NCBI GenBank assembly: GCA_022706765.1
Contig: JAKJBX010000004.1
Coordinates: 62,001 to 126,000 of the forward strand
Direction: 5' to 3'
From: Bacillota bacterium
GTDB lineage: Bacteria > Bacillota > Clostridia > Monoglobales > Firm-18
DNA length: 64,000 bases
The notes under the pieces are model-generated. The model searched no databases and was not told the DNA's origin. It saw nothing but the letters and a program-made list of their open reading frames with translations. The position numbers were made by a program, and so were the translations under genes. Positions 1 to 64,000 of the stretch are shown here, one piece after another; the stretch's first letter is position 1, and each line of letters opens with the position of its first letter.

Positions 1-1
1 C

Positions 2-2425
2 TATCCCGCCAGGACCTATGACAAGCCTACCGAGCGTATCACCGTCTTTGAAGCAAGCAACTATTACGGCGAGGTGGAAAGCGCCGCCGCACAGATCATC
101 CGGCTGTGCCGTGAAAACAACTACCGCTTCCGTGACATTGCGGTCGCCACCAAGGCTTTGGGCACCTATGCGCCGCTTGTCCGCCATATTTTTGAGGAGT
201 ATCAAATCAACTACAACCTGGACGAAAAAATCACCGCGCTGTGCCATCCGCTGACCCGCGCGGTACTGTCCGTGTTGGAAACGGTCATCCGGCATTTCAG
301 CTATGAGGCAGTTTTTGGCTGGCTGAAATCTCCCTATTGCGGACTGGATGACGGCGATGTTTTCCTGCTCGAAAACTATGTGCTTGCCTGCGGCAGCACG
401 CCCGGCATGTGGAAAAACCCACAGGACTGGTCCTTTATGCCAAACGGTTTTGACGAGGCGGCGCTCACAAGAGTCAACGCCGCTAAAAACGCCGCACGCT
501 CCGCGCTTATCGGCTTTGCGAACAAATTCTCGGGGCGCAAGACCGCCCGTGAAATCGCCGTGGCGCTGACCGAATTTTTGTATGAGTCGGGCGCCGACAA
601 GACGGCGCAGCGGCAGGCGGAGGCTTTTACAGCAGCGGGACAGATCCAAAACCGTAACCTCCTGACCTCTGCATGGAACGGCATCATCAGGGTCATCGAC
701 GAGATTGTCTCTGTGCTCGGCGATGAGCAGCTGACCTTTGAAAAGTTTTACGCCATATTCAAAGCCGGACTTGACGGCTGCGAGATCGGTCACATCCCGC
801 CGACGGTGGATGAGGTGCTGGTCTGCCATGTTGACCGTGTTGCGGGGCAGGACGTCAAATGCCTGTTCGTCCTCGGCGCGTCAAACGGCGTTTTCCCCGA
901 AAGCTACACAAACGAGGGTCTGCTGTCCGACAGCGACAAGGAAAACCTTACGGCGATGGGCGCCGACCTTTCCGATACCACGGTTTTGCGTCAGGCGCGA
1001 GAGAGCAGCGTCATCTACACGACGCTTACTTCGCCGCTTGACAGGCTGTTTTTGTATTACCCCATCGCCGACAGCGACGGCAAGGCGGTCTACTCCTCCA
1101 CCATCATCGAACGGATTAAGCGCCTCTTCCCCGCCATCCGCTCGGAGGACAATATCTATGACAAGGACGACGTGCTGCCTGAAATCGAGGGCGCAGTGCC
1201 GACCTTCAACAAGATGCTGCAAGACGGCAGGCGCTTTGCCCAGGCAGCCGCATGGTTTAAGACGCATATGCCTGACAAATACGCCGCCGCCCTCGCCGCA
1301 AAACGCTACACCAACCTGCCAAACGATTTGTCCGCAGGGGCGGTCGCCCTGCTGTACGGCAGTCTGCCGAAGGGCAGCGTTTCCCGTGCTGAGCAGTTCA
1401 ACAAATGCCAGTATGCGTACTTTTTAAAATACGGGCTGTTTGCCGCCGAGCGTGAGCAATACACCATTGAGCCCCGCACAGCCGGCTCGTTTATGCACGA
1501 GATCATCGACCGGTTCTCACGCTTTGCCAATGATTACGGCTGGAAAAACATCACACAAAAAATCTGCGCCGAAAAAGCGTCGGAGCTGACCGGGCAAGTC
1601 CTGACCGAATATCTCGGCGACGCCTATACCTCCTCCGCCCGATTCGGTTATCTGACCCACAAGGTGTCCGGCATTATGTCAACCACCGCGTGGCACATTG
1701 CGGCGTTTTACAAAAAGTCGCAGTTCGTGCCGCTCGGCTATGAAATCGCTTTTGACACAGACGGGGATATGCGTCCCATTGAAGTGGAGGTTGACGGACA
1801 CAAGCTTCTGCTGCGGGGCAAGGTCGACCGGGCGGATATCCTGCGCACCGAAAACGGCAACTATATCAGCATCGTCGACTACAAATCCAGCGCAAAAAAT
1901 ATCGATTTTTCCGAGATCCTGTGCGGCGTACAGATCCAGCTGCCCACCTATATCAGCGCCGTGTGTGAGGCAATTTCGCAAAAAGAGGGCGTCCGGACCA
2001 TGCCCGCCGCCATGCTGTACTATAAATTCGACATGCCCGTCATTACGGCGGACAGAAAAGTCACTGACGAAGAGATCGCCGAAAAAGTGCAGAAGGCGCT
2101 GCGGATGCAGGGGGTGACCCTCGAAGCTGAACAGGTAGCCGACGGCATCAGCAGCGTGTTTGCGGTGAAGTCCTTAGCGACAGGCGAGCAGATAGACCGC
2201 ATTTGCAAGACGGCGCACAAAAAGTTAAAGGATGCTTTTTCACAGGTTTTAAACGGAAAAATCGCCCTCAACCCCGTCAGGATCGGGGGCGAAACGGCAT
2301 GCAGATACTGCCCCTACGGCACGGTGTGTGCCTTTGACGTAAATTTTGCGGGCAACCATTACCGCAACATCAAAAAAATCGACAGAGAGGAGTTTTTCAG
2401 CTATGTCGGTCAAGTGGACGCCTGA
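2..2425 (+). CDS. addB: AddB, ATP-dependent nuclease/helicase subunit B (5' end outside window)
   Basis: AddB is the second subunit of the AddAB helicase-nuclease that processes double-strand breaks and recognises Chi in Firmicutes, the counterpart of RecBCD. The frame is open from the first bases of the window, so only the C-terminal ~808 residues are present. The C-terminal nuclease region shows a RecB-type segment (IVDYKSSAKN, then QIQLPTY) and ends with CRYCPYGTVC, the cysteine cluster that with an upstream Cys holds the AddB 4Fe-4S cluster. addA begins inside its last 23 bases, so the two genes are translationally coupled, the usual addB-addA order. The start, Walker A region and first iron-sulfur cysteine are not visible. 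Confidence 0.95.
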   Translation, partial: YPARTYDKPTERITVFEASNYYGEVESAAAQIIRLCRENNYRFRDIAVATKALGTYAPLVRHIFEEYQINYNLDEKITALCHPLTRAVLSVLETVIRHFSYEAVFGWLKSPYCGLDDGDVFLLENYVLACGSTPGMWKNPQDWSFMPNGFDEAALTRVNAAKNAARSALIGFANKFSGRKTAREIAVALTEFLYESGADKTAQRQAEAFTAAGQIQNRNLLTSAWNGIIRVIDEIVSVLGDEQLTFEKFYAIFKAGLDGCEIGHIPPTVDEVLVCHVDRVAGQDVKCLFVLGASNGVFPESYTNEGLLSDSDKENLTAMGADLSDTTVLRQARESSVIYTTLTSPLDRLFLYYPIADSDGKAVYSSTIIERIKRLFPAIRSEDNIYDKDDVLPEIEGAVPTFNKMLQDGRRFAQAAAWFKTHMPDKYAAALAAKRYTNLPNDLSAGAVALLYGSLPKGSVSRAEQFNKCQYAYFLKYGLFAAEREQYTIEPRTAGSFMHEIIDRFSRFANDYGWKNITQKICAEKASELTGQVLTEYLGDAYTSSARFGYLTHKVSGIMSTTAWHIAAFYKKSQFVPLGYEIAFDTDGDMRPIEVEVDGHKLLLRGKVDRADILRTENGNYISIVDYKSSAKNIDFSEILCGVQIQLPTYISAVCEAISQKEGVRTMPAAMLYYKFDMPVITADRKVTDEEIAEKVQKALRMQGVTLEAEQVADGISSVFAVKSLATGEQIDRICKTAHKKLKDAFSQVLNGKIALNPVRIGGETACRYCPYGTVCAFDVNFAGNHYRNIKKIDREEFFSYVGQVDA

Positions 2426-5400
2426 GCAGCAAAAAGCCATAGACATAAGGGGCGGCGACGTTTTGGTGTCGGCCGCGGCAGGCTCGGGCAAGACCGCCGT
2501 GCTGGTCGAGCGTGTCATCCGCCGGATCACCGACACCGAAAGCCCTGTCGACATCGACCGCCTGCTCATCTGCACCTTCACCAACGCCGCCGCAAGCGGT
2601 ATGCAAATCAAGCTGCGTGAAGCGCTCCGCAAGCAGCTCGAACAACAACCCGACAACGCACATTTGGCTAAGCAGCTTGCGCTGTTTCCCCGTGCGGCGA
2701 TCAATACCGTCCATGCCTTTTGCCAGGCGCTTTTAAAGAACTATTTCCACAAGGTCGGACTTTCCGCCGCCTTTGAAATCGGCGATGAAACGCAGCTCGG
2801 CGTCCTGCGTAAGCAAGCCCTGGAACAGGTTTTGACGCTGCGGTATGAAAACCCCTCGGCGGACTTTGAAGCGCTGGTCGCAAGCTTTGGCGGAAAGCGT
2901 GACGACAGCGGTTTGTCGGAGCTTGCCATGCGCATTTACGGCTTTTCGCAAAGCACCGCCGACCCCGGGGGCTGGCTGTCGGCGGCAAGGGATATGTATT
3001 CAGGCGGCGGCGTGGACATATGGTCGTCCTACTTGTCGGCGGCTGTCGCCGTGGAATTCAGCGGCATGGCGGCGGCGTATGACAGCGCCATTTCGGTAAT
3101 AGAAACCGCCGACGGCATTGCGCAGTACATAGACTGCTTTGGCGTCGAACGCGAAATGCTCGCAAGCCTTGCCGGTGAGCAGGACTTGTCATGGGATGAC
3201 ATGCGCCAAAGGCTGGACGGCATCGTGTTCGGCACGCTGCCCAGAAAGAGCAAGGGCGCAGACGACAACGCCGTTGCCTACGTTCAGGGCATCCGCAAGA
3301 AGGTCAAGACCCAAATCGACAAAATCCGAAATATGTATAGCTGCACACAGCAAGAAGCCGAGCAGGACTGCCGGATTTTGGGCGGCGTGATCGGTGAGTT
3401 TTGCCGAATTGTGTCAGATTTTGCGGCGGCGTATGCCGAATTAAAGGCGGACAAGGGCATTGTGGATTTTAACGATTTGGAGCATTTGACGCTAAAACTC
3501 CTGTCTGATGAAGAAGTCCGCACGGGAATCCAGGGCAAATTTGACGAAGTACTGGTCGACGAGTATCAGGACACGAACGGCGTGCAGGAGGCCATCTTCT
3601 CCGCCGTGTCAGGAGGGGACAACCTCTTTATGGTCGGCGACGTCAAGCAAAGCATTTACGGCTTCCGCAATGCCCAGCCGCAGATTTTCACTGTAAAGGC
3701 ATTTGGCTTTACAGCTAAAAAAGCGTGCGGCAGCTTGATTTCCCTGTCGCACAACTTCCGAAGCGGCGGCAGTGTGATTGATTTTGTAAACGCCATATTT
3801 TTGCCAATTATGACGCAAGCCATGGGCGGTGTGGACTATGAAAACGGTCACAGCCTGATAAAAGGCAGGGCAGACGACGCCGTTGGGGCGACCGAAATAC
3901 ACATCATTGAGAAAACGCTCGAAGCCCATGACGACCTGACCGAGGACGAACAGCTTTCAGACGAAATCCTGCGTGAGGCGATGTTTACCGCACAGCGCAT
4001 TGTAACTTTGGTCGAGACGGAACGCCCGCTGGTGACGGACGAGGACAGCGGCTTGCCGCGCCCTATCCAGTACCGTGACATCGCCGTCCTGACCCGAAAA
4101 ATCAAGGGTGTGTCAAGCGTCTTTGCGCAGGAGCTGACACGACTGAATATCCCGTTTTACTGCGAGGACGACCGCGGCGACTATATTATTTCCTTGGAAA
4201 TATCTACCATTATTGCGTTTTTACAGATCATCGACAACCCGCTGCAAGACATCCCGCTTTTGACGGTGATGCGCAGCCCGATGTTTCATTTTACCGATGA
4301 GGAGCTGGCAAAAATCCGTGCGGCGGCGACGGGGGCGTTTTACCTTGCGCTGTGCTGTGCGGACGACGAAAAGTCAAAAGCGTTTGTGCGGACATTGGAG
4401 CATTACAGAAGCCTGTCGCGGCATGAGCGCATCGAACACCTGATCAGAAAAATACTAAGCGACACGGGTTATCTGTCTTTTGTGGCGCTGCTCCCGGGCG
4501 GTGAGGCACGTGTGACCAACCTGCGGCTGCTGTGCGAGCGGGCGGGCAGGTTCGAAAGCGGCGAATACAAAAGCATTTTTGATTTCATCGGCTACATCAC
4601 CGCCATGCGGGAGAATGCGCAGTCCTACTCCGCCGCAAAAATCGCCGGGCAAAACGACAACGTCGTCAAGATGATGAGCATCCACAAGAGTAAGGGCTTG
4701 GAGTTCCCCGCCGTATTTGTCGTGCGCTGCGGCGGCAGGTTTAACATCACAGACCTGAACGCACCTGTATTATACGATCTTGACCTCGGCATCGGCTGTG
4801 ACTTTATCGACATCAACCGTGGCATCAAATACCCCTCCGTTTCAAAGTACGCCGTTTCGGCGAAGAAACGCTTTGCCATGCTTTCGGAGGAAATGCGCGT
4901 GCTGTACGTCGCCATGACCCGTGCGAAGGACTATCTGTTTATGGTCGGCAGCTGCAACAATGCGGAAAAAAAGCTGGATGAATGGGAAAACGCCGAAATC
5001 ACGCCCTATACCGTTTCAAAGCAAAGCACCTTCCTTGACTGGATCGGGCTTGCGCTGGGCGGCAAAATCCGCAGCGCCGCAACCGTTCACAGTGCGTTTG
5101 ATATTGTGATGCGCAGCAGGGAGGGCATTGAAACGCCGGTCGAAGACGAAGACCCAATGACCGACGGCTACTCCGATGAGGTCGCAAGGCGGCTCGAATA
5201 CCGCTACCCTTATGCGTCGACGAAAGGCATCCCCTCCAAGCTGCCGGTCAGCCAGGCGATTTTGGATGCGCAGCAGCCGATACGTCTTAAAAAACCAGAG
5301 TTTATGCAAAAACGTGAAGCCCTGTCCGCCGCCGTGCGGGGCACGGTTATCCACTTTGTGCTGCAAAACATCGATATCGCGCGTACCGCCGCCAAGTACG

Positions 5401-5801
5401 ACATTGAGCGGCAGCTGAGCGAGATGGTCACCGACAATATGATCGACGCCCGTCTTGCGGATGTGGTCAGTGCGGATGCAATTGCAGAGTTTTTTGCAAG
5501 CGGCATCGGCAGGCGTTTAAGGGCGTCAGGGATGGTCCGGCGTGAGGTGAAATTCTTTGTGGACGTTCCCGCAAAGGAGATCATCGACGGACTGGATGAA
5601 AACGCCGCCGAAGAAAAAATCCTGTTGCAGGGCGTTGTGGACTGCTGCTTTGAGGAGGACGGCGAGCTTGTCATCATCGACTACAAGACCGGCAGCGTCG
5701 ACCGACCCGAGTACCAAAAGCAGCTCAACTTTTACGCAAGGGGCTTGTCAGCGAGCCTGAATATGCCGGTGAAGGAAACGCTTTTGTATCCGCTGATATA
5801 A
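2403..5801 (+). CDS. addA: AddA, ATP-dependent helicase/nuclease subunit A
   Basis: This is the UvrD-like helicase plus nuclease subunit of AddAB, about 1132 residues. The chosen ATG at 2403 has GAGAGGAG 9 bases upstream and gives MSVKWTPEQQKAI, the family N terminus; the frame is open further upstream only because it overlaps addB. Visible motifs are Walker A AAAGSGKTAVLVERV near residue 22, DEYQDTN (Walker B/motif II), GDVKQSIYGFRNA (motif III), SIHKSKGLEFP, VLYVAMTRAKD (motif VI) and a C-terminal RecB nuclease motif VIIDYKTG. All helicase and nuclease signatures appear intact. A GC hairpin with a short T run follows the stop. Confidence 0.96.
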   Translation: MSVKWTPEQQKAIDIRGGDVLVSAAAGSGKTAVLVERVIRRITDTESPVDIDRLLICTFTNAAASGMQIKLREALRKQLEQQPDNAHLAKQLALFPRAAINTVHAFCQALLKNYFHKVGLSAAFEIGDETQLGVLRKQALEQVLTLRYENPSADFEALVASFGGKRDDSGLSELAMRIYGFSQSTADPGGWLSAARDMYSGGGVDIWSSYLSAAVAVEFSGMAAAYDSAISVIETADGIAQYIDCFGVEREMLASLAGEQDLSWDDMRQRLDGIVFGTLPRKSKGADDNAVAYVQGIRKKVKTQIDKIRNMYSCTQQEAEQDCRILGGVIGEFCRIVSDFAAAYAELKADKGIVDFNDLEHLTLKLLSDEEVRTGIQGKFDEVLVDEYQDTNGVQEAIFSAVSGGDNLFMVGDVKQSIYGFRNAQPQIFTVKAFGFTAKKACGSLISLSHNFRSGGSVIDFVNAIFLPIMTQAMGGVDYENGHSLIKGRADDAVGATEIHIIEKTLEAHDDLTEDEQLSDEILREAMFTAQRIVTLVETERPLVTDEDSGLPRPIQYRDIAVLTRKIKGVSSVFAQELTRLNIPFYCEDDRGDYIISLEISTIIAFLQIIDNPLQDIPLLTVMRSPMFHFTDEELAKIRAAATGAFYLALCCADDEKSKAFVRTLEHYRSLSRHERIEHLIRKILSDTGYLSFVALLPGGEARVTNLRLLCERAGRFESGEYKSIFDFIGYITAMRENAQSYSAAKIAGQNDNVVKMMSIHKSKGLEFPAVFVVRCGGRFNITDLNAPVLYDLDLGIGCDFIDINRGIKYPSVSKYAVSAKKRFAMLSEEMRVLYVAMTRAKDYLFMVGSCNNAEKKLDEWENAEITPYTVSKQSTFLDWIGLALGGKIRSAATVHSAFDIVMRSREGIETPVEDEDPMTDGYSDEVARRLEYRYPYASTKGIPSKLPVSQAILDAQQPIRLKKPEFMQKREALSAAVRGTVIHFVLQNIDIARTAAKYDIERQLSEMVTDNMIDARLADVVSADAIAEFFASGIGRRLRASGMVRREVKFFVDVPAKEIIDGLDENAAEEKILLQGVVDCCFEEDGELVIIDYKTGSVDRPEYQKQLNFYARGLSASLNMPVKETLLYPLI

Positions 5802-5806
5802 AGAAG

Positions 5807-5826
5807 ACCCCATCAGCGGGGGTTTT
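5807..5826 (+). terminator. Probable addBA terminator
   Basis: ACCCC and GGGGG pair around ATCAGC, followed by TTTT, six bases after the addA stop. The stem is short (5 bp), so efficiency is uncertain. Confidence 0.5.
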
Positions 5827-5888
5827 AGACCCGCCGCGCCACACCCGCGTGCCCCTTGCAGGTATATGCATCCCACCGAAAAACAAAT

Positions 5889-5923
5889 AACAGAGCCATT
5901 TTCGAAATGAAGATGGCTCTGTT
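5889..5923. terminator. Bidirectional hairpin terminator
   Basis: AACAGAGCCAT and ATGGCTCTGTT form a perfect 11-bp stem with a 13-base loop between two convergent genes. On the minus strand it is followed by TATTTGTTTTT, so it most clearly ends the SGNH hydrolase transcript. Confidence 0.75.
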
Positions 5924-5956
5924 AATTTAAGCGAAGTTTTTGTCTGCCCGGGGTTG

Positions 5957-7546
5957 TTATCGGTTGGTGATAATCACTGTTTGCGTCGCGCCGTCCCAAT
6001 CAACCTTGGCGCCGAGACCCTCGACGATGGCACGGACAGGAACAAGCGTGCGGTCGTTCACCAGTTTCGCAGGCACATCGAGTATAATCTGCTCTGTGTT
6101 TTTCGTCATAATGTTATTTCCGATTTGCAGGGTTATCACAATGTCGCCCTTCTTTGCGGTGACGGTTTGCGTTGCGCCATCCCACGACACTTCAGCTTCC
6201 ATTGCCTCAAATATCTTACGGAACGGAACGAGCGTTCTGTCATTCTCTATGATCGGCTCCTGGTCAAATTCTATGCGTTTGCCGTTCAAAGTCACCTTCA
6301 CGGCGCCGTCATCAGGCAAAGCGTCTGCCTTATCTGCAACAAATGAGGTTGTTGCGGCAAACCACGCTTTTGCCAATTTTTCGTATCCGGCAGCATTCGG
6401 GTGTATGTTGTCTTTAATGTCTTCCGCTGTCAGCAGGGGGTGCATATCTACAAAATAAACACTCTTGCCCTGACTGACCTTTTCGGCGACCATCGGAGGA
6501 AGCTTTGCGTTGTAGGCGATAACTCTTTCGCCATGGACGCCGGTCAGCAGCGGGAGAGACGACACAAAAATCTTGACGTCCTTTTTCGTGTCCGCAATTT
6601 TGTCTATCAATGCGCTCAGTCTGTCGGGCGCTGTATCTATCTGGTCATTTTGCAGCATATCGTTTGTGCCGAGCATCAGCAAAACGATGTCCGGCTGGCT
6701 GTCTTGCACATATTTGACAATGCTGGCGTCTATCTTTGCGATTTTCCAGCCGCTGTGCCCCTCATGATCCTTGTCAGGGAGTGCGCTTGATCCGCCCCGC
6801 AGAGAACCGACATAATTGACGTTCTTCCCTGCGTCCGCATACAGCTGCCAAAGGAATGTCCTGTATCCGCCGCTGTCCGCACCATCTGTAATCGAGTCGC
6901 CCACAGGCATGATTTTGGTCGCGTTCGGATCCGGCAGCGGGGTTGGCTCCGGAGTCGGTGTTGGCGTCGGCTCCGGCGGCGCGGTCGTTGTCGGCTTTGT
7001 AAAGACACCTGTTTCAGGGTCATAGCCACGCTCGGCGACCATGAATTTATCTATTTTATAAAAACCGTTCATAGACGTGGCGCTGATTTTCACCAATTCG
7101 TCACCCGACGCGGTGAAATAATAGGCAGGCGTCCATTGGAATTCATTCACCACAGCCCCTACCTTAACCACGCCAAACACGCCGTTGTTTCTTGAAAACG
7201 CGACGGTTTTGCTCAGGGTTGACGGATTGGCATACATCCATACCACAAACTCACCGGCTTTTCCGGTGTTGAAGCTAAACTCAATGTCACCCTTTGAACC
7301 GGGCTGCGGAAGGACATCCATACCTTGCATCTGGATATAGCTTGACGCCGCGTCAGCGCCGCTTGTAACTTTTGTTTCCGCATTGATGGTGACAAGCTCC
7401 GCCTCGATGGTAAGCTTTTCGCCGACCGTTCCAAAGTGTGTGACACCGTCGACGACTGTTGGCTCGGCAAAAACAAATCCGCACGACACCGATAGCATCG
7501 AAAAAACAATCACCATACATAGCGTTTTGAATCCTTTGAATTGCAT
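5957..7546 (-). CDS. Secreted SGNH/GDSL hydrolase with C-terminal copper-amine-oxidase-N-like stalk
   Basis: A secreted esterase-type hydrolase of about 529 residues, probably acting on acylated carbohydrate outside the cell (inference). Order: signal peptide (MQFKGFKTLCMVIVFSMLSV), a beta-sandwich region resembling carbohydrate-binding modules, a Thr/Pro linker (PEPTPTPTPEPTPLP), an SGNH domain with GDSITDG (catalytic Ser), GTNDM (Asn) and DNIHPN (Asp/His), then about 110 residues with twice-repeated NDRTLVP, the copper amine oxidase N-terminal-like domain common on clostridial exported proteins. The ATG at 7546 has AGGGGGA at good spacing; a longer frame from 7594 would put 16 charged residues before the signal peptide. 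Monocistronic, with its own promoter and terminator. Confidence 0.88.
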   Translation of the reverse strand: MQFKGFKTLCMVIVFSMLSVSCGFVFAEPTVVDGVTHFGTVGEKLTIEAELVTINAETKVTSGADAASSYIQMQGMDVLPQPGSKGDIEFSFNTGKAGEFVVWMYANPSTLSKTVAFSRNNGVFGVVKVGAVVNEFQWTPAYYFTASGDELVKISATSMNGFYKIDKFMVAERGYDPETGVFTKPTTTAPPEPTPTPTPEPTPLPDPNATKIMPVGDSITDGADSGGYRTFLWQLYADAGKNVNYVGSLRGGSSALPDKDHEGHSGWKIAKIDASIVKYVQDSQPDIVLLMLGTNDMLQNDQIDTAPDRLSALIDKIADTKKDVKIFVSSLPLLTGVHGERVIAYNAKLPPMVAEKVSQGKSVYFVDMHPLLTAEDIKDNIHPNAAGYEKLAKAWFAATTSFVADKADALPDDGAVKVTLNGKRIEFDQEPIIENDRTLVPFRKIFEAMEAEVSWDGATQTVTAKKGDIVITLQIGNNIMTKNTEQIILDVPAKLVNDRTLVPVRAIVEGLGAKVDWDGATQTVIITNR

Positions 7547-7585
7547 CGATATTCCCCCTATATTATAATTTTTTACGTTAATAAT

Positions 7586-7613
7586 ATTATACATTTTTTT
7601 GCGTCAAATGCAA
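7586..7613 (-). promoter_or_regulatory. Sigma-A-type promoter of the SGNH hydrolase gene
   Basis: Read on the minus strand: TTGCAT, a 16-base spacer, TATAAT, about 40 bases before the start codon. Confidence 0.5.
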
Positions 7614-7661
7614 ACCATATTTTTCGGGGAGCGGACAAACGGTATCTAAACTAAAAAATAC

Positions 7662-7690
7662 TTGCAAAATTTTTCTATGTATGATAAAAT
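7662..7690 (+). promoter_or_regulatory. Possible plus-strand promoter
   Basis: TTGCAA, 17 bases, TAAAAT. It points toward the gene at 8036 with a leader of about 340 bases that holds a strong hairpin. Only the hexamers support it. Confidence 0.35.
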
Positions 7691-7724
7691 ATCCTTAACG
7701 GAAGCACAGACAAATAAAAAAGCG

Positions 7725-7758
7725 GCAGGACAATGTGGTGCAAACACATTGCCCCTGC
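7725..7758 (+). other. Stable hairpin in the 7595-8035 gene-free stretch
   Basis: GCAGG-CAATGTG and CACATTG-CCTGC pair as two helices (5 and 7 bp) with a GTGCAAA loop. The rest of the 440-base stretch shows a promoter-like site and no convincing coding region; short open frames there lack ribosome binding sites. Confidence 0.45.
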
Positions 7759-8035
7759 AATATGGGTGTCAGCCACCTATACGCAACCGGATTACCGGCA
7801 CCAAACCCATTATAACACATTTTCCTTTCCATTTCAAGAGGGGGAGATGCACGGGATTCGGTATAAAGAACAAGCGCAAGCGTGTAGGAAAACTGCCATG
7901 GGGCAGCGTTCTGCATGCTTTTTTATGTTGAGCATGAATATGCTTGGAAGTGGTTTCGTTAACGGGGGATTTGGCGTCCGTGATTTAGTGCGGGCGCCGC
8001 CCCTGTAATATCGAAAGCATAGAGGTGAAAAGAAA

Positions 8036-8359
8036 TTGCACGATCTGAATTTTTTTAAGGCGCTGTTTAAAAGCGAAATCTACCGCTCCCTGAGGGAGGA
8101 GCATGCCAGCGGTGACATTCAGGGCGTTATAGACGACCTGGCTGAGACAAGCAAATCCATAAATACCCGCATGGACGACGGTCAAAGGCTGCTGTTTTCT
8201 ATGCACAACGACCTGTCGGAACACTATGCCAGGGAAATGGAGTTTGAGGGCTTTGTGCGGGGGTATCACCTCGGGGCGTGCGGCGCCATCGAGCTCTTTC
8301 ATATGAAAGCGCGGCGCAGGCAGAGACTGTATTCGCCGAGGCGCGGGAAGCGTAGTTAA
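8036..8359 (+). CDS. Small helical protein of unknown function
   Basis: A 107-residue, charged, mainly helical protein with no signal or membrane segment. I do not recognise a named family with certainty; the end (EGFVRGYHLGACGAIELF) recalls the C-terminal segment of small clostridial DUF proteins. The start is a TTG with GAGGTGAA 8 bases upstream; no ATG in frame precedes the conserved-looking FFKALFKSEIYRSL. A 9-bp hairpin terminator follows at once, so it is probably transcribed alone. Confidence 0.6.
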   Translation: MHDLNFFKALFKSEIYRSLREEHASGDIQGVIDDLAETSKSINTRMDDGQRLLFSMHNDLSEHYAREMEFEGFVRGYHLGACGAIELFHMKARRRQRLYSPRRGKRS

Positions 8360-8379
8360 AGGGTGCCCAAGGGCACCCT
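8360..8379 (+). terminator. Terminator after the 8036 gene
   Basis: AGGGTGCCC and GGGCACCCT form a 9-bp stem, followed by TATTTCTTTA, directly after the stop codon. Confidence 0.65.
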
Positions 8380-8401
8380 ATTTCTTTATCGTTCCCTTTG
8401 T

Positions 8402-8617
8402 TCAATTTTTATCGTTAAGCGACCGGCTATATTCAGAGGCTTTCTTATGCAATTCCTCTATGCTTAAATTTTCCAGCTTATCCTGCCGCCAAGCGGTGTA
8501 ATCAAAATCCGCTAATTTTTGCAAAGCTGCTATAAATTCCTCCCCTTTTACAAGCCCGAACTTCTCAAAAATAATATCCAAGCCTTCTTTAACCAATACG
8601 GTTTCATGACTGCTCAT
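8402..8617 (-). CDS. Small protein, putative antitoxin partner of the PIN protein
   Basis: A 71-residue acidic helical protein (MSSHETVLVKEGLDIIFEKFGL...). Its ATG overlaps the stop of the PIN-domain gene by four bases, so the two are coupled. The PIN gene comes first, opposite to the antitoxin-first order of classical vapBC, and no ribbon-helix-helix or AbrB-type DNA-binding motif can be seen. The antitoxin role rests only on the coupling to a PIN gene. It could equally be an accessory protein. Confidence 0.55.
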   Translation of the reverse strand: MSSHETVLVKEGLDIIFEKFGLVKGEEFIAALQKLADFDYTAWRQDKLENLSIEELHKKASEYSRSLNDKN

Positions 8618-9045
8618 AAGTTTTCCCTCCTTATAAACTCTATGGGGTCAACGATTTTAATGCCTTCTATGTTTTTATTAAGAATACCCATATCCGTTGT
8701 GATGAAATACGCGCATTTGCAATGTATGGCGCAAGCCATATGTGCGGCATCCTTTATTTTCAATCCTTTTTGCAATAAGTTCTTTGAGGTTTCAACTATT
8801 GTGTCATTCTGCTTATCACATACAACGGCAGATAATTCTTTCCATTTGCTTATTCTGTTTTTTCTTTCTATAAAAGGATTTATTCCGTTCTCATAATCCA
8901 ACATATACGACCAACACAGTTTATACTCTTTGCTTAAAATTTTACTTTGTATGAACATTTTAGCTTTTGCCTCTATTTCAATTTTAAGCTGCGATTGATT
9001 GTCAAACGGTCTGTTAAAGCAACAGTTATCTAAATATATGAGCAT
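8614..9045 (-). CDS. PIN-domain protein, probable toxin RNase
   Basis: A 143-residue PIN-fold protein, a family of Mg-dependent endoribonucleases often used as VapC-type toxins. The first acidic residue lies in MLIYLDNCCFNRP, and a second in the typical KIKDAAHMACAIHCKC helix, with TTDMGIL near the end. The ATG at 9045 is preceded by GAGGGGTG; the open frame extends 16 residues further but without a ribosome binding site. It forms a two-gene unit with the downstream 71-residue gene. Confidence 0.75.
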   Translation of the reverse strand: MLIYLDNCCFNRPFDNQSQLKIEIEAKAKMFIQSKILSKEYKLCWSYMLDYENGINPFIERKNRISKWKELSAVVCDKQNDTIVETSKNLLQKGLKIKDAAHMACAIHCKCAYFITTDMGILNKNIEGIKIVDPIEFIRRENL

Positions 9046-9165
9046 TATAACACCCCTCACGCACATTATACACCAAAGAGGTAAATAAATCAATCATTTA
9101 AAGAACAACGGAACGCAGTGAGATGCCCCCAAATGTCCCCTTGACATTTGCGCCGCCCTTATTTA

Positions 9166-10923
9166 TTATCTCGCTTTGGTTTTAATTTCCCTGGAAATCT
9201 TTTCTATAAAGGCGTCCAGCGCGATGGCGCCAAGCTCGCCTTCCTTCCTCGAACGCACGGCGACCGTCCCGTCCTCTTCCTCCTTATCGCCGACAACCAG
9301 CATATACGGTATCTTCTGCTTTTGCGCTTCACGGATCTTATAGCCGATTTTTTCGTTGCGTGTATCGTTTTCAAGCCTGATGCCCTGCGCTTTCAGTGCG
9401 TTTTCGACAGATTTCGCGTAGTCAAAATGCTTTTCGCTAATGGGCATGACTTTAACCTGCACGGGGGCAAGCCATGTGGGGAAGGCGCCGGCGTACTTTT
9501 CAATCAGCAGCGCGAGGGTGCGCTCATAGCAGCCCAGCGAGGAACGGTGCAGGATATACGGGAATTTCTTCGTGCCGTCCGCGTCGGTGTATTCCATCTC
9601 AAAGCGCTCCGCAAGCTGAAAGTCGATCTGGATGGTGATGAGGGTGTCCTCCTTGCCGTGGACGTTCCTGATTTGGATGTCCAGCTTAGGTCCGTAAAAC
9701 GCCGCCTCGCCGTCCGCTTCCTTATAGTCGATGCCGAGGTGGTCAAGGATTTCACGCATAGTATTCTGAACACTTTCCCACTCATCGGGGTCGCCGATGT
9801 ATTTCTCGCGGTTGTTGGCGTCCCACTTCGAGAAGCGGTATGACACATCTTCATCCAGCCCCAAGGTCGTCAGCATAAAGACCGCAAGGTCGACGCAGCC
9901 TTTGAACTCCTCCTCAAGCTGTGCGGGCGTACAGACGATGTGACCCTCGGCAAGCGTGAACTGGCGTATACGAATCAAACCGTGCATCTCGCCCGAGGCT
10001 TCGTTTCGGAAAAGCGTCGCCGTTTCGTTATAGCGTATCGGCAGGTCGCGGTAGCTGTGCATTTTGGTAAGGTACGCCTGGAACTGGAACGGACAGGTCA
10101 TGGGACGCAGGGCGAAAACCTCCTTGTCGTCCTCGTTGCCCATAATGAACATGCCGTCACGGTAGTGGTTCCAGTGCCCCGAAATCTTATACAAATCGCT
10201 CTTTGCCATCATCGGCGTGCGTGTGAGCTGGTAGCCCCGCCTTTCCTCCTCGTCCTCTACAAAGCGCTGCAAAACCTGGATGACCCTTGCACCCTTAGGC
10301 ATCAAAATAGGCAATCCCTGCCCGATGTATTCGCTGGTCGTGAAAAGCTCCAGCTCCCGCCCGAGCTTGTTGTGGTCACGCTTTTTGGCTTCTTCCAGCG
10401 CCGTCAGGTGCGCCTCCAAATCCTCCTGATTGACAAAAGACACACCGTAGATGCGTTGGAGCATTTTGTTCTTTTCACTGCCCCGCCAATAGGCGCCCGT
10501 CACGCTTAATAGCTTGTACGCCTTGACCTCCGACACCTTTTCAAGGTGCGGTCCCGCGCACAAGTCCACAAAGTCGCCCTGTTTATAAAAGGTGATTTCC
10601 TCGTCCTCAGGAAGCTCATTTATCAGCTCAATCTTATATGGCTCGTCCTTCATCAGCTCCAATGCTTCCGCACGGGGCAGCGAGAATTTTTCCAGCTTCA
10701 AGCCTTCCTTGATGATCCTTTTCATTTCCTTTTCTATCTTCTTTAAATCCTCCATAGTCAGAGGCGTTGCGGTATCGAAATCATAATAAAAGCCCGTGTC
10801 GGTCGCGGGACCTATCGCAAGCTTCACGTCGGGATACAGGCGCTTCACCGCATGCGCCATAATATGAGAAGTGGTGTGCCAAAACGCCTTTTTCCCACCC
10901 TCGAAAAAAACTGCTCTCTCCAA
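9166..10923 (-). CDS. thrS: Threonyl-tRNA synthetase lacking the TGS domain
   Basis: Charges tRNA-Thr with threonine in the cytoplasm. The 585-residue protein starts directly with the N2 editing domain (HTTSHIMAHAV and DLCAGPHL metal-site motifs), followed by the class II core: ALRPMTCPFQ (Cys zinc ligand), LAEGHIV (His) and LHRSSLGCYERTLALLIE (His, motif 3), and an anticodon-binding C terminus (PVQVKVMPIS). It lacks the ~60-residue TGS domain of the ~640-residue E. coli type, a variant known in Clostridia. The start is TTG with AAAGGGTG upstream. I found no T-box in the leader, only a 16-bp palindrome. Confidence 0.95.
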   Translation of the reverse strand: MERAVFFEGGKKAFWHTTSHIMAHAVKRLYPDVKLAIGPATDTGFYYDFDTATPLTMEDLKKIEKEMKRIIKEGLKLEKFSLPRAEALELMKDEPYKIELINELPEDEEITFYKQGDFVDLCAGPHLEKVSEVKAYKLLSVTGAYWRGSEKNKMLQRIYGVSFVNQEDLEAHLTALEEAKKRDHNKLGRELELFTTSEYIGQGLPILMPKGARVIQVLQRFVEDEEERRGYQLTRTPMMAKSDLYKISGHWNHYRDGMFIMGNEDDKEVFALRPMTCPFQFQAYLTKMHSYRDLPIRYNETATLFRNEASGEMHGLIRIRQFTLAEGHIVCTPAQLEEEFKGCVDLAVFMLTTLGLDEDVSYRFSKWDANNREKYIGDPDEWESVQNTMREILDHLGIDYKEADGEAAFYGPKLDIQIRNVHGKEDTLITIQIDFQLAERFEMEYTDADGTKKFPYILHRSSLGCYERTLALLIEKYAGAFPTWLAPVQVKVMPISEKHFDYAKSVENALKAQGIRLENDTRNEKIGYKIREAQKQKIPYMLVVGDKEEEDGTVAVRSRKEGELGAIALDAFIEKISREIKTKAR

Positions 10924-10947
10924 ATTCTGTCACCCTTTCAATCACTG

Positions 10948-10988
10948 GACTTCTTTCATAACCTGTCGCAGAGGTTATGAAAGAAGTC
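10948..10988. repeat. Short palindromic repeat, family C, copy 1
   Basis: A perfect 16-bp inverted repeat (GACTTCTTTCATAACC and its complement) around TGTCGCAGA. Its ends and the CCTGTCGCA segment match the terminal inverted repeat of the 160-bp element at 26928, so it looks like a minimal member with the arms brought together. It lies just upstream of thrS on the minus strand. Confidence 0.6.
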
Positions 10989-11100
10989 TGCTATATGCCC
11001 ATAATTATATGCCTAATTCCCGTCCGTGTCAAGCACCCGTTGGGTGTCCGAAAATGCGGACAGGCTGTGTTGTATAATGAAGATATAGGAGGTGCCAAAC

Positions 11101-11181
11101 ATGACAGTTGCAATCATTTTGTTCATTTGTTCCGTAGCGTTCGCAGGGCTGATCGAGGAAAAATGCTCGCAAAACCAATGA
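11101..11181 (+). CDS. Possible 26-residue hydrophobic peptide
   Basis: MTVAIILFICSVAFAGLIEE-KCSQNQ: one hydrophobic helix with a short charged tail containing a cysteine. TATAAT lies at 11073-11078 and a strong AGGAGGTG 6 bases before the ATG, which is far better than chance for so short a frame. Similar size and topology are seen in membrane-active toxins and small regulators, but no homologue is recognised. It faces the convergent WYL gene. Confidence 0.4.
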   Translation: MTVAIILFICSVAFAGLIEEKCSQNQ

Positions 11182-11197
11182 TGCTTATGAGTGCCCG

Positions 11198-12169
11198 TCA
11201 GTCGTACTTATAAACGCCTTGACGGATGATTTCGGCGACCTCGGCGCGCAGGGACACGGGGCTTAGTATCTCGCAGTGCCGCAGGTATTGCAGCGCCCAA
11301 AACTTGATGCCGCCGGAGGTTGCGTGGATGACCGCCTTGAAACGGTCGCCGCCGTGCGGCGTGATCTGTATGTCCTTGCCGAACCGGTCGATGACGTCGT
11401 CGAGGATTTCCATGTTGCACAAAAGCGCTATCCGCTCAATTTGACTGCCGTACATATAAATGGCGGACTTGGCATAGTCGTACGGCGAAAAGCCCTGCAC
11501 GGGCGCTGCGGCGGCTTCGGACTGCAAGGTGATGCCCTTGATTTTGTCTATTCTGAAATGGCTGATGGCGTTGTACTTTTCGTAAAAACAGATGAGGTAA
11601 TACTTCTCGTTTGTCCACACGATCGCATAGGGTGACACGACATACTTCGTGTCACGCCTTTGCACGAGCCGTTTGTTGATGTCATAGCGCAGGTAGTCAA
11701 ACGACACCTTTACCCCCTGGGATATGGCGTCGTCGAGCACCTCGATGTTGTAAAACAGCTCCTTATTCGCCGTCTTTGCCTCCGGCTTGACGAAGGTCAT
11801 GCTTTTAATCCTGCTCGAAAAGTAGCGGCTCTGAGTGGATTGCAGTTTTTTAATCAAATCCTTTGTCGCCTTTTCCGGGATGAAGCTGGACGAATACACC
11901 GCGTCCGCCAGCAGATGCACCTCGGAAGGCTCAAAGTCACGGGTGCAGAGGTAATAGCCTTTGCCGTTGTCGGCAAACATCGAGATGTCATAGCCGAAGT
12001 CACACAGCATATTAAGGTTGGCGTATACCGCTTTGCGCTCGATGTCGAGCCCAAAGTCGCTTTGCATACGCTTTTTGATATCGTCCATTGTCAGGATGTG
12101 CGCGTCGTCGGAATAGCGTTTTAAAATTTCGAGCAGGCACAGCACATTTGCCTTTGAACCATACGTCAC
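11198..12169 (-). CDS. WYL-domain transcriptional regulator (HTH plus WYL)
   Basis: A 323-residue YafY-type regulator. The N terminus is a winged helix (MDDIKKRMQSDFGLDIERKAVYANLNMLCDFGYDI) and the middle holds the WYL domain (YVVSPYAIVWTNEKYYLICFYEKYNAISHFRIDKIKGI), a Sm-like fold that binds a ligand or nucleic acid; a WCX-like C terminus follows. The GTG start overlaps the TGA of the ClpE-like gene (GTGA), so the regulator is co-translated with that unfoldase. It may control its own operon in response to DNA damage or protein stress (inference). Confidence 0.88.
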   Translation of the reverse strand: MTYGSKANVLCLLEILKRYSDDAHILTMDDIKKRMQSDFGLDIERKAVYANLNMLCDFGYDISMFADNGKGYYLCTRDFEPSEVHLLADAVYSSSFIPEKATKDLIKKLQSTQSRYFSSRIKSMTFVKPEAKTANKELFYNIEVLDDAISQGVKVSFDYLRYDINKRLVQRRDTKYVVSPYAIVWTNEKYYLICFYEKYNAISHFRIDKIKGITLQSEAAAAPVQGFSPYDYAKSAIYMYGSQIERIALLCNMEILDDVIDRFGKDIQITPHGGDRFKAVIHATSGGIKFWALQYLRHCEILSPVSLRAEVAEIIRQGVYKYD

Positions 12170-14393
12170 CTTTTGACCACCACCACACTGTCACCGCTGA
12201 CGGTGACGGTAATGCTATCGCCCGCCATTACTTCGGACGCAATGAACATCCGGGCGATCGCCGCTTCGATTTCCTTTGCGATCACCCGTCGCATCGGCCG
12301 TGCCCCGTATTTGGGGTCAAAGCCCTTTTTGGCGACGTATGCTTTCAGCGCATCTGTAAATTCAACCGTGATACCTTTTTCCGTGATACCTGCCGCCAAA
12401 TCCCCCAGCATCAGCTCACATATCCGCATCAGCTCGGCGTCCGTCAGCTCCTCAAAGACGACGATTTCATCGACCCTGTTTAAAAATTCGGGACGGAAAA
12501 TCTGCTTCAAGGCGGTTTCAACCTTGTTTTTCAACCCCTCGCCCCTTGCAGCGTTAAAGCCCATGGCGCCCGACTTCAAGTCTGTGCCGGCGTTGGAGGT
12601 CATGATAATGATACAGTTTTCAAAGCCGACCGCCTTGCCGTGGCTGTCGGTCAGCCTGCCCTCGTCGAGCAATTGCAGCAGCAGGTTAAAGATGTCGGGG
12701 TGGGCTTTTTCGATTTCATCCAGCAGGATGACCGAATACGGCTTGCGACGGATTTTCTCGGTCAGCTGACCGGCGTCGTCATAGCCGATATAGCCCGGGG
12801 GCGAGCCGATGATTTTGGAAACGGTATGCTTCTCGGTGTATTCGCTCATATCCAGCCTGACCATGGCGCTCTCGTCGTCGAACACCTCACGGGCAAGCTG
12901 GCAAGCTCGGTCTTACCGACGCCTGTGGGTCCCACAAAGATGAAGGAAACCGGTCGCTTCTTTGCCGACAATGCCGCACGGTTGACACGGATCGCACGGG
13001 CGACGGCGCTGACCGCCTCATTTTGCCCGATCAGGCGCTTGTGCAGGCGGTCTTCGAGGTTTAAAAGCTTATTCGACTCAAACTCGCTGATGCGTTTGAC
13101 CGGGATCTTCGTCCACATTTCGATGACGGTGGCGATGTCCTCCACCGTTAAGTAAGGCGGCGTATAGGACGCTTCGAGCGCCTCGATTTCGGTTTGCAGA
13201 CGGCACTCGTTGATTTTCAGGTCAGCCGCCTTTTGGTAGTCCTCGATCGAGTCCGCCAATGCGGCGCTCTCCTTTTCCGCCTGCACGGCTTGCAGCTCAA
13301 TGCGCAGGCGTTCAAGCTCCGACAGCGCGGTGTTGCGCAGGTTTGCCCTTGCGCCCGCTTCGTCGATGACGTCGATGGCTTTGTCAGGCAGGAACCTGCC
13401 GGAAATGTAGCGCTGCGACAGCGTGGTTGCGGTCTTGATGATCTCGTCGGTGATCCTCACCGAGTGGTGCTTTTCGTAGTAGTCACGGATGCCCTTGATG
13501 ATTTCAACCGTTTCCTCCTCGGATGGCTCCTCCACCATCACGGACTGGAAACGGCGCTCCAAGGCGCTGTCCTTTTCGATGTGCTTGCGGTATTCGTTCA
13601 GGGTCGTGGCTCCGATGACCTGAATGTCGCCCTTGGCAAGCGCGGGCTTTAAGATATTCGCCGCCCCCATCGCGCCCTCCGCATCTCCCGCGGCGACGAT
13701 GTTGTGCAGCTCATCGATCACAAATATGATATTGCCGAGTTCCCTTGCGTAATCAATGATGGATTTGAGGCGCGCCTCAAACTGACCCCGAAACTGCGTC
13801 CCCGCCACCACGGCGGCAAAGTCCAGCAGATAAATTTCCTTGTGCATCAGCTTATTCGGCACCTGCCTTTGGGCAATGCGCACCGCAAGCCCCTCGGCAA
13901 TCGCAGTCTTGCCCACGCCCGGCTCGCCGATGAGCACGGGATTGTTCTTTGTGCGCCGGTTAAGTATCTGGGTGATGCGCTCAATTTCCGTATCCCTGCC
14001 GATGACCCTGTCAATTTCGCCACTTCGTGCTTTTTTGGTCAGGTTGGCGCCGTACTGGTCGAGTATGTTTTTCTTTGCGGGCTTTTCCTTGGTCTTGGTC
14101 TTGGAACGCTCCTCTTCCCTCGGCTGCTCGTCACCGCCGAAAAAACCCTTCATCACCGGCATCATCTCTTCAAATATTTCCTTGGTGATCTCGGGCGGGT
14201 TTTCCGTCAACTCACGGTTGAGCGCATCAAGCTGCTCCTCGTCGATACCTATCTGCTGCATAATATCATTAATCGGACCTATGCCAAGCGCTTTGGCGCA
14301 GGTCATGCAATAGCCCTCGTTCTTTTTGGCGTTCCCCTCCGTCTTTGCGAGAAATACCATCGCCAAATTTTTGTTGCATCTGCTGCATAACAT
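12166..14393 (-). pseudogene. clpE: ClpE-like Hsp100 unfoldase, interrupted by a one-base frameshift
   Basis: A two-AAA protein unfoldase that would feed ClpP. The start at 14393 has GTGAGGA upstream and gives MLCSRCNKN...YCMTCAKAL, the N-terminal four-Cys zinc finger of ClpE in place of the ClpC N domain. D1 has [13 protein letters not shown] and FVIDELHN; a short middle domain follows; D2 has GPTGVGKTELA, then the frame breaks at about 12899. The next frame resumes exactly with LAREVFDDESAM and carries SPPGYIGYDD and LLDEIEKAHPD. One missing base in GCC-AGCTTGCC (expected GCC-AAG-CTT-GCC) explains it. Repairing it gives about 742 residues. It may be a true mutation or a sequence error. Confidence 0.85.
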
Positions 14394-14481
14394 AAGACAG
14401 TCCTCACTTTCCGTATAATTGCGTATCGCCGTTTCCAACCGGTGTTTGCGGGAAAAATTTCGACGGCGCAATAAATTAAAG

Positions 14482-14531
14482 GTATAATAAGCGGCTTGCA
14501 CTTATTATACCATAAAACAAGCAGTATGCAA
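14482..14531 (-). promoter_or_regulatory. Promoter overlapped by palindrome (family A, copy 1), upstream of clpE-like gene
   Basis: On the minus strand: TTGCAT, 16 bases, TATAAT. The -10 box lies in the left arm of the 10-bp inverted repeat GTATAATAAG/CTTATTATAC (14482-14510). About 40 bases of the following leader (TTGCGCCGTCGAAATT...CGCAAA) also match the darA leader. No CtsR-type heptamer repeat is visible. Confidence 0.6.
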
Positions 14532-14563
14532 GATTTTAGCAGGTGTTCTAATGCAAATTTAAT

Positions 14564-14917
14564 CTATTTCTCTTTGGAATTGAATATCAGGGCGCAAAAG
14601 TAGCCGAAAAACATCGCCGCAGCAATGCCTGCCGAGGTGGCGGTCAGCCCCCCTGTGAATATGCCGATAAAGCCGAGCTTATCGACCTCGTTGATAACGC
14701 CCTTGGCAAGCGAGTAGCCAAAGCCCGTCAGCGGGACGGTCGCCCCCGCCTTAGCATACTGCACCAAAGGCTCATAAAGACCAAAACCCGCCAAAAAAGC
14801 ACCCGCTACCACATAGGCGACCAGTATCCTTGCCGGCGTCAGCTTGGTTTTGTCAATCAAAATCTGTCCGATGGCGCACAGCAGTCCGCCGACCCAAAAG
14901 ACGTTCAGATATTGCAT
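14564..14917 (-). CDS. spoVAE: SpoVAE, stage V sporulation protein AE
   Basis: A 117-residue polytopic membrane protein of the SpoVA channel that moves Ca-dipicolinate into the forespore and out at germination. Hydrophobic helices cover most of the chain (FWVGGLLCAIGQILI, ILVAYVVAGAFLAGFGLY, GFIGIFTGGLTATSAGIAAAM). The ATG at 14917 has GTGAGGAAC before it and lies just inside the end of spoVAD, as usual for this pair. Expected to be made in the forespore under sigma-G. Confidence 0.92.
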   Translation of the reverse strand: MQYLNVFWVGGLLCAIGQILIDKTKLTPARILVAYVVAGAFLAGFGLYEPLVQYAKAGATVPLTGFGYSLAKGVINEVDKLGFIGIFTGGLTATSAGIAAAMFFGYFCALIFNSKEK

Positions 14918-14927
14918 CAAATGTTCC

Positions 14928-15950
14928 TCACTCCTTAAAGTTTTCGATCGCCACCGCATGGGCGATCGAGGGGATGGTTTCGCCCTGTTGGGTGCTGGTG
15001 GTATTCATCAGCGCACCCGTCCCGACAAACAGCACCTTTTGCAGCGTGCCCTTTTGCAGCTCCTTCAAAATATGTCCGCACAGCACGACCGCGCTGCATC
15101 CGCAGCCGCTGCCGCCGCTGTGGACGTCCTGCTTTATCAGATCAAAGATCATCAATCCGCAGTCGTTGTAGTTATCCCCCAGCGTGACGTTATTCATCTG
15201 CATCAGCTCCCGCACGATTTGGCTGCCCAGCTTGCCCAAATCACCAGTCACGATCAGATCATAAAAATCGGGTTGCCTGCCCGTATCGTTAAAATGCGCC
15301 AGCAGCGTATCAGCGGCGGCGGGCGCCATCGCGGCGCCCATATTGTTGGCGTCTTTGATACCCTTGTCCGTGACGACGCCTGTCGTGACGTGGGTGATGT
15401 ACGGTCCTTGCCCCTCGTTTGACAGCACAGCCATACCCGACCCCGTCACCGTCCACTGTGCGGTGAACGGGCGCTGACCGCCGTATTCCATCGGCTGCCG
15501 GAACTGCCGCTCCGCCGAGGCAAAATGGCTGCTGGTGCCGCATACAACGTTCTCGGCAAAGCCGCCGTCGATCGCCATCGCTCCCAAAGACAGCGACTCC
15601 GCCATCGTCGAGCACGCGCCGAAAAGCCCGTAGAACGGAATTTGCAGCGACCTGATGCCGAATGTTGTGCAGATGCACTGGTTGATCAAATCGCCCGCAA
15701 ACAGCATATTCATCTCCGCAAGCGACTTGCCCGCCTTTGAAACCGCAAGCGCCGCTGCTTCCTTTTGCATCTTGCTCTCCGCTTTCTCCCACGTCGTTTC
15801 ACCCCAATGCCCCTCGTCGACCAGTACGTCAAAGCAGCCTGCGATAGGACCTTCGCCCTCCTTTTTGCCGGCGATGCTCGCACTGCCGACGATCTGGACG
15901 TCACCCATGAGCTTCATTGTCTGCATACCCAATCTTTTTTGTGCCTGCAT
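14928..15950 (-). CDS. spoVAD: SpoVAD, stage V sporulation protein AD
   Basis: A thiolase-fold protein of 340 residues that binds dipicolinic acid as part of the SpoVA complex. GACSTMAESLSLG contains the thiolase-like cysteine, and the glycine-rich SGGSGCGCSAVVLCGH and VLFVGTGALMNTTSTQQGE segments are typical. GGAGGTGAAAAT precedes the ATG. Upstream on this strand there is no spoVAC, which normally precedes spoVAD; the next gene is the divergent catalase. A weak sigma-G-like pair (GCATA, 19 bases, CACTATA) lies before the gene. Confidence 0.95.
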   Translation of the reverse strand: MQAQKRLGMQTMKLMGDVQIVGSASIAGKKEGEGPIAGCFDVLVDEGHWGETTWEKAESKMQKEAAALAVSKAGKSLAEMNMLFAGDLINQCICTTFGIRSLQIPFYGLFGACSTMAESLSLGAMAIDGGFAENVVCGTSSHFASAERQFRQPMEYGGQRPFTAQWTVTGSGMAVLSNEGQGPYITHVTTGVVTDKGIKDANNMGAAMAPAAADTLLAHFNDTGRQPDFYDLIVTGDLGKLGSQIVRELMQMNNVTLGDNYNDCGLMIFDLIKQDVHSGGSGCGCSAVVLCGHILKELQKGTLQKVLFVGTGALMNTTSTQQGETIPSIAHAVAIENFKE

Positions 15951-16031
15951 ATTTTCACCTCCATATGCTTATAGTGTTGTTTAGATTTCAAATTTTATGC
16001 GCAAAGACTGCGGAAAAAGGTGATATTTGGA

Positions 16032-16068
16032 TTGATTTTGCTGCTTTAATATGTTATAATTAGCTTAA
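16032..16068 (+). promoter_or_regulatory. Catalase promoter with PerR-box-like sequence
   Basis: TTGATT, 17 bases, TATAAT. TTATAATTAGCTTAA (16054-16068), overlapping the -10, matches the PerR consensus TTATAATNATTATAA at 11 of 14 fixed positions. PerR control of catalase is known in Bacillus and Clostridium; here it is an inference. Confidence 0.55.
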
Positions 16069-16107
16069 GCTGATTGCTTATAACAAATTGTAAAGGAGGC
16101 AACACGA

Positions 16108-17610
16108 ATGAAGGAAATCAAAAAGCTCACCAACGAAGTCGGCGCACCGGTGCCCGACAATGAAAACGCCATAACCGCCGGTCCCCGCGGTCCGGTTGTG
16201 ATGCAGGACGTTTGGCTGATGGAAAAAATGGCGCACTTTAACAGGGAGGTTATCCCCGAAAGGCGCATGCACGCCAAAGGTTGGGGCGCTTACGGCAAGC
16301 TGACCGTGACACAGGACATTTCACGCTACACCAAGGCAAAGGTTTTGCAAAAGGGCAAGGAAACCGAGCTGTTCCTGCGCTTTTCCACCGTTGCGGGCGA
16401 GCGCGGTGCGGCGGACTGCGAACGTGACATCCGTGGCGTCGCCGTGAAGTTTTATACCGAGGAAGGCAACTGGGACCTTGTCGGCAATAACACCCCCACC
16501 TTCTTTATCCGTGACGTACATAATTTTTCCGACCTCAACCGCGCCGTCAAGCGTGACCCGAGGACGGGCCGGCGCAGCGCGCAGAACAACTGGGATTTTT
16601 GGACGCTGCTGCCCGAGTGTTTCCACCAGATCACCGTCGTCATGAGCGACCGCGGTATTCCGGCATCCTTCCGGAACATGCACTTTTTCGGTGAGCATAC
16701 CTTCTCGCTTTATAACGCTCAGAACGAGCGTGTGTGGTGCAAGTTCCATTTCAAGACCCAACAGGGCATCAAGAATTTCAGCAATGAGGAAGCCGGAAAA
16801 GTCAACGGTATGGACCGTGAATTCCACGGCAAGGATTTGTTTGACGCCATCGAGCAGGGTGATTTCCCGAAGTGGACGATGTACATCCAAGTCATGACCG
16901 AGGAGCAGGCGAAAAATCACTATGAAAATCCCTTTGATATTACAAAAATCTGGCGTCAAAAGGAGTTCCCCTTGATTGAGGTCGGTGTTTTGGAGCTCAA
17001 CCGCAATCCCGAAAATTACTTTGCGGAGGTGGAGCAGTCTGCCTTTACGCCCGCCCATGTCGTGCCGGGCATCGGATTTTCGCCCGATAAATTCTTGCAG
17101 GGCAGGCTGTTTTCCTATGGCGACGCACAGCGTTACAGGCTCGGTGTGAACCACAACCATATCCCTGTCAACAGGGCAAAATGCGAAGTGAACGAATACC
17201 ACCGCGACGGTCTGATGCGCACTGACGGCAATTATGGCGGAGCGCCCGCATATTCGCCCAACAGCGCGGGCTATTGGACGGCGCAGCCCGAGGTGGCGGA
17301 GCCGCCGCTGGATAACGAAGGCGCTGTTTGGCGTTACGACCCGAAGGACGACCCCACCGACGACTGCTTCCGCGCGGGGGGCGACCTGTGGCGCGTTCTG
17401 ACCGAGGATAAAAAGCAGATCTTGATCGACAACACCGCAGGAGACATTGCGCCCTGCACTGAAAACATCAAATACCGCCATGCGGCGCACTGCTTCCTTG
17501 CCGACCCCGAATACGGCGAACGTTTTGCAAAAGCGGCAGGTCTTGACTTTGAAAAGGTCAAGGCGCTTTCAAAGCTCTCTAACAAGGAACTTATCGAGGC
17601 GACTTTATAA
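16108..17610 (+). CDS. katA: Heme catalase (monofunctional)
   Basis: Converts hydrogen peroxide to water and oxygen. The 500-residue chain is the size of small-subunit catalases. Key residues are visible: catalytic His in [10 protein letters not shown], Asn in [10 protein letters not shown], and heme-ligand Tyr in [14 protein letters not shown]; the NADPH-site region [10 protein letters not shown] is also present. The position before the catalytic His reads RRM instead of the usual RVV. AAAGGAGG lies before the ATG. Transcribed alone from a consensus promoter. Confidence 0.97.
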
Positions 17611-17631
17611 CAAACTTCATCCAAAAATTTT

Positions 17632-17662
17632 CACGCACCCGGGCGCGCGCTTTGGGTGCGTG
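17632..17662. other. GC-rich hairpin after catalase
   Basis: CACGCACCC and GGGTGCGTG form a 9-bp stem 22 bases after the stop. No T run follows on the plus strand, so it is a weak terminator at most. Confidence 0.4.
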
Positions 17663-17696
17663 CGCATATTACTGACAATTTCAGGAGGACATGATT

Positions 17697-17981
17697 ATGT
17701 ATCTGAAAGGTCTTATCATTGCAGTCATCGCCTTTTTGGCGATCGGGGTTTTTCATCCGGTCGTCATTTGGGCGGAATATTATTTCACCAAAAATATCTG
17801 GCCGTTGTTTTTGGCGGTTGGCGTCATCTTATCTGCCGTATCGCTTTTCATTGAAAACGTCATCATCAGCTCCGGCTTGGCAATCATCGGCATCACCGTA
17901 CTGTGGAGCATCGGCGAACTTTTCCACCAGGAACAACGTGTGGCAAAGGGCTGGTTCCCGAAAAATCCTAATCGAAAATAA
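17697..17981 (+). CDS. DUF4491 family membrane protein
   Basis: A 94-residue inner-membrane protein of unknown function. Three hydrophobic segments (YLKGLIIAVIAFLAIGVFHPVVIWAEYYF, WPLFLAVGVILSAVSLF, IENVIISSGLAIIGITVLWSI) and the ending KGWFPKNP are family hallmarks. Of two in-frame ATGs, the second (17697) is chosen because AGGAGG at 17683-17688 is 8 bases from it and only 2 from the first. The next gene starts 13 bases downstream, so the two are probably one operon. Confidence 0.85.
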   Translation: MYLKGLIIAVIAFLAIGVFHPVVIWAEYYFTKNIWPLFLAVGVILSAVSLFIENVIISSGLAIIGITVLWSIGELFHQEQRVAKGWFPKNPNRK

Positions 17982-17994
17982 CCGAGGTGGCACA

Positions 17995-18996
17995 TTGAAG
18001 ATCAAAACCATTCTACTCGTCATTGCCGGCTTTATCCTGCTCTTGCTGGGCGCAATCGGGGTCGTGCTGCCGGTTTTGCCGACTACGCCTTTTGTGCTGG
18101 CGGCTGCGGCATGCTTTACCTGCGTGCCGAAATTAAAGGAAAAGCTGATGCGCATCCCATTTGTCAGCGACCATTTGGACAACTACCGCAGCCGAAAGGG
18201 TCTGAGCACAAAGACCGTCGTTGTGAACCTGCTTTTTTTGTGGGCGATGCTGGGGGTTTCCTGCTATTTTACCCGCAAATTATGGCTGGGTATCCTGCTG
18301 TTTGTTGTCGGCGTTTCGGTGACGACGCACATTCTGCATATGGCAAGACCGCAGGGCGGCGATGCAAAAAAGCCGTCGCTGTCCGGTTTAGCGGAGGCGG
18401 TGTTTGACGCCGTGTATCTATGCGTCGTGCCGCTCATCGGAGTCGCCGCTTTACTGGGCGCCAAAACGCTCATGCATGTGCTTTTCGGCGTGATGGCTCT
18501 GGTGTTGGTGACGGGCGACGCCTTTCACCTGGTCCCCCGCATCGCCGCAGGCATATCGGGCGACTATGCACGGTTTGACAGAGCGCTTGCCCGGGGTAAA
18601 ACGGCCGCATCGGTCAGTATGACGGTGTTTTATGTGATACTTTGGCACATCGTGCTGGTGAACTTCTCACCCGCATATGCGCAAGGCTTGACAGCAATGG
18701 TGTACGCCCTTGCAATCGTGCGGATCGTATTGGCAGCCTTTCCACAGGTTTGGGGCACAATGCGCAACCTGCCATTTACCCTGATCGGCTGCATTGTGGG
18801 AGTGACCCTCTTTGTATACAGGCGATCGGGAATCCTCGACCTGCGTTGGATGTGGCTCGGCGTGCTGCTGAGCTTTATGTTCTACCTCCCCGTCGTGCTG
18901 TGGGCAAAAAAACACCCTGCGCTGGGGATGCTGATGATTCCGAAGAGCTGCGTGTATGTTTGGATGCTCGCTGTCGGGCTGACGCTTGATTCATAA
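17995..18996 (+). CDS. Membrane protein: DUF454 (YbaN-like) domain fused to a polytopic C-terminal domain
   Basis: A 333-residue inner-membrane protein. Residues 1-~120 are DUF454: GAIGVVLPVLPTTPFVLAAAACF followed by PKLKEKLMRIPFVSDHLDNYRSRKG. Residues ~135-333 form a separate domain with about six membrane helices and the motif VTGDAFHLVPRI, seen in uncharacterised membrane proteins. Stand-alone DUF454 proteins are ~120 residues, so this is a fusion. The start is TTG, chosen because CGAGGTGG precedes it and the DUF454 domain begins there. Function unknown. Confidence 0.75.
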   Translation: MKIKTILLVIAGFILLLLGAIGVVLPVLPTTPFVLAAAACFTCVPKLKEKLMRIPFVSDHLDNYRSRKGLSTKTVVVNLLFLWAMLGVSCYFTRKLWLGILLFVVGVSVTTHILHMARPQGGDAKKPSLSGLAEAVFDAVYLCVVPLIGVAALLGAKTLMHVLFGVMALVLVTGDAFHLVPRIAAGISGDYARFDRALARGKTAASVSMTVFYVILWHIVLVNFSPAYAQGLTAMVYALAIVRIVLAAFPQVWGTMRNLPFTLIGCIVGVTLFVYRRSGILDLRWMWLGVLLSFMFYLPVVLWAKKHPALGMLMIPKSCVYVWMLAVGLTLDS

Positions 18997-19020
18997 AATT
19001 AAAAAACGGAGATGTGACCG

Positions 19021-19524
19021 ATGAATATCATTGTGGCTGTCGATCAAAACTGGGGTATTGGCTGCGGCGGGCGGCTGCTGGCGTCGATCCCGGAGGATAT
19101 GCGCTTTTTTAGGCAGATGACCACCGGCAAGGTGGTGATAATGGGGCATACAACGCTGAAATCCTTGCCCGGCGGCAAGCCCCTGGCAAACAGGGTCAAT
19201 ATCGTGCTGTCAAAGGACGCCACGCTCAAAATCGCAGGCGCCGCCGTATGCCATTCGGTCGGCGAGTTGCTTTCAGCCGTGGCGCAATACAATGCCGAAG
19301 ATGTATTTGTTATCGGTGGCGAAGCGGTCTATACGCTGCTGCTCCCCTACTGCAAAACAGCGTATGTCACCAAAATCCATGCGGCGTTCGAGGCGGACAG
19401 GCACTTCCCTGACATTGACAAGCCGGCAAACTGGCGGATAACCGACAGGTCGGAGATGAAGTTCCACAGCGGCACACCCTTTCAATTCCTGACCTATACG
19501 AATTTTATGCAAGATTTTTCTTGA
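19021..19524 (+). CDS. folA: Dihydrofolate reductase
   Basis: Reduces dihydrofolate to tetrahydrofolate with NADPH. The 167-residue chain has the family N terminus MNIIVAVDQNWGIGCGGRL, active-site acid in SIPEDMRFFRQMT (Glu or Asp position), VIMGHTTLKSLP and the NADPH-binding VIGGEAVYTLLLPYC. CGGAGATGTGACC precedes the ATG. The rpsF promoter overlaps its last codons. Same direction as the membrane genes upstream, 24 bases away. Confidence 0.95.
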   Translation: MNIIVAVDQNWGIGCGGRLLASIPEDMRFFRQMTTGKVVIMGHTTLKSLPGGKPLANRVNIVLSKDATLKIAGAAVCHSVGELLSAVAQYNAEDVFVIGGEAVYTLLLPYCKTAYVTKIHAAFEADRHFPDIDKPANWRITDRSEMKFHSGTPFQFLTYTNFMQDFS

Positions 19525-19549
19525 CATTTCGGCAATAATCAAGTATAAT
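19521..19549 (+). promoter_or_regulatory. Consensus promoter of rpsF-ssb-rpsR
   Basis: TTGACA, exactly 17 bases, TATAAT. A leader of about 85 bases follows. Feedback control by the S6:S18 complex is known in many bacteria, but I could not identify its binding motif with confidence. Confidence 0.8.
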
Positions 19550-19641
19550 TCCATATTAGGGTGTCTATATTTTCCTATGGTGCCCAACAATCCTTGCGCA
19601 TGTGCCAAATATGCGCCAAAGTCCAAAAGGAGGTGTCAAAA

Positions 19642-19941
19642 ATGACTGAAATCATCAACAAGTATGAGACGATTTTTATCGTCGACAAAGACAAAACGGA
19701 AGAACAGACAAACGAAATTGTTGAGAAATTCAAGTCACTTATCGCATCGGCAGGAGAGATCGAAAGCGTCGATGTTTGGGGTTCAAGACGTCTTGCCTAC
19801 CCGATAAATGACAAAAACGAAGGCTTTTATGCGCTCGTGAATTTCTCCGCCTCGCCCGAATTCCCGAAAGAGCTTGACAGAATTTACGGAATCACTGACG
19901 GTATCGTGCGTTCGATTATCGTGAAAAAAGACGAAAAGTAA
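19642..19941 (+). CDS. rpsF: 30S ribosomal protein S6
   Basis: Small-subunit protein that pairs with S18. 99 residues: NKYETIFIVDKDKTEEQTNEIVEKF, then DVWGSRRLAYPINDKNEGFY, the conserved rRNA-facing strand. The ATG at 19642 follows AAAAGGAGGTG; the upstream frame (27 residues) is the leader. First gene of rpsF-ssb-rpsR, with 11 bases to ssb. Confidence 0.97.
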   Translation: MTEIINKYETIFIVDKDKTEEQTNEIVEKFKSLIASAGEIESVDVWGSRRLAYPINDKNEGFYALVNFSASPEFPKELDRIYGITDGIVRSIIVKKDEK

Positions 19942-19952
19942 GAGGTGACGTT

Positions 19953-20384
19953 ATGCTGAACAAGGTTATTTTAATGGGCCGTTTAACCCGTGACCCCGAG
20001 CTGAAATACACGGCAAGCAATGTGCCGGTGTGCAGCTTTTCGATTGCGGTCGACAGGCGCTTTGCCAAGCAGGGCGAGCAGTCGCAGGCAGACTTCATCA
20101 ACATCGTCACATGGCGGCAATCCGCCGAATTCGTCAGCAAATATTTCACGAAGGGCCGCCTCATCAATGTTGTCGGAAGCCTGCAAACCCGTAACTGGGA
20201 CGACGCCAACGGCGTCAGGCACTATGCGACCGAGGTGGTTGCCGACGAAGTAAACTTTTGCGGTGACAAGCCCGCCAATCCACAGCAAGGCGGCAATGCA
20301 CCGTCTCATTTCGGTAATTCGGAGCCGCAATTTCAAAACAACGGTTTTGAAGTTGTCGATACGGATGACGACCTGCCGTTCTGA
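19953..20384 (+). CDS. ssb: Single-stranded DNA-binding protein
   Basis: OB-fold protein that coats single-stranded DNA in replication and repair. 143 residues: MLNKVILMGRLTRDPELKYT, then FINIVTWRQSAEFVSKYF, a Gln/Asn-rich linker and the acidic tip DTDDDLPF that docks partner proteins. Its position between S6 and S18 is the standard Firmicutes order. GAGGTGACGTT precedes the ATG. Confidence 0.97.
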   Translation: MLNKVILMGRLTRDPELKYTASNVPVCSFSIAVDRRFAKQGEQSQADFINIVTWRQSAEFVSKYFTKGRLINVVGSLQTRNWDDANGVRHYATEVVADEVNFCGDKPANPQQGGNAPSHFGNSEPQFQNNGFEVVDTDDDLPF

Positions 20385-20419
20385 CGGCTGACAGTATCTT
20401 ATAAGAGGAGGAAAATATC

Positions 20420-20662
20420 ATGGCTGAAAGAAGCGACAAGCCCTTTCGCAGAAAAGCGCGCAAAAAAAGCTGCCAATTCTGCATCGATAAAGTTGAGCAC
20501 ATTGATTACAAGGATACCGCAAAAATCCGCAGGTTTTTGTCTGAGCGTGCAAAAATCCTGCCCAGACGTATGAGCGGCAACTGCGCTAAGCACCAAAGAC
20601 AGCTCACCATTGCCATTAAGCGTGCAAGACACATTGCACTGCTGCCCTTTACTTCAGAATAA
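20420..20662 (+). CDS. rpsR: 30S ribosomal protein S18
   Basis: Binds next to S6 on the platform. 80 residues: [22 protein letters not shown] and RITG-like [24 protein letters not shown]. The CxxC with later Cys suggests the zinc-binding (C+) form. AAGAGGAGGAAAATATC precedes the ATG. Last gene of the operon, followed by two hairpins. Confidence 0.96.
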
Positions 20663-20740
20663 TCACAGGACAGGCGGCGCCGCGTATGTTTTTGTACCAT
20701 GTCCGATGTGCGCTTTGGGATAATCATGCCGCACAGTAAC

Positions 20741-20759
20741 AAAACGCTTTCGGCGTTTT
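20741..20759 (+). terminator. Possible rpsR operon terminator
   Basis: AAAACGC and GCGTTTT pair around TTTCG, 79 bases after the rpsR stop. The stem is 7 bp with a short T run. Confidence 0.45.
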
Positions 20760-20844
20760 AGGTGCGCGGCAGATACCCTTTGCCGGGAAATAGATTCATG
20801 GCTTTTGTCTGATAGGAAGTTTGAGAAGCTTCCTAAAACAATAA

Positions 20845-20875
20845 CAAAAAAAGTGTGCGTTGGCACACTTTTTTC
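20845..20875. terminator. Strong bidirectional terminator between rpsR and ferredoxin
   Basis: AAAAAAGTGTGC, loop GTTG, GCACACTTTTTT: A- and T-tracts on both sides suit termination from either strand, between two convergent genes. Confidence 0.85.
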
Positions 20876-20905
20876 GTTATACGGATTTCTCTCATTAAAT
20901 CAGTA

Positions 20906-21076
20906 TTAGTTTGGTATAGGGGCGTCAACAGGACATACGCCTGCACAGGCTCCGCAGTCAATGCATATGTCAGCCTCAATGACGTATATGTCCCCGCCCG
21001 CCGAAATGCAAGATACAGGACATTCCGGTTCACAGGCTCCACAGTTAATACATGCTTCTGTAATTTTGTAGCTCAC
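20906..21076 (-). CDS. 2[4Fe-4S] ferredoxin
   Basis: A 56-residue clostridial-type ferredoxin, a low-potential electron carrier. The two cluster motifs are CINCGACEPECPVSCIS and CIDCGACAGVCPVDAP. GTG at 21076 is taken as start because GGAGGTG lies 7 bases upstream and the family begins (M)SYKI; an ATG-started frame 19 residues longer has no ribosome binding site. Monocistronic. Confidence 0.93.
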   Translation of the reverse strand: MSYKITEACINCGACEPECPVSCISAGGDIYVIEADICIDCGACAGVCPVDAPIPN

Positions 21077-21168
21077 CTCAAAACACCTCCTTATTGTTTG
21101 TACCCTACTGCACCATTTTATCATTAATGCCATAAAAATGGAAGAGGTTTTGAAAAATTTTAAAGAAT

Positions 21169-22041
21169 TTATTTGCTGTCTTCCAACTTTTTAAGCTCCG
21201 CGATCTCAGCAGGCGTCAGCTTGATTTGCGAGTCGCGGATAATCACCACATCCTTCACATCATAGACATGCAGGACATTCCCATCCTCTTTGTCAAGCGT
21301 CACCTTCAATTTGCCTGTCAGGATGTTGTTATCGACCACCCTGCCCTTGCCGTCGGGCGTCTTGACTATGGCGTCAACCTTGGGGGTACGCTTCAAGAGT
21401 TTTTCATACGTATCCTGCTCGTATTTGAGACAGCACATCAGCCTGCCGCAGGTACCGGAAATTTTAGTCGGATTCAGCGACAAGCCCTGTTCCTTTGCCA
21501 TCTTGATGGATACCGGCTCAAAATCGCCCAAAAACTTACGGCAGCAAAGCTCCCTGCCGCAGATCCCAAGCCCGCCCAGCATCTTTGCTTCGTCCCTGAC
21601 ACCGATTTGGCGAAGCTCTATCCGCGTCCTGAAAACCGTCGCAAGCGACTTGACCAGCTCACGGAAATCTATCCTGCCGTCGGCAGTAAAGTAGAAAAGG
21701 ATCTTGCTGCCGTCAAAGGTGTACTCGACATTGATGAGCTTCATTTCCAGCCCATGCTCCCTGATTTTCTTCTGGCAGACGTCAAAGGCATCCTTTTCCT
21801 TCTTCTCATTTTCCTTCGATTTGGCAAAATCCTCGTTGGTCGCACGGCGAATAACGGCTTTGAGTGGTGTGACGACCGCCTCCTCCGCTACCGCACGGTT
21901 TGCGAGCACCACCTCGCCGATCTCAACGCCCCTTGCCGTTTCGACAATCACGTAGTCGTCCTTACTGTATTCCTCGCCGACGGGGTCAAAGTAATAAATC
22001 TTCCCCACACTTTTAAATCGCACGCCAATTATTTCAATCAT
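21169..22041 (-). CDS. ricT: RicT (YaaT), PSP1-domain subunit of the RicAFT complex
   Basis: RicT with RicA and RicF forms an iron-sulfur complex that assists RNase Y and affects sporulation and competence in Bacillus. 290 residues with a PSP1 domain; the cluster cysteines are in GGLGICGRELCCRKF and SGTCGRLMCCLKYE. The ATG at 22041 has GGAGGACGATTC before it and overlaps the holB stop. The order darA-holB-ricT matches the Firmicutes yaaQ-holB-yaaT cluster. Confidence 0.94.
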   Translation of the reverse strand: MIEIIGVRFKSVGKIYYFDPVGEEYSKDDYVIVETARGVEIGEVVLANRAVAEEAVVTPLKAVIRRATNEDFAKSKENEKKEKDAFDVCQKKIREHGLEMKLINVEYTFDGSKILFYFTADGRIDFRELVKSLATVFRTRIELRQIGVRDEAKMLGGLGICGRELCCRKFLGDFEPVSIKMAKEQGLSLNPTKISGTCGRLMCCLKYEQDTYEKLLKRTPKVDAIVKTPDGKGRVVDNNILTGKLKVTLDKEDGNVLHVYDVKDVVIIRDSQIKLTPAEIAELKKLEDSK

Positions 22042-22936
22042 GAATCGTCCTCCATGCTTCAATCAATAATTCGGTTATTGCCATATTATAATTGCGCCCT
22101 GTCGATACGGCGCCCCGTGTTTTTTCAATGCCGTTCAAAATTTGGAGGGCGGCAGCGGTATGTATCCTGCCGAGGCTCGGGACGCCTTCGGCGTCTTTTC
22201 CGTGCAGCGCATTTTGAAGCATAACGCTCATCACGTCCAACAAAATTCCGACGCTTTGCCTTTCCTTTTCACAAAACGCAATAGCGTCATACACGGCGGT
22301 TTCATCGGTCTTGGTAAAACGCCCGAAAAGCTCCGCCATTTGCTTTACCGTATCCAGCATGCTGACCGACGACGCATAATCCTCCGCCGCACCGATGCTT
22401 CCCGAGGCAAGGCTCACCGCAAGCGGATCCGCACTGCCGTATTTGTCGGCAAGGTACCGTGAGACGACATCAGCACCAAGCGGCGAAAAGCGCATCGTGA
22501 CGGCACGGGAGCGTATGGTGGGCAGCAGGGCGCTTTCGCTGTCTGACAGCAAGATGATCATACAATAGGCCGGCGGCTCCTCAAAGACCTTCAAAAGGGC
22601 GTTCTGGGCGGCGGGGGTCATAGTATGGGCATCGGGGAACAAAAACACACGCTTTTCCGCAAGGTACGGCTTGGTATAGACGTCCACCCTTGCCAGCCGG
22701 ACGGTGTCGACGCTGAGCGACGCCTTGTCCTTAACGCCGTACCGCTCGTTTGTGACGGTGATGATGTCCGCTGCGCTGCCGTTCGTTAAGTAATTGGCAA
22801 GTGCGCATGCCATAGAGGTCTTGCCGACGCCTCTTTTACCGCAGAAAATATAGGCATGTGACAGCTTGTCAGCTTCCAGCGCACAGGTCAGCCGCTTTTT
22901 GATGTCCTCGTGTCCGTAAATGCCGTCAAAAATCAT
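22034..22936 (-). CDS. holB: DNA polymerase III delta' subunit
   Basis: Clamp-loader subunit, 300 residues. MIFDGIYGHEDIKKRLTCALE, Walker-like FCGKRGVGKTSMA, LLKVFEEPPAY and TIRSRAVTMRFSPL (arginine-finger SRC region, here SRA) identify it. The usual four-Cys zinc module after the Walker A helix is missing: the chain goes straight to ALANYLTNGSAADIITV. The ATG overlaps the darA stop by 4 bases. Compared with ~330-residue delta' proteins it is short mainly because of that deletion. Confidence 0.9.
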   Translation of the reverse strand: MIFDGIYGHEDIKKRLTCALEADKLSHAYIFCGKRGVGKTSMACALANYLTNGSAADIITVTNERYGVKDKASLSVDTVRLARVDVYTKPYLAEKRVFLFPDAHTMTPAAQNALLKVFEEPPAYCMIILLSDSESALLPTIRSRAVTMRFSPLGADVVSRYLADKYGSADPLAVSLASGSIGAAEDYASSVSMLDTVKQMAELFGRFTKTDETAVYDAIAFCEKERQSVGILLDVMSVMLQNALHGKDAEGVPSLGRIHTAAALQILNGIEKTRGAVSTGRNYNMAITELLIEAWRTIHD

Positions 22937-23253
22937 ACCTTTTCAAACCTGTCCACATCCAGCACGAACACCGTTGCGCCGCCTACGACGACCTCAAAGG
23001 GCCATGCGGTGGCGCCGCCCATATACATCGGGGCGGGGGCTGTGACTTCGGTCCTTGACTTGCATTTATCCTTAATAATTTCCAATACGCTTTCGACACG
23101 GTCCGCCTCCGTACCGATCAGGAAGGTGACGTTGCCCGCACGCAAAAATCCGCCTGTTGACGCAAGCTTGGTGACGTTGATCTTGTTTTTCGTCAGCGCC
23201 TCGGTGAGCTTGGCACTGTCATCATGCTGTACAATCGCTAAAATCAGCTTCAT
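22933..23253 (-). CDS. darA: Cyclic-di-AMP receptor DarA (PstA/YaaQ)
   Basis: A 106-residue PII-like trimeric protein that binds c-di-AMP. MKLILAIVQHDDSAKLTEAL, ASTGGFLRAGNVTFLIGTE and the C-terminal GGATVFVLDVDRFEKV are family signatures. AAAGGAGGCAG precedes the ATG. First gene of darA-holB-ricT, preceded by the same palindrome-bearing promoter element as the clpE-like gene. Confidence 0.94.
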   Translation of the reverse strand: MKLILAIVQHDDSAKLTEALTKNKINVTKLASTGGFLRAGNVTFLIGTEADRVESVLEIIKDKCKSRTEVTAPAPMYMGGATAWPFEVVVGGATVFVLDVDRFEKV

Positions 23254-23339
23254 AACATCTGCCTCCTTTTAAACATAGCCTTTTCCAAGAATTCTTTGCG
23301 AAAGAGAATTTCGGCGGTGCAATCAATGCCATGCGAAAC

Positions 23340-23389
23340 GTATAATAAGCGCCTGCACTTATTATACACTAAATATATGCGGTTTACAA
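23340..23389 (-). promoter_or_regulatory. Promoter overlapped by palindrome (family A, copy 2), upstream of darA
   Basis: On the minus strand: TTGTAA, 17 bases, TATAAT, with the -10 in the left arm of the 10-bp repeat GTATAATAAG/CTTATTATAC (23340-23367). The leader downstream shares TTGCACCGCCGAAATT and CGCAAA with copy 1. Palindrome to start codon is 87 bases here and 89 in copy 1. Confidence 0.6.
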
Positions 23390-23453
23390 GAAAAAAATTT
23401 GCATTATCAAAAAGCGCCGGAACGAAAGCCTTTGCCAAGGAATTAACTAAATG

Positions 23454-23493
23454 TTTTGATATGATAGGAAATAGATCTTCTATCATATCAAAA
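23454..23493. other. 14-bp inverted repeat beside the pfp terminator
   Basis: TTTTGATATGATAG and CTATCATATCAAAA are perfect complements 12 bases apart. The GATAGGAAAT loop sequence recurs near 27449, suggesting a repeat remnant. Confidence 0.5.
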
Positions 23494-23515
23494 AGCGCCT
23501 AAACGGCGCTTTTTT
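23490..23515 (-). terminator. pfp terminator
   Basis: AAAAAGCGCC, loop, GGCGCTTTTTT, 11 bases after the pfp stop on the minus strand; A/T tracts on both sides. Confidence 0.8.
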
Positions 23516-23525
23516 CACGCATTCA

Positions 23526-24743
23526 TTATTTTTTCAGATAAACAGGCAGACCGCCGTCAAATTTTGCGGCGCTTTCACCCTGTACCAGCGGCAACATATA
23601 GTCAAGCGCCGGCTGCAAAATATCGTTGCCCTCTTCGTTTATCCACTCACGGGGAACAATCTTTTCAACGTTGGCGATGGTGGAAATATCGTGCGACAGG
23701 ATCTCGACTGTATAGGGGTTTTCGCTGACACGCTTGAAATACATCATATTACCGGTCTCGCCGCTGACGGCAGCCTTCACGCCCGCAGTACCAATCTGCT
23801 CCGCCTCGGAAACATCCGTTTGGGATGCGATATGCGCCGCGCACCTTTGGAGCAGGCTGAATTCGATGCTCCTGACCTTCCAGCCGAACTTCTCGTGGAT
23901 GATGTCGGAAAGCACCCTTGCCGTACCGGAGAGCTGCTTATGCCCGAAGCTGTCAACGATGTCCGCCGTTGCGCCCTCGCAAACGTATTTGCCTTCCGCC
24001 GTCTTGATGCCCTCGGACACGACGGCGATGACGTTTTTATATTTTTTGCTGACTTTTTCGACATCTGAGACAAACTTGTCCACGTCAAATGCAAGCTCCG
24101 GCAGGTAAATGAGATGCGGAGCAGCCTCTTTGTCCGTTCTTGCAAGCGCAGCAGCGGCGGTGAGCCATCCTGCGTTCCTGCCCATGATTTCGATAATCGT
24201 CACGGTGTTGGTATCATAAACCTGTGCGTCGCAGGCGACCTCACGGATGCTGGACGCAATGTATTTTGCAGCCGACCCGAAGCCCGGGGTGTGGTCGGTG
24301 ATGGCAAGGTCATTGTCAATGGTCTTGGGCACGCCGATGATGTTGATAGGATAGCCGATCTGCTTGGCATACTGCGAAAGCTTATGCACGGTGTCCATCG
24401 AGTCGTTGCCGCCGATATAGAAAAAGTAAGCGATATGATGCTTTTTGAATATATCAAAAATTTTCACAAAGGTTTCGTCAAATGTCTTGGGCAGCTTGCG
24501 GCGGCATGAACCAAGGTACGCCGCAGGCGTATGGATGAGCAGTTCAAGCTGTGCGGGATCGGCAAACCGCTCCGAAAGGTTGATGAAGTTCTCCGCCAAC
24601 ACGCCCTCTACGCCGTGCTCCGCGCCATAAATAGTTTCAATTTCTGCGACGGCAAGAGCGCCTTTGATGACGCCGGCAAGCGACGCATTGATGACGGATG
24701 TCGGTCCTCCCGACTGTCCAACGATTGCATTTCCTTTTAACAT
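23526..24743 (-). CDS. pfp: 6-phosphofructokinase, probably pyrophosphate-dependent
   Basis: Phosphorylates fructose 6-phosphate in glycolysis. 405 residues, longer than ATP-PFK (~320). GQSGGPTSVINASLAG binds the phosphoryl donor; GVPKTIDNDLAITDHTPGFGSA holds the catalytic Asp and the Lys (PKTIDND rather than PGTIDND) typical of PPi-dependent enzymes. The donor-specificity motif reads GGNDS where PPi enzymes usually have GGDD and ATP enzymes GGDG, so the donor is not fully certain. ATG at 24743 follows AAGGAGGAAAAATC. Confidence 0.88.
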   Translation of the reverse strand: MLKGNAIVGQSGGPTSVINASLAGVIKGALAVAEIETIYGAEHGVEGVLAENFINLSERFADPAQLELLIHTPAAYLGSCRRKLPKTFDETFVKIFDIFKKHHIAYFFYIGGNDSMDTVHKLSQYAKQIGYPINIIGVPKTIDNDLAITDHTPGFGSAAKYIASSIREVACDAQVYDTNTVTIIEIMGRNAGWLTAAAALARTDKEAAPHLIYLPELAFDVDKFVSDVEKVSKKYKNVIAVVSEGIKTAEGKYVCEGATADIVDSFGHKQLSGTARVLSDIIHEKFGWKVRSIEFSLLQRCAAHIASQTDVSEAEQIGTAGVKAAVSGETGNMMYFKRVSENPYTVEILSHDISTIANVEKIVPREWINEEGNDILQPALDYMLPLVQGESAAKFDGGLPVYLKK

Positions 24744-24782
24744 GTTCGATTTTTCCTCCTTGAATAATTCGTCTCTCGCAAC

Positions 24783-24811
24783 ATTATACAATACTCTTTG
24801 TAAAAAAGCAA
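24783..24811 (-). promoter_or_regulatory. pfp promoter
   Basis: Minus strand: TTGCTT, 17 bases, TATAAT, with about 33 bases of leader to the ribosome binding site and ATG. Confidence 0.65.
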
Positions 24812-24905
24812 TTATTTTTGTATTTTCAAAAGGATTTTTAACCCGGGTGTCGAATATATATAATACAAAGGAAAAGTTTAAGGCGTAAGGAAAGGGGTGA
24901 TTCCA

Positions 24906-25007
24906 TTGGCAGGGTCGGAGTGTGAGTCAATATCTCCCGGCAGGTGCGCACAATCGGACGGGCTTGTCGATGGGATGCACGGAAATTATGTGAATTGTCT
25001 GTGGTAA
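24906..25007 (+). CDS. Possible 33-residue cysteine-containing peptide
   Basis: TTG start with GGAAAGGGGTG about 6 bases upstream. The product begins MAGSECESISPGRCAQ and ends GNYVNCLW, with three cysteines and a terminal Trp. No homologue is recognised. The good ribosome binding site and the position 45 bases after a TATAAT box support translation; the non-ATG start and short length argue for caution. Confidence 0.3.
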   Translation: MAGSECESISPGRCAQSDGLVDGMHGNYVNCLW

Positions 25008-25116
25008 GCGTTTTCGCCGCAAGGTGCTTTGGAAGGTCAGGGCGGCAAGGTTTCATGTGAAACAGGTGCAGGCAATAGCAGTGTTTTTGCAAAACCATTT
25101 TTCCGATTGAAGATAG

Positions 25117-25188
25117 ATGAAAAAGACGAAAGTTTTTAGTGGGGTGATACCACCGAAAAATTTTGTGAGAATCAACAGGAAAGCGTAA
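25117..25188 (+). CDS. Possible 23-residue basic peptide
   Basis: ATG-started frame MKKTKVFSGVIPPKN-FVRINRKA directly before the terminator. The ribosome binding site is weak (GATTGAAGATAG). Strongly basic, no membrane segment. It may be chance. Confidence 0.2.
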   Translation: MKKTKVFSGVIPPKNFVRINRKA

Positions 25189-25192
25189 ACGA

Positions 25193-25222
25193 GGAAGCAC
25201 CGACTGATCGGTGCTTCCTTTT
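25193..25222 (+). terminator. Strong plus-strand terminator
   Basis: GGAAGCACCGA, loop CTGA, TCGGTGCTTCC, then TTTT. A perfect 11-bp stem with the T run on the plus strand only. Confidence 0.85.
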
Positions 25223-25239
25223 CATATGAGATTTGCTGT

Positions 25240-26025
25240 TCATTCGCACAAATCACAGCCGTTACAATGTGTTATTTTTTTCTCGAACACCTGCTCGATG
25301 GTGCGCAGCAGCTCGGTATTCGTGATCTTTGCCGCCTGATGGATACAAAGCCTGCGGGGGGCGATGGAAATCAACGTGCTGATGAGCAGATCATCTGAGC
25401 TGATACCGCCGCCGTCCTTGATAAACTCCCGTGCGCACTGCTTGGATATATCCTCGCCCTTGTCGTCAAAAATCAAATACGTGCCGCCCCTTGGGACGAT
25501 GCTGACCAAATCATACTTCGGCTTTTGCACCTCAACAAAGTATTTTAAAAGCTTGACAAACTCCTTGCACTCTTTTTCGATCATAAAATCCTCGACGGCT
25601 TTGTCGATGACCTCGCCAAGCTCGCTTTGATAATCCTTCAGCCTGAAATTCACAAACCCGTCAAGCATCAGCTTGTCGGTGGTTTCAAGGTATTTCTTCA
25701 CGCTGCCGTGCACGAGGCTGTTGCTGTCTCCCACGCTTTCGCTGTATTCGACCGCCTTTTGAAAGATGCTCTTTCGGTCGGGCAGATTAAAATAAAAATA
25801 ATTCTGGTTAATCAGCTTTAAAATCAGCTTGCTTTCATATGCCTCGACAATCGTCTTAGATATCGCATCAATGATCCTTTGACGGCTGTCCTCGTCCTCA
25901 CCGGTTACGGTGACGGCATTTTCGTCCGTATCAACCGCAACCTCGCATCCCGCTTCGGCGGCAATTCTTTTCAGCAGCAGATTCTGTACCGTCTTTTTTT
26001 CCGTAATTACTGAGAATTGCTCCAA
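25240..26025 (-). CDS. ytxC: YtxC-family putative sporulation protein
   Basis: A 261-residue cytoplasmic protein of the YtxC family, found in endospore formers and without an assigned biochemical role. A central IIDAISKTIVEAYESKLILKLINQNYFYFN segment and the C-terminal LLISTLISIAPRRLCIHQA are typical; the chain ends in CNGCDLCE, a possible metal site. Its ATG overlaps the end of the upstream 280-residue gene by 19 bases, so the two are cotranscribed. Confidence 0.85.
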   Translation of the reverse strand: MEQFSVITEKKTVQNLLLKRIAAEAGCEVAVDTDENAVTVTGEDEDSRQRIIDAISKTIVEAYESKLILKLINQNYFYFNLPDRKSIFQKAVEYSESVGDSNSLVHGSVKKYLETTDKLMLDGFVNFRLKDYQSELGEVIDKAVEDFMIEKECKEFVKLLKYFVEVQKPKYDLVSIVPRGGTYLIFDDKGEDISKQCAREFIKDGGGISSDDLLISTLISIAPRRLCIHQAAKITNTELLRTIEQVFEKKITHCNGCDLCE

Positions 26026-26849
26026 TCCATCACTTCCTGTTTGATAGGTATAATTGACCCTATATCAATCAAACCGCCTTCGCAAAGGGATATTATGTCA
26101 ACTGAATGCGCATCGGCAAACGCCTTGATCTTCGGGTAGTCCGGGTGCTGTTCTATGTTGCCGCAAAAGGCGAGCAGGTTTTTAGCGATCAGTCCGCACG
26201 CGCCGCCGATAAAGCCATAGTCCATCCCGGGCAGGGCAATGCCGCCGCTTGTGATTTCCAATACGTCGACTTCGGTTTTGCGAAGCGCCTCCGCCAGCCC
26301 GTGGTCTGAGGTGATCACCGCATTTTCACTAAGGACTGCAAGGGCACATTTAGTATATCCCTGTGACACATCAATTATACGAATACGAAATGCGTCGAGA
26401 TGTTTTAAAATCTCAACGTCGGTATAAGCGGTTTTATGCAGTGCAAGACCGCCGACCCTTGCTATATTATATGCAATATCCGATGGGTAGTTACCCGACA
26501 GCGCCGCCTGTCCGCATATGACGTCAAAGCCGAGCGGCGTGAGTATACTATTGTAATAGTCAAACACTGCCGGAGCGCATACGGCTTTATTGCCGCCCAA
26601 ATGAAAAAACTGCATATCGGGATGATATGCAACAGACGGCTGTACCGGAACCGCCCGGGTGAGTATCGGCGTGATGTTTAGCCTTTCAAGGTTTTTCAAA
26701 AAAACCTCGGGCGCATTTTTCGCAACAACTACGTGGGTGACCCGACCCTCGGGTAAAAATGGCGTACGAATGAACACATTAAGACCCCGTTTCATAAGAT
26801 GATATTGGGCATCCCCCTTTGTTCCAACCTGCTTTTGCAGGTTGTTCAT
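26007..26849 (-). CDS. DUF6873-like protein (amidinotransferase-type GME fold)
   Basis: A cytoplasmic protein of up to 280 residues; the body begins NVFIRTPFLPEGRVTHVVVAKNAPE and contains SQGYTKCALAVLSENAVITSDHGLAEAL and GFIGGACGLI, resembling proteins with the dimethylargininase-like pentein fold. Substrate unknown. The first 18 residues are encoded across a hairpin (26826-26843) and neither candidate ATG (26849 or 26795) has a well-spaced ribosome binding site, so the start is uncertain. Upstream of and overlapping ytxC. Confidence 0.65.
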   Translation of the reverse strand: MNNLQKQVGTKGDAQYHLMKRGLNVFIRTPFLPEGRVTHVVVAKNAPEVFLKNLERLNITPILTRAVPVQPSVAYHPDMQFFHLGGNKAVCAPAVFDYYNSILTPLGFDVICGQAALSGNYPSDIAYNIARVGGLALHKTAYTDVEILKHLDAFRIRIIDVSQGYTKCALAVLSENAVITSDHGLAEALRKTEVDVLEITSGGIALPGMDYGFIGGACGLIAKNLLAFCGNIEQHPDYPKIKAFADAHSVDIISLCEGGLIDIGSIIPIKQEVMDWSNSQ

Positions 26850-26853
26850 ATAA

Positions 26854-26907
26854 AGCGTTTTTTGCCTTCGGCGGCGGTCGGTATCTCTGCCGAAGGCGGG
26901 AAACGCT
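26854..26907. repeat. Long hairpin upstream of the DUF6873-like gene
   Basis: AGCGTTTTTTGCCTTCGGC pairs with GCCGAAGGCGGGAAACGCT with two small mismatches. Next to a 160-bp palindromic element, so this intergenic space is built from repeats. Confidence 0.55.
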
Positions 26908-26927
26908 GATTTGACGCATCAAAATTA

Positions 26928-27087
26928 GACTTCTTGTAAAACCTGTCGCAAATGGATAAGCGAGGATTTTTTCTGTTTATCAAAGCGTCAGGTTTCGCCG
27001 ATACTGTATGTATCGGCGGGTTCTGACAACGATGAGAAACGGGAAAAAGACCGTTTTTGCCATTACGCAGAGGTTTTGCAACAAGTC
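26928..27087. repeat. 160-bp MITE-like palindromic element, family C, copy 2
   Basis: Ends GACTTCTTGTAAAACCT and its near-complement AGGTTTTGCAACAAGTC (2 mismatches in 17). The interior continues as a long imperfect palindrome and closes on CGCCGATAC/GTATCGGCG. No open frame. The ends resemble the 41-bp palindrome at 10948. Confidence 0.7.
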
Positions 27088-27139
27088 TATTGCATGATTG
27101 GCGCATTATCTGCACAGAATAATTGCGGAGGTATGCCAT

Positions 27140-27295
27140 ATGACAAACATAAATTGTTCAAACGATTGCATTTATCAAAAGGACGGAAAATGCAGGCTGG
27201 ATACCATTACAGCGATGAACATCACAAGCAGCGGCGGATGTGCATACTGCGCCAAGCCCGACACCTTCATCAGCAAGCAAAACCCTATGCGGTGA
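27140..27295 (+). CDS. Small cysteine-rich protein (DUF1540-like)
   Basis: 51 residues: MTNINCSNDCIYQKDGKCRL then a second pair in GGCAYCAKP. The C-x3-C-x6-C...CxxC arrangement is that of small clostridial metal-binding proteins, often carried under misleading enzyme names. The ATG at 27140 has GGAGGT 8 bases upstream. No enzymatic function can be inferred. The hairpin ACGCAAG...CTTGCGT follows at about 27310. Confidence 0.7.
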   Translation: MTNINCSNDCIYQKDGKCRLDTITAMNITSSGGCAYCAKPDTFISKQNPMR

Positions 27296-27352
27296 GGGTG
27301 CAGGCAAATACGCAAGGGGAGTTTCTCCGCTTGCGTACATAATTAAATTTCA

Positions 27353-27443
27353 CGCTGCGGCGGAATGAATCCGCCTGCGCTTGCGAAAAGCGCGGCGAGC
27401 AGATGCGTTCGAGAAAGCGCATACGTGCCCGAACGCTTTTTTA
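27353..27443. repeat. Palindromic intergenic repeat, family B, copy 1
   Basis: Contains the family core GCGTTCGAG...CCCGAACGC (27405-27436) preceded by AATGAATCCGCC and GCGCGGCGAGC, shared with 41097-41290. Lies between the small Cys-rich gene and the gatB terminator. Confidence 0.65.
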
Positions 27444-27520
27444 TATGATAGGAAATTCCTATTTTCTATTATATAAAAACATTTAATTTATTCCTTGGCG
27501 AAGGGTTTAAGCTTCGTACC

Positions 27521-27547
27521 AAAAAGTGCCGCAAGGTACTTTTTTTA
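27521..27547 (-). terminator. gatCAB operon terminator
   Basis: AAAAAGTGCC, loop GCAA, GGTACTTTTTTT just beyond the gatB stop; one G-T pair in the stem. Confidence 0.7.
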
Positions 27548-28978
27548 TTACCTGCTATCAAGTTCTTCTTTAATGAGCTTATTGAGCATCTGCGGGTTGC
27601 CCTGACCCTTGGTGGCACGCATCGTCTGACCGACCAAAAAGGTAACGGCTTTTTCCTTGCCCGCCTTATAGTCCGCAACAGACTGGGGGTTGGCGTCGAT
27701 AATCTGTACCACGACCGCCTTTAACGCACCCTCATCACTGATTTGGACAAGCCCTTTTTCCTTGACGATCAACTCGGGGTCACGGGGGTTTTCAAAAAGC
27801 TCATCCAAAACCTTTTTGCCTGCGGTGTTGCTGATGACGCCCTCCTCGATCAGTGTTACCAGCTTGGCAAGCTGCTCGGGCAGGAAGGGGATATCCCCCG
27901 CCTCCATTGATTTTTCGTTAAGTATTTTTGAGATGTCGCCGATGATCCAGTTGCCGACCGCCTTGGGCGATACGCCGCCGGAGACAGCTTTTTCAAAGAA
28001 GTCCGCAAGACATCTCGAATTGGTGATTTGCTCCGCATCATACCGGGTCAGCCCATAGTCGCCGACATACCGTGCCTTTCTGGCGTCGGGCAGCTCGGGC
28101 AGACTGCTTTTGATTCGCTCTAACATCTCGTCGTCCACCACGATTTGGACAAGGTCGGGGTCGGGGAAGTAGCGGTAGTCCTGCGCCTCCTCTTTGCCCC
28201 GCATCGGATAGCTCTCGCCCTTGTCGTCGTTCCATTTGCGTGTTTCCTGAACAATCGTGCCGCCGTATTCCAGTTCCTCTATTTGCCGCTTGCTTTCAAA
28301 ATCTATCGCTCTTACCGCGGAGCGGAACGAGTTGACGTTTTTCATCTCGGTCCGGGTGCCGAACTCAGTCTGCCCGGCGGGTCTGACGCTGACGTTGACG
28401 TCGCACCTTAGGGAACCCTGTTCCATTTTGCAGTCCGAAACCTCGATATATTCGAGGATCGCCTTGACCGATTCTAAAAACAGCCGTGCTTCCTCGGAGC
28501 TTCTGATGTCCGGTTCGGTCACGATTTCGATCAGCGGTGTACCGCCGCGGTTGAAGTCGACCAGCGTGCCGCCGCCAGCCTCGTGCAGCAGCTTGCCCGC
28601 ATCCTCCTCGATGTGTATGCGGTTGATGCGGATACGCTTCACTTCGTCGCCCACGGTAATGTCGATATAGCCGCCGACGCAAAGCGGGGTGTCCAGCTGT
28701 GAAATCTGATACGCCTTGGGCAGGTCGGGGTAGAAGTAATTCTTCCTGTCCTGCTTGCCTGATCGAGTGATGGCGCAGTTCATGGCAAGCCCCGCTTTGA
28801 TCGCAAATTCCACCGCCGTCTTGTTCAAAACGGGCAGTGCGCCGGGCATCGCTAAGCATACGGGGCAGCAGTGTATGTTCGGCTCGCTGCCAAAGGAGGT
28901 GGCGCAGCCGCAGTACATTTTCGTCACGGTCGAAAGCTCGGAATGGATTTCAAGACCAACCACTGTTTCGTAGTTCAT
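27548..28978 (-). CDS. gatB: Asp-tRNA(Asn)/Glu-tRNA(Gln) amidotransferase subunit B
   Basis: tRNA-binding kinase subunit of GatCAB, which converts misacylated Glu-tRNA-Gln (and Asp-tRNA-Asn) to the correct amide form. 476 residues: [17 protein letters not shown], the CGC...CCPVC zinc cysteines, [18 protein letters not shown], and a C-terminal YqeY-like domain ending [16 protein letters not shown]. The ATG overlaps the gatA stop (ATGA), giving the usual gatC-gatA-gatB order. Confidence 0.97.
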
Positions 28979-30459
28979 ACTGACCTCCCCTCCTTTTCAC
29001 CGATGATTGCTCTGTGTTTGTGGAACTGCGTATTCTGCTCGAAGGTGTACGCTGCGCGCAGCACCATTTCCTCGCCGAGCGTTCTGCCGATGATTTGCAG
29101 ACCGATCGGCATCCCGCCGCCGTCAAAACCGCAGGGAATGGATATGCCGGGCAATCCCGCAATGTTGACCGACACGGTACACAGATCGTTCAAATACATT
29201 TCGAGCGGGCTGCCGGTCTTTTCACCGAATGTGAAAGCGGTCGCCATCGTCGTTGGTGTGACGATGAAATCATACTTCTCAAACTGCTCCTTAAAATCGT
29301 TACAGATGACCGTCCGGACCTTTTGCGCCTTTTTATAATACGCATCGTAATAACCGCTGCTGAGGGCGTAAGTGCCGACCATAATGCGACGCTTGACTTC
29401 GTCGCCGAAGCCCTCGCTGCGTGAATTCTCGTACAGCTCCTTTAAGTTGTCGAAGCTTTCCGTCCTGTGACCGTAGCGGATGCCGTCAAAGCGTGCCAGG
29501 TTAGAGCTTGCCTCGGCGCCCGAAATGATATAGTATGCAGGCAGGGCATATTTCGCCGCCTTCATGGTGTATTCGCCGACAGTCGCGCCCAGCGACCTGA
29601 ACACATCCAGCGCCGCCAAAACCGCCGCCTTGACCTCGTCGTTCACGCCGTCCTGCAAATAGTCGGTCGCCACGCCGATTTTTAGACCCTTGACGTCATT
29701 CACCAGCGCTTTTGTGTAATCTACCTTAGAAACATTCAGCGAAGTGCTGTCCGCAGGGTCGTGTCCCACGATGGTATTGAGCACATTTGCACAGTCGGTA
29801 ACGTCCTTGGTCAGCGGACCGATCTGGTCGAGTGAGGACGCAAAGGCGATACAGCCGAAACGCGAAACCAGCCCATAGGTGGGCTTCATGCCGACCACGC
29901 CGCAAAATGACGCAGGCTGACGGATAGAGCCGCCGGTGTCCGAGCCGAGCGTGAACACCGCACTGCCCGCACTGACCGCCGCCGCCGAGCCGCCGCTCGA
30001 ACCGCCGGGCACCTTCTGCAAATCATAGGGATTGCGTGTCTTTTGAAAATAGGAGTTTTCGGTCGACGATCCCATGGCAAACTCGTCCATGTTCAGCTTG
30101 CCGAGTACGGGCGAGCCGCCCTCATTGACTTTTTTCACCACAAATGCGTCGTAGAACGGTACAAAGGTTTCAAGCATCCTCGAAGAGCAGGTCGTTTTCA
30201 CCCCGTTGGTGCACAGGTTGTCCTTAAATGCCATGGGAACGCCCTCTAACGCGCCGATCCGCTCGCCTCTCGTGATTTTGGCGTCCACCCTTTTGGCGGC
30301 TTCGATCGCCGCTTCGCTCGTTCTGGCAAGGTATGCCTCCACTTTATCGTCCACGCTGTCGATACGCGTGATGACCGATTTGGTAATTTCCTCGCTGGTC
30401 GCTTCCTTGCCGACCAGCAGGTCGTGTATCTCATGCGCTGTCAAATCATAATAGTTCAA
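28975..30459 (-). CDS. gatA: Asp-tRNA(Asn)/Glu-tRNA(Gln) amidotransferase subunit A
   Basis: Glutaminase subunit of GatCAB. 494 residues of the amidase-signature family: [11 protein letters not shown] (catalytic Lys), the Gly/Ser-rich [16 protein letters not shown] (cis-Ser) and [16 protein letters not shown] (nucleophile Ser). Second gene of the operon; between it and gatC lies a 15-bp unit repeated twice. Confidence 0.97.
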
Positions 30460-30482
30460 GCCTTTTCAATCCCTTCATCCGC

Positions 30483-30515
30483 ATCAAGATTAGTTTAATC
30501 AAGATTAGTTTAATC
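30483..30515. repeat. Two-copy 15-bp tandem repeat between gatC and gatA
   Basis: ATCAAGATTAGTTTA occurs twice in tandem followed by ATCAA. Probably slippage; no function inferred. Confidence 0.6.
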
Positions 30516-30519
30516 AAAA

Positions 30520-30807
30520 TCATTCCACAACCTTCGGTACCTCAAAGCAGCCGTTCATCTTACCGGGCGCGTTTTGCAAAAGCGCCTCACGGTCATAGAG
30601 GTTGGTCACCACGTCCTCACGCAGCACATTTTGCAAGTTGATGGCGTGGAAGGTCGGGTCGACGCCCTCGGTATCCACTTCGCCAAGCATGTCCGCAAAG
30701 CCGATAATATCCTCCATATCGCTGACAAACCTGCCCTCTTCCTCTGCTCCGAATTTCAGCCGAGCCAAATTTGCCACATATTTGACATCGTCTACCGTCA
30801 GTTTCAT
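30520..30807 (-). CDS. gatC: Asp-tRNA(Asn)/Glu-tRNA(Gln) amidotransferase subunit C
   Basis: Small subunit that wraps and stabilises GatA. 95 residues: MKLTVDDVKYVANLARLKF and the C-terminal LREDVVTN...LLQNAPGKMNGCFEVPKVVE. The start at 30807 has GGAAAGGATTGGGC before it; ten residues further upstream can be read but carry no family sequence. Confidence 0.94.
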   Translation of the reverse strand: MKLTVDDVKYVANLARLKFGAEEEGRFVSDMEDIIGFADMLGEVDTEGVDPTFHAINLQNVLREDVVTNLYDREALLQNAPGKMNGCFEVPKVVE

Positions 30808-30864
30808 ATGCCCAATCCTTTCCGCATTAAAATTCATAAGTAGTATTATATATCAATTCATCGC

Positions 30865-32868
<2,004 letters not shown>

Positions 32869-32908
32869 TCACGTATTGATTATTGAAGTTATTATACCAA
32901 ATATTGCG

Positions 32909-33589
32909 CTAATTAACAACCCCGATATTTGCGTACGCGTCGGGAACCTTTCCGACAATGATGGTCTGCGCGACGGGCAGCGACGAGCTAACCTCGACCG
33001 ACGCCGTCTGGGTCGGCAAAATTGCGGAAACATTCAGCTTGACGTCCAGCAGCACCTCGTATTTGGTCTGGTTGATGCCCGCAGCCGTGAAAGTATTGGA
33101 AAAGTCTATGGCTGTTGTCCCGACCGTCACAATTTTCATAGGAATTTTCGGACCCCTGCCCGACAAAAACTCCTGATTAAAAAGGTTGCCGACCGGGATG
33201 CCGATTTCCTTGGTGTCTATCTCACTGAGCCTTTTTTGGATGACCCTCGTCAGTTCCGCTTTCAAGGTGTTCATCCTTGCCACATTGGCGGTGATAGCGG
33301 TGATTTCACCGTCCGTATTCTTTTGAATGTCATAGAGCTGCAAGAATTCTGCATTGTTTTGCGTGATCTGCTGCGTCACCGCCTCATTAATGATAGCGAC
33401 GCCCAGCGCCTTTGACTTGGCTTCCGCCAATGAAACGGCGATCGGAAGCAGCTGACCCCTGACAAGCGACAAAATCCAAAGGAGAAGCAGCAATATCCAT
33501 ATGGTATGTATTAAGACGGTTATGCGAAGCCTTCTTCTCCTGAATGAGTAACCGAAATGCGAGCCGAAACGGCTGACCAATATCTTCAC
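32909..33589 (-). CDS. yunB: YunB-family sporulation protein
   Basis: About 226 residues with one N-terminal membrane helix (VLIHTIWILLLLLWILSLV) preceded by an Arg-rich stretch, and an extracytoplasmic domain; YunB is made in the mother cell under sigma-E in Bacillus and has no known activity. EAKSKALGVAIINEAV, NEEVTQ-like ITQNNAEFLQLYDIQKN and IPVGNLFNQEFLSGRGPKIPM are family features. GTG at 33589 is preferred over the GTG three codons upstream because GGGGGTG is spaced 6 bases from it. Confidence 0.85.
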   Translation of the reverse strand: MKILVSRFGSHFGYSFRRRRLRITVLIHTIWILLLLLWILSLVRGQLLPIAVSLAEAKSKALGVAIINEAVTQQITQNNAEFLQLYDIQKNTDGEITAITANVARMNTLKAELTRVIQKRLSEIDTKEIGIPVGNLFNQEFLSGRGPKIPMKIVTVGTTAIDFSNTFTAAGINQTKYEVLLDVKLNVSAILPTQTASVEVSSSLPVAQTIIVGKVPDAYANIGVVN

Positions 33590-33676
33590 AATACACACCC
33601 CCGTCTTTTATTGTATGCGTATAGGGATAACGGTGTGAATAAAATATGTTGCATGGTATATGTCGAGGAATGAATT

Positions 33677-33720
33677 GTTTTTATGATGCAAGGCGCTTTT
33701 GCGCCTTGCATCATAAAAAA
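33677..33720. other. 20-bp perfect-stem hairpin
   Basis: GTTTTTATGATGCAAGGCGC pairs with its complement around a TTTT-containing loop. The T-rich 5' arm and A-rich 3' arm are the reverse of a terminator, so its role is unclear. Confidence 0.5.
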
Positions 33721-33752
33721 CGGTCAACCTGCGATTGGCAAGTTGACCGTCC
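33714..33752 (-). terminator. SASP gene terminator
   Basis: ACGGTCAAC/GTTGACCGT stem followed on the minus strand by TTTTTT, directly after the SASP stop codon. Confidence 0.75.
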
Positions 33753-33755
33753 AAA

Positions 33756-33947
33756 TTACTTTATGCCGTTTTCATATGCCTGAACCATCTTTTTAACCAT
33801 CTGTCCGCCGACTGATCCAGCCTGTTTTGATGTCAAATCGCCGTTGTAGCCTGCCTTTAAGGTTACGCCAACTTCATTTGCCGATTCCATTTTGAACTTG
33901 TTGAGTGCGTCTCTTGCCTGAGGTACAAGTGTTCTGTTACTTGCCAC
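33756..33947 (-). CDS. Alpha/beta-type small acid-soluble spore protein
   Basis: Coats and protects DNA in the dormant spore and is degraded by GPR protease at germination. 63 residues: NRTLVPQARDALNKFKMES, EVGVTLKAGYNGDLTSKQAGSVGGQMVKKMV. The GTG at 33947 is chosen because AAAGGAG lies 11 bases upstream and SASPs begin near this residue; an ATG nine codons earlier places the ribosome binding site inside the gene. Expected to be sigma-G dependent; monocistronic. Confidence 0.93.
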   Translation of the reverse strand: MASNRTLVPQARDALNKFKMESANEVGVTLKAGYNGDLTSKQAGSVGGQMVKKMVQAYENGIK

Positions 33948-34031
33948 TGAAAATACATCTCCTTTGTTTATCATAATTGCTTTTGCACTATTATTTTAGA
34001 CCGACAAAGGATTTATATACTGGAATGATAT

Positions 34032-34394
34032 TCATGAATTGGCATTTTTTAATAGCTGCACCCATGCCTCTGCCTTGAAGCCGACCAAAACTGTATCTTT
34101 GGCGACAGCGATCGGGCGTTTGACCAGCATTCCGTCGGTTGCAAGCAGCGTAAACTGCTCGTCATCGCTCATGGACGCCAATTTTTTTGACAATTCGAGG
34201 GACTTATATAGCAACCCGCTGGTATTGAAAAACCGTTTGAGCGGTAGGCCGCTCGCTTTGTGCCATGCGCGAAGCTCCGCTTCGGTAGGATTTTGCGCCT
34301 TAATGTTGCGGCAGGCATAACCGACGCCGTTGTCGTCTAACCATTTTTGCGCTTTTTGACAGGTAGTGCATTTTGGATAACAGATGAAAAGCAT
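34032..34394 (-). CDS. ArsC/Spx-family thioredoxin-fold protein
   Basis: 120 residues with the N-terminal CPKC-like motif CYPKCTTCQKAQKWL, NIKAQNPTEAEL and VKRPIAVAKDTVLVGFK, the ArsC family pattern. True glutaredoxin-type arsenate reductases and the Spx/MgsR regulators share this fold; the Cys-x2-Cys spacing and lack of an ars operon favour an uncharacterised YusI/YffB-like role. 15 bases downstream of a phosphoesterase gene on the same strand. Confidence 0.85.
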   Translation of the reverse strand: MLFICYPKCTTCQKAQKWLDDNGVGYACRNIKAQNPTEAELRAWHKASGLPLKRFFNTSGLLYKSLELSKKLASMSDDEQFTLLATDGMLVKRPIAVAKDTVLVGFKAEAWVQLLKNANS

Positions 34395-34409
34395 GGCAGT
34401 TCCCCCTTA

Positions 34410-35249
34410 TTATTTGGCTTTGAGCGTAACGACGACAATTTCGGGTCGGTTGAAAATGCGCGGAACCGAAACGGCGTTGCCGATCCCCCGGCTGACGATA
34501 TATGTATTGCCGTTTTGCCGGTACCGTCCGCCGCTGTATTTCGGAAACCAGTCGCCGTGCGGGGATTTCAGCCCGCCGACAAACGGAATGCGCACCTGTC
34601 CGCCGTGTATATGCCCCGACAAAATCAAATCAAACCCCTTATCGTCAAATATATCAAGCATATTTGCCCTGTGGAACAGCAGAATGTTAAAGCCGGCCTC
34701 CGGCTTAACCTTCTTCATGCTTTTCAAAACGGCGGCATATGCCTCGCCGTCATCCCACACCGACGGGTCTGAGATGCCGTGGAGGGCAAGGGTTTCGCCA
34801 TCCTTTGCGACGGCAACGCTTTCATCCTCTAAAAACCGCACGCCATAATCCTTTTCGCACATATCGCGCAAGGCGTCAAACCGTCCCGTCCATTTATCGT
34901 GGTTGCCGGAAACCGCATAGCGCATATCGGGAAGGTCGGTGTTTGAAAGCAGGTGATTGAGTGTTTCTAAGCTGCCTGCAACGCCCTCGTCGACCAAATC
35001 GCCGGTCAGCACGACCATATCGGCGTGCTGCTTTTCAATCAACGCCGTCAGCGCATCATTATTGTTCCCGAAAACCCCGCCCTGAATGTCAGAGAGCTGC
35101 AATATCTTAAAGCCGTCAAAGGCGGGCGGGATTTTTTCGCTGACGACGCTGTATCTTGTGACGCCGACGGTGTTGTTTTGCCAATTGATAAAAGGTTTTG
35201 CCGACAGCGCAAGAACCACCGCTGCCAAAATTAAAAGTTTACTTCTCAT
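34410..35249 (-). CDS. Membrane-anchored metallophosphoesterase (YkuE/YaeI-like)
   Basis: A calcineurin-like phosphoesterase of 279 residues with an N-terminal signal-anchor (LLILAAVVLALSA), so it acts at the outer face of the membrane. Motifs: LSDIQGG, LTGDLVDEG, SGNHDKW, FHRANML, SGHIHGGQ. The first metal motif normally reads D-x-H; here it is D-I-Q, so one His ligand is replaced by Gln while all others remain. Follows a DUF218 gene by 29 bases, probably in one operon. Confidence 0.86.
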   Translation of the reverse strand: MRSKLLILAAVVLALSAKPFINWQNNTVGVTRYSVVSEKIPPAFDGFKILQLSDIQGGVFGNNNDALTALIEKQHADMVVLTGDLVDEGVAGSLETLNHLLSNTDLPDMRYAVSGNHDKWTGRFDALRDMCEKDYGVRFLEDESVAVAKDGETLALHGISDPSVWDDGEAYAAVLKSMKKVKPEAGFNILLFHRANMLDIFDDKGFDLILSGHIHGGQVRIPFVGGLKSPHGDWFPKYSGGRYRQNGNTYIVSRGIGNAVSVPRIFNRPEIVVVTLKAK

Positions 35250-35278
35250 AAGTCACCGCCAACCGTATGATTTTGCCG

Positions 35279-35944
35279 TTAATCCTCCGTCAAAATGCCG
35301 CTACCCGACACAGGGATGGCTTCGCCTAAATATTTCGGCTCAGGGCGCAGAATTTCGCACTGTAAAAAGGCTTTTATGCGTGCTAAAAACTCACGGGTTT
35401 TTTGGACCTCCATCTCATAGGCGTCGTAGTCCTCGGACTCGATCCCGGCGGCGGAAAGACCGAGCTTATCCGCAATATACAGCGCACGTACAAGATGTTC
35501 CCTTTGCGTGACGATGATCGCGTTTTTTGCCATAAACACATCCCGTGCACGGTACATGGTGTCATAGGTGTTAAACCCTGCATGGTCCATAAAAACAGCG
35601 TCTTTGGACACGCCGTTTCGCATCAGGTATTCGCGCATCACGCCCACCTCATTGTAGCCCTGCCTGCCGTGGTCGCCCGACACAATGATCTTGGGCGCTT
35701 TACCCGTACGATACACTTCGAGCGCCATATCAAGCCTTTTGGCGAGGGTGTACGAAACGGCGTCACCGGACACGGCAGCGCCTAAAACGATGATGCAGTC
35801 CGCCTCGCCGGCGGATCGGATGTCTGTGAGATATCGCTCGCCGGACCGTGTGACATAGACGTTTACGGCGAGGATGCCGGCAAACGCCGCAAGCGCCAAA
35901 ATAAGTGCAGTCAAAAACACGATTTTTATCTTTCGCAAGTACAT
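35279..35944 (-). CDS. DUF218 family protein (SanA/YdcF-like)
   Basis: 221 residues, one N-terminal membrane helix (IKIVFLTALILALAAFAGILAV) and an extracytoplasmic DUF218 domain: DCIIVLGAAVSGD, KIIVSGDHGRQGYNEVGVMREYL and AIIVTQREHLVRALYIA. Homologues such as SanA influence envelope integrity. The ATG at 35944 has GGTGGGG upstream and puts the positively charged residues just before the helix. Confidence 0.88.
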   Translation of the reverse strand: MYLRKIKIVFLTALILALAAFAGILAVNVYVTRSGERYLTDIRSAGEADCIIVLGAAVSGDAVSYTLAKRLDMALEVYRTGKAPKIIVSGDHGRQGYNEVGVMREYLMRNGVSKDAVFMDHAGFNTYDTMYRARDVFMAKNAIIVTQREHLVRALYIADKLGLSAAGIESEDYDAYEMEVQKTREFLARIKAFLQCEILRPEPKYLGEAIPVSGSGILTED

Positions 35945-36016
35945 ATCTTGCCCCACCATTCATCCTATTTTTTCACTTATTCAAAAAGTGCCCTTCGGCA
36001 CTTTTTGGTATATTGA

Positions 36017-39000
36017 TTAATAATATTTCGTATCATAGGTCTTTGCCGCAGGCTTCATATCGTCTGTCCATACCATGATTTTAATCCGCTTAACCGTGGC
36101 AGGCGGCGCACTGGAAAACTTCATAGGTATTTTATCACCCGTCCAGGGCAGCATATCAATATCAGCCGACACCACTTCGATGAGCTTGTTGTCCCCGTCA
36201 TAGAGCGACACATAGACCGTGCCGGTAACGGCTTCGGCGGAGGCGTTATTTAAATGCACAATAAACCTTTGCGTGTCATAAACACTGCTTCTGACGTTAT
36301 AAGCCCCTCCTCCCGCAAACAGCATGTTGCGGATGAGAATTTCCTGACCGGAGGGCTGCCGGACTGTTTTGAGGATAAAATTGACTCCGGTTGTGTTCAC
36401 ATTGCCCGGGAACAGCTTCGCCCCGTCAACGCTTTCGACGACGCCGTCATCACTGTAATACCCGTATGGCATGAGCATGGCGGAATTGTCGCCATAAGTC
36501 ACATCGTAGCGCAGGACGACCCCTGCAGCGTCCGCAGGGATACTGACGGAATAAGGCTTGGCGCCGTCCCCCTCTTCAAATTCGACCGAAACATATTCGG
36601 GCAACAAAAACCACCGGGGCTGGTGCGTTGCGTTACCGGTAAGCTCCGGCTTGACACTCACTGCACACGGCGCGTCAAAGCCGTCGGGTCTCGTCACCGT
36701 GCCGCTGACCGTGTTTATATGCAGCAGGACAATCTCAACGTTATTGGCAGTCATCGGCAGAGTCGTCGCATTGCCCCACGCAGAGGTCGTGCCGCTTGCC
36801 GCGTAAAACGCCTGCCGATAATAGCCGCTGCCCTCCGCAAGCGCATACCGGAGCTTATAACCATCAAAGGTCGGGTCATCCGGGATGTACAGCGTATATT
36901 GTCCACTGTTTTCGCCGGACTGAATCAGAAGGGTATCGGCGCTTTGGGACGTGTAGCTTGACGTTCCCTTGCCGTTGTCAAAAACCAGCTCGGCATGGAC
37001 ATTGCCGTAAATGCCGCTTTGCGCATATTCACCCTCCGGCAGCCGGATAGTACCGGTGACCGGAAGTTGTTTAAGCAGGGTAAAGTTGATATTTTCCGCC
37101 GTGTTATTTTCCATAGGAAATTTGTATTGCTGGTTGCGTGCCGACACGCCGGCTGCCGTCAGATAACCGCTGCGCCACAGGGATTCCGACTGTGTGATGA
37201 CGCTGTATGACAACGCAAATCCCTTGACCGCATCGGACAAATAAAGCGTATAGACAGCCTGTGTGCCGCCCGCAGGGATAGTGACCATGACGGCATCGCT
37301 CCCGCTGCGCAGAAGCAGTTTCAGTCCGCCGGCAGGCGCTGTGACGCCCTGCGGCAGGCTGATGGCGCCGCTGATGCTTGGCGCGGACAATATCTCAATA
37401 TTGATGCTGCCGAGGTCATGGGTCGCTTCGCTGACCCTGTCAGCCTCTGCACTGCCAGCCACCGTACCGCTGCCGGAGTAGTAGCCGTCGACGAAGTGTG
37501 GATAATCAAGCGTATAGCTGATTTGGTAATCCGCCGCGCCGTATGACGTCAAGGTATAGGGACTGCTTGATTCACCCTCTTTTATGGTGACGGATGTGCT
37601 TTGATAACCATTGGATATTTCAATATCCATATCCTCCTGCGCCGTCATGTTCCCCGGCAGTGAGATGACGCCGGATATCTCGACGGTCGCATCGACTATG
37701 GCGACCATAAAGTTGAGCTCTTTGCTGGCATAGGGCAAAGCCAGCCGCACGCGGTCGTATGCTTGCCCAACCGTATGATAATTGTCCCGGTTGATGACCT
37801 CGCAGGCGGCATACACCGAATCGAAGGCTTCATCATACGCATAGGGCAACGCGTAATCCACGCTGCTTTCGCCCTCGGGAATCATAACGGTAACCGAAAA
37901 CAGCTTATATGTTTCAACCGGCAAAGGATGCGGCTGAAAATTCGTCGCTTTGACAGACACCTCGACCTCAATGCCGCCCTCGTCCGCGGTTTTGCCCGCC
38001 GGCAGGGAAACCGTCCCGTAAATCACCGGCTGCGCAACGCTGATGGAAATATCCCCGACATTTCCATTACCGGGGTCAAACAGCCGCGCGGCGGCATAAT
38101 CATAAGTAAAACCACCGGCGGCATCCAAAAAGCCGCCCATGTAATATGAGTAAAATTCAAGCGCATAGGTATAGTCGCCGTATACCGGCAGGGTCACAAA
38201 AAACTCCGCGGTATCCGATCCGGGGGCTTTTTGAAAAGAACCGCACCGGAAGCCATATCCGCTCGACTGCGACCTATGGTAGGCATAGATATCGATTCGG
38301 TCATTGCTTTCTCTGAGCGCCGGGTCGTAGTGGATCGTCCCCTTAATGACCATTCCGGTCAAAATGTCCAAGCTGACGCTGTCCGGCAGATTTGACATAT
38401 CAATGTAATCCTCTTCCGAATATCTAACCGGCACAGTGCCGTCCGGCGTATAATACCCGTAAGGGACATACCCCTCCACCTCGTCTTTGAGCCGGTAGTA
38501 TATATAAACCTCCCTGATGTCGCCCGGAATATTAAAGGCGGCGGCGGATCCATCAATTGCGGACCATTGATTGTACCGAAACGAGTTCCAAACCAAAATG
38601 TCCACCGCGCCTGCATAGCCGTTCCGGTTGATGGCGACCGGCAGCACACGGTTCCTGAGAACTTCAAGGTCGGCGACCGTGTCGCTGCCGATCAAAATAT
38701 TGTGCCCTACATAATAGGACTGCGTGCCGTAATACGAGTAGTACCCGGTCGGGTAATAGCTGGTAAAGGCAGCCGGATCGACCAATTCATACGCCACCTT
38801 GTACTCCGCATAGTCCAAACCGTCGTTGACATCTATGCTATAAGTGCCGCTGCCGCTGTTGGCGCCGACAGTGGTATAGGCAAACGCTGGTTCGTATACA
38901 CTTTCAGAAACAGTCATCACGCTGACCTTAAACAGGATACCGCCGGCGGGCGCCGTGTCGCTGCCGGGCAGGCGGATGGTGCCGCTGACACGTTTTGACT

Positions 39001-39439
39001 CCGGCAGGACAGGGCGTTCGTTCAAATCGATATTAATTTTAGAGAGCGTCTCGCTGACCGTCACGCCGCTGCCGAAAACCGACGCGATCAAATTAACGGA
39101 GATATAATTCATATAATTCGTTCTGTAAACAGGGTCGGGGAATAATTGCGCGACGCCGTTAACCAGCACCGCATCCGACCCGAAGGTGATTTTAAGCTCG
39201 GTGCCGTAACGGCTGACGGTGATCTCGCCGTCATACGCCCTGTATGTAAAGCCATACTCATCCAAGTGCCACATTTGGCAGTAATATTTGCCGGCGTTTT
39301 TTTCAATTTTGCTCTTGACGCTACCGACGGAGCCGTTGAAGTGCAGCGTCATATCAGTCCTTTCCGCCGCAACAAGCATGGGCAGCAGCATATTGAGCAA
39401 CAGTACGACAATGAGCAGTTTGGACAATTTTTTGTTCAT
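36017..39439 (-). CDS. Large secreted protein of repeated beta-sandwich domains
   Basis: About 1140 residues, signal peptide LLIVVLLLNMLLPMLVAAE, then an N-terminal region resembling the copper-amine-oxidase-N stalk (VLVNGVAQLFPDPVYRTNYMNYISVNLI), and at least seven repeats of 90-150 residues, each opening with a (V/I)SGTIxLPxGxxAxxGG-type motif (RVSGTIRLP, VIYGTVSLP, EISGVISLP, SISGAISLP, PVTGTIRLP, TVSGTVTRP) and closing with Tyr-rich GYYxxxGTV turns. A last ~100-residue domain resembles a Fn3/CARDB fold. No catalytic motif. Probably a surface or matrix protein. The gene starts 11 bases after an O-antigen-ligase-like gene ends, so they share an operon. ATG at 39439 follows GTGAGG. Confidence 0.8.
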   Translation of the reverse strand: MNKKLSKLLIVVLLLNMLLPMLVAAERTDMTLHFNGSVGSVKSKIEKNAGKYYCQMWHLDEYGFTYRAYDGEITVSRYGTELKITFGSDAVLVNGVAQLFPDPVYRTNYMNYISVNLIASVFGSGVTVSETLSKINIDLNERPVLPESKRVSGTIRLPGSDTAPAGGILFKVSVMTVSESVYEPAFAYTTVGANSGSGTYSIDVNDGLDYAEYKVAYELVDPAAFTSYYPTGYYSYYGTQSYYVGHNILIGSDTVADLEVLRNRVLPVAINRNGYAGAVDILVWNSFRYNQWSAIDGSAAAFNIPGDIREVYIYYRLKDEVEGYVPYGYYTPDGTVPVRYSEEDYIDMSNLPDSVSLDILTGMVIKGTIHYDPALRESNDRIDIYAYHRSQSSGYGFRCGSFQKAPGSDTAEFFVTLPVYGDYTYALEFYSYYMGGFLDAAGGFTYDYAAARLFDPGNGNVGDISISVAQPVIYGTVSLPAGKTADEGGIEVEVSVKATNFQPHPLPVETYKLFSVTVMIPEGESSVDYALPYAYDEAFDSVYAACEVINRDNYHTVGQAYDRVRLALPYASKELNFMVAIVDATVEISGVISLPGNMTAQEDMDIEISNGYQSTSVTIKEGESSSPYTLTSYGAADYQISYTLDYPHFVDGYYSGSGTVAGSAEADRVSEATHDLGSINIEILSAPSISGAISLPQGVTAPAGGLKLLLRSGSDAVMVTIPAGGTQAVYTLYLSDAVKGFALSYSVITQSESLWRSGYLTAAGVSARNQQYKFPMENNTAENINFTLLKQLPVTGTIRLPEGEYAQSGIYGNVHAELVFDNGKGTSSYTSQSADTLLIQSGENSGQYTLYIPDDPTFDGYKLRYALAEGSGYYRQAFYAASGTTSAWGNATTLPMTANNVEIVLLHINTVSGTVTRPDGFDAPCAVSVKPELTGNATHQPRWFLLPEYVSVEFEEGDGAKPYSVSIPADAAGVVLRYDVTYGDNSAMLMPYGYYSDDGVVESVDGAKLFPGNVNTTGVNFILKTVRQPSGQEILIRNMLFAGGGAYNVRSSVYDTQRFIVHLNNASAEAVTGTVYVSLYDGDNKLIEVVSADIDMLPWTGDKIPMKFSSAPPATVKRIKIMVWTDDMKPAAKTYDTKYY

Positions 39440-39450
39440 AAAATCATACC

Positions 39451-41007
39451 TCACTTTTTCGGCAGAACGATGTTGGTGTAGCTGTCATAGTATCTGCACA
39501 AAGAATTTGTTGTTTCATTCATAGCCTTTGCCTGTGCATACAGAGCGTCCCGCTCCGTTTGATAGATGCCCGCTTCTTTCATGCCCTCCAACGCCACAAA
39601 ACAGGCGTCGTAAGCCGCTTGCTGACGGGGCGCAAGCCTGACCCATTCCTTTGACCAGCGGTATGTTTCCATATTGTCGCCCCGGGCGTATGCCATTTGG
39701 CTGAGCTGCGCAACCACCAAAGCGTCATTGGGACGCATAGCGTTTTTCTCAAGCAATGCCTCATAGTCCATGCCGCCTGCGTTTTGCACGGCGACCGAGA
39801 CGCCCATCGTAACGGCGACCGTGATCAGCAATGCGGATACCGCAATCAGCGGCTGTTTTTTGACCGCAACCCGCCTTTTTGCACCGTAACCAAGCAATAT
39901 ACCCAAAATCAGCAGCGTCGCGCCGAAGCTCATGTCGATATCGACCGTGCTGTGCATGACCAGCAATATCAATGATGCGATGAGTGCCAAATGCAAGTCC
40001 TTCCCCGTGCCGCGCCATAACCTGTACAGACCCAAAAAGCCGAAAACCGGCAGCGGCACAAAGAAAATCATTCCAAGTATACCATTATCCACGGCGATTT
40101 GCAACAGTGAGTTGTGGATGTATTTGACATTATAGCCCATCGACTGAACGGCAAACTGTTTGGTCTGCCACTCGCCCGCGCCTATGCCGATCGGGTGCGA
40201 CAGAAACAGCGACAAGGCGTCCTGCCAGTAAATCAGACGGCTGACAAGGGTCGACTGCATCAACAGCGCCTCCTTGCCGGACGCGAAAAGGTACGCGGCG
40301 CCGCCGACCGCCAAAAGAAATACCGCTGCCGCTCCCCAAACCGCACGCCTGTGCTTAAAGCACACGGCAATGGCGACCGATGCGGCAAAGCAGGCGATGC
40401 CAAAGCGTGAAAAGGTGAGAATCAGTCCCGCCAAATTGATAAGCAGACACCACAGATGCAGTTTTTTTCGAGCGGTATCCTCCCTGAAATATGCATATGC
40501 CAGCATGGCGCCGATACCGCAGTAGACCGCCGTCAGATTGGCATAGCCCACAGACGACTGCATCCTGAACATGCCGTCTATTTCAGCCGCCCATTCGGGA
40601 AACCGCAAAATTTTGAAGTACGCCAAAATCCCCATTGCCGACACCAGCGTGACCCCCGCGTAGACACCCGCAAGCATTTTATTTTTGAGAGTGTTGTCGC
40701 TGAGCACCACAATGACCGCAAAGCCCAGCCAGCGGAGGCTTTCAGTTGCCGCACCGAAAAAACCGGCGTTTGCCGTCGCCACCGGCAGGAGATTGACCAA
40801 TATCATGGCGGCGGACAGGACAATGAGCGCAGGGCTGACCGTCACTTTGTTTTTTTGTGCATACCAAATCAGCAAAGCCAGCAGCAGACAGACAACGCTC
40901 ATATGCTGGAAATAAAAATAACTGCCCTGAAAGACAATGGCAACCGCCACTGCGGCGGATACCGAGGCATTTAGCGCCATGGGAAAGTGCTTGTTTTGCT
41001 GTTTCAA
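39451..41007 (-). CDS. O-antigen ligase/Wzy-like polytopic membrane protein
   Basis: 518 residues, about 12 membrane helices and a soluble C-terminal tail with TPR-like helices (NDALVVAQLSQMAYARGDNMETYRWSKEWVRLAP). The ligase-type motif GIGAGEWQTKQF...YIHNSLLQIAVDNGILGMI matches the large periplasmic-loop region of O-antigen ligase-related proteins, which in Gram-positives attach or polymerise glycans or glycosylate proteins. The start is TTG at 41007; a later ATG at codon 10 is possible. The partner secreted repeat protein immediately downstream is a candidate substrate (inference). Confidence 0.82.
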   Translation of the reverse strand: MKQQNKHFPMALNASVSAAVAVAIVFQGSYFYFQHMSVVCLLLALLIWYAQKNKVTVSPALIVLSAAMILVNLLPVATANAGFFGAATESLRWLGFAVIVVLSDNTLKNKMLAGVYAGVTLVSAMGILAYFKILRFPEWAAEIDGMFRMQSSVGYANLTAVYCGIGAMLAYAYFREDTARKKLHLWCLLINLAGLILTFSRFGIACFAASVAIAVCFKHRRAVWGAAAVFLLAVGGAAYLFASGKEALLMQSTLVSRLIYWQDALSLFLSHPIGIGAGEWQTKQFAVQSMGYNVKYIHNSLLQIAVDNGILGMIFFVPLPVFGFLGLYRLWRGTGKDLHLALIASLILLVMHSTVDIDMSFGATLLILGILLGYGAKRRVAVKKQPLIAVSALLITVAVTMGVSVAVQNAGGMDYEALLEKNAMRPNDALVVAQLSQMAYARGDNMETYRWSKEWVRLAPRQQAAYDACFVALEGMKEAGIYQTERDALYAQAKAMNETTNSLCRYYDSYTNIVLPKK

Positions 41008-41096
41008 ATAACATCAACCTTTAATCGGAAGTGTTGTACACAATGATTATATTATAAATTCCCACATTTTTCAACAAAATTCTTAGTGAATAACAA

Positions 41097-41290
41097 AAAA
41101 GCGTTCGGGCAGATGCGTAAGCTCAGGCGAGGTTGATTTCCGCCGAAGCGTGGAAATAGCATAATAAGAGCAAAGCGTTCGAGCGCGTATGCGCTTTCTC
41201 GAACGCCTCCGCTCGCCGCGCGAGCGAAAGCACCGGCGGATTCATTTCGCCGGTGCGCGGAAATTACGCCGATTTTGCGTAATTTCCTAT
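41097..41290. repeat. Palindromic intergenic repeat, family B, copy 2
   Basis: Fills most of a 347-base gene-free stretch. Core GCGTTCGAG...CTCGAACGC at 41175-41206; outer parts include CACCGGCGGATTC...GAATCCGCCGGTG-type arms and GGAAATTACGCAAAATCGGCG on the minus strand, which recurs at 63900. No open frame of interest. Confidence 0.7.
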
Positions 41291-41354
41291 ATATAAAGAA
41301 CAAAAGGCACCTTGCATTATTATGCAAAGCGCCTTAAAAACATGGCGTTCTAAA

Positions 41355-41978
41355 TCAATCAGCTTTGGTGATCTTGGAAATTGAGACCTCATAGGCGGTT
41401 TTGGTAATACAGCTGCTGTCGCAGAGCTTCTTCTGATACTCCCTGCTTTGCACACGCCCCTGTATCACAACCTTGTCGCCGACACCGAGCAGGCTTGCGC
41501 TCTTGGCGTTTCGTCCCCATGCGATGCAGGGGATATAGTCTGATTTGTTATATGTACGGTTGACCGCAATCAACAGGTCTGTGATTTCTCTGCCGAAGGG
41601 CGTGATCCGGAATATCGGCGGCTTGCACACATAGCCGGTCAGGGATATTTCATTGATGCAGCCGCAGATTTTCTCGGCGCTGGCGTGTGCGATTTCCTTG
41701 GCAAATACGGTGAGGATCAGCTTGTTGCCGCACGGCGAATTGTTGTTGTACGAACGGAACTGCCCCGTGATGCACACCTTGTCGCCAACCTTGATGCATT
41801 TGCTGTGCAGGAGCTGTTCCGATACCGTAACGACAATGACGTCACAGTTTCCGGACAGACGGGGCGTTTCGAGTGAAAAATTGTAGAACTTTTCGCAATA
41901 GACCTCGTGGCTGAACTTGAATTCGCCTCCGACCGTGCCGACAAGCGATACGCAATTATTGTTCTGTACGCTTTGCAA
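41355..41978 (-). CDS. Double OB-fold, SSB-like protein
   Basis: About 207 residues containing two SSB-type OB folds in tandem: residues ~8-105 (NNCVSLVGTVGGEF...KVCITGQFRSYN) and ~115-205 (NEISLTGYVCKPPIFRITPFGREITDLLIAVNRTYNKSDYIPCIAWGRNA...VVIQGRVQSREY). No acidic SSB tail. TTG at 41978 is chosen because GGAGGG lies 10 bases upstream; the frame is open 17 residues further without a good site. A single-stranded DNA or RNA role is likely but unproven; it lies 62 bases after a small unknown gene. Confidence 0.75.
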   Translation of the reverse strand: MQSVQNNNCVSLVGTVGGEFKFSHEVYCEKFYNFSLETPRLSGNCDVIVVTVSEQLLHSKCIKVGDKVCITGQFRSYNNNSPCGNKLILTVFAKEIAHASAEKICGCINEISLTGYVCKPPIFRITPFGREITDLLIAVNRTYNKSDYIPCIAWGRNAKSASLLGVGDKVVIQGRVQSREYQKKLCDSSCITKTAYEVSISKITKAD

Positions 41979-42040
41979 AATTTGTCGCCCTCCGTTCTCA
42001 TATGTTTTGGATACTCTATAAGTATGCAAAACGCTATGAT

Positions 42041-42367
42041 TTAGAACACAAATTTTGAAAGCGTTTCAACCGACACGCCGCCGATCAAAAGCATACCGGC
42101 GACCAACATCACAAAGTCTGGGTCGCAGTCCCCCATCAGGCTGACGGAGAACTCCTGCGGCTCGATGACATTGCCGCAAAGGTCGGTGACGGCACGCTGC
42201 AAGCACAGTACCATGTGGGTGTCCTCTATGCTCGATACCGTCAGGGTAGCTTTGCTGCCCATGCCATAGGTGAGCACATACGCCATCCGGCGGCTCAGCG
42301 CATCGATCGATGCGGCGTCGTCAAGTCTTACGAAAAACACTTTGTCATGTGCTTCCACAGCAGGCAA
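42041..42367 (-). CDS. Small protein of unknown function
   Basis: About 108 residues, starting MPAVEAHDKVFFVRLDDAASIDALSRRM and ending in a hydrophobic stretch VMLVAGMLLIGGVSVETL. TTG at 42367 follows AAGGGGTG with 6-base spacing; an ATG six codons earlier would contain that site. I do not recognise a family. It precedes the double-OB gene on the same strand, suggesting cotranscription. A 278-bp repeat ends 20 bases before the start and may supply or disrupt its promoter. Confidence 0.55.
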   Translation of the reverse strand: MPAVEAHDKVFFVRLDDAASIDALSRRMAYVLTYGMGSKATLTVSSIEDTHMVLCLQRAVTDLCGNVIEPQEFSVSLMGDCDPDFVMLVAGMLLIGGVSVETLSKFVF

Positions 42368-42386
42368 GCCAATCACCCCTTGCATT

Positions 42387-42664
42387 TAAGCATTGGGGAG
42401 TTGAACACACACAGCCCCCGCTGCGTTAATTTTGCGTCTTTCTTTGTTGTCGTCGTCGGCTGGCGCCAGCCAACCTTCCTCCTCCGACGTGAAATCCATC
42501 AAAATTTCCCGCAGTGGGGGTGCTTCGCAGTTTTGAACGAACGGATTTTTATTCAGGCAAGTAAAATCACGCAGATAATACTGACGTATTGCCAAGGGAT
42601 TTTGCACCGCATGAGCACAAATCTGCCGTTCAAAACCTATGTGGGTTCAACTCCCCAATGCTTA
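42387..42664. mobile_element. 278-bp element with 20-bp perfect terminal inverted repeats
   Basis: TAAGCATTGGGGAGTTGAAC at 42387-42406 and its exact complement at 42645-42664. The interior carries a minus-strand open frame (42386-42607, GTG start, 73 residues, MQNPLAIRQYYLRDFTCLNK...DFTSEEEGWLAPADDDNKE) that ends in the repeat. It encodes no transposase, so it would be a non-autonomous element. No clear target duplication was found. Confidence 0.6.
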
Positions 42665-42702
42665 TGCTGTGCAATATCGGTTTAATCTATGCAAGATTTT
42701 TC

Positions 42703-42864
42703 AGGACGTGTTGACACTAAACCAAACGCATGCCTTTTTGGCGCATTTTGCACCATACCGTGTTGAATCTTCTTGCCAAAAACAGATTATACCTGCGAAA
42801 ATTCGCCTTGTCCGGCACAAAATGCGTTCAAAAAACATACATTCATTTAGTGTCAACACGTCCT
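42703..42864. mobile_element. 160-bp MITE-like element (family D) at the end of the carbonic anhydrase gene
   Basis: AGGACGTGTTGACACTAAA and its exact complement bound an interior that itself pairs imperfectly (GCGCATTTTGCACC against GCACAAAATGCG). No open frame. The right end supplies the last codons and stop of the carbonic anhydrase gene. Confidence 0.7.
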
Positions 42865-43391
42865 ATTCCGCCGGTGGTCGGGTCCATAATAAGACCATAG
42901 ACGGCAACATCTTTCGGAATAAGCGGATGCCCCGTGATGGCTTTCACCGTCGCCCGCACAGAGTCCTCTGCGCTGTCAAAGCCGCTCAGCCAGCTTTTGA
43001 GGTCAAACCCGCAATATGCGATCAAATCCATCTGTTGCTGCGTGACGCCCCGTGCCTGCATCTTTTCAAAAATAGCGGCGCTGTCAAGGCTTTGCATGCC
43101 GCAGTCACTGTGACCGATGACCAAGATTTCCTCGACCTCCAAATTATAGACAGCGATGATCAGGCTGCGCATAACGCTGCCGAAAGGCGACGTGATGACC
43201 GCACCCGCATTCTTAACCAGCTTGACGTCGCCGTTTTTAAGACCGAGTGACGCCGGCAAAAGCTCCGTCAGACGTGCGTCCATGCAGGAGAGTATCGCTA
43301 TCTTTTTATTTGGGAATTTGTCGGTGACGTATTGTTCATATTGCTTCCCGTCGACGAACCGGCGGTTGAAGTCCAGGATTTGTTCAAGCAT
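42843..43391 (-). CDS. Beta-class carbonic anhydrase
   Basis: Interconverts CO2 and bicarbonate in the cytoplasm. 182 residues with the zinc ligands Cys and Asp/Arg pair in SCMDARL, and His/Cys in GHSDCGM; KNAGAVITSPFGSVMRSL is typical. The ATG at 43391 follows AAAGGAGTGATG. The last residues (GRVDTK) and the TGA stop come from the terminal repeat of a 160-bp element, so the natural C terminus has been replaced, probably with little effect since the catalytic core is complete. Confidence 0.9.
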   Translation of the reverse strand: MLEQILDFNRRFVDGKQYEQYVTDKFPNKKIAILSCMDARLTELLPASLGLKNGDVKLVKNAGAVITSPFGSVMRSLIIAVYNLEVEEILVIGHSDCGMQSLDSAAIFEKMQARGVTQQQMDLIAYCGFDLKSWLSGFDSAEDSVRATVKAITGHPLIPKDVAVYGLIMDPTTGGIGRVDTK

Positions 43392-43557
43392 TGCATCACT
43401 CCTTTTGAATGATTGTATCATCTTTTTTGGTGCTTTTCAACGCCCTTATTGTAACAAACTATGACAAAATTCTATACTATATATATTGTAAAGACATTTT
43501 ACGCTGCACTGTCGTGCTCGCGGCAGTGCGCAGCAAAATATTGAGCAGAAAGGCAAA

Positions 43558-43734
43558 ATGCTTATGAAACCAATCAATATCCCCGTTATGCCGGAAAACC
43601 CGATGCTGGCACAGGCGTATGTTCCCTTTCAAACCTGGCCTGACAAGCTGTACAGCTTAGAAGACGGGCTGCGCTACGGCACGATTTTTCCAGAACTAAA
43701 CCAGCCGATGTCCTGGTATGAATGGGAGGACTAA
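43558..43734 (+). CDS. cotJA: CotJA family spore coat protein
   Basis: 58 residues: PENPMLAQAYVPFQTWPDKLYSLEDGLRYGTIFPELNQP, the CotJA signature. First gene of the cotJ operon for inner-coat proteins made in the mother cell. Two ATGs (43558, 43564) are usable; AGAAAGG is 4 and 10 bases upstream respectively. A weak sigma-E-like -10 (TATACTAT, 43473-43480) lies upstream. Too short to be found by length-limited gene finding. Confidence 0.88.
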   Translation: MLMKPINIPVMPENPMLAQAYVPFQTWPDKLYSLEDGLRYGTIFPELNQPMSWYEWED

Positions 43735-43738
43735 CAAA

Positions 43739-44008
43739 ATGACAGAGCGTGAAAAACGGTTAAAGGAAATTCAGGAGCTCGACTTTCGCATGCTCGACTT
43801 GCAGCTGTTTCTCGACACCCACCCCTTTGAAACCAAAGCAGTTGAGGAATTTAACAGCGCTTCTAAAAAGCTCGGCGCGATGAAAACGCATTATGAAAGG
43901 CTGTACGGACCGCTTATGCTGACAGGTGACAATTATACAACTCCGTGGCAGTGGATCGAAGGTCCGTGGCCGTGGCAAAGTTACAGACTCGGAAAAGAGG
44001 AGGCATAA
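43739..44008 (+). CDS. cotJB: CotJB spore coat protein
   Basis: 89 residues: REKRLKEIQELDFRMLDLQLFLDTHPFETKAVEEFN and YGPLMLTGDNYTTPWQWIEGPWPWQ, the CotJB pattern. GGGAGGAC precedes the ATG, four bases after cotJA. Required with CotJA and CotJC for coat assembly in Bacillus. The intact cotJC start follows 110 bases downstream. Confidence 0.93.
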   Translation: MTEREKRLKEIQELDFRMLDLQLFLDTHPFETKAVEEFNSASKKLGAMKTHYERLYGPLMLTGDNYTTPWQWIEGPWPWQSYRLGKEEA

Positions 44009-44118
44009 GTTTTCAACCTTATGCAATGACCAGCTATACGCCTTATCCGGCTCACGGTAAGTGCGTGGTCAAATTTCTATAAAATTTTGTGAGCCGGAAA
44101 GGCTAATGGTCATCATTT

Positions 44119-44322
44119 ATGTGGGAATATGAAAAAATGCTGCAATATCCCATCAACATCAAAAATACCAATCCCCGCCTTGCTAAGGCGATTATCTCGC
44201 AATACGGCGGTCCCGACGGCGAGCTCGGCGCATCGCTGCGCTATCTGTCGCAACGGTTTACGATGCCCAACGACATCGCTCGTGCGACGCTCAACGACAT
44301 CGGTAGTGAGGCATCAAAATGA
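44119..44322 (+). CDS. cotJC: CotJC, 5' part (interrupted by a 19-kb element)
   Basis: The first 61 complete codons of the manganese-catalase-like coat protein CotJC: MWEYEKMLQYPINIKN, QYGGPDGELGASLRYLSQRF (first metal-ligand Glu35), ATLNDIG. Reading then runs into the element and stops at 44320-44322. Codons 1-61 plus GG (44302-44303) join in frame with C at 63397 to rebuild codon 62 (GGC) and give a 194-residue protein, close to the 189 residues of Bacillus CotJC. As it stands this fragment lacks three of the metal-ligand pairs. Confidence 0.93.
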   Translation: MWEYEKMLQYPINIKNTNPRLAKAIISQYGGPDGELGASLRYLSQRFTMPNDIARATLNDIGSEASK

Positions 44323-45908
44323 CGATGGTCGCCGGAAAAGGCTGTAAATCGCCATTTTGCGGGCAATAGGTTGAGGTGGATGTCTACCCGGTTTTCGTCA
44401 TAAACCGTGATTTTGTCAAGGATATGACGGTAGAAAGTGTCGTTCCACTGCTCCCCGAAGACAAGGCTCTTGAGCGCAGACGAGATATCGGACAGCAGTT
44501 TTTCGTGATTCTCCCACAGTACGGTCTGCTTTTTGCAGCTTTCCATTCCCTTGCCGATTATATCCATCTCTTGGTCACACTTTGCGTTCATGGTCTGAAA
44601 ATCCTGTTTGGAGATATCCTTATTCAGATAAAGTTCCAGCAACCGTTGTTTCTTTTCAGAAATTTGTTTGACCTTGTCTTGAAGGTTTTCTGACTTGTCG
44701 GTTTCACCACTTGAATCAATTACCTTTTTGATGATACCCGTTAGGTTGTCAACAGTCTTCTGGGTGTCCATTTGAAGACTTTTCACCACCTCCTGCATCA
44801 TCAGCTTAGCGTCTTCATCATTGAGGGACATACAGGAACAGCCCACTTGATTATCGGCCTTGTCAACATGCGGCGCACCGTTTTTCGCGCCCTCATAGCA
44901 CCGCCACGCCTTATAAATGCTTTCGTCCTTGCGTTTTTTCGTGCGGGATACAAAAGAACATCCGCAGATACCACATTTGATTTTGCCAGAGAAGCAATAA
45001 CGGTTAGAGTGCTTGGTCTTTTGCTCGCCTGAAGGAGAACGGCGGACCAATTCCGCCTGGGCTTTATCAAACATTTCACGGCTGATAATAGGTTCGTGGT
45101 GATCATGGAGGACAACAAATTCTTCTTCGCCCTTGTTATACTTTTTTTCATGAGTCAAGTAGCTGGGCGTGAAGGTTTTTTTCTGGACAAGGTCACCGCA
45201 ATATTTTTCATTGCGCAGTACCCGCAAAATAACCGTATTGGACCATTGTTTCATGTAAGTAGCAGTTTGAATGCCATCCTCACGCAGTTCACGTGCGATA
45301 ACGTGGGTGCCCTTGTCCTCGTTAACAAATTTGTGGAAGATAAGGCGCACAATGTCCGCGCCTTCTTCATTGATATAGAGTTTACCGTCTCGGACATCGT
45401 AACCCAGCATATCCCGGCCAAACACTACGCCTTGTTCCATGCGCCGTTTTTGCCCCCATTTTACACGGTCGGAGGTTTTACGGCTTTCCTCTTGCGCGAT
45501 GGATGACATAATAGTCAACCGCAACTCGGCGTCTGCATCCAGAGTGTTAATATTGTCGTTCATAAAGAAGACGCCAATACCAAGGTCTTTCAGCTTGCGG
45601 GTATAGAAGATACTGTCCAACGTGTTACGGGCAAAACGGCTGATTTCCTTTGTGATAATCAGATCGAAGGTATGTCTTTGGGCGTCTGCCATCATACGGT
45701 TGAAGGCATGGCGTTTTTTGGTGCTGGTGCCAGTGATACCTTCGTCTACATAAACCTCCGTAAGCTCCCAGAAAGGATTGCGCTCTATGTAATCACGAAA
45801 GTATTTTTTCTGGCTTTCCAACGAATTCACCTGATCATCCTTGTCCGTCGATACCCGGCAGTAAGCGGCAACCCGCTGCGGCTTATCGGAATATGGAATC
45901 AAACTCAT
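44241..45908 (-). CDS. Large serine recombinase spanning attL
   Basis: 555 residues. N-terminal resolvase domain with catalytic Ser20 (YCRVSTDKDDQ), then the recombinase domain (GYDVRDGKLYINEEGADIVRLIF), a zinc ribbon (KCGICGCSF...CYEGAKNG...GCSC) and a coiled coil near residues 385-470. GGAGGGC precedes the ATG. The crossover GG (44302-44303) lies inside the gene: its last 19 complete codons are antisense cotJC DNA. In the excised circle the frame would instead continue for 47 codons (PCEVSKWRFLFAGKM...) to a TAA at about 63253. It is the expected integrase/excisionase of the element. Confidence 0.93.
   Translation of the reverse strand: MSLIPYSDKPQRVAAYCRVSTDKDDQVNSLESQKKYFRDYIERNPFWELTEVYVDEGITGTSTKKRHAFNRMMADAQRHTFDLIITKEISRFARNTLDSIFYTRKLKDLGIGVFFMNDNINTLDADAELRLTIMSSIAQEESRKTSDRVKWGQKRRMEQGVVFGRDMLGYDVRDGKLYINEEGADIVRLIFHKFVNEDKGTHVIARELREDGIQTATYMKQWSNTVILRVLRNEKYCGDLVQKKTFTPSYLTHEKKYNKGEEEFVVLHDHHEPIISREMFDKAQAELVRRSPSGEQKTKHSNRYCFSGKIKCGICGCSFVSRTKKRKDESIYKAWRCYEGAKNGAPHVDKADNQVGCSCMSLNDEDAKLMMQEVVKSLQMDTQKTVDNLTGIIKKVIDSSGETDKSENLQDKVKQISEKKQRLLELYLNKDISKQDFQTMNAKCDQEMDIIGKGMESCKKQTVLWENHEKLLSDISSALKSLVFGEQWNDTFYRHILDKITVYDENRVDIHLNLLPAKWRFTAFSGDHRHFDASLPMSLSVARAMSLGIVNRCDR
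44282..44323. other. Left attachment site (attL) of the cotJC element
   Basis: cotJC sequence up to GACATC, the core GG at 44302-44303, then the element arm TAGTGAGGCATCAAAATGAC. The arm is a near-exact inverted copy of the right-end arm (17 of 20 positions). Confidence 0.85.
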
Positions 45909-46001
45909 GCCCTCCTCTCTGATTTAAATTTATCAACCACCTTTATTTTAAGAAATTTATCTTTTCGCGTCTACAAGTGTTGCACTTTTATTTTTGAAAA
46001 G

Positions 46002-46193
46002 TCAATTTTTTATGCTCGGCTTTTGCAGTTCTTCGACACACCGCTCAAACTGCCACTGTGCTAGGAGGCCCCGGTCCAGCAGTGATAAAAGCAGCGCAGT
46101 TTGATAATTTTCTAGGAAAGGTTGTGGACCGGACAACTTATCCGGCTGCTTGTCATCCACCACTTCCATAAGCATAAAACAGTTTTTCGCCAT
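46002..46193 (-). CDS. Small SHOCT-like protein upstream of the recombinase
   Basis: 63 residues; the C-terminal half (TALLLSLLDRGLLAQWQFERCVEEL) resembles the SHOCT helical hairpin found in small mobile-element proteins. AAAGGAGGTCTGTCC precedes the ATG. It lies 93 bases before the serine recombinase on the same strand, so cotranscription is likely. It is a candidate recombination directionality factor by position only; homology to a known factor such as SprB cannot be claimed. Confidence 0.6.
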   Translation of the reverse strand: MAKNCFMLMEVVDDKQPDKLSGPQPFLENYQTALLLSLLDRGLLAQWQFERCVEELQKPSIKN

Positions 46194-46231
46194 TGGACAG
46201 ACCTCCTTTCTCCTGAATTTTGGGCAGAAAA

Positions 46232-46267
46232 AATACCAGACGATTTTTTTCGTCTGGTATTATTTTA
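46232..46267 (-). terminator. Terminator of the restriction-modification operon
   Basis: AATACCAGACGA and TCGTCTGGTATT, a perfect 12-bp stem, followed on the minus strand by TTTTTTCTG. Confidence 0.85.
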
Positions 46268-46403
46268 TGTGGTACTGGTTGTACGGTATGAGAAGAACAA
46301 TTATGGATTATGAGAATTTGAATAGAGCACCTTCCCGATATGTCCCTAATTTAGATAACCTTTCTGTGTTTAAAGCGTCCCTTAACACTAAACGACCCCA
46401 AAG

Positions 46404-46673
46404 TTAGACCGTCTTGATAGCCATTAGGTAAGTGTTTGATATATCTTCCACCTGTTCCCTGGTTCCAAACCTGACAGGAACCTTCTGATTCATCAAGCTT
46501 TCATACCAAACGAGCTTCTTATCCCGAAGCATAGTTTTGGGCAATTTGGGGCAAAGCGAAATCGTATAGCAGCAGTTGTTTGATTTGTCCGGCTTTTCTT
46601 TCAAGTTAAAATATCTCTGTGTATTTTGACTTACTTCACTTATTTTAAAATTGTAAATGACATTTGACTTCAT
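46404..46673 (-). CDS. Small hypothetical protein at the end of the type I RM operon
   Basis: 89 residues (MKSNVIYNFKISEVSQNTQRYF...), no recognised domain, no signal or membrane segment. Its ATG overlaps the hsdM stop by 4 bases and a terminator follows, so it is the last gene of the operon. In E. coli the prr locus carries a tiny Stp-responsive partner elsewhere; nothing in this sequence links it to that role. Confidence 0.6.
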   Translation of the reverse strand: MKSNVIYNFKISEVSQNTQRYFNLKEKPDKSNNCCYTISLCPKLPKTMLRDKKLVWYESLMNQKVPVRFGTREQVEDISNTYLMAIKTV

Positions 46674-48424
46674 GGCAACTCTGATAATCCCAGTTCTTTT
46701 AAAAATTCATTATGCCTAGCTTTTACCTTGCTTATCGTATCCTCAATTTTATCCAGATTATTTTTGACTTCAGCAATATCAATGATTTCTTCTGCTATTG
46801 CCGTACTCACATATCTTGATATGTTCAGATTGAAATTATTCTTTTCGATTTCTTCCATAGATACACGACGCGAATACTTTTTGTCATCTTCTTTTCGATA
46901 TTGATATGTGTCAACTATTTTGTCGATATGCACTGGCAATAGGACGTTTTGACGTTTCCCCTTTTCGTAGTACTCACTTGCGTTGATAAACAACACGTCA
47001 TTAGATTTCTTGCACTTTTTAAGCACGAGAATGCACACCGGAATACCTGTAGAGAAAAACAGATTTGCCGGTAATCCTATTATCGTGTCAATATTACCAT
47101 CTTTGAGCAATTTTGTTCTTATTTTTTCCTCCGCACCACCACGGAACAAAACACCATGAGGCAAAATTATTGCCATAGTGCCTTCGTCACTTAAGAAGTG
47201 GAAACCATGTAGCAAAAAGGCAAAATCGGCAGCCGATTTTGGGGCGAGTCCGTAGCTTTTAAAGCGAAAATCTTCTGCAAGCGTGTCATTTGGCTCCCAA
47301 CGGTAACTGAAAGGTGGATTGGCTACAACTGCGTCGCACTCCAATTTCTTTGCCGGGTTCATCTCACTTAAAATATCCCAGTCATTTAATAGTGAATCTC
47401 CGTGGAATATTTGAAACTCAGAATCTTTGAATCCATGAAGTAGCATGTTCATACGAGCAAGGTTGTAAGTTGTGATGTTCTTTTCTTGTCCATATATCTG
47501 TCCAATACTGTTTGGCTCAAGTTGCTTTTTAACGTTGATAAGGAGTGAACCCGAACCACAAGCAAAGTCCAGCAAATTGTTAATATACTTTTTTTTGCCT
47601 GTACTAGGGTCTTGGCTATCAAGTATAACGATGCGAGAAAGGATGGTTGAAATCTGCTGGGGAGTGTAGAACTCTCCAGCTTTTTTACCTGAGCCCGCCG
47701 CAAATTGACCTATCAAATATTCATAGGCATTTCCTAAAAGATCTATTTCATTTGAAAATTCAGAAAGTCCTTCGGCAATTTCGGTTATAATTGAGCACAG
47801 CGTTTCATTACGAAATTCATATGTTTTACCAAGTTTATCTGAGTCAAGATTTACCTCAGAGAACAACCCTCTGAAAGTGCTATCAAAAGATTCGTTTTCT
47901 ATAAATTTGAAGCCTTTTTGCAGGTTTTTTAAAAGATGTTTATTTTGTGTTCGTGCTAACTCATAAATATTGCTCCATAGATAATGTGGCTTAATTACAA
48001 AATGCACTTTACGGCGCATTTGTTTTTCAAAAGTGACCACTTGGTCTAAATTTTTGATATACCAAACAATAAGAGGTGTTAGCTTTTTGCTTTCAAGCAG
48101 TTCCTCATATTCCTCGATAATTGCCTTCAATGCTTTCTCTTCCAATGCCTGTTTGGAAAAATGCTTAGCTATCTGGTTTTTTAAGCTATTGATAACATCA
48201 TCTTGTTTCTCGTTAGCAACTGCATTTTCTATCTCTTTTTCACACTCTGTATAATCACTGCCAAGCTCTTTTTTTGCGGATTCCTCATAATTGTCGGAGA
48301 GGTAGCGCAGAAAAAGGAAAGATAGCATATAATCACGAAAGTCATCCGCATTCATAGCACCACGTAGTTTATCGGCAATCCCCCACAGGGTTGCCCCTAA
48401 TTGTTTTTGTTGTGTATCATTCAT
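46670..48424 (-). CDS. hsdM: Type I restriction-modification methyltransferase subunit HsdM
   Basis: 584 residues. N-terminal HsdM bundle (LWGIADKLRGAMNADDFRDYMLSFLFLRYL), then the SAM-binding motif DFACGSGSLLINV near residue 283 and catalytic ANPPFSYRW near 368, typical N6-adenine methyltransferase motifs. EFYTPQQISTILSRIV is the usual HsdM linker. Overlaps the PrrC-like gene by 4 bases and lies fourth in the operon hsdR-hsdS-prrC-like-hsdM-orf. Confidence 0.96.
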   Translation of the reverse strand: MNDTQQKQLGATLWGIADKLRGAMNADDFRDYMLSFLFLRYLSDNYEESAKKELGSDYTECEKEIENAVANEKQDDVINSLKNQIAKHFSKQALEEKALKAIIEEYEELLESKKLTPLIVWYIKNLDQVVTFEKQMRRKVHFVIKPHYLWSNIYELARTQNKHLLKNLQKGFKFIENESFDSTFRGLFSEVNLDSDKLGKTYEFRNETLCSIITEIAEGLSEFSNEIDLLGNAYEYLIGQFAAGSGKKAGEFYTPQQISTILSRIVILDSQDPSTGKKKYINNLLDFACGSGSLLINVKKQLEPNSIGQIYGQEKNITTYNLARMNMLLHGFKDSEFQIFHGDSLLNDWDILSEMNPAKKLECDAVVANPPFSYRWEPNDTLAEDFRFKSYGLAPKSAADFAFLLHGFHFLSDEGTMAIILPHGVLFRGGAEEKIRTKLLKDGNIDTIIGLPANLFFSTGIPVCILVLKKCKKSNDVLFINASEYYEKGKRQNVLLPVHIDKIVDTYQYRKEDDKKYSRRVSMEEIEKNNFNLNISRYVSTAIAEEIIDIAEVKNNLDKIEDTISKVKARHNEFLKELGLSELP

Positions 48425-49737
48425 TCCCGACCCTCCTGAACTTGATTATCTTCAAATAGTTTCTTATTGAAATTATAATCATCTAAAAAATTATTTAGTA
48501 TGTTTTTGAAATGTTCTTTATTTTCTTCAACCATTTCTTTGGGATCAAATAAAGAATAATTTCCATGGCTCAAGAGGTTTATTATTCTTGTGTAGATAGG
48601 CTCGTCCTCATCCGCTCCCTTTCTTATACAAGAAGAGAAGTGGGCAAAACCATGAAAAGATGCTGTCTTTTCTATTATATTTCTAAGGACATTAAAGTGA
48701 TACGTATATAATGCCCCTAAATCAGACGCTTTTTTCAACTCCTTTAATAATGCAACATGATGAAAGAAAGGTGTTTTTGTTGTATCTTTAAGTACATACG
48801 TACCACTCGTGGCGTTTTTTTGCAAAAATAATTGTTCGGCATTATTAATTTCATTGCATAAAACATTAAAAAACAATGTATGATGTGATGAAACAATTAC
48901 TTTAACATCGTTACCACTCATTAATTGTGCCAAATGACTTGCAACAGCAATAACATTATTGTCATCTAAAGAAGAAATAGGGTCATCTACATAGATATAC
49001 TTTACCCAGTTATACGATTCTACTTTATCCACAACCAACTGAACAACAGCAAGAAAGAAGCACCAAACAAAGATGTTTTCTTCGCCACGAGATATTTTTA
49101 TATTGTCAACTCTTTGTGTCGCACCTGAAATTAGTACATTTCTAAAAAAGCTAATTGCCGAGTTTTCATAATTGATGAAAAAATCGAAATCGGCATACCT
49201 ATGTAGCAGAGGGCGAATCCTGCTTTCCATTTCAAGCTCTTTTAAGCCTGCAAAAAATCGGGAGCTGCTATTTAACCTTAGTAGACGGTCTGTATCATTT
49301 TCTAAATCATTATCCCAATAAAAGAGGTCTTCAGTAAATGCGTTATAGTATAAAGTATCAGCTGTTTTTTCTCCAGTATCACCAATTAACTGTTGACCTA
49401 ATGATTTAAACTCAACAGAAAGCCTTGTCTTACCTGTACCATTATATGCAAACAGTACAATATATTTCTTTTCATCTAACAGCATTCTGAAATATTCAGC
49501 AGTTTCTTTCAGTGAGTTGAATTGTTTATCTCCTATCCTTTTGAGTATAAAATCTATTTTTGTAAGTACTTCCGTAGATAAACCATCTTTTAAAGTATAT
49601 TCTACCGAGCCCTTCGGCTTTTTATAATTATCGTTAAATATTTTTTTGTATTGCTGAAAATTATCGTTGTTAAGTTTCTTGTTAATTAGCTTATTAAATT
49701 CCTCTTTGGTAAATTTAGATGGAATGTTTATACTCAT
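48421..49737 (-). CDS. PrrC/RloC-like ATPase, putative anticodon nuclease in RM operon
   Basis: 438 residues. An ABC-type ATPase with Walker A AYNGTGKT (97-104), signature-like ISRGEE (215-220) and Walker B YIYVDDPISSLDD (248-259), followed by SSHHTLFF. The C-terminal domain has Arg352-x3-Glu356 (NVLRNIIEKTASF) and His391 (LLSHGNYS), matching the Arg-Glu-His triad and spacing of the PrrC anticodon nuclease (R320, E324, H356). PrrC is held silent by its type I RM complex and cleaves tRNA when a phage inhibits restriction. Location between hsdS and hsdM with 4-bp overlaps on both sides supports that arrangement. Nuclease activity is inferred. Confidence 0.75.
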   Translation of the reverse strand: MSINIPSKFTKEEFNKLINKKLNNDNFQQYKKIFNDNYKKPKGSVEYTLKDGLSTEVLTKIDFILKRIGDKQFNSLKETAEYFRMLLDEKKYIVLFAYNGTGKTRLSVEFKSLGQQLIGDTGEKTADTLYYNAFTEDLFYWDNDLENDTDRLLRLNSSSRFFAGLKELEMESRIRPLLHRYADFDFFINYENSAISFFRNVLISGATQRVDNIKISRGEENIFVWCFFLAVVQLVVDKVESYNWVKYIYVDDPISSLDDNNVIAVASHLAQLMSGNDVKVIVSSHHTLFFNVLCNEINNAEQLFLQKNATSGTYVLKDTTKTPFFHHVALLKELKKASDLGALYTYHFNVLRNIIEKTASFHGFAHFSSCIRKGADEDEPIYTRIINLLSHGNYSLFDPKEMVEENKEHFKNILNNFLDDYNFNKKLFEDNQVQEGRE

Positions 49738-50987
49738 TCTCCCACCTCCTCAATGGAAGGGAACAGCCCTTGCATTAAACCTTTTTTGTGTGCCTGTATC
49801 GCTTCAATTTTTTCTGCTTGTGCATTTAGGAAATATTCCACGTTAGATAAGCAATCCGCTATTTTTTGTTGTTCTTTTTTGCTCGCAGGATAGATTAAAG
49901 GCATATTCATGAAATCCTCGCTCGATATGCTCATACGATCATGCCTTGCACCAGTATTCGAGATATTTTTTAAGTACTGGTGCCAACATGTTGTTTTGAA
50001 AAAATGCGCAAAATAGTCATTGCTTTTGCTTTTAAATCTAAACACTGTGTACAAAGGCGAAATAACACCTTTGCCCATATTATTCCTTGATATAGGACCA
50101 ACTGGAGCTGTTACTGATATTCTTGGATTATATACGTAGTCGCCTTTATCAAGAACATAATAATTAGCGAGATTACTTTGGTTTGCAATATCTTTGTCAA
50201 AAAAATCTTGCTGGTTTACAACTCCATTAACAGCGGAATTTGTAAGCACACGATTTAATCTCTTATCATTGTTTTTTTGTGTTATTTTTACAGCTAAAAA
50301 GTTAAGTGCACTTGTTTTCCAATCTCCACTACCCCTAAACTCCGGAAATCTCCATTCAGGCAGAGTTTCACCCTCAGCGGGAAACAACTTCTGCATTAAA
50401 CCTTTTTTGTGTGCTCTAAGTGCCGACAGCTTTTTATCCTCGGCGGCGATGAGGTCGTCCAGGGAGGATAGGCAGTCGGCTATTTTTTGTTGTTCGTTAT
50501 TATCAGGTTTTGGCATCAATATAGCAGAAAACTGGCTATAGCTTACCATTTTGCCATCTCTAATTCCCTCTAAGTCTTTATTTAAATCTTGGATAAACCT
50601 ATTGGTTTTAAAGTAATGCTTATAATATGGCTCTATGACATCAACTTTTTTTCGCAAGATTATATATGCAGGACTACAAATACCATGAAAGAGAGAGTAT
50701 TCGATGCCACCTTGAAAAGACCTTAAGCTTATAATAAAGTCACCTTTTTCTACAACTTTATAACTTTCAAGGCTTTTATCTGTTACCGACACATTATAAT
50801 CAATCTGATCTCTTGGAATTGCTCCATGTTCCTGCGTTATAGCAAGAACGGGAAGATCTGAATTATGATTTTTATTACTGATTGCTTCAAATATAAAATT
50901 TCCATTTTCAAGATTAATTGCGCCATTGCTTTTAAACTCTGGAAACCTCAACTTCGGCAACACTTTTGTTTTTTCTTTATTATTCAT
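49734..50987 (-). CDS. hsdS: Type I restriction-modification specificity subunit HsdS
   Basis: 417 residues with two target recognition domains, each followed by the conserved helical spacer: EQQKIADCLSSLDDLIAAEDKKLSA...HKKGLMQKLFP near 165-205 and EQQKIADCLSNVEYFLNAQAEKIEA...HKKGLMQGLFP near 370-410. Thus it recognises a bipartite DNA site, sequence unknown. GDYVYNPR and LPEWRFPEFRG are typical TRD starts. Overlaps hsdR by 8 bases and the PrrC-like gene by 4. Confidence 0.95.
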   Translation of the reverse strand: MNNKEKTKVLPKLRFPEFKSNGAINLENGNFIFEAISNKNHNSDLPVLAITQEHGAIPRDQIDYNVSVTDKSLESYKVVEKGDFIISLRSFQGGIEYSLFHGICSPAYIILRKKVDVIEPYYKHYFKTNRFIQDLNKDLEGIRDGKMVSYSQFSAILMPKPDNNEQQKIADCLSSLDDLIAAEDKKLSALRAHKKGLMQKLFPAEGETLPEWRFPEFRGSGDWKTSALNFLAVKITQKNNDKRLNRVLTNSAVNGVVNQQDFFDKDIANQSNLANYYVLDKGDYVYNPRISVTAPVGPISRNNMGKGVISPLYTVFRFKSKSNDYFAHFFKTTCWHQYLKNISNTGARHDRMSISSEDFMNMPLIYPASKKEQQKIADCLSNVEYFLNAQAEKIEAIQAHKKGLMQGLFPSIEEVGE

Positions 50988-53900
50988 ACGCTTTTAACCC
51001 CACAATCTCACGCCCACCTGCTAACTTTTTCAGTAGCGGAATTAAATCCTCCATCAACTCCAGCTCTTTCTTGGTTCTATCTCTCCAGCTAAGGCCAAGG
51101 GGCTCTAATAGGTCACTTAGTTTTTCACCATCAAAAATCATGCGCGCCATTATTTTATCAACAAAGGCTTGCAATGATGCTGGCTCTATACCATGTTTAT
51201 TTGCAATTGCAGCCAGTTCTTTAGCCGATTTTTCTGCCTTAAATTTTTGATAGCCTGCTCTTATGGATTTTTCATCCAATCCCTTTCCGGCTTCCAACGT
51301 ATTGATATATTCTTCTATATCTTCTCGTTCATCCATCAAGTTGGAGGTCGAAGATATAAGGTCGATCAATTCTTTCTTGGTCATTTTTTCTTTTTTAGGC
51401 ACATTAGGCTGTGTGTATTTAGAAATCAGCGACATGATGTAATCATAGTCAATGATAGCAGAGGAAAACAGAACAAACTCAAAATCGAGCTGTTCAACCT
51501 CTGGTGCCTTATCCACAATATCTTTGCCTTGCTGTACCTTTAGCCTTTGAGCAGTCTCGATATATGCTCCACGGAATGCACGCAAAGTATCCTCCGGTAA
51601 CAATTCTTCAATTTTTGCAGCTTGTTCTTCTTTTATATCTGTATATTGGTCAAGCTGCGTTTTAAGGCGTTGCACCTCTTTGAATTTATCAATAAATTCT
51701 GCACGTGCCGTGTCACCCTTCAGATTGCTTACTTCCTCCGGTTTGCACTCCAATCCCTGTGATTGCATAAACTTTTCAAGCTCGGCAACAGCCTTATCCA
51801 GCTTTTTAACCACAACAGGAGCCGGATCAACAAGCCAAATTTCCTTTACTTTCTCGCTATTTTCCTTGCCGGAAAAGAGTGTAATAGCATCATTAACCTC
51901 ATTTTCGTGTCCTCTAAAGTCAATAATGTTACCATATGGCTTCGTGGGGTTCAAAACACGATTTGTTCTTGAAAAAGCCTGAATTAAGCCATGCTGTTTT
52001 AAGTTTTTATCAACATACAGTGTGTTTAGATACTTGGAATCAAAGCCTGTTAACAGCATATCCACAACAATGATTATATCAATCTTGTTTTTGTGTGAAT
52101 AATCCGCATTTGTGTATTGCTGGTCTTTAATACGTTTTTGCACATCTTGATAATATAAGTCAAATTCGTTTATGCTGTGGTTCGTGCCATATTGCCTGTT
52201 GTAATCGTCGACTATAACTTTAAGTGCAGCTTTTTTCTTGTCAGGTTCCTGTTCGTTGTCGGCTTTTTCCTGTGCAAGGTCTTCTTGAAGCTGTTTCACG
52301 TCTTTATTTCCCTCAGCTGGTGGAGAAAAGACGCAAGCAATATTTAGCGGATTAAAGTTTTCATCACCACTATTTTTGAGATCTTCTTGCAAAGTTTTAA
52401 ACAGTTCAAAATATTCGATTGCGTCATTAATCGAAGCAGTTGCGAAGATTGCATTGTATCTTCTGTTATATGTTGCAGCATCATGCTTTGATAAGATTGC
52501 TTCGGCAATTGCTTGTTTATATTCCTTCGAGGATGCTTTTATAGCCACCTTATCATCTTCTGGCTTGAAATAATCAATATGAAAGCGCAGGACATTACCA
52601 TCATCAATTGCATGTGTTATGGTGTAGGCGTGAAGCTCCTTTTGAAAAACATCTTTTGTTGTTCTGTAAGAACCCACGGTGCCATCAATTTGCTTATATG
52701 TTGAGTTTTTTTCAAAAATTGGTGTTCCGGTAAAACCGAAAAGCTGTGCTTTTGGGAAAAATGTCTTTATTGCATCGTGGTTATCACCAAACTGGGAGCG
52801 ATGGCATTCATCAAAAATAATTGCCATTCGCTTATCCCTAAGTTTTTCTAATCTTTCTTTAAAGGTGAGTTCACCTTTTTTCTTTTTCTCTTGGTTACGC
52901 CTGCTATCTTCATCAAGGGCAAGCCCAAGCTTTTGGATGGTGGTAACAATCACCTTGTCTTTGTAGTCGTCAGATGTAAGGCGTCTGACCAAACTTTCGG
53001 TGTTTGTGTTTTCCTCAACGCAGCCCTCTTGGAATTTATTAAATTCTAAGCGTGTTTGCCTATCAAGGTCTTTTCTGTCCACGACAAATAAACACTTTTC
53101 AATTTCGGGATTGTCCTTCAAAAGTGTTGATGTTTTGAAAGAGGTGAGCGTTTTTCCGCTTCCGGTAGTATGCCAAATGTATCCGTTGCCACGATTTTGC
53201 TCAATGCAGTCCATAATTGCCTTAACAGCATAAATCTGATAAGGACGCATAATCATCAATTTTTGTTCGCTTACTACAAGAACCATGTATCGGCTGATTA
53301 ATTGCCCAAGAGTGCATTTAGGTAAAAATCTATTCGAAAAGTCATACAGGTTAGTTATCTTTTTATTTTCTTCATCTGCAAACTCATAGATTGGCAAAAA
53401 TCTTTCGTCGGCATTAAAACAAAAGTGTTCTTTATGGTTGTTTGCAAAATAGTATGTATTTGTTTCGTTGCTCACGATAAAAAGCTGCATAAAGCAAAGA
53501 AGCGAGTTTGTGTATCCATTGCCTTGATCGTTTTTATACTCTACAATTTGCTCCATTGCCTTTTTGGGTGTAATTTGTAGAGTCTTTAACTCAATCTGAA
53601 CAACAGGAACGCCGTTAATGAGGATAATAACATCATAACGGTGGTTGCTGTTATCTGTGTTTATACGCAACTGATTTATCACTTCAAACTCATTTTTACA
53701 CCAGTCTTTGATGTTTACAAGAGTGTATTGCAGGGGTGTGTCATCATCACGCTTAAAAGTATTAATTTCACGTAATGTTTTTGCTGCCGCAAATACATCA
53801 GCAGTTATAATTCCATCTCTAAGACGTGCAAATTCGGAATCGCTTAAATTCACTTTGTTCAAACGCTGAAAATGCGCTCTGAAATTCTTTTCAAGTGAAG

Positions 53901-53988
53901 CTTTATCCCTAATATCATCACGGTATGTATATTTTAAATCCTTAAGCTTACCAATGAAAGAATCTTCTATTTGCTTTTCAGTCTTCAC
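50980..53988 (-). CDS. hsdR: Type I restriction enzyme subunit HsdR
   Basis: 1002 residues. N-terminal nuclease with the PD-ExK-type VPVVQIELKTL (~130), then the superfamily 2 motor: IWHTTGSGKTLTSF (~275), IIFDECHRSQFGD (~390), FGFTGTPIFE, DMLLTGFDSKYLNTLYVDK and LIQAFSRTNRV. The C-terminal helical region (KKLAGGREIVGLKAYE) links to HsdM. The start is GTG with GGAGATTAG before it. First gene of the operon; no obvious frame damage, so restriction may be active. Confidence 0.96.
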   Translation of the reverse strand: MKTEKQIEDSFIGKLKDLKYTYRDDIRDKASLEKNFRAHFQRLNKVNLSDSEFARLRDGIITADVFAAAKTLREINTFKRDDDTPLQYTLVNIKDWCKNEFEVINQLRINTDNSNHRYDVIILINGVPVVQIELKTLQITPKKAMEQIVEYKNDQGNGYTNSLLCFMQLFIVSNETNTYYFANNHKEHFCFNADERFLPIYEFADEENKKITNLYDFSNRFLPKCTLGQLISRYMVLVVSEQKLMIMRPYQIYAVKAIMDCIEQNRGNGYIWHTTGSGKTLTSFKTSTLLKDNPEIEKCLFVVDRKDLDRQTRLEFNKFQEGCVEENTNTESLVRRLTSDDYKDKVIVTTIQKLGLALDEDSRRNQEKKKKGELTFKERLEKLRDKRMAIIFDECHRSQFGDNHDAIKTFFPKAQLFGFTGTPIFEKNSTYKQIDGTVGSYRTTKDVFQKELHAYTITHAIDDGNVLRFHIDYFKPEDDKVAIKASSKEYKQAIAEAILSKHDAATYNRRYNAIFATASINDAIEYFELFKTLQEDLKNSGDENFNPLNIACVFSPPAEGNKDVKQLQEDLAQEKADNEQEPDKKKAALKVIVDDYNRQYGTNHSINEFDLYYQDVQKRIKDQQYTNADYSHKNKIDIIIVVDMLLTGFDSKYLNTLYVDKNLKQHGLIQAFSRTNRVLNPTKPYGNIIDFRGHENEVNDAITLFSGKENSEKVKEIWLVDPAPVVVKKLDKAVAELEKFMQSQGLECKPEEVSNLKGDTARAEFIDKFKEVQRLKTQLDQYTDIKEEQAAKIEELLPEDTLRAFRGAYIETAQRLKVQQGKDIVDKAPEVEQLDFEFVLFSSAIIDYDYIMSLISKYTQPNVPKKEKMTKKELIDLISSTSNLMDEREDIEEYINTLEAGKGLDEKSIRAGYQKFKAEKSAKELAAIANKHGIEPASLQAFVDKIMARMIFDGEKLSDLLEPLGLSWRDRTKKELELMEDLIPLLKKLAGGREIVGLKAYE

Positions 53989-54161
53989 TACTAATCTCCT
54001 CTCACTACTTGATTATCCATTTTATGTGATTACAGATGTCAAAGGCTATTTTTTACGACGATCGTTCCGTGCAGTGTATTCAAGAAGTTTTACACACTAT
54101 AAATTAAAATAGGTGATCGTTCGTTGCCTTCTTAGTTATAATCATTTTACTTATATGATGG

Positions 54162-54443
54162 TCATTCTAGATGCCTCATCATGTTATAATCAAAAATTTC
54201 AAAGCTATCCAATAATTTTTTTGAGTCGTCGTATTGCTGGAATACAAATACAAGAGCCAGATAAGTTGACCATTGCAAAGGTCGACGTTTCGTCTCAATA
54301 AGCATCATGGATTGTCGGGTCACTCCAATTTTCCTTGCTAAATCTTTTTGAGTGATACGAATGGATGCTCTTAATACGGGCAAGTGCCTCGACATTTTTT
54401 CTATATATTCTTCCTGTTTTTGAGTTAATGGTTCCTTTTCCAT
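54162..54443 (-). CDS. XRE-family transcriptional regulator
   Basis: 93 residues with a helix-turn-helix: LRASIRITQKDLARKIGVTRQSMMLIETKRRPLQWSTYLAL. GAGGTGATGCA precedes the ATG at 54443. It lies 170 bases upstream of hsdR on the same strand and may regulate the RM operon in the manner of control proteins, or the element's transfer state (inference). The 53989-54161 interval holds no clear gene. Confidence 0.8.
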   Translation of the reverse strand: MEKEPLTQKQEEYIEKMSRHLPVLRASIRITQKDLARKIGVTRQSMMLIETKRRPLQWSTYLALVFVFQQYDDSKKLLDSFEIFDYNMMRHLE

Positions 54444-54564
54444 TGCATCACCTCGCATTTTGCTATTATATCACATTTGTTGCAAAAAGTAAATCCTCAT
54501 GATAAATTTTTTAGCTTTGAGACATGGACAGCTTTTTAATAGTAATGATGCTCCGTTCCGTTAA

Positions 54565-55104
54565 TCACAGCGCCGTGCCTTTCGCCGGTATGAACAGCCC
54601 GGAGATATCCGCGCCTTCCAGCTCAAGCAGTTGAATTTTTTTGCCGATGCCTCCGGCATAGCCTGTCAGGCTTCCGTTTGAGCCTACTACCCGGTGGCAG
54701 GGAATGATGATGGAGATGGGATTATGCGCCACAGCCCCGCCGACCGCCTGACCCGACATGCTTGGCCTGTTCATTCTGCCCGCAGCCTCTTTTGCGATCT
54801 GGCCATAGGTTGTCACCTTGCCGTAAGGAATCCGGCATAAAATCTCCCATACGGTCTGGCGGAATGGCCCGCCGATGAGGGCTAAGGGAATCTCGGAGAT
54901 TGCGGGCTGCTTGCCCGCGAAATACTTGTCCAGCCATTCCTTTGCGGCGGCGAATATGGGCAGATCATCGTTTTGTGTCATAGTCTCCGGCACGGCACCG
55001 CCGAAGTATTTTTGCCCCTCCAGCCACAGGCCGGCAAGATTTTCGCCATCGCTTCCAAGCGTAATCGGTCCCACAGGTGATAAATAGTGTGTCGAATAAA
55101 CCAT
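54565..55104 (-). CDS. ogt: Methylated-DNA--protein-cysteine methyltransferase (Ogt/Ada-C type)
   Basis: Repairs O6-alkylguanine by transferring the alkyl group to its own cysteine. 179 residues: RIPYGKVTTYGQIAKEAAG (helix-turn-helix), GGAVAHNPISIIIPCHRVVGSNGSLTGYAGG with acceptor Cys in PCHRV. It is cargo of the cotJC element and the first of a GC-richer block that differs in base use from the RM operon. The ATG is 3 bases beyond the stop of the upstream 61-residue gene. Confidence 0.94.
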   Translation of the reverse strand: MVYSTHYLSPVGPITLGSDGENLAGLWLEGQKYFGGAVPETMTQNDDLPIFAAAKEWLDKYFAGKQPAISEIPLALIGGPFRQTVWEILCRIPYGKVTTYGQIAKEAAGRMNRPSMSGQAVGGAVAHNPISIIIPCHRVVGSNGSLTGYAGGIGKKIQLLELEGADISGLFIPAKGTAL

Positions 55105-55107
55105 ATC

Positions 55108-55293
55108 TTAATCTCCTTGCAATGCGGTTGTGATCAATGACGCCGATATACGGAGCGCTTTGACCCTGTTTTTGAGCAGCGTCCACTGAGGGGTGCCCTG
55201 CGTTAGCTTTTCCTGCGCTTTTTCGCACTTGCCGATCAGTGAAGTGATGGCCCGAAGCGCCTCCGTTAAGTCTTCTTTTGAGAAATAATCCAT
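55108..55293 (-). CDS. Small helical protein coupled to ogt
   Basis: 61 residues (MDYFSKEDLTEALRAITSLIGKCEKAQEKL...), predicted helical, no known domain. GGGAGGTTTTT precedes the ATG. Coupled to ogt by a 3-base gap and to the DUF2461 gene upstream by 21 bases. Function unknown. Confidence 0.7.
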   Translation of the reverse strand: MDYFSKEDLTEALRAITSLIGKCEKAQEKLTQGTPQWTLLKNRVKALRISASLITTALQGD

Positions 55294-55314
55294 AAAAACC
55301 TCCCGATATTTGTT

Positions 55315-56001
55315 TTATCCGATTTGCGGATCGGGGTTGGCATCCAATGTAACAAAATAGTCGTATAACGGCATCAGGAATGCAAAACCGCCCGCAAGGC
55401 GGTCAGCCAATTCAGGCGAAAAGAGCTCCATACCATTGGGTTGAGTATGGATTAATGAAAAGGATTTTTTATTGTACCATTCCGCTGTCTTAGGGGTGGG
55501 CGCTGTCTTTTTTCTTACATATTCGAGGCCTTCCAGAACAAATTCCTCTTGCTTTTCAAGAGGCGCAATGAGTCTTTCAAATTGCTTCGGCGCTTTGTCA
55601 ATACGCGCCCGGAGCTTTGCCATGGTGAGCGGCTTTGCCTGATAATAACCCAGGCCGTAGCTCCAGCTTTCAGGCTCCAACTCAAACCAGAATACGGGGG
55701 TAGATGTCCACTCCTCGCTGGGCCGTTCAATGGAAAACCACAGATGATCCCTGTACGGGCCGTCGCCGCGCAGGCGTCTGGCGTCCTTGTAAATGCGCGC
55801 AATCTTGTGAATAAAACCGCGGTCGCCGTATTGACCGGTAACCCGTTCAAACACCTCCTGCCCTAACTCCTTCATGGGATACAAAAAATCGCGCCGGTAC
55901 TCGTCTTTGTGTTCTTCAAACCAAGCTTTCCGGTTATTAAAGCGGAGGTTCCACATAAAGTCAATGGTGCGGGGGGAAAACCCCTCAAACATGTTCATCA
56001 C
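55315..56001 (-). CDS. DUF2461 family protein
   Basis: 228 residues: FSPRTIDFMWNLRFNNRKAWFEEHKDEYRRDFLYP, RIYKDARRLRGDGPYRDHLWFSIER and FWFELEPESWSYGLGYYQAKP are the DUF2461 hallmarks. Cytoplasmic, no known activity. Overlaps the end of the DUF1697 gene by 17 bases. Two adjacent ATGs can serve as start. Confidence 0.88.
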   Translation of the reverse strand: MMNMFEGFSPRTIDFMWNLRFNNRKAWFEEHKDEYRRDFLYPMKELGQEVFERVTGQYGDRGFIHKIARIYKDARRLRGDGPYRDHLWFSIERPSEEWTSTPVFWFELEPESWSYGLGYYQAKPLTMAKLRARIDKAPKQFERLIAPLEKQEEFVLEGLEYVRKKTAPTPKTAEWYNKKSFSLIHTQPNGMELFSPELADRLAGGFAFLMPLYDYFVTLDANPDPQIG

Positions 56002-56554
56002 CCTTATCTTTCATCATATCGTACAATTGATTGACTGTTTTCCAGTTGCGCGCCGTAGCCGAACCAAATACCTTTGCAATGCGGGCCGCGAGCTTTGACT
56101 TGCGTATGCTCTGCCGACAAAGGAGATACAGCTCTCTTTTTCCTGTCCGCAGGATATCTTTGCCGGCACACTCCGTGCATATTGCGTCGATCTGCATCTG
56201 TTCCGGCGTATGATCTAAAAAATAAATGTAAAGATGCTCAACCTGCGGATCAGCGGCTTGGGCTGCCGTTATCTCATTCGCTGTGAACGGGAGCCGATCA
56301 ATCAAAAGCCGCATTTCGTCTTCGCTCCGTATCAATACGTCACTTTCAAAACCAAAGCGGTCAATAAAACCGGTTCTGATTGTCTCGTGCAAAACGGCTT
56401 CGTCAAGCGCGGTTTCGAAAACAGCATTGCCGCTTTGAATATAGGTCTTTACCTTGCCAAGACCCAAATCATGAAGCAATTGTTTTAAATCGTCCATCCT
56501 GACGATGTTTTTCCCGCCGACATTAATCCCTTTCAAAAGCACGGCATATCTCAT
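55985..56554 (-). CDS. DUF1697 family protein
   Basis: 189 residues: MRYAVLLKGINVGGKNIVRMDDLKQLLHDLGLGKVKTYIQSGNAVF is the DUF1697 signature; the C-terminal ARNWKTVNQLYDM is also typical. Unknown function. AGGAGAAGGCTT precedes the ATG. Nineteen bases after the nitroreductase gene, same operon direction. Confidence 0.9.
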   Translation of the reverse strand: MRYAVLLKGINVGGKNIVRMDDLKQLLHDLGLGKVKTYIQSGNAVFETALDEAVLHETIRTGFIDRFGFESDVLIRSEDEMRLLIDRLPFTANEITAAQAADPQVEHLYIYFLDHTPEQMQIDAICTECAGKDILRTGKRELYLLCRQSIRKSKLAARIAKVFGSATARNWKTVNQLYDMMKDKGDEHV

Positions 56555-56573
56555 AAGCCTTCTCCTGTTCCCA

Positions 56574-57137
56574 TCATCCTATGAACGAAATTTTATTCTT
56601 GTCGGGCTCATGGGGCGGCTTGGTGGTGTTTGCGTATCCCAACAATACCGAACAACCAAAGGCATAGCCGTCAGGGAAGCCCAACCGCTTACTGAATTCT
56701 TCCGCACGGAGACCGCTGGCGAACGCCAGACCGGTAAATCCGCACATAATGTTGGCGATTCCCAGCGAGGTTGCGGCCAGCGTGATATTCTGGCATAGGA
56801 TACCGCAGTCAATCAACGCGGGGCCGTATTGTGTCGGATCAATCGGGACGACAATCATACAGGGCGCGCCGTAGAACAGCCTGCCGCCGCGCTCCATAAT
56901 CCTGTTGTAAGAGGACTTGTCCTCCATACCCGCAAGATAAGACATTCCTTCCGCTTCCATCTCCCGCATCAGCGTTTGGTCTTTTACAACGATCACCCGC
57001 CATGCCTGACGGTTCATCCCGCTGGGCGCCTGTATGGCGGCTTCGGCGATTGCCTGAAGGATTTCATCGGATGGCATCTCGCTTTTAAAATCACGGCAGG
57101 AATACCGCTCTGCGATTACGTTTAACGTTTCGTTCAT
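56574..57137 (-). CDS. Nitroreductase family protein
   Basis: An FMN-dependent oxidoreductase of 187 residues. NVIAERYSCRDFKSEMPSDEILQAI and IQAPSGMNRQAWRVIVVKD are the FMN-binding N-terminal motifs; LAATSLGIANIMCGF and LGYANTTKPPHEPDKNKI close the domain. Substrate unknown. AAAGGAGCAG precedes the ATG. Follows a second, longer nitroreductase-like gene. Confidence 0.9.
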   Translation of the reverse strand: MNETLNVIAERYSCRDFKSEMPSDEILQAIAEAAIQAPSGMNRQAWRVIVVKDQTLMREMEAEGMSYLAGMEDKSSYNRIMERGGRLFYGAPCMIVVPIDPTQYGPALIDCGILCQNITLAATSLGIANIMCGFTGLAFASGLRAEEFSKRLGFPDGYAFGCSVLLGYANTTKPPHEPDKNKISFIG

Positions 57138-57159
57138 GTTATCTGCTCCTTTGCTTCTC

Positions 57160-57852
57160 TCATTCGTAAATCATTTCAATTTCAAAATCCTTGCCGGACG
57201 TTTTGGGCGTGATGGATTTGACTTCCTTACCTTCGTTTTCAAGAGCGGTAACGATGTGGCGCGTTATAATGCCCATATCGATTTTACTCATTTTCGATTT
57301 CAACAGCATTTGCGTAAGGCCCCTTCCGAAATAGCGCACGGTGACGCAGCCGTCCCCGAAAAACAGCTTCCAGGGCTGGGAGTTGCACGCAGACGGAGCC
57401 AGACGCGCCGCCTGTGCCAGATGATTGTCTTTATTGCTGATTTCACTTATGGACAGGCGGTTAAATTCCTTTTCGCTTGTTCTGAAGGGCACAGTGCTTT
57501 GCCCAAAGGCAAGCATAATGCAAAAGCCGGACTCTTTTTCCTTCTGCTTCCCGAACCCAAGCCATAAACCGCCAAGTCCTAAACTTTGAATATATAGATC
57601 CGCCTTTTCCAATACATACCCCACATTGGCATATGCAGCGTCGCCGGGCGGGCAGAAGCTCATAATATAATGCGGCGCGGAAGCGCCCTTTACCTTGTCC
57701 GCCGAAACAATGTCAAACCGCGCGTTTTGTCCCTGCAACTGTCTGGTATTTGTGATAAACGCGCGAATGTCATTCAGCGTTTTTTCGTCCAGCGGCGTTC
57801 TATCGTATTTTCTCACTGAGCGTCTTTTGAAAATGATTTCATACAGTGTCAT
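57160..57852 (-). CDS. Nitroreductase-like protein
   Basis: 230 residues; N-terminal FKRRSVRKYDRTPLDEKTLNDI and central LAPSACNSQPWKLFF resemble the TM1586-type nitroreductase fold, in which two half-domains are fused. The ATG at 57852 has AAGGAGGTC upstream; an upstream ATG 19 codons earlier has none. It begins a run of five genes reading leftward to ogt. Confidence 0.85.
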   Translation of the reverse strand: MTLYEIIFKRRSVRKYDRTPLDEKTLNDIRAFITNTRQLQGQNARFDIVSADKVKGASAPHYIMSFCPPGDAAYANVGYVLEKADLYIQSLGLGGLWLGFGKQKEKESGFCIMLAFGQSTVPFRTSEKEFNRLSISEISNKDNHLAQAARLAPSACNSQPWKLFFGDGCVTVRYFGRGLTQMLLKSKMSKIDMGIITRHIVTALENEGKEVKSITPKTSGKDFEIEMIYE

Positions 57853-57901
57853 AGAATGACCTCCTTGCATTAGATGGAAACTACCCTTAACATAGTGGCA
57901 T

Positions 57902-58984
57902 TTAATCATTTATGAACTCATACAACGAATTTCTCAGAACATTCCTATAATCACCATTCTGGTTTGATTTTTTCTGAATATCATATAAATACGAAAATCC
58001 GTTGCTTTTTGCATTCTGAGCTTGGTCATATTTATGTTGTTTATAAAGTGAATACGCCCCTGTTGTCATAATACCTAAATTTAGTAACGATATTGTAGTA
58101 GAGTTCATGTTTGAAATACGGTTCGCTACTTCTACGCTTGCTGAAAAAAACAAATTAGAGGCACCTGTCCATTTTACAATTTTAAGCATGTCCATGCTTT
58201 TCTTATACTCCGTTAATCCATTTTGGATTTCATTCTTTATATCATTTAATCTATCATCATATACCTCGGTCAATTCATATTCAGATAGTTTTTTAGCAGC
58301 AGAATTCATTATGTCCATAAAATTTTGTCTCTCATCTTTCCTCGTTCGCCTGAAATCAAGAATTTGTTGAGGACTAAAATCTAAAATATTAGCTGGTATA
58401 AAATCCCTAATGAGTAAATCCATAATGACATGATTGTGATATGGGGAGCATTCATCATCAAATGGTTCTTTATGAATATTAAAGTATGTATATCCAGCCC
58501 AAGCGATAGAGTTGTCTGTTACAACAGACATTTTATTTTCAATTGCCATAACGTTTGCTAAATAAATCATGTATAAAGCTACAAAATCTTCGGGAAGGTC
58601 TTCAAACCATTCGCTATCAGATTTTCCAAATCCTTGGTTTATAAGCATGTTTCTAACTTGATAATCTATCTTTTCTCGATGCAAGCGAGCTGTATTACTA
58701 TTATACTTTCTTTTTGTATCAAGTGCGGCGGCACTCCACTTTTGTGTTTTCAAATTTTCAATGAATAACTTGGCCGTATTTTTCGTATATTTTTTTGGTG
58801 AAAGGTGAATCCCAATTTCTCCATCAGAAATTAATTCTTGAATATTTCGGCATTCATGAAGTTTAACTCCATCTGGTACAATTCTATAAATTCTATCCCA
58901 CAAAAGAGCTGCTGCCCACAACCATTCGTAATCTTCAAATTGGATTGTTGGATAATAAAGCACATAGTTTTGACTAAAATTCAT
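57902..58984 (-). CDS. DUF6236-like protein of unknown function
   Basis: 360 residues, AT-rich, probably soluble: NYVLYYPTIQFEDYEWLWAAALLWDRIYRIVP is the DUF6236-type N terminus, followed by a long helical region with LPEDFVALYMIYLANVMA; a late hydrophobic patch STTISLLNLGIMTTGAYSLY may be a membrane helix. GGAGGTTTG precedes the ATG at 58984. Such genes are often found in mobile or defence loci, but no activity is known. Confidence 0.65.
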   Translation of the reverse strand: MNFSQNYVLYYPTIQFEDYEWLWAAALLWDRIYRIVPDGVKLHECRNIQELISDGEIGIHLSPKKYTKNTAKLFIENLKTQKWSAAALDTKRKYNSNTARLHREKIDYQVRNMLINQGFGKSDSEWFEDLPEDFVALYMIYLANVMAIENKMSVVTDNSIAWAGYTYFNIHKEPFDDECSPYHNHVIMDLLIRDFIPANILDFSPQQILDFRRTRKDERQNFMDIMNSAAKKLSEYELTEVYDDRLNDIKNEIQNGLTEYKKSMDMLKIVKWTGASNLFFSASVEVANRISNMNSTTISLLNLGIMTTGAYSLYKQHKYDQAQNAKSNGFSYLYDIQKKSNQNGDYRNVLRNSLYEFIND

Positions 58985-59104
58985 TATACAAACCTCCATT
59001 CCTGTTAACAAATTCACATTATAGCCATTATCATCACTTCTACGAACTTTGCATTATATAAATAATCTGAAACTCTATTAAAAATATAAACTACGACGGT
59101 CTAT

Positions 59105-60397
59105 TCAGCGTAGCATTTCAATAGCATACAATGGTAAATTCAGCAGCCATTCCTCACGCTTGTAATCCGACATGGATGTGCGGACGGACATCTCCGGCTG
59201 AAACTTTTCGTAATAGGTTTTAAGGCTTTTTGCCTTTAAATTTGTTTCGGCCTTTACCTCAATGGGAATAACGTTACTGCCGTTATCCACAACAAAGTCA
59301 ATTTCCGAGCCGCCGCGGTCATTTGTCCAGTAATAGGTTTCCAGTTCTTTGACCGTTTTCAATTGCTGCAAAACATATTGCTCGGTCAGCGCACCCTTAA
59401 ATTCCTTGAAAAGTGCATTGCCGTCTAAAAGTGTGCTTTGTTTCAGGCGTACCATACAGGAAAGCAGGCCGACGTCAAGCAAAAACAATTTAAAGGATTT
59501 TAAATCCTCATAGGCTTTGAGCGGCAGTCTCGGGCTATTTACCCGGTGAACCTTGTGGATAAGGCCGCAATCGGTCAGCCAGAGCATAGCCTGTTCGTAT
59601 TCCTTCGCGCGCGCACCCTCTTTAATTAGCCCGTAAATAAATTTCTTGTTCTCCTTAGTAAGCTGGGCGGGAATACTGTTCCAGAGCATTCGGATTCGCG
59701 GAACAACGTCGTGGGGCGCATGCTTGGAAAAATCCTGCTCGTAAGCGTCAAGCATGCGCTGCTGTATATTCCGCACCTCGGTAAAATCTTTATTCTCGGA
59801 AAAACTATAGACGGCTTCCGGCATACCGCCCACATAATAGTAATATTTGAGCATGTCTATATAGGTTTGTTTAAAGGTCGTTGCCATTTCAAAATCATTC
59901 TTTTGCAAAACCTCTACATACTGTGCGTTGCCCATTGCGGTAAGAAACTCCGTAAAGCTCAAAGGGTACAAATCCAAAAACTCTACCTTGCCCACCGGAA
60001 AGGAAGTGCCTTGGTGTAAGGCAACCCCTAAAAGCGAACCGGCACACACGATCTGATATTCAGGCGCGTTTTCGTTAAAGTATTTCAGGGAAGTTAGCGC
60101 TTTAGGCACCTCCTGAATTTCATCGAAGACCAGCAGGGTATCGGCAGGATTGATCTTTTGACCGGAATAGAGCTCCAAACCGATGATAATACGCTGTACA
60201 TCCAAATCAGAGGAAAACAGTTCCGTCATATGCTGGTTATTGTCAAAGCTGATATATACGGTTTTATTGAAGGCAACCCGGCCAAATTCCTTCATAAGCC
60301 AGGTCTTGCCGACCTGCCTTGCGCCACGGATAATGAGCGGTTTTTTATTCTGCCTTGCCTTCCATTTATGCAGTTCTTCTATTGCTGTTCTATACAT
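59105..60397 (-). CDS. ATP-binding protein, AAA_14 plus DUF4143
   Basis: 430 residues. AAA_14 domain with Walker A IIRGARQVGKTWLMKEFG and Walker B TLLVFDEIQEVPKALTSLKYF, then SLLGVALHQGTSFPVGKVEFLDLYPLSFTEFL, and a C-terminal DUF4143 with a PD-(D/E)xK-like core GSEIDFVVDNGSNVIPIEVKAETN. A widespread family in anaerobes, often on mobile DNA, of unknown role. AGGTGATGTACC precedes the ATG. Monocistronic. Confidence 0.9.
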   Translation of the reverse strand: MYRTAIEELHKWKARQNKKPLIIRGARQVGKTWLMKEFGRVAFNKTVYISFDNNQHMTELFSSDLDVQRIIIGLELYSGQKINPADTLLVFDEIQEVPKALTSLKYFNENAPEYQIVCAGSLLGVALHQGTSFPVGKVEFLDLYPLSFTEFLTAMGNAQYVEVLQKNDFEMATTFKQTYIDMLKYYYYVGGMPEAVYSFSENKDFTEVRNIQQRMLDAYEQDFSKHAPHDVVPRIRMLWNSIPAQLTKENKKFIYGLIKEGARAKEYEQAMLWLTDCGLIHKVHRVNSPRLPLKAYEDLKSFKLFLLDVGLLSCMVRLKQSTLLDGNALFKEFKGALTEQYVLQQLKTVKELETYYWTNDRGGSEIDFVVDNGSNVIPIEVKAETNLKAKSLKTYYEKFQPEMSVRTSMSDYKREEWLLNLPLYAIEMLR

Positions 60398-60431
60398 GGT
60401 ACATCACCTCGCAATATAAGTATACCCCACT

Positions 60432-60686
60432 TTAACAAAAAATGCAACGAAATTCAGATATTTTATTACACTTTTTACGTTGAATACTGATTGTAAGGTG
60501 ATCGCAAATATTTTTAATGCCGGATTCCAGCTTGGAAATGTACCGGCGTTTTTCATCACGACTCAATGCCTTTTCCTTGTGGTCCATTCCAAGGACATAA
60601 TAAAACGGTGGTAGGGCAGCAGGCAAGTAAAAACCACGAATGATACGACATTTTTCACACAGATGGCTTATCAGGATACTGTTCAA
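60432..60686 (-). CDS. Doubtful small frame, possible gene remnant
   Basis: 84 residues (MNSILISHLCEKCR...LGMDHKEKALSRDEKRRYISKLESG...), overlapping the end of the neighbouring gene by 32 bases. The SRDEKRRYISKLE stretch looks protein-like, but there is no good ribosome binding site or recognised family. It may be the end of a disrupted mobile-element gene. Confidence 0.25.
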   Translation of the reverse strand: MNSILISHLCEKCRIIRGFYLPAALPPFYYVLGMDHKEKALSRDEKRRYISKLESGIKNICDHLTISIQRKKCNKISEFRCIFC

Positions 60687-61023
60687 GCAATTTCAAAACA
60701 TAGCTGCCATAAAGATCGAACGCTTCTTTATGGAATCTTAAATGAACGACATTTTGGCTTACCGCATCCGGATACTGTTTTCTATAACATTCAATATAAT
60801 AACACAGCATATTCCAATGGCCGCTTTGACTGCATTGCCGAAAACAATCCATTACTGCCTCTACGTTTATTGCTTTTGCCTTAACAAGACACATAATCTT
60901 ACAAAAAGAAGAGACGGCAACATGAAAGATTGCCGTCTCGTTAAGGGATAAATTCTTATTTAAGATTTTTTCTTGTTTTAGTTCTTCAATTGCTTTCTTT
61001 CTTTTCACGTGAATATTATTCAA
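60655..61023 (-). CDS. Hypothetical protein
   Basis: 122 residues, helical (MNNIHVKRKKAIEELKQEKI...SLNETAIFHVAVSSFCKIMCLVKAKAINVEAVMDCF). TTG at 61023 follows AAAGGAGCGATT, a good site; the frame upstream runs through a tandem repeat array and is not coding-like. No family recognised. Lies between the AAA+DUF4143 gene and the second recombinase. Confidence 0.5.
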   Translation of the reverse strand: MNNIHVKRKKAIEELKQEKILNKNLSLNETAIFHVAVSSFCKIMCLVKAKAINVEAVMDCFRQCSQSGHWNMLCYYIECYRKQYPDAVSQNVVHLRFHKEAFDLYGSYVLKLLEQYPDKPSV

Positions 61024-61070
61024 TTTGAATCGCTCCTTTTTATAATAGATATAATTTATAAAATTCATTT

Positions 61071-61253
61071 TTGGGACCAACGGGGGCGGTAGGTGCAACA
61101 GGGTCTGCAAAACCAAAACTAAATCCATTTTGTAGGACCAACGGGGGCGGTGGGTGCAAAAGGGTCTGTAAAACCAAAACTAAATTTATTTTACAGGGCC
61201 AGCGGGAGCGGTGGATGCAACAGGACCCACAAACAAAATAAAATTTCATAATC
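61071..61253 (+). repeat. Three tandem 61-bp repeats with collagen-like sequence
   Basis: Units begin GACCAACGGGGGCGGT (61075), GACCAACGGGGGCGGT (61136) and GGCCAGCGGGAGCGGT (61197). In one frame the first reads GPTGAVGATGSA, a collagen-like Gly-x-Thr pattern, but 61 is not a multiple of 3, so frame is lost in each next unit. Probably a fragment of a collagen-like surface or spore protein gene amplified as non-coding DNA. Confidence 0.65.
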
Positions 61254-61308
61254 AAGGCTTTACCTTGTTGAAGAGTAAGGCCTCAAAACGCCTCTATCAT
61301 GGGAAATG

Positions 61309-62925
61309 TTACTGTATGAACGGATCAGAAAATTTGAACCGAACTGTAAGGTCACCCCCTTCTTCAATATAAATTACGTCAATCAGCTCGGAGAGGATAT
61401 CGCGGTTTATTTCATCCAATTCCAAATGCTGCTTAAAAAAGTCAAGCTGCCGGCATTCTTTTTCCTGAATATCCTCACACGATTGCCGCTCCGTTTTTAG
61501 CTGCTTAATACCGAACTCCGTTTGCTCCATCTCATCTGCATACTGCTGTTTAAAATGCTGATACTCTTCTTCCGAAATACCCCCGTTTTTCCAGTCTTCA
61601 TAAAGAGATTTCTGATATGACTGGATTCTGCGAAGTTTTCTCTGACGCGATTTCAAAAGAACCTCAGCCGAGTTGTTTGTGGTTTTAGCGGATGGACTTT
61701 GGATGGCGGAAATTATTTCCGTTGTATCGGGGATTGCTCTTATATGAAGCTTCAAAATGGCAAAGACTGCATCCTTGAGCTTTTCCTCACGAATGGAATG
61801 CCGGGTGCAGGCTTGCTTGGATAATTCTGTGTATGTACGGCATATGTAGTAGGTATACTTACCGTCAGATTTGCGATGCATGGCTCTTTTACAATCGGCA
61901 CAGCGCAAAAAACCTGAAAAAGTATAAAGCATGAGTTTACCCGGTGCCGTTCGGGTATCGCGGGCCAAAAGGCTTTGCACCTTGTAAAAGGTTGCCCTGT
62001 CTACGACGGCTTTGTGGGTATTTTCGACTATGATCCAATCCTCTTTGGACATGACTTCCACCACCTGGCATTTGAAGCTTTTCACTCTTTGTCGTCCCTG
62101 AACCATATTGCCGATATACATGGGATTTTCCAAGATGCGTTTGATAACGCTCGGATGCCAGTAAGATGAACCGAACTCCCGACAAGAATTTTGGTATTTA
62201 TGGCCTTTCGACTGCTTATAAGCTGTTGGATTTAAAATACCCAGATCGTTCAGCCTTTGGGCGATTTTGATTTGGCTGATCTCGTCGCAGACAAACCAAT
62301 GAAAGACCATTCTAACCACACAGGCTGCTTCTTCATCCACAACCAAATGATGATGGTCCAGGGGATTCTTTTCATAACCATATGGCGCAAAAGCCCCGAT
62401 AAATTCACCGCGTTTGCGCTTCATGTCAAGCACATTCCTCACCTTAACGGAGGTTTACCGGCAAAAATCATCGTTGACCACGTTTTGCATGGGGATCATC
62501 ACATTATTCATCAAGTCAGGGTTTTTCACACTGTCGATTGCGGGATATTCCAGAGAGATAAACCGCACATTCATGGATACAAACAGATATTCCAGATAAT
62601 ATCCTGCTTCATAATAATTTCTCGACAGGCGGGAGAGGTCTTTGACGATCACGCAATCAATTATCCCTTTTTGTATATCTTGCAACAGCAGCTGGAATGC
62701 TGTCCTGTCGGAATCTGTGCCCGTATGCCCTGCATCTTCATAAAATTTAATACCGCTGAACTCATCCTCGTTGGCGTCAACAAAACCGCACAGACACTTC
62801 TTTTGATTTTCTATGCTGTATTGCGTGCTGTTTTTATCCTCCTTGGATATCCTGACATAAAGCCCCGGACGCCACTTTTTTGACTGTACCGACTGAGAGG
62901 TTTTCCTGTGATTTCTCCTTCCCAT
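61309..62925 (-). pseudogene. Second large serine recombinase, broken by an in-frame stop
   Basis: N-terminal part (62925-62455): LYVRISKEDKNSTQYSIENQKK with catalytic Ser27, then KDLSRLSRNYYEAGYYLE and ends NDDFCR-stop. The same frame continues after TAA (62455-62457) with TSVKVRNVLDMKRKRGEFIGAFAPYGYEK, a recombinase domain, zinc ribbon (CADCKRAM...CRTYTELSKQAC) and coiled coil to 61309. One change from CAA or similar to TAA explains it. Total about 538 residues, TnpX-like. GGAGGGAAC precedes the ATG. A restart at the GTG at 62442 could make only the catalytically dead C-terminal part. Confidence 0.9.
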
Positions 62926-62937
62926 ATCTGTTCCCTC

Positions 62938-63198
62938 CTAATTCGACGTCCTTCTGGCAAAATACACAGCCAGAAGCGTATCCAGTGATTGCCCATCGGG
63001 AGAAAACTCGACTTTTCCTTTTGTTGTTCCCACCCGCATACAGTAAGGATTTTTGACCTGCTTCAGATATTGGGCTTTTCGCTCGTCGGCTGAAAGCGAC
63101 GGATCGATGTGGATTTCTAAAATATCCGCTAAGTCTGCCAAATCCATTTGCTTTGTGGTTGCCTTGCTGAGTTTTTCCAATTTCTTTTTTGTAAACAT
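62938..63198 (-). CDS. DUF6870-family small protein
   Basis: 86 residues: LADILEIHIDPSLSADERKAQYLKQVKNPYCMRVGTTKGKVEF is the pattern of DUF6870 proteins, which travel with serine recombinases in clostridial transposons. GGAGGAAAATGT precedes the ATG. It stands 12 bases before the broken second recombinase, so the pair is one module. Confidence 0.8.
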   Translation of the reverse strand: MFTKKKLEKLSKATTKQMDLADLADILEIHIDPSLSADERKAQYLKQVKNPYCMRVGTTKGKVEFSPDGQSLDTLLAVYFARRTSN

Positions 63199-63373
63199 AC
63201 ATTTTCCTCCTAAAGTAAAATATAAGCTATCATACCTTAGGAGTATGCGTTATTACAAATTGATCACCACCCTAACATCATACATTCTCCCTCCCTTCGG
63301 CACCGGCTTGTCCGCCTCATCCCCACATAAAACAAGACCCCTCCTGTCCGCCATTTTACCAGCGAACAGGAAG

Positions 63374-63416
63374 CGCCATTTTGATACCTCACAAGGCACC
63401 GAGGAACTGGGACACT
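63374..63416. other. Right attachment site (attR) of the cotJC element
   Basis: Element arm CGCCATTTTGATACCTCACAA, core GG at 63395-63396, then cotJC sequence CACCGAGGAACTGGG. Element arm and the attL arm face each other as an inverted repeat centred on GG once the ends are joined. Confidence 0.85.
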
Positions 63417-63796
63417 TGGAAATGGTCGGCACGATCGTGCACCAGCTGACGAGAAACCTGACGCCTGCCGAGGTTAAAAAGGGCGGCTTTGACGATTATT
63501 ACACCGACCACAGGCTGGGCGTTTATCCGCAAAGCGCAGGCGGCACGCCGTTTTCGGCGGCAGCGCTTGCCGTAAAGGGCGACCCGATCGCAGACCTCAA
63601 CGAAGACCTCGCCGCAGAGCAAAAAGCAAGATCAACATATGAGAACCTGATCCGTCTTGCGGACGACCCCGACGTCATCGAACCGCTAAGATTTTTGCGT
63701 GCCCGTGAAATCGTGCACTATCAGCGTTTCGGTGAAACGCTCAGGGTGCTGCTCGAAGATATGCAGAGAAAGCGGGTTCACGTCGTCAAAAAATAA
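63397..63796 (+). CDS. cotJC: CotJC, 3' part (interrupted by a 19-kb element)
   Basis: Codons 62 (third base) to 194 of CotJC: TEELGHLEMVGTIVHQLTRN supplies the second Glu and the His of the first metal site (E-x-x-H), and RAREIVHYQRFGE the second Glu/His pair; AEQKARSTYENLIRLADDPDV lies between. No ribosome binding site or start belongs to this half, so it is silent unless the element is excised. The operon terminator follows at 63851. Confidence 0.93.
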
Positions 63797-63811
63797 TCAG
63801 ATCAAGCAATA

Positions 63812-63980
63812 CATTCGGGCACACAGGCGCTTTCCCGAACGCATCCGCTAAAAAGGCTTTCTCCGGTATACCGGAGAAAGCCTTTTCGTACACTTATAGG
63901 AAATTACGTAAAATCGGCGTGATTTCCGCGCTCCGGCGAACAGAAGCGTTCAAGAAGGCGCATACGCGCTCGAACGCTTT
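63812..63980. repeat. Palindromic intergenic repeat, family B, copy 3 (both arms)
   Basis: Left arm CATTCGGGCACACAGGCGCT (63812) is inverted relative to the right arm core GCGTTC...CTCGAACGC (63947-63978). The section GGAAATTACGTAAAATCGGC near 63900 matches the end of the 41097-41290 copy. The cotJ terminator sits between the arms. Confidence 0.65.
63851..63886 (+). terminator. cotJ operon terminator
   Basis: AAAAGGCTTTCTCCGG, loop TATA, CCGGAGAAAGCCTTTT: a perfect 16-bp stem with flanking A and T tracts 54 bases after the cotJC stop. Confidence 0.85.
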
Positions 63981-64000
63981 TTCATGTCAAATTAATATGC

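Follow-up and report, generated by a model that had tools for sequence, protein, structure and literature searches.

What becomes of a recombinase gene when the attachment site of its own mobile element lies inside it? The question is raised by a locus in the 64,000-nucleotide stretch of DNA analysed here (the window), where a 19,093-bp mobile element (one core copy counted) splits cotJC at codon 62 on the core GG. We consider it highly probable that attP is located within the large serine recombinase (LSR) gene of this element, which would give a full-length enzyme with a C-terminal extension in the circle and a truncated, excising form when integrated.

The element in cotJC and its recombinase gene

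The element and the gene that it interrupts comprise the following features.

44302..63394, no strand: whole element; its removal restores cotJC and its joined ends give a palindromic attP
44119..44301, plus strand: cotJC 5' part, residues 1-61, joining in frame to 63395 for a 194-aa CotJC
63395..63796, plus strand: cotJC 3' part, residues 62-194 (translation, joined frame)
44302..44303, no strand: attL core GG (CC in the recombinase sense)
63395..63396, no strand: attR core GG

When the flanks are joined, cotJC reads ...LNDIG/TEELGHLE... in a frame of 194 aa; its 5' part matches itself at 98% and other cotJC halves at 49-74%. GG are the only bases common to the left and right junctions, and the core is identical in every element found. 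The joined attP is strongly palindromic around it, CATTTTGATA CCTCAC AA-GG-TA GTGAGG C ATCAAAATG, and a 2-bp core with a symmetric attP, as in the sites of LSRs, is present in the window and in relatives. The interrupted gene is a sporulation gene whose frame is restorable by precise excision, and the same site is used in many genomes. No match to the Spo0A C-terminal domain was found in the window's genome (82% complete), though cotJ genes are present there; this reflects either a gap in the assembly or a reduced sporulation pathway, so that the sporulation context is only putative for this host.

The LSR gene (int) occupies 45908..44241 on the minus strand and encodes 555 aa in the integrated state. 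Its parts are distributed over both ends of the element.

44301..45908, minus strand: LSR body, residues 1-535, plus the core-spanning codon (Pfam; dN/dS against a Pelotomaculum homologue)
44241..44303, minus strand: integrated-state 3' end, with the core-spanning Pro codon, 19 antisense cotJC codons and the stop TGA (translation)
63253..63394, minus strand: detached 3' end, coding for a tail of 47 residues that is read in the circle alone; the L007 and G048 elements have homologous sequence at their other ends

Element DNA supplies codons 1-535. The codon after them lies across the core, and the 19 codons that follow, together with the stop, are antisense cotJC; these last 19 codons read MSLSVARAMSLGIVNRCDR. 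Across the joined ends, the circle reads PCEVSKWRFLFAGKMADRRGLVLCGDEADKPVPKGGRMYDVRVVINL, that is 47 codons up to a stop at 63253-63255, for a total of 582 aa. An earlier note on this DNA had placed the recombinase stop at 44241 within cotJC, after 19 antisense codons, which translation confirmed to the base; it had also described a 47-codon circular reading with a stop near 63253 and proteins of 555 and 582 residues, and every one of these numbers proved correct on the joined ends. The Resolvase, Recombinase and Zn-ribbon domains (Pfam PF00239, PF07508, PF13408) all score above cut-off, and the LSR body has a dN/dS of about 0.07 relative to the Pelotomaculum homologue.

The length of the open frame is in itself weak evidence. 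A frame may cross attP by chance if nothing is needed past the zinc-ribbon/coiled-coil domain and either tail is tolerated, and the frame of the window indeed stays open equally long in 7% of dinucleotide shuffles (P = 0.07); the corresponding P is 0.02-0.08 in most relatives and 0.2 in L007. The significance of the reading consequently rests on conservation in relatives.

The remaining annotated genes of the element are listed below, and a search of the Rfam models gave no match across the element.

62938..63198, minus strand: DUF6870 gene, the first after the tail in the circle (Pfam E=3e-20)
61309..62925, minus strand: second, different LSR with one in-frame TAA (Pfam; frame-0 translation DDFCR*TSVKVRNVLDMK)
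46670..53988, minus strand: cargo genes for type I restriction-modification hsdM, an AAA_13 ATPase, hsdS and hsdR (Pfam)

The DUF6870 gene is preceded by a good ribosome-binding site, AGGAGG. The second LSR, at the right end of the element, is unrelated to the first and is broken by that single TAA.

Relatives in the same cotJC codon and the circular tail

Relatives were searched for in more than 800 genomes of Clostridia and related bacteria, and about 30 were found besides that of a Pelotomaculum genome (L007), which carries a 79%-identical recombinase at the same cotJC codon. Across Clostridia, LSRs sharing 47-79% identity sit in this codon, and the insertion point is nearly always identical, after the Asp-Ile codons and the GG of the next codon. 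In most relatives (type A), the 3' end of int faces the antisense 5' half of cotJC, and in the others (type B) int adjoins the 3' half in sense. Read in the sense of int, the core is CC in type A (G127) and GG in type B (G827, G831), the element being reversed on the same attB; this is a natural case of the central dinucleotide determining orientation. An uninterrupted cotJC with the predicted attB was found at L066. Over the stretches examined, most cotJC halves are free of in-frame stops. The gene is often found in three pieces, with a second break near codon 34 (G048, G365, G074, G399, G286, G181, G823, G827 and others), so that two elements would occupy a single 194-codon gene.

Most of these genomes are drafts, and most elements were reconstructed from ends on separate contigs; the pairing of ends therefore rests on site identity, with the contiguous cases as a safeguard. 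The full-length gene was also sought in circular phage and viral genomes: two scans of viral contigs yielded no relatives, and an alignment scan returned only LSRs of at most 54% identity, the three closest of which (L108-L110) lie near cotJC pieces. The phage record MT839280.1 and the Pusillibacter faecalis plasmid pMM59_01 were considered as circular forms and rejected, both being integrated in cotJC and reading through the core. The element of P. faecalis MM59 (NZ_AP023421.1, ~241.4-271.3 kb; L189) measures 29.9 kb, lies in cotJC and carries mobC, repA, parB and restriction-modification genes.

Element ends were joined wherever both could be found. The best-sampled clade, that of G127, provided eight tails, seven of them reconstructed (G127, G258, G027, G015, G851, G827, G831) and one contiguous (G820). 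Joining the ends adds 54-56 conserved residues past the core, always in the recombinase frame (G127 YLHRVPNAPLNENALKLAEIQVFERCLKYGTSPDYTRKKKAEEPEMILNIKLAA; G851 YLHRANNAPLDKNAINLAEIPVFERCFKYGTSPDYIPKKVKETPEMIVSVKLYA; G827 SVHQSSNATVDKYNIKLAETVVVERFKKYGTQTEGDTRKINKGDEIEVGIKLYT). With leave-one-out HMMs, the tails score 42-92 bits versus at most 11.6 bits for shuffles (500 each). Pairwise dN/dS of the tail is below 1 wherever computable in this clade, and differences by codon position amount to 574/420/718, second positions varying least. In the reversed type B elements G827 and G831, the tail is found at the opposite side of cotJC and still in frame with int, which argues that it belongs to int and not to the host side. 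The integrated tails are unconserved host DNA, with stops +10 to +178 nt past the core. Since the circular tail is conserved and the integrated one accidental, the circular form would bear the 'real' C terminus.

Comparison of the joined ends shows, at the level of sequence, that attP lies in the gene, that the state of the DNA sets the C terminus, and that one clade at least conserves the circular tail. The earlier note's proposal of a state-dependent C terminus is thus supported, the circular tail being conserved in relatives and the integrated tail being unconserved host antisense. Its statement that excision 'swaps' the C terminus holds as to the change of tail, but 'clips' is the better word, as a conserved extension is lost and accidental host sequence stands in its place. 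That the C terminus is 'simply tolerated', as it also suggested, is unlikely for the best-sampled clade, in which the circular tail is conserved at the protein level. The biased direction and the stability switch that it raised may be roles of the tail.

We also considered whether the conserved far-end segment could be a small gene in its own right, for instance for a recombination directionality factor (RDF), rather than part of the recombinase. Its location at the element end beside a repA-like gene or DUF6870 would suit such a gene, as would the point that the segment would otherwise be unexpressed in the integrated state. This is nevertheless very improbable: whichever way the element is oriented, the segment continues the int frame past the core; it follows int upon reversal and forms a contiguous fused frame with it in G820 and G343. 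A separate ORF was rejected because no start codon is conserved and the frame is always that of int.

G820 contains two elements in tandem on one contig, where the int body crosses the att site into the tail of its neighbour (...LAEISVFERCCKYGTSLQQSNTRTNEQSEKTVGINLYA). The junction thus presents, in one contig, the int body, att, the tail and a gene whose product begins MQFDYFYGNESEQFTFYRI and is taken, from its sequence, for a RepA-type initiator. The array, which places two cotJC elements one behind the other in a single host, extends over ~18.5-77.3 kb of contig C34, and its inner element measures about 57 kb. In G343, int is uninterrupted and its tail resembles the one reconstructed for the G151 circle; about 100 nt between this int and cotJC resemble the int 3' end, so that the locus is apparently a collapsed tandem. 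Both are natural full-length genes for which no reconstruction is needed. Far ends in which the circle would read the int tail and then a RepA-type replication gene were observed in G027, G015, G851 and G827 (L045, L047, L091, L088), and in G827 parA/parB-like genes, named from their sequence, follow the int tail in the circle. With such genes behind the tail, circularisation would join int to plasmid functions.

The trait is scattered on the recombinase tree, where its bearers do not form a single clade, so that it may have arisen once or several times. For the tail of the window, supporting relatives are two only, L007 and G048, both of which are broken there and have constrained recombinase bodies. 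Aligned over 21 codons with the L007 far end (EADKPVPKGGRMYDVRVVINL / EADKPVPKGGRIYDVSVLINV), the window tail shows 11 differences, distributed 2/0/9 over the codon positions (9/11 third-position, binomial p=0.0014), with a dN/dS of 0.11. The G048 far end matches the window tail with E=0.003 and 4e-4. In L007 a 7-nt difference puts the tail out of frame, whereas G048 has TGA in place of a Trp codon and its int terminates on the core. Homology between the window tail and that of the G127 clade was rejected (HMM score -2.2, no better than 45% of shuffles); both end in a hydrophobic, strand-like stretch, and the likeness goes no further.

About a dozen relatives, including G042, G286, G399, G053 and G058, end before or at the core, and others (G386, G823, P. 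faecalis) read through it into circular tails that are unconserved. Together with the two broken tails, the relatives that end early suggest that the tail is dispensable in some lineages. The expectation that homologues would end like the circular form is accordingly borne out in the best-sampled clade and fails elsewhere, several homologues stopping before or at the core and two close relatives being broken. These same relatives favour the view that the frame crosses attP by chance, with nothing needed beyond the zinc-ribbon/coiled-coil domain. We regard that view as unlikely overall, given how strongly the G127 clade conserves the tail as protein, the frame kept in both element orientations and the codon-position bias in the window/L007 tail; it keeps some weight because about a dozen relatives are tail-less.

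The integrated form and possible roles of the extension

An AlphaFold2 model of the integrated form, of moderate quality (pLDDT 74, pTM 0.35), contains the helices 404-428 and 434-466, in line with the zinc ribbon and coiled coil of LSRs. The last predicted strand is at 518-523, where the fold ends, and residues 524-555 are disordered (pLDDT < 50). Canonical domains are complete in those relatives whose recombinase stops short of the core or close to it, and these align with full-length forms over all canonical LSR regions, the tail lying beyond. A tail that forms a canonical part of the LSR fold was hence excluded in favour of an extension. The integrated gene should thus yield an LSR that is whole but for a C-terminal extension, and with all canonical domains retained this product would be expected to be active, judging from the Pfam domains, the model and the alignments.

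The sequence and its comparison with relatives show the first half of the cycle that we propose. The att site of the cotJC-targeting element sits in the 3' part of its own LSR gene, so that in the excised circle the gene is whole and encodes a recombinase with a C-terminal extension. Integration carries the last part of the gene off to the opposite end of the element, leaving an integrated copy that is truncated and accidentally capped by antisense cotJC. The truncated enzyme, with all canonical LSR domains, would most likely excise the element together with an RDF when cotJC is needed, while the extension would be needed in the circle only, where its most likely task would be to promote integration or to license it, and would decay once the element stops moving.

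As to what the extension does, the favoured possibility, still a tentative one, is jointly that attP x attB synapsis depends on the tail or that the tail restrains excision. A directionality switch, in which attP x attB recombination needs the tail or the tail inhibits attL x attR excision, without or besides an RDF, may be put forward with the same reserve. Under such a switch, the full-length form would exist only when integration is useful and the truncated form only when excision is useful, and the loss of the tail from small elements that keep the body would be in line with it; tail-less relatives occupying the same site argue against it. These small elements, L007 (4.5 kb), G048 (4.9 kb) and G823 (4.1 kb), carry little besides int, whose body is intact with low dN in all three; G823 is without a conserved tail. 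This is the pattern expected if the body is still used for an excision that restores cotJC and the tail matters only to elements that go through the circular state. The stricter proposal that the state of the DNA itself chooses the form, full-length for integration and truncated for excision, as a built-in directionality acting with or instead of an RDF, appears slightly less probable again.

The tail may otherwise be a stability switch, the circular form bearing a C-terminal degron and the integrated enzyme being the stable one. The G127 tail ends LAA and several others LYA or LTA, and there is a precedent in the repressor of phage BPs, which escapes an ssrA-like tag when shortened by integration (PMC4557955). 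Conservation spans the whole ~45 residues, however, well beyond the last three, and other tails end INL (window), DGN (G258), IPV (G151) or LYT (G827). With ends this varied, an ssrA-like degron is unlikely to be a general feature of the tail, and we find a stability switch improbable, somewhat more so than a chance read-through.

Comparison with known systems

How serine integrases choose direction is a central question, both for their biology and for their application as genome tools. In the present case it is seemingly the reaction product itself that selects between two versions of one enzyme, and the comparison singles out a defined stretch of about 50 residues at the C terminus, open to deletion and assay. 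Catalogues of LSRs compiled from integrated copies may contain clipped proteins, the true C terminus of which is encoded at the opposite end of the element.

Several intervening elements of sporulation genes are known, namely skin (sigK), SP-beta (spsM), gin (gerE) and yin (yabG) (PMC5595907, PMC5025042, PMC10747680). Like them, the present element encodes an LSR and sits in a sporulation gene that precise excision can restore; unlike them, its target is cotJC. Excision in the mother cell, under the control of an RDF, is a further mark of this class. In the open-access literature, we found no report of a state-dependent recombinase C terminus in these four elements, of cotJC as the target of an intervening element, or of a serine recombinase whose gene is split by attP. 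The recombinase of skin-Cd, CD1231, integrates alone and excises with the RDF CD1234, and like other LSRs it has a C-terminal extension of variable length (PMC5025042). The LSR of the window shares this domain order and the variable extension, which is the very region clipped here; unlike in CD1231, for which PMC5025042 reports nothing of the kind, the extension is encoded across attP.

Two systems come nearest, the BPs repressor in its truncated form and the suicidal tyrosine integrases of archaea. In the integration-dependent immunity of mycobacteriophage BPs, the repressor measures 136 residues before integration and 103 after it, and the part removed carries an ssrA-like degron (PMC4557955). 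There too attP lies inside an ORF, integration shortens the C terminus and the state of the DNA changes the protein; unlike in BPs, the clipped gene is that of the recombinase and not of a repressor, and what is lost is a conserved tail of 47-56 residues whose varied ends speak against a general degron. Suicidal (SSV-type) integrases, as in SSV1, pTN3 and pT26-2, have attP in the gene and were described in a 2021 review as exclusive to Archaea; the split removes their N-terminal part, and several truncated forms are inactive in vitro (PMC8371274). As in the window, attP lies within the gene, integration parts the gene to both ends of the element and the circle restores it. Unlike these tyrosine recombinases, the enzyme of the window has the domains of a bacterial serine recombinase and loses a C-terminal extension only, its catalytic and DNA-binding domains staying together. 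The design of an attP within the integrase gene, described so far as confined to the tyrosine integrases of archaea, would with the present case gain a bacterial example, and one among the serine recombinases, an unrelated family.
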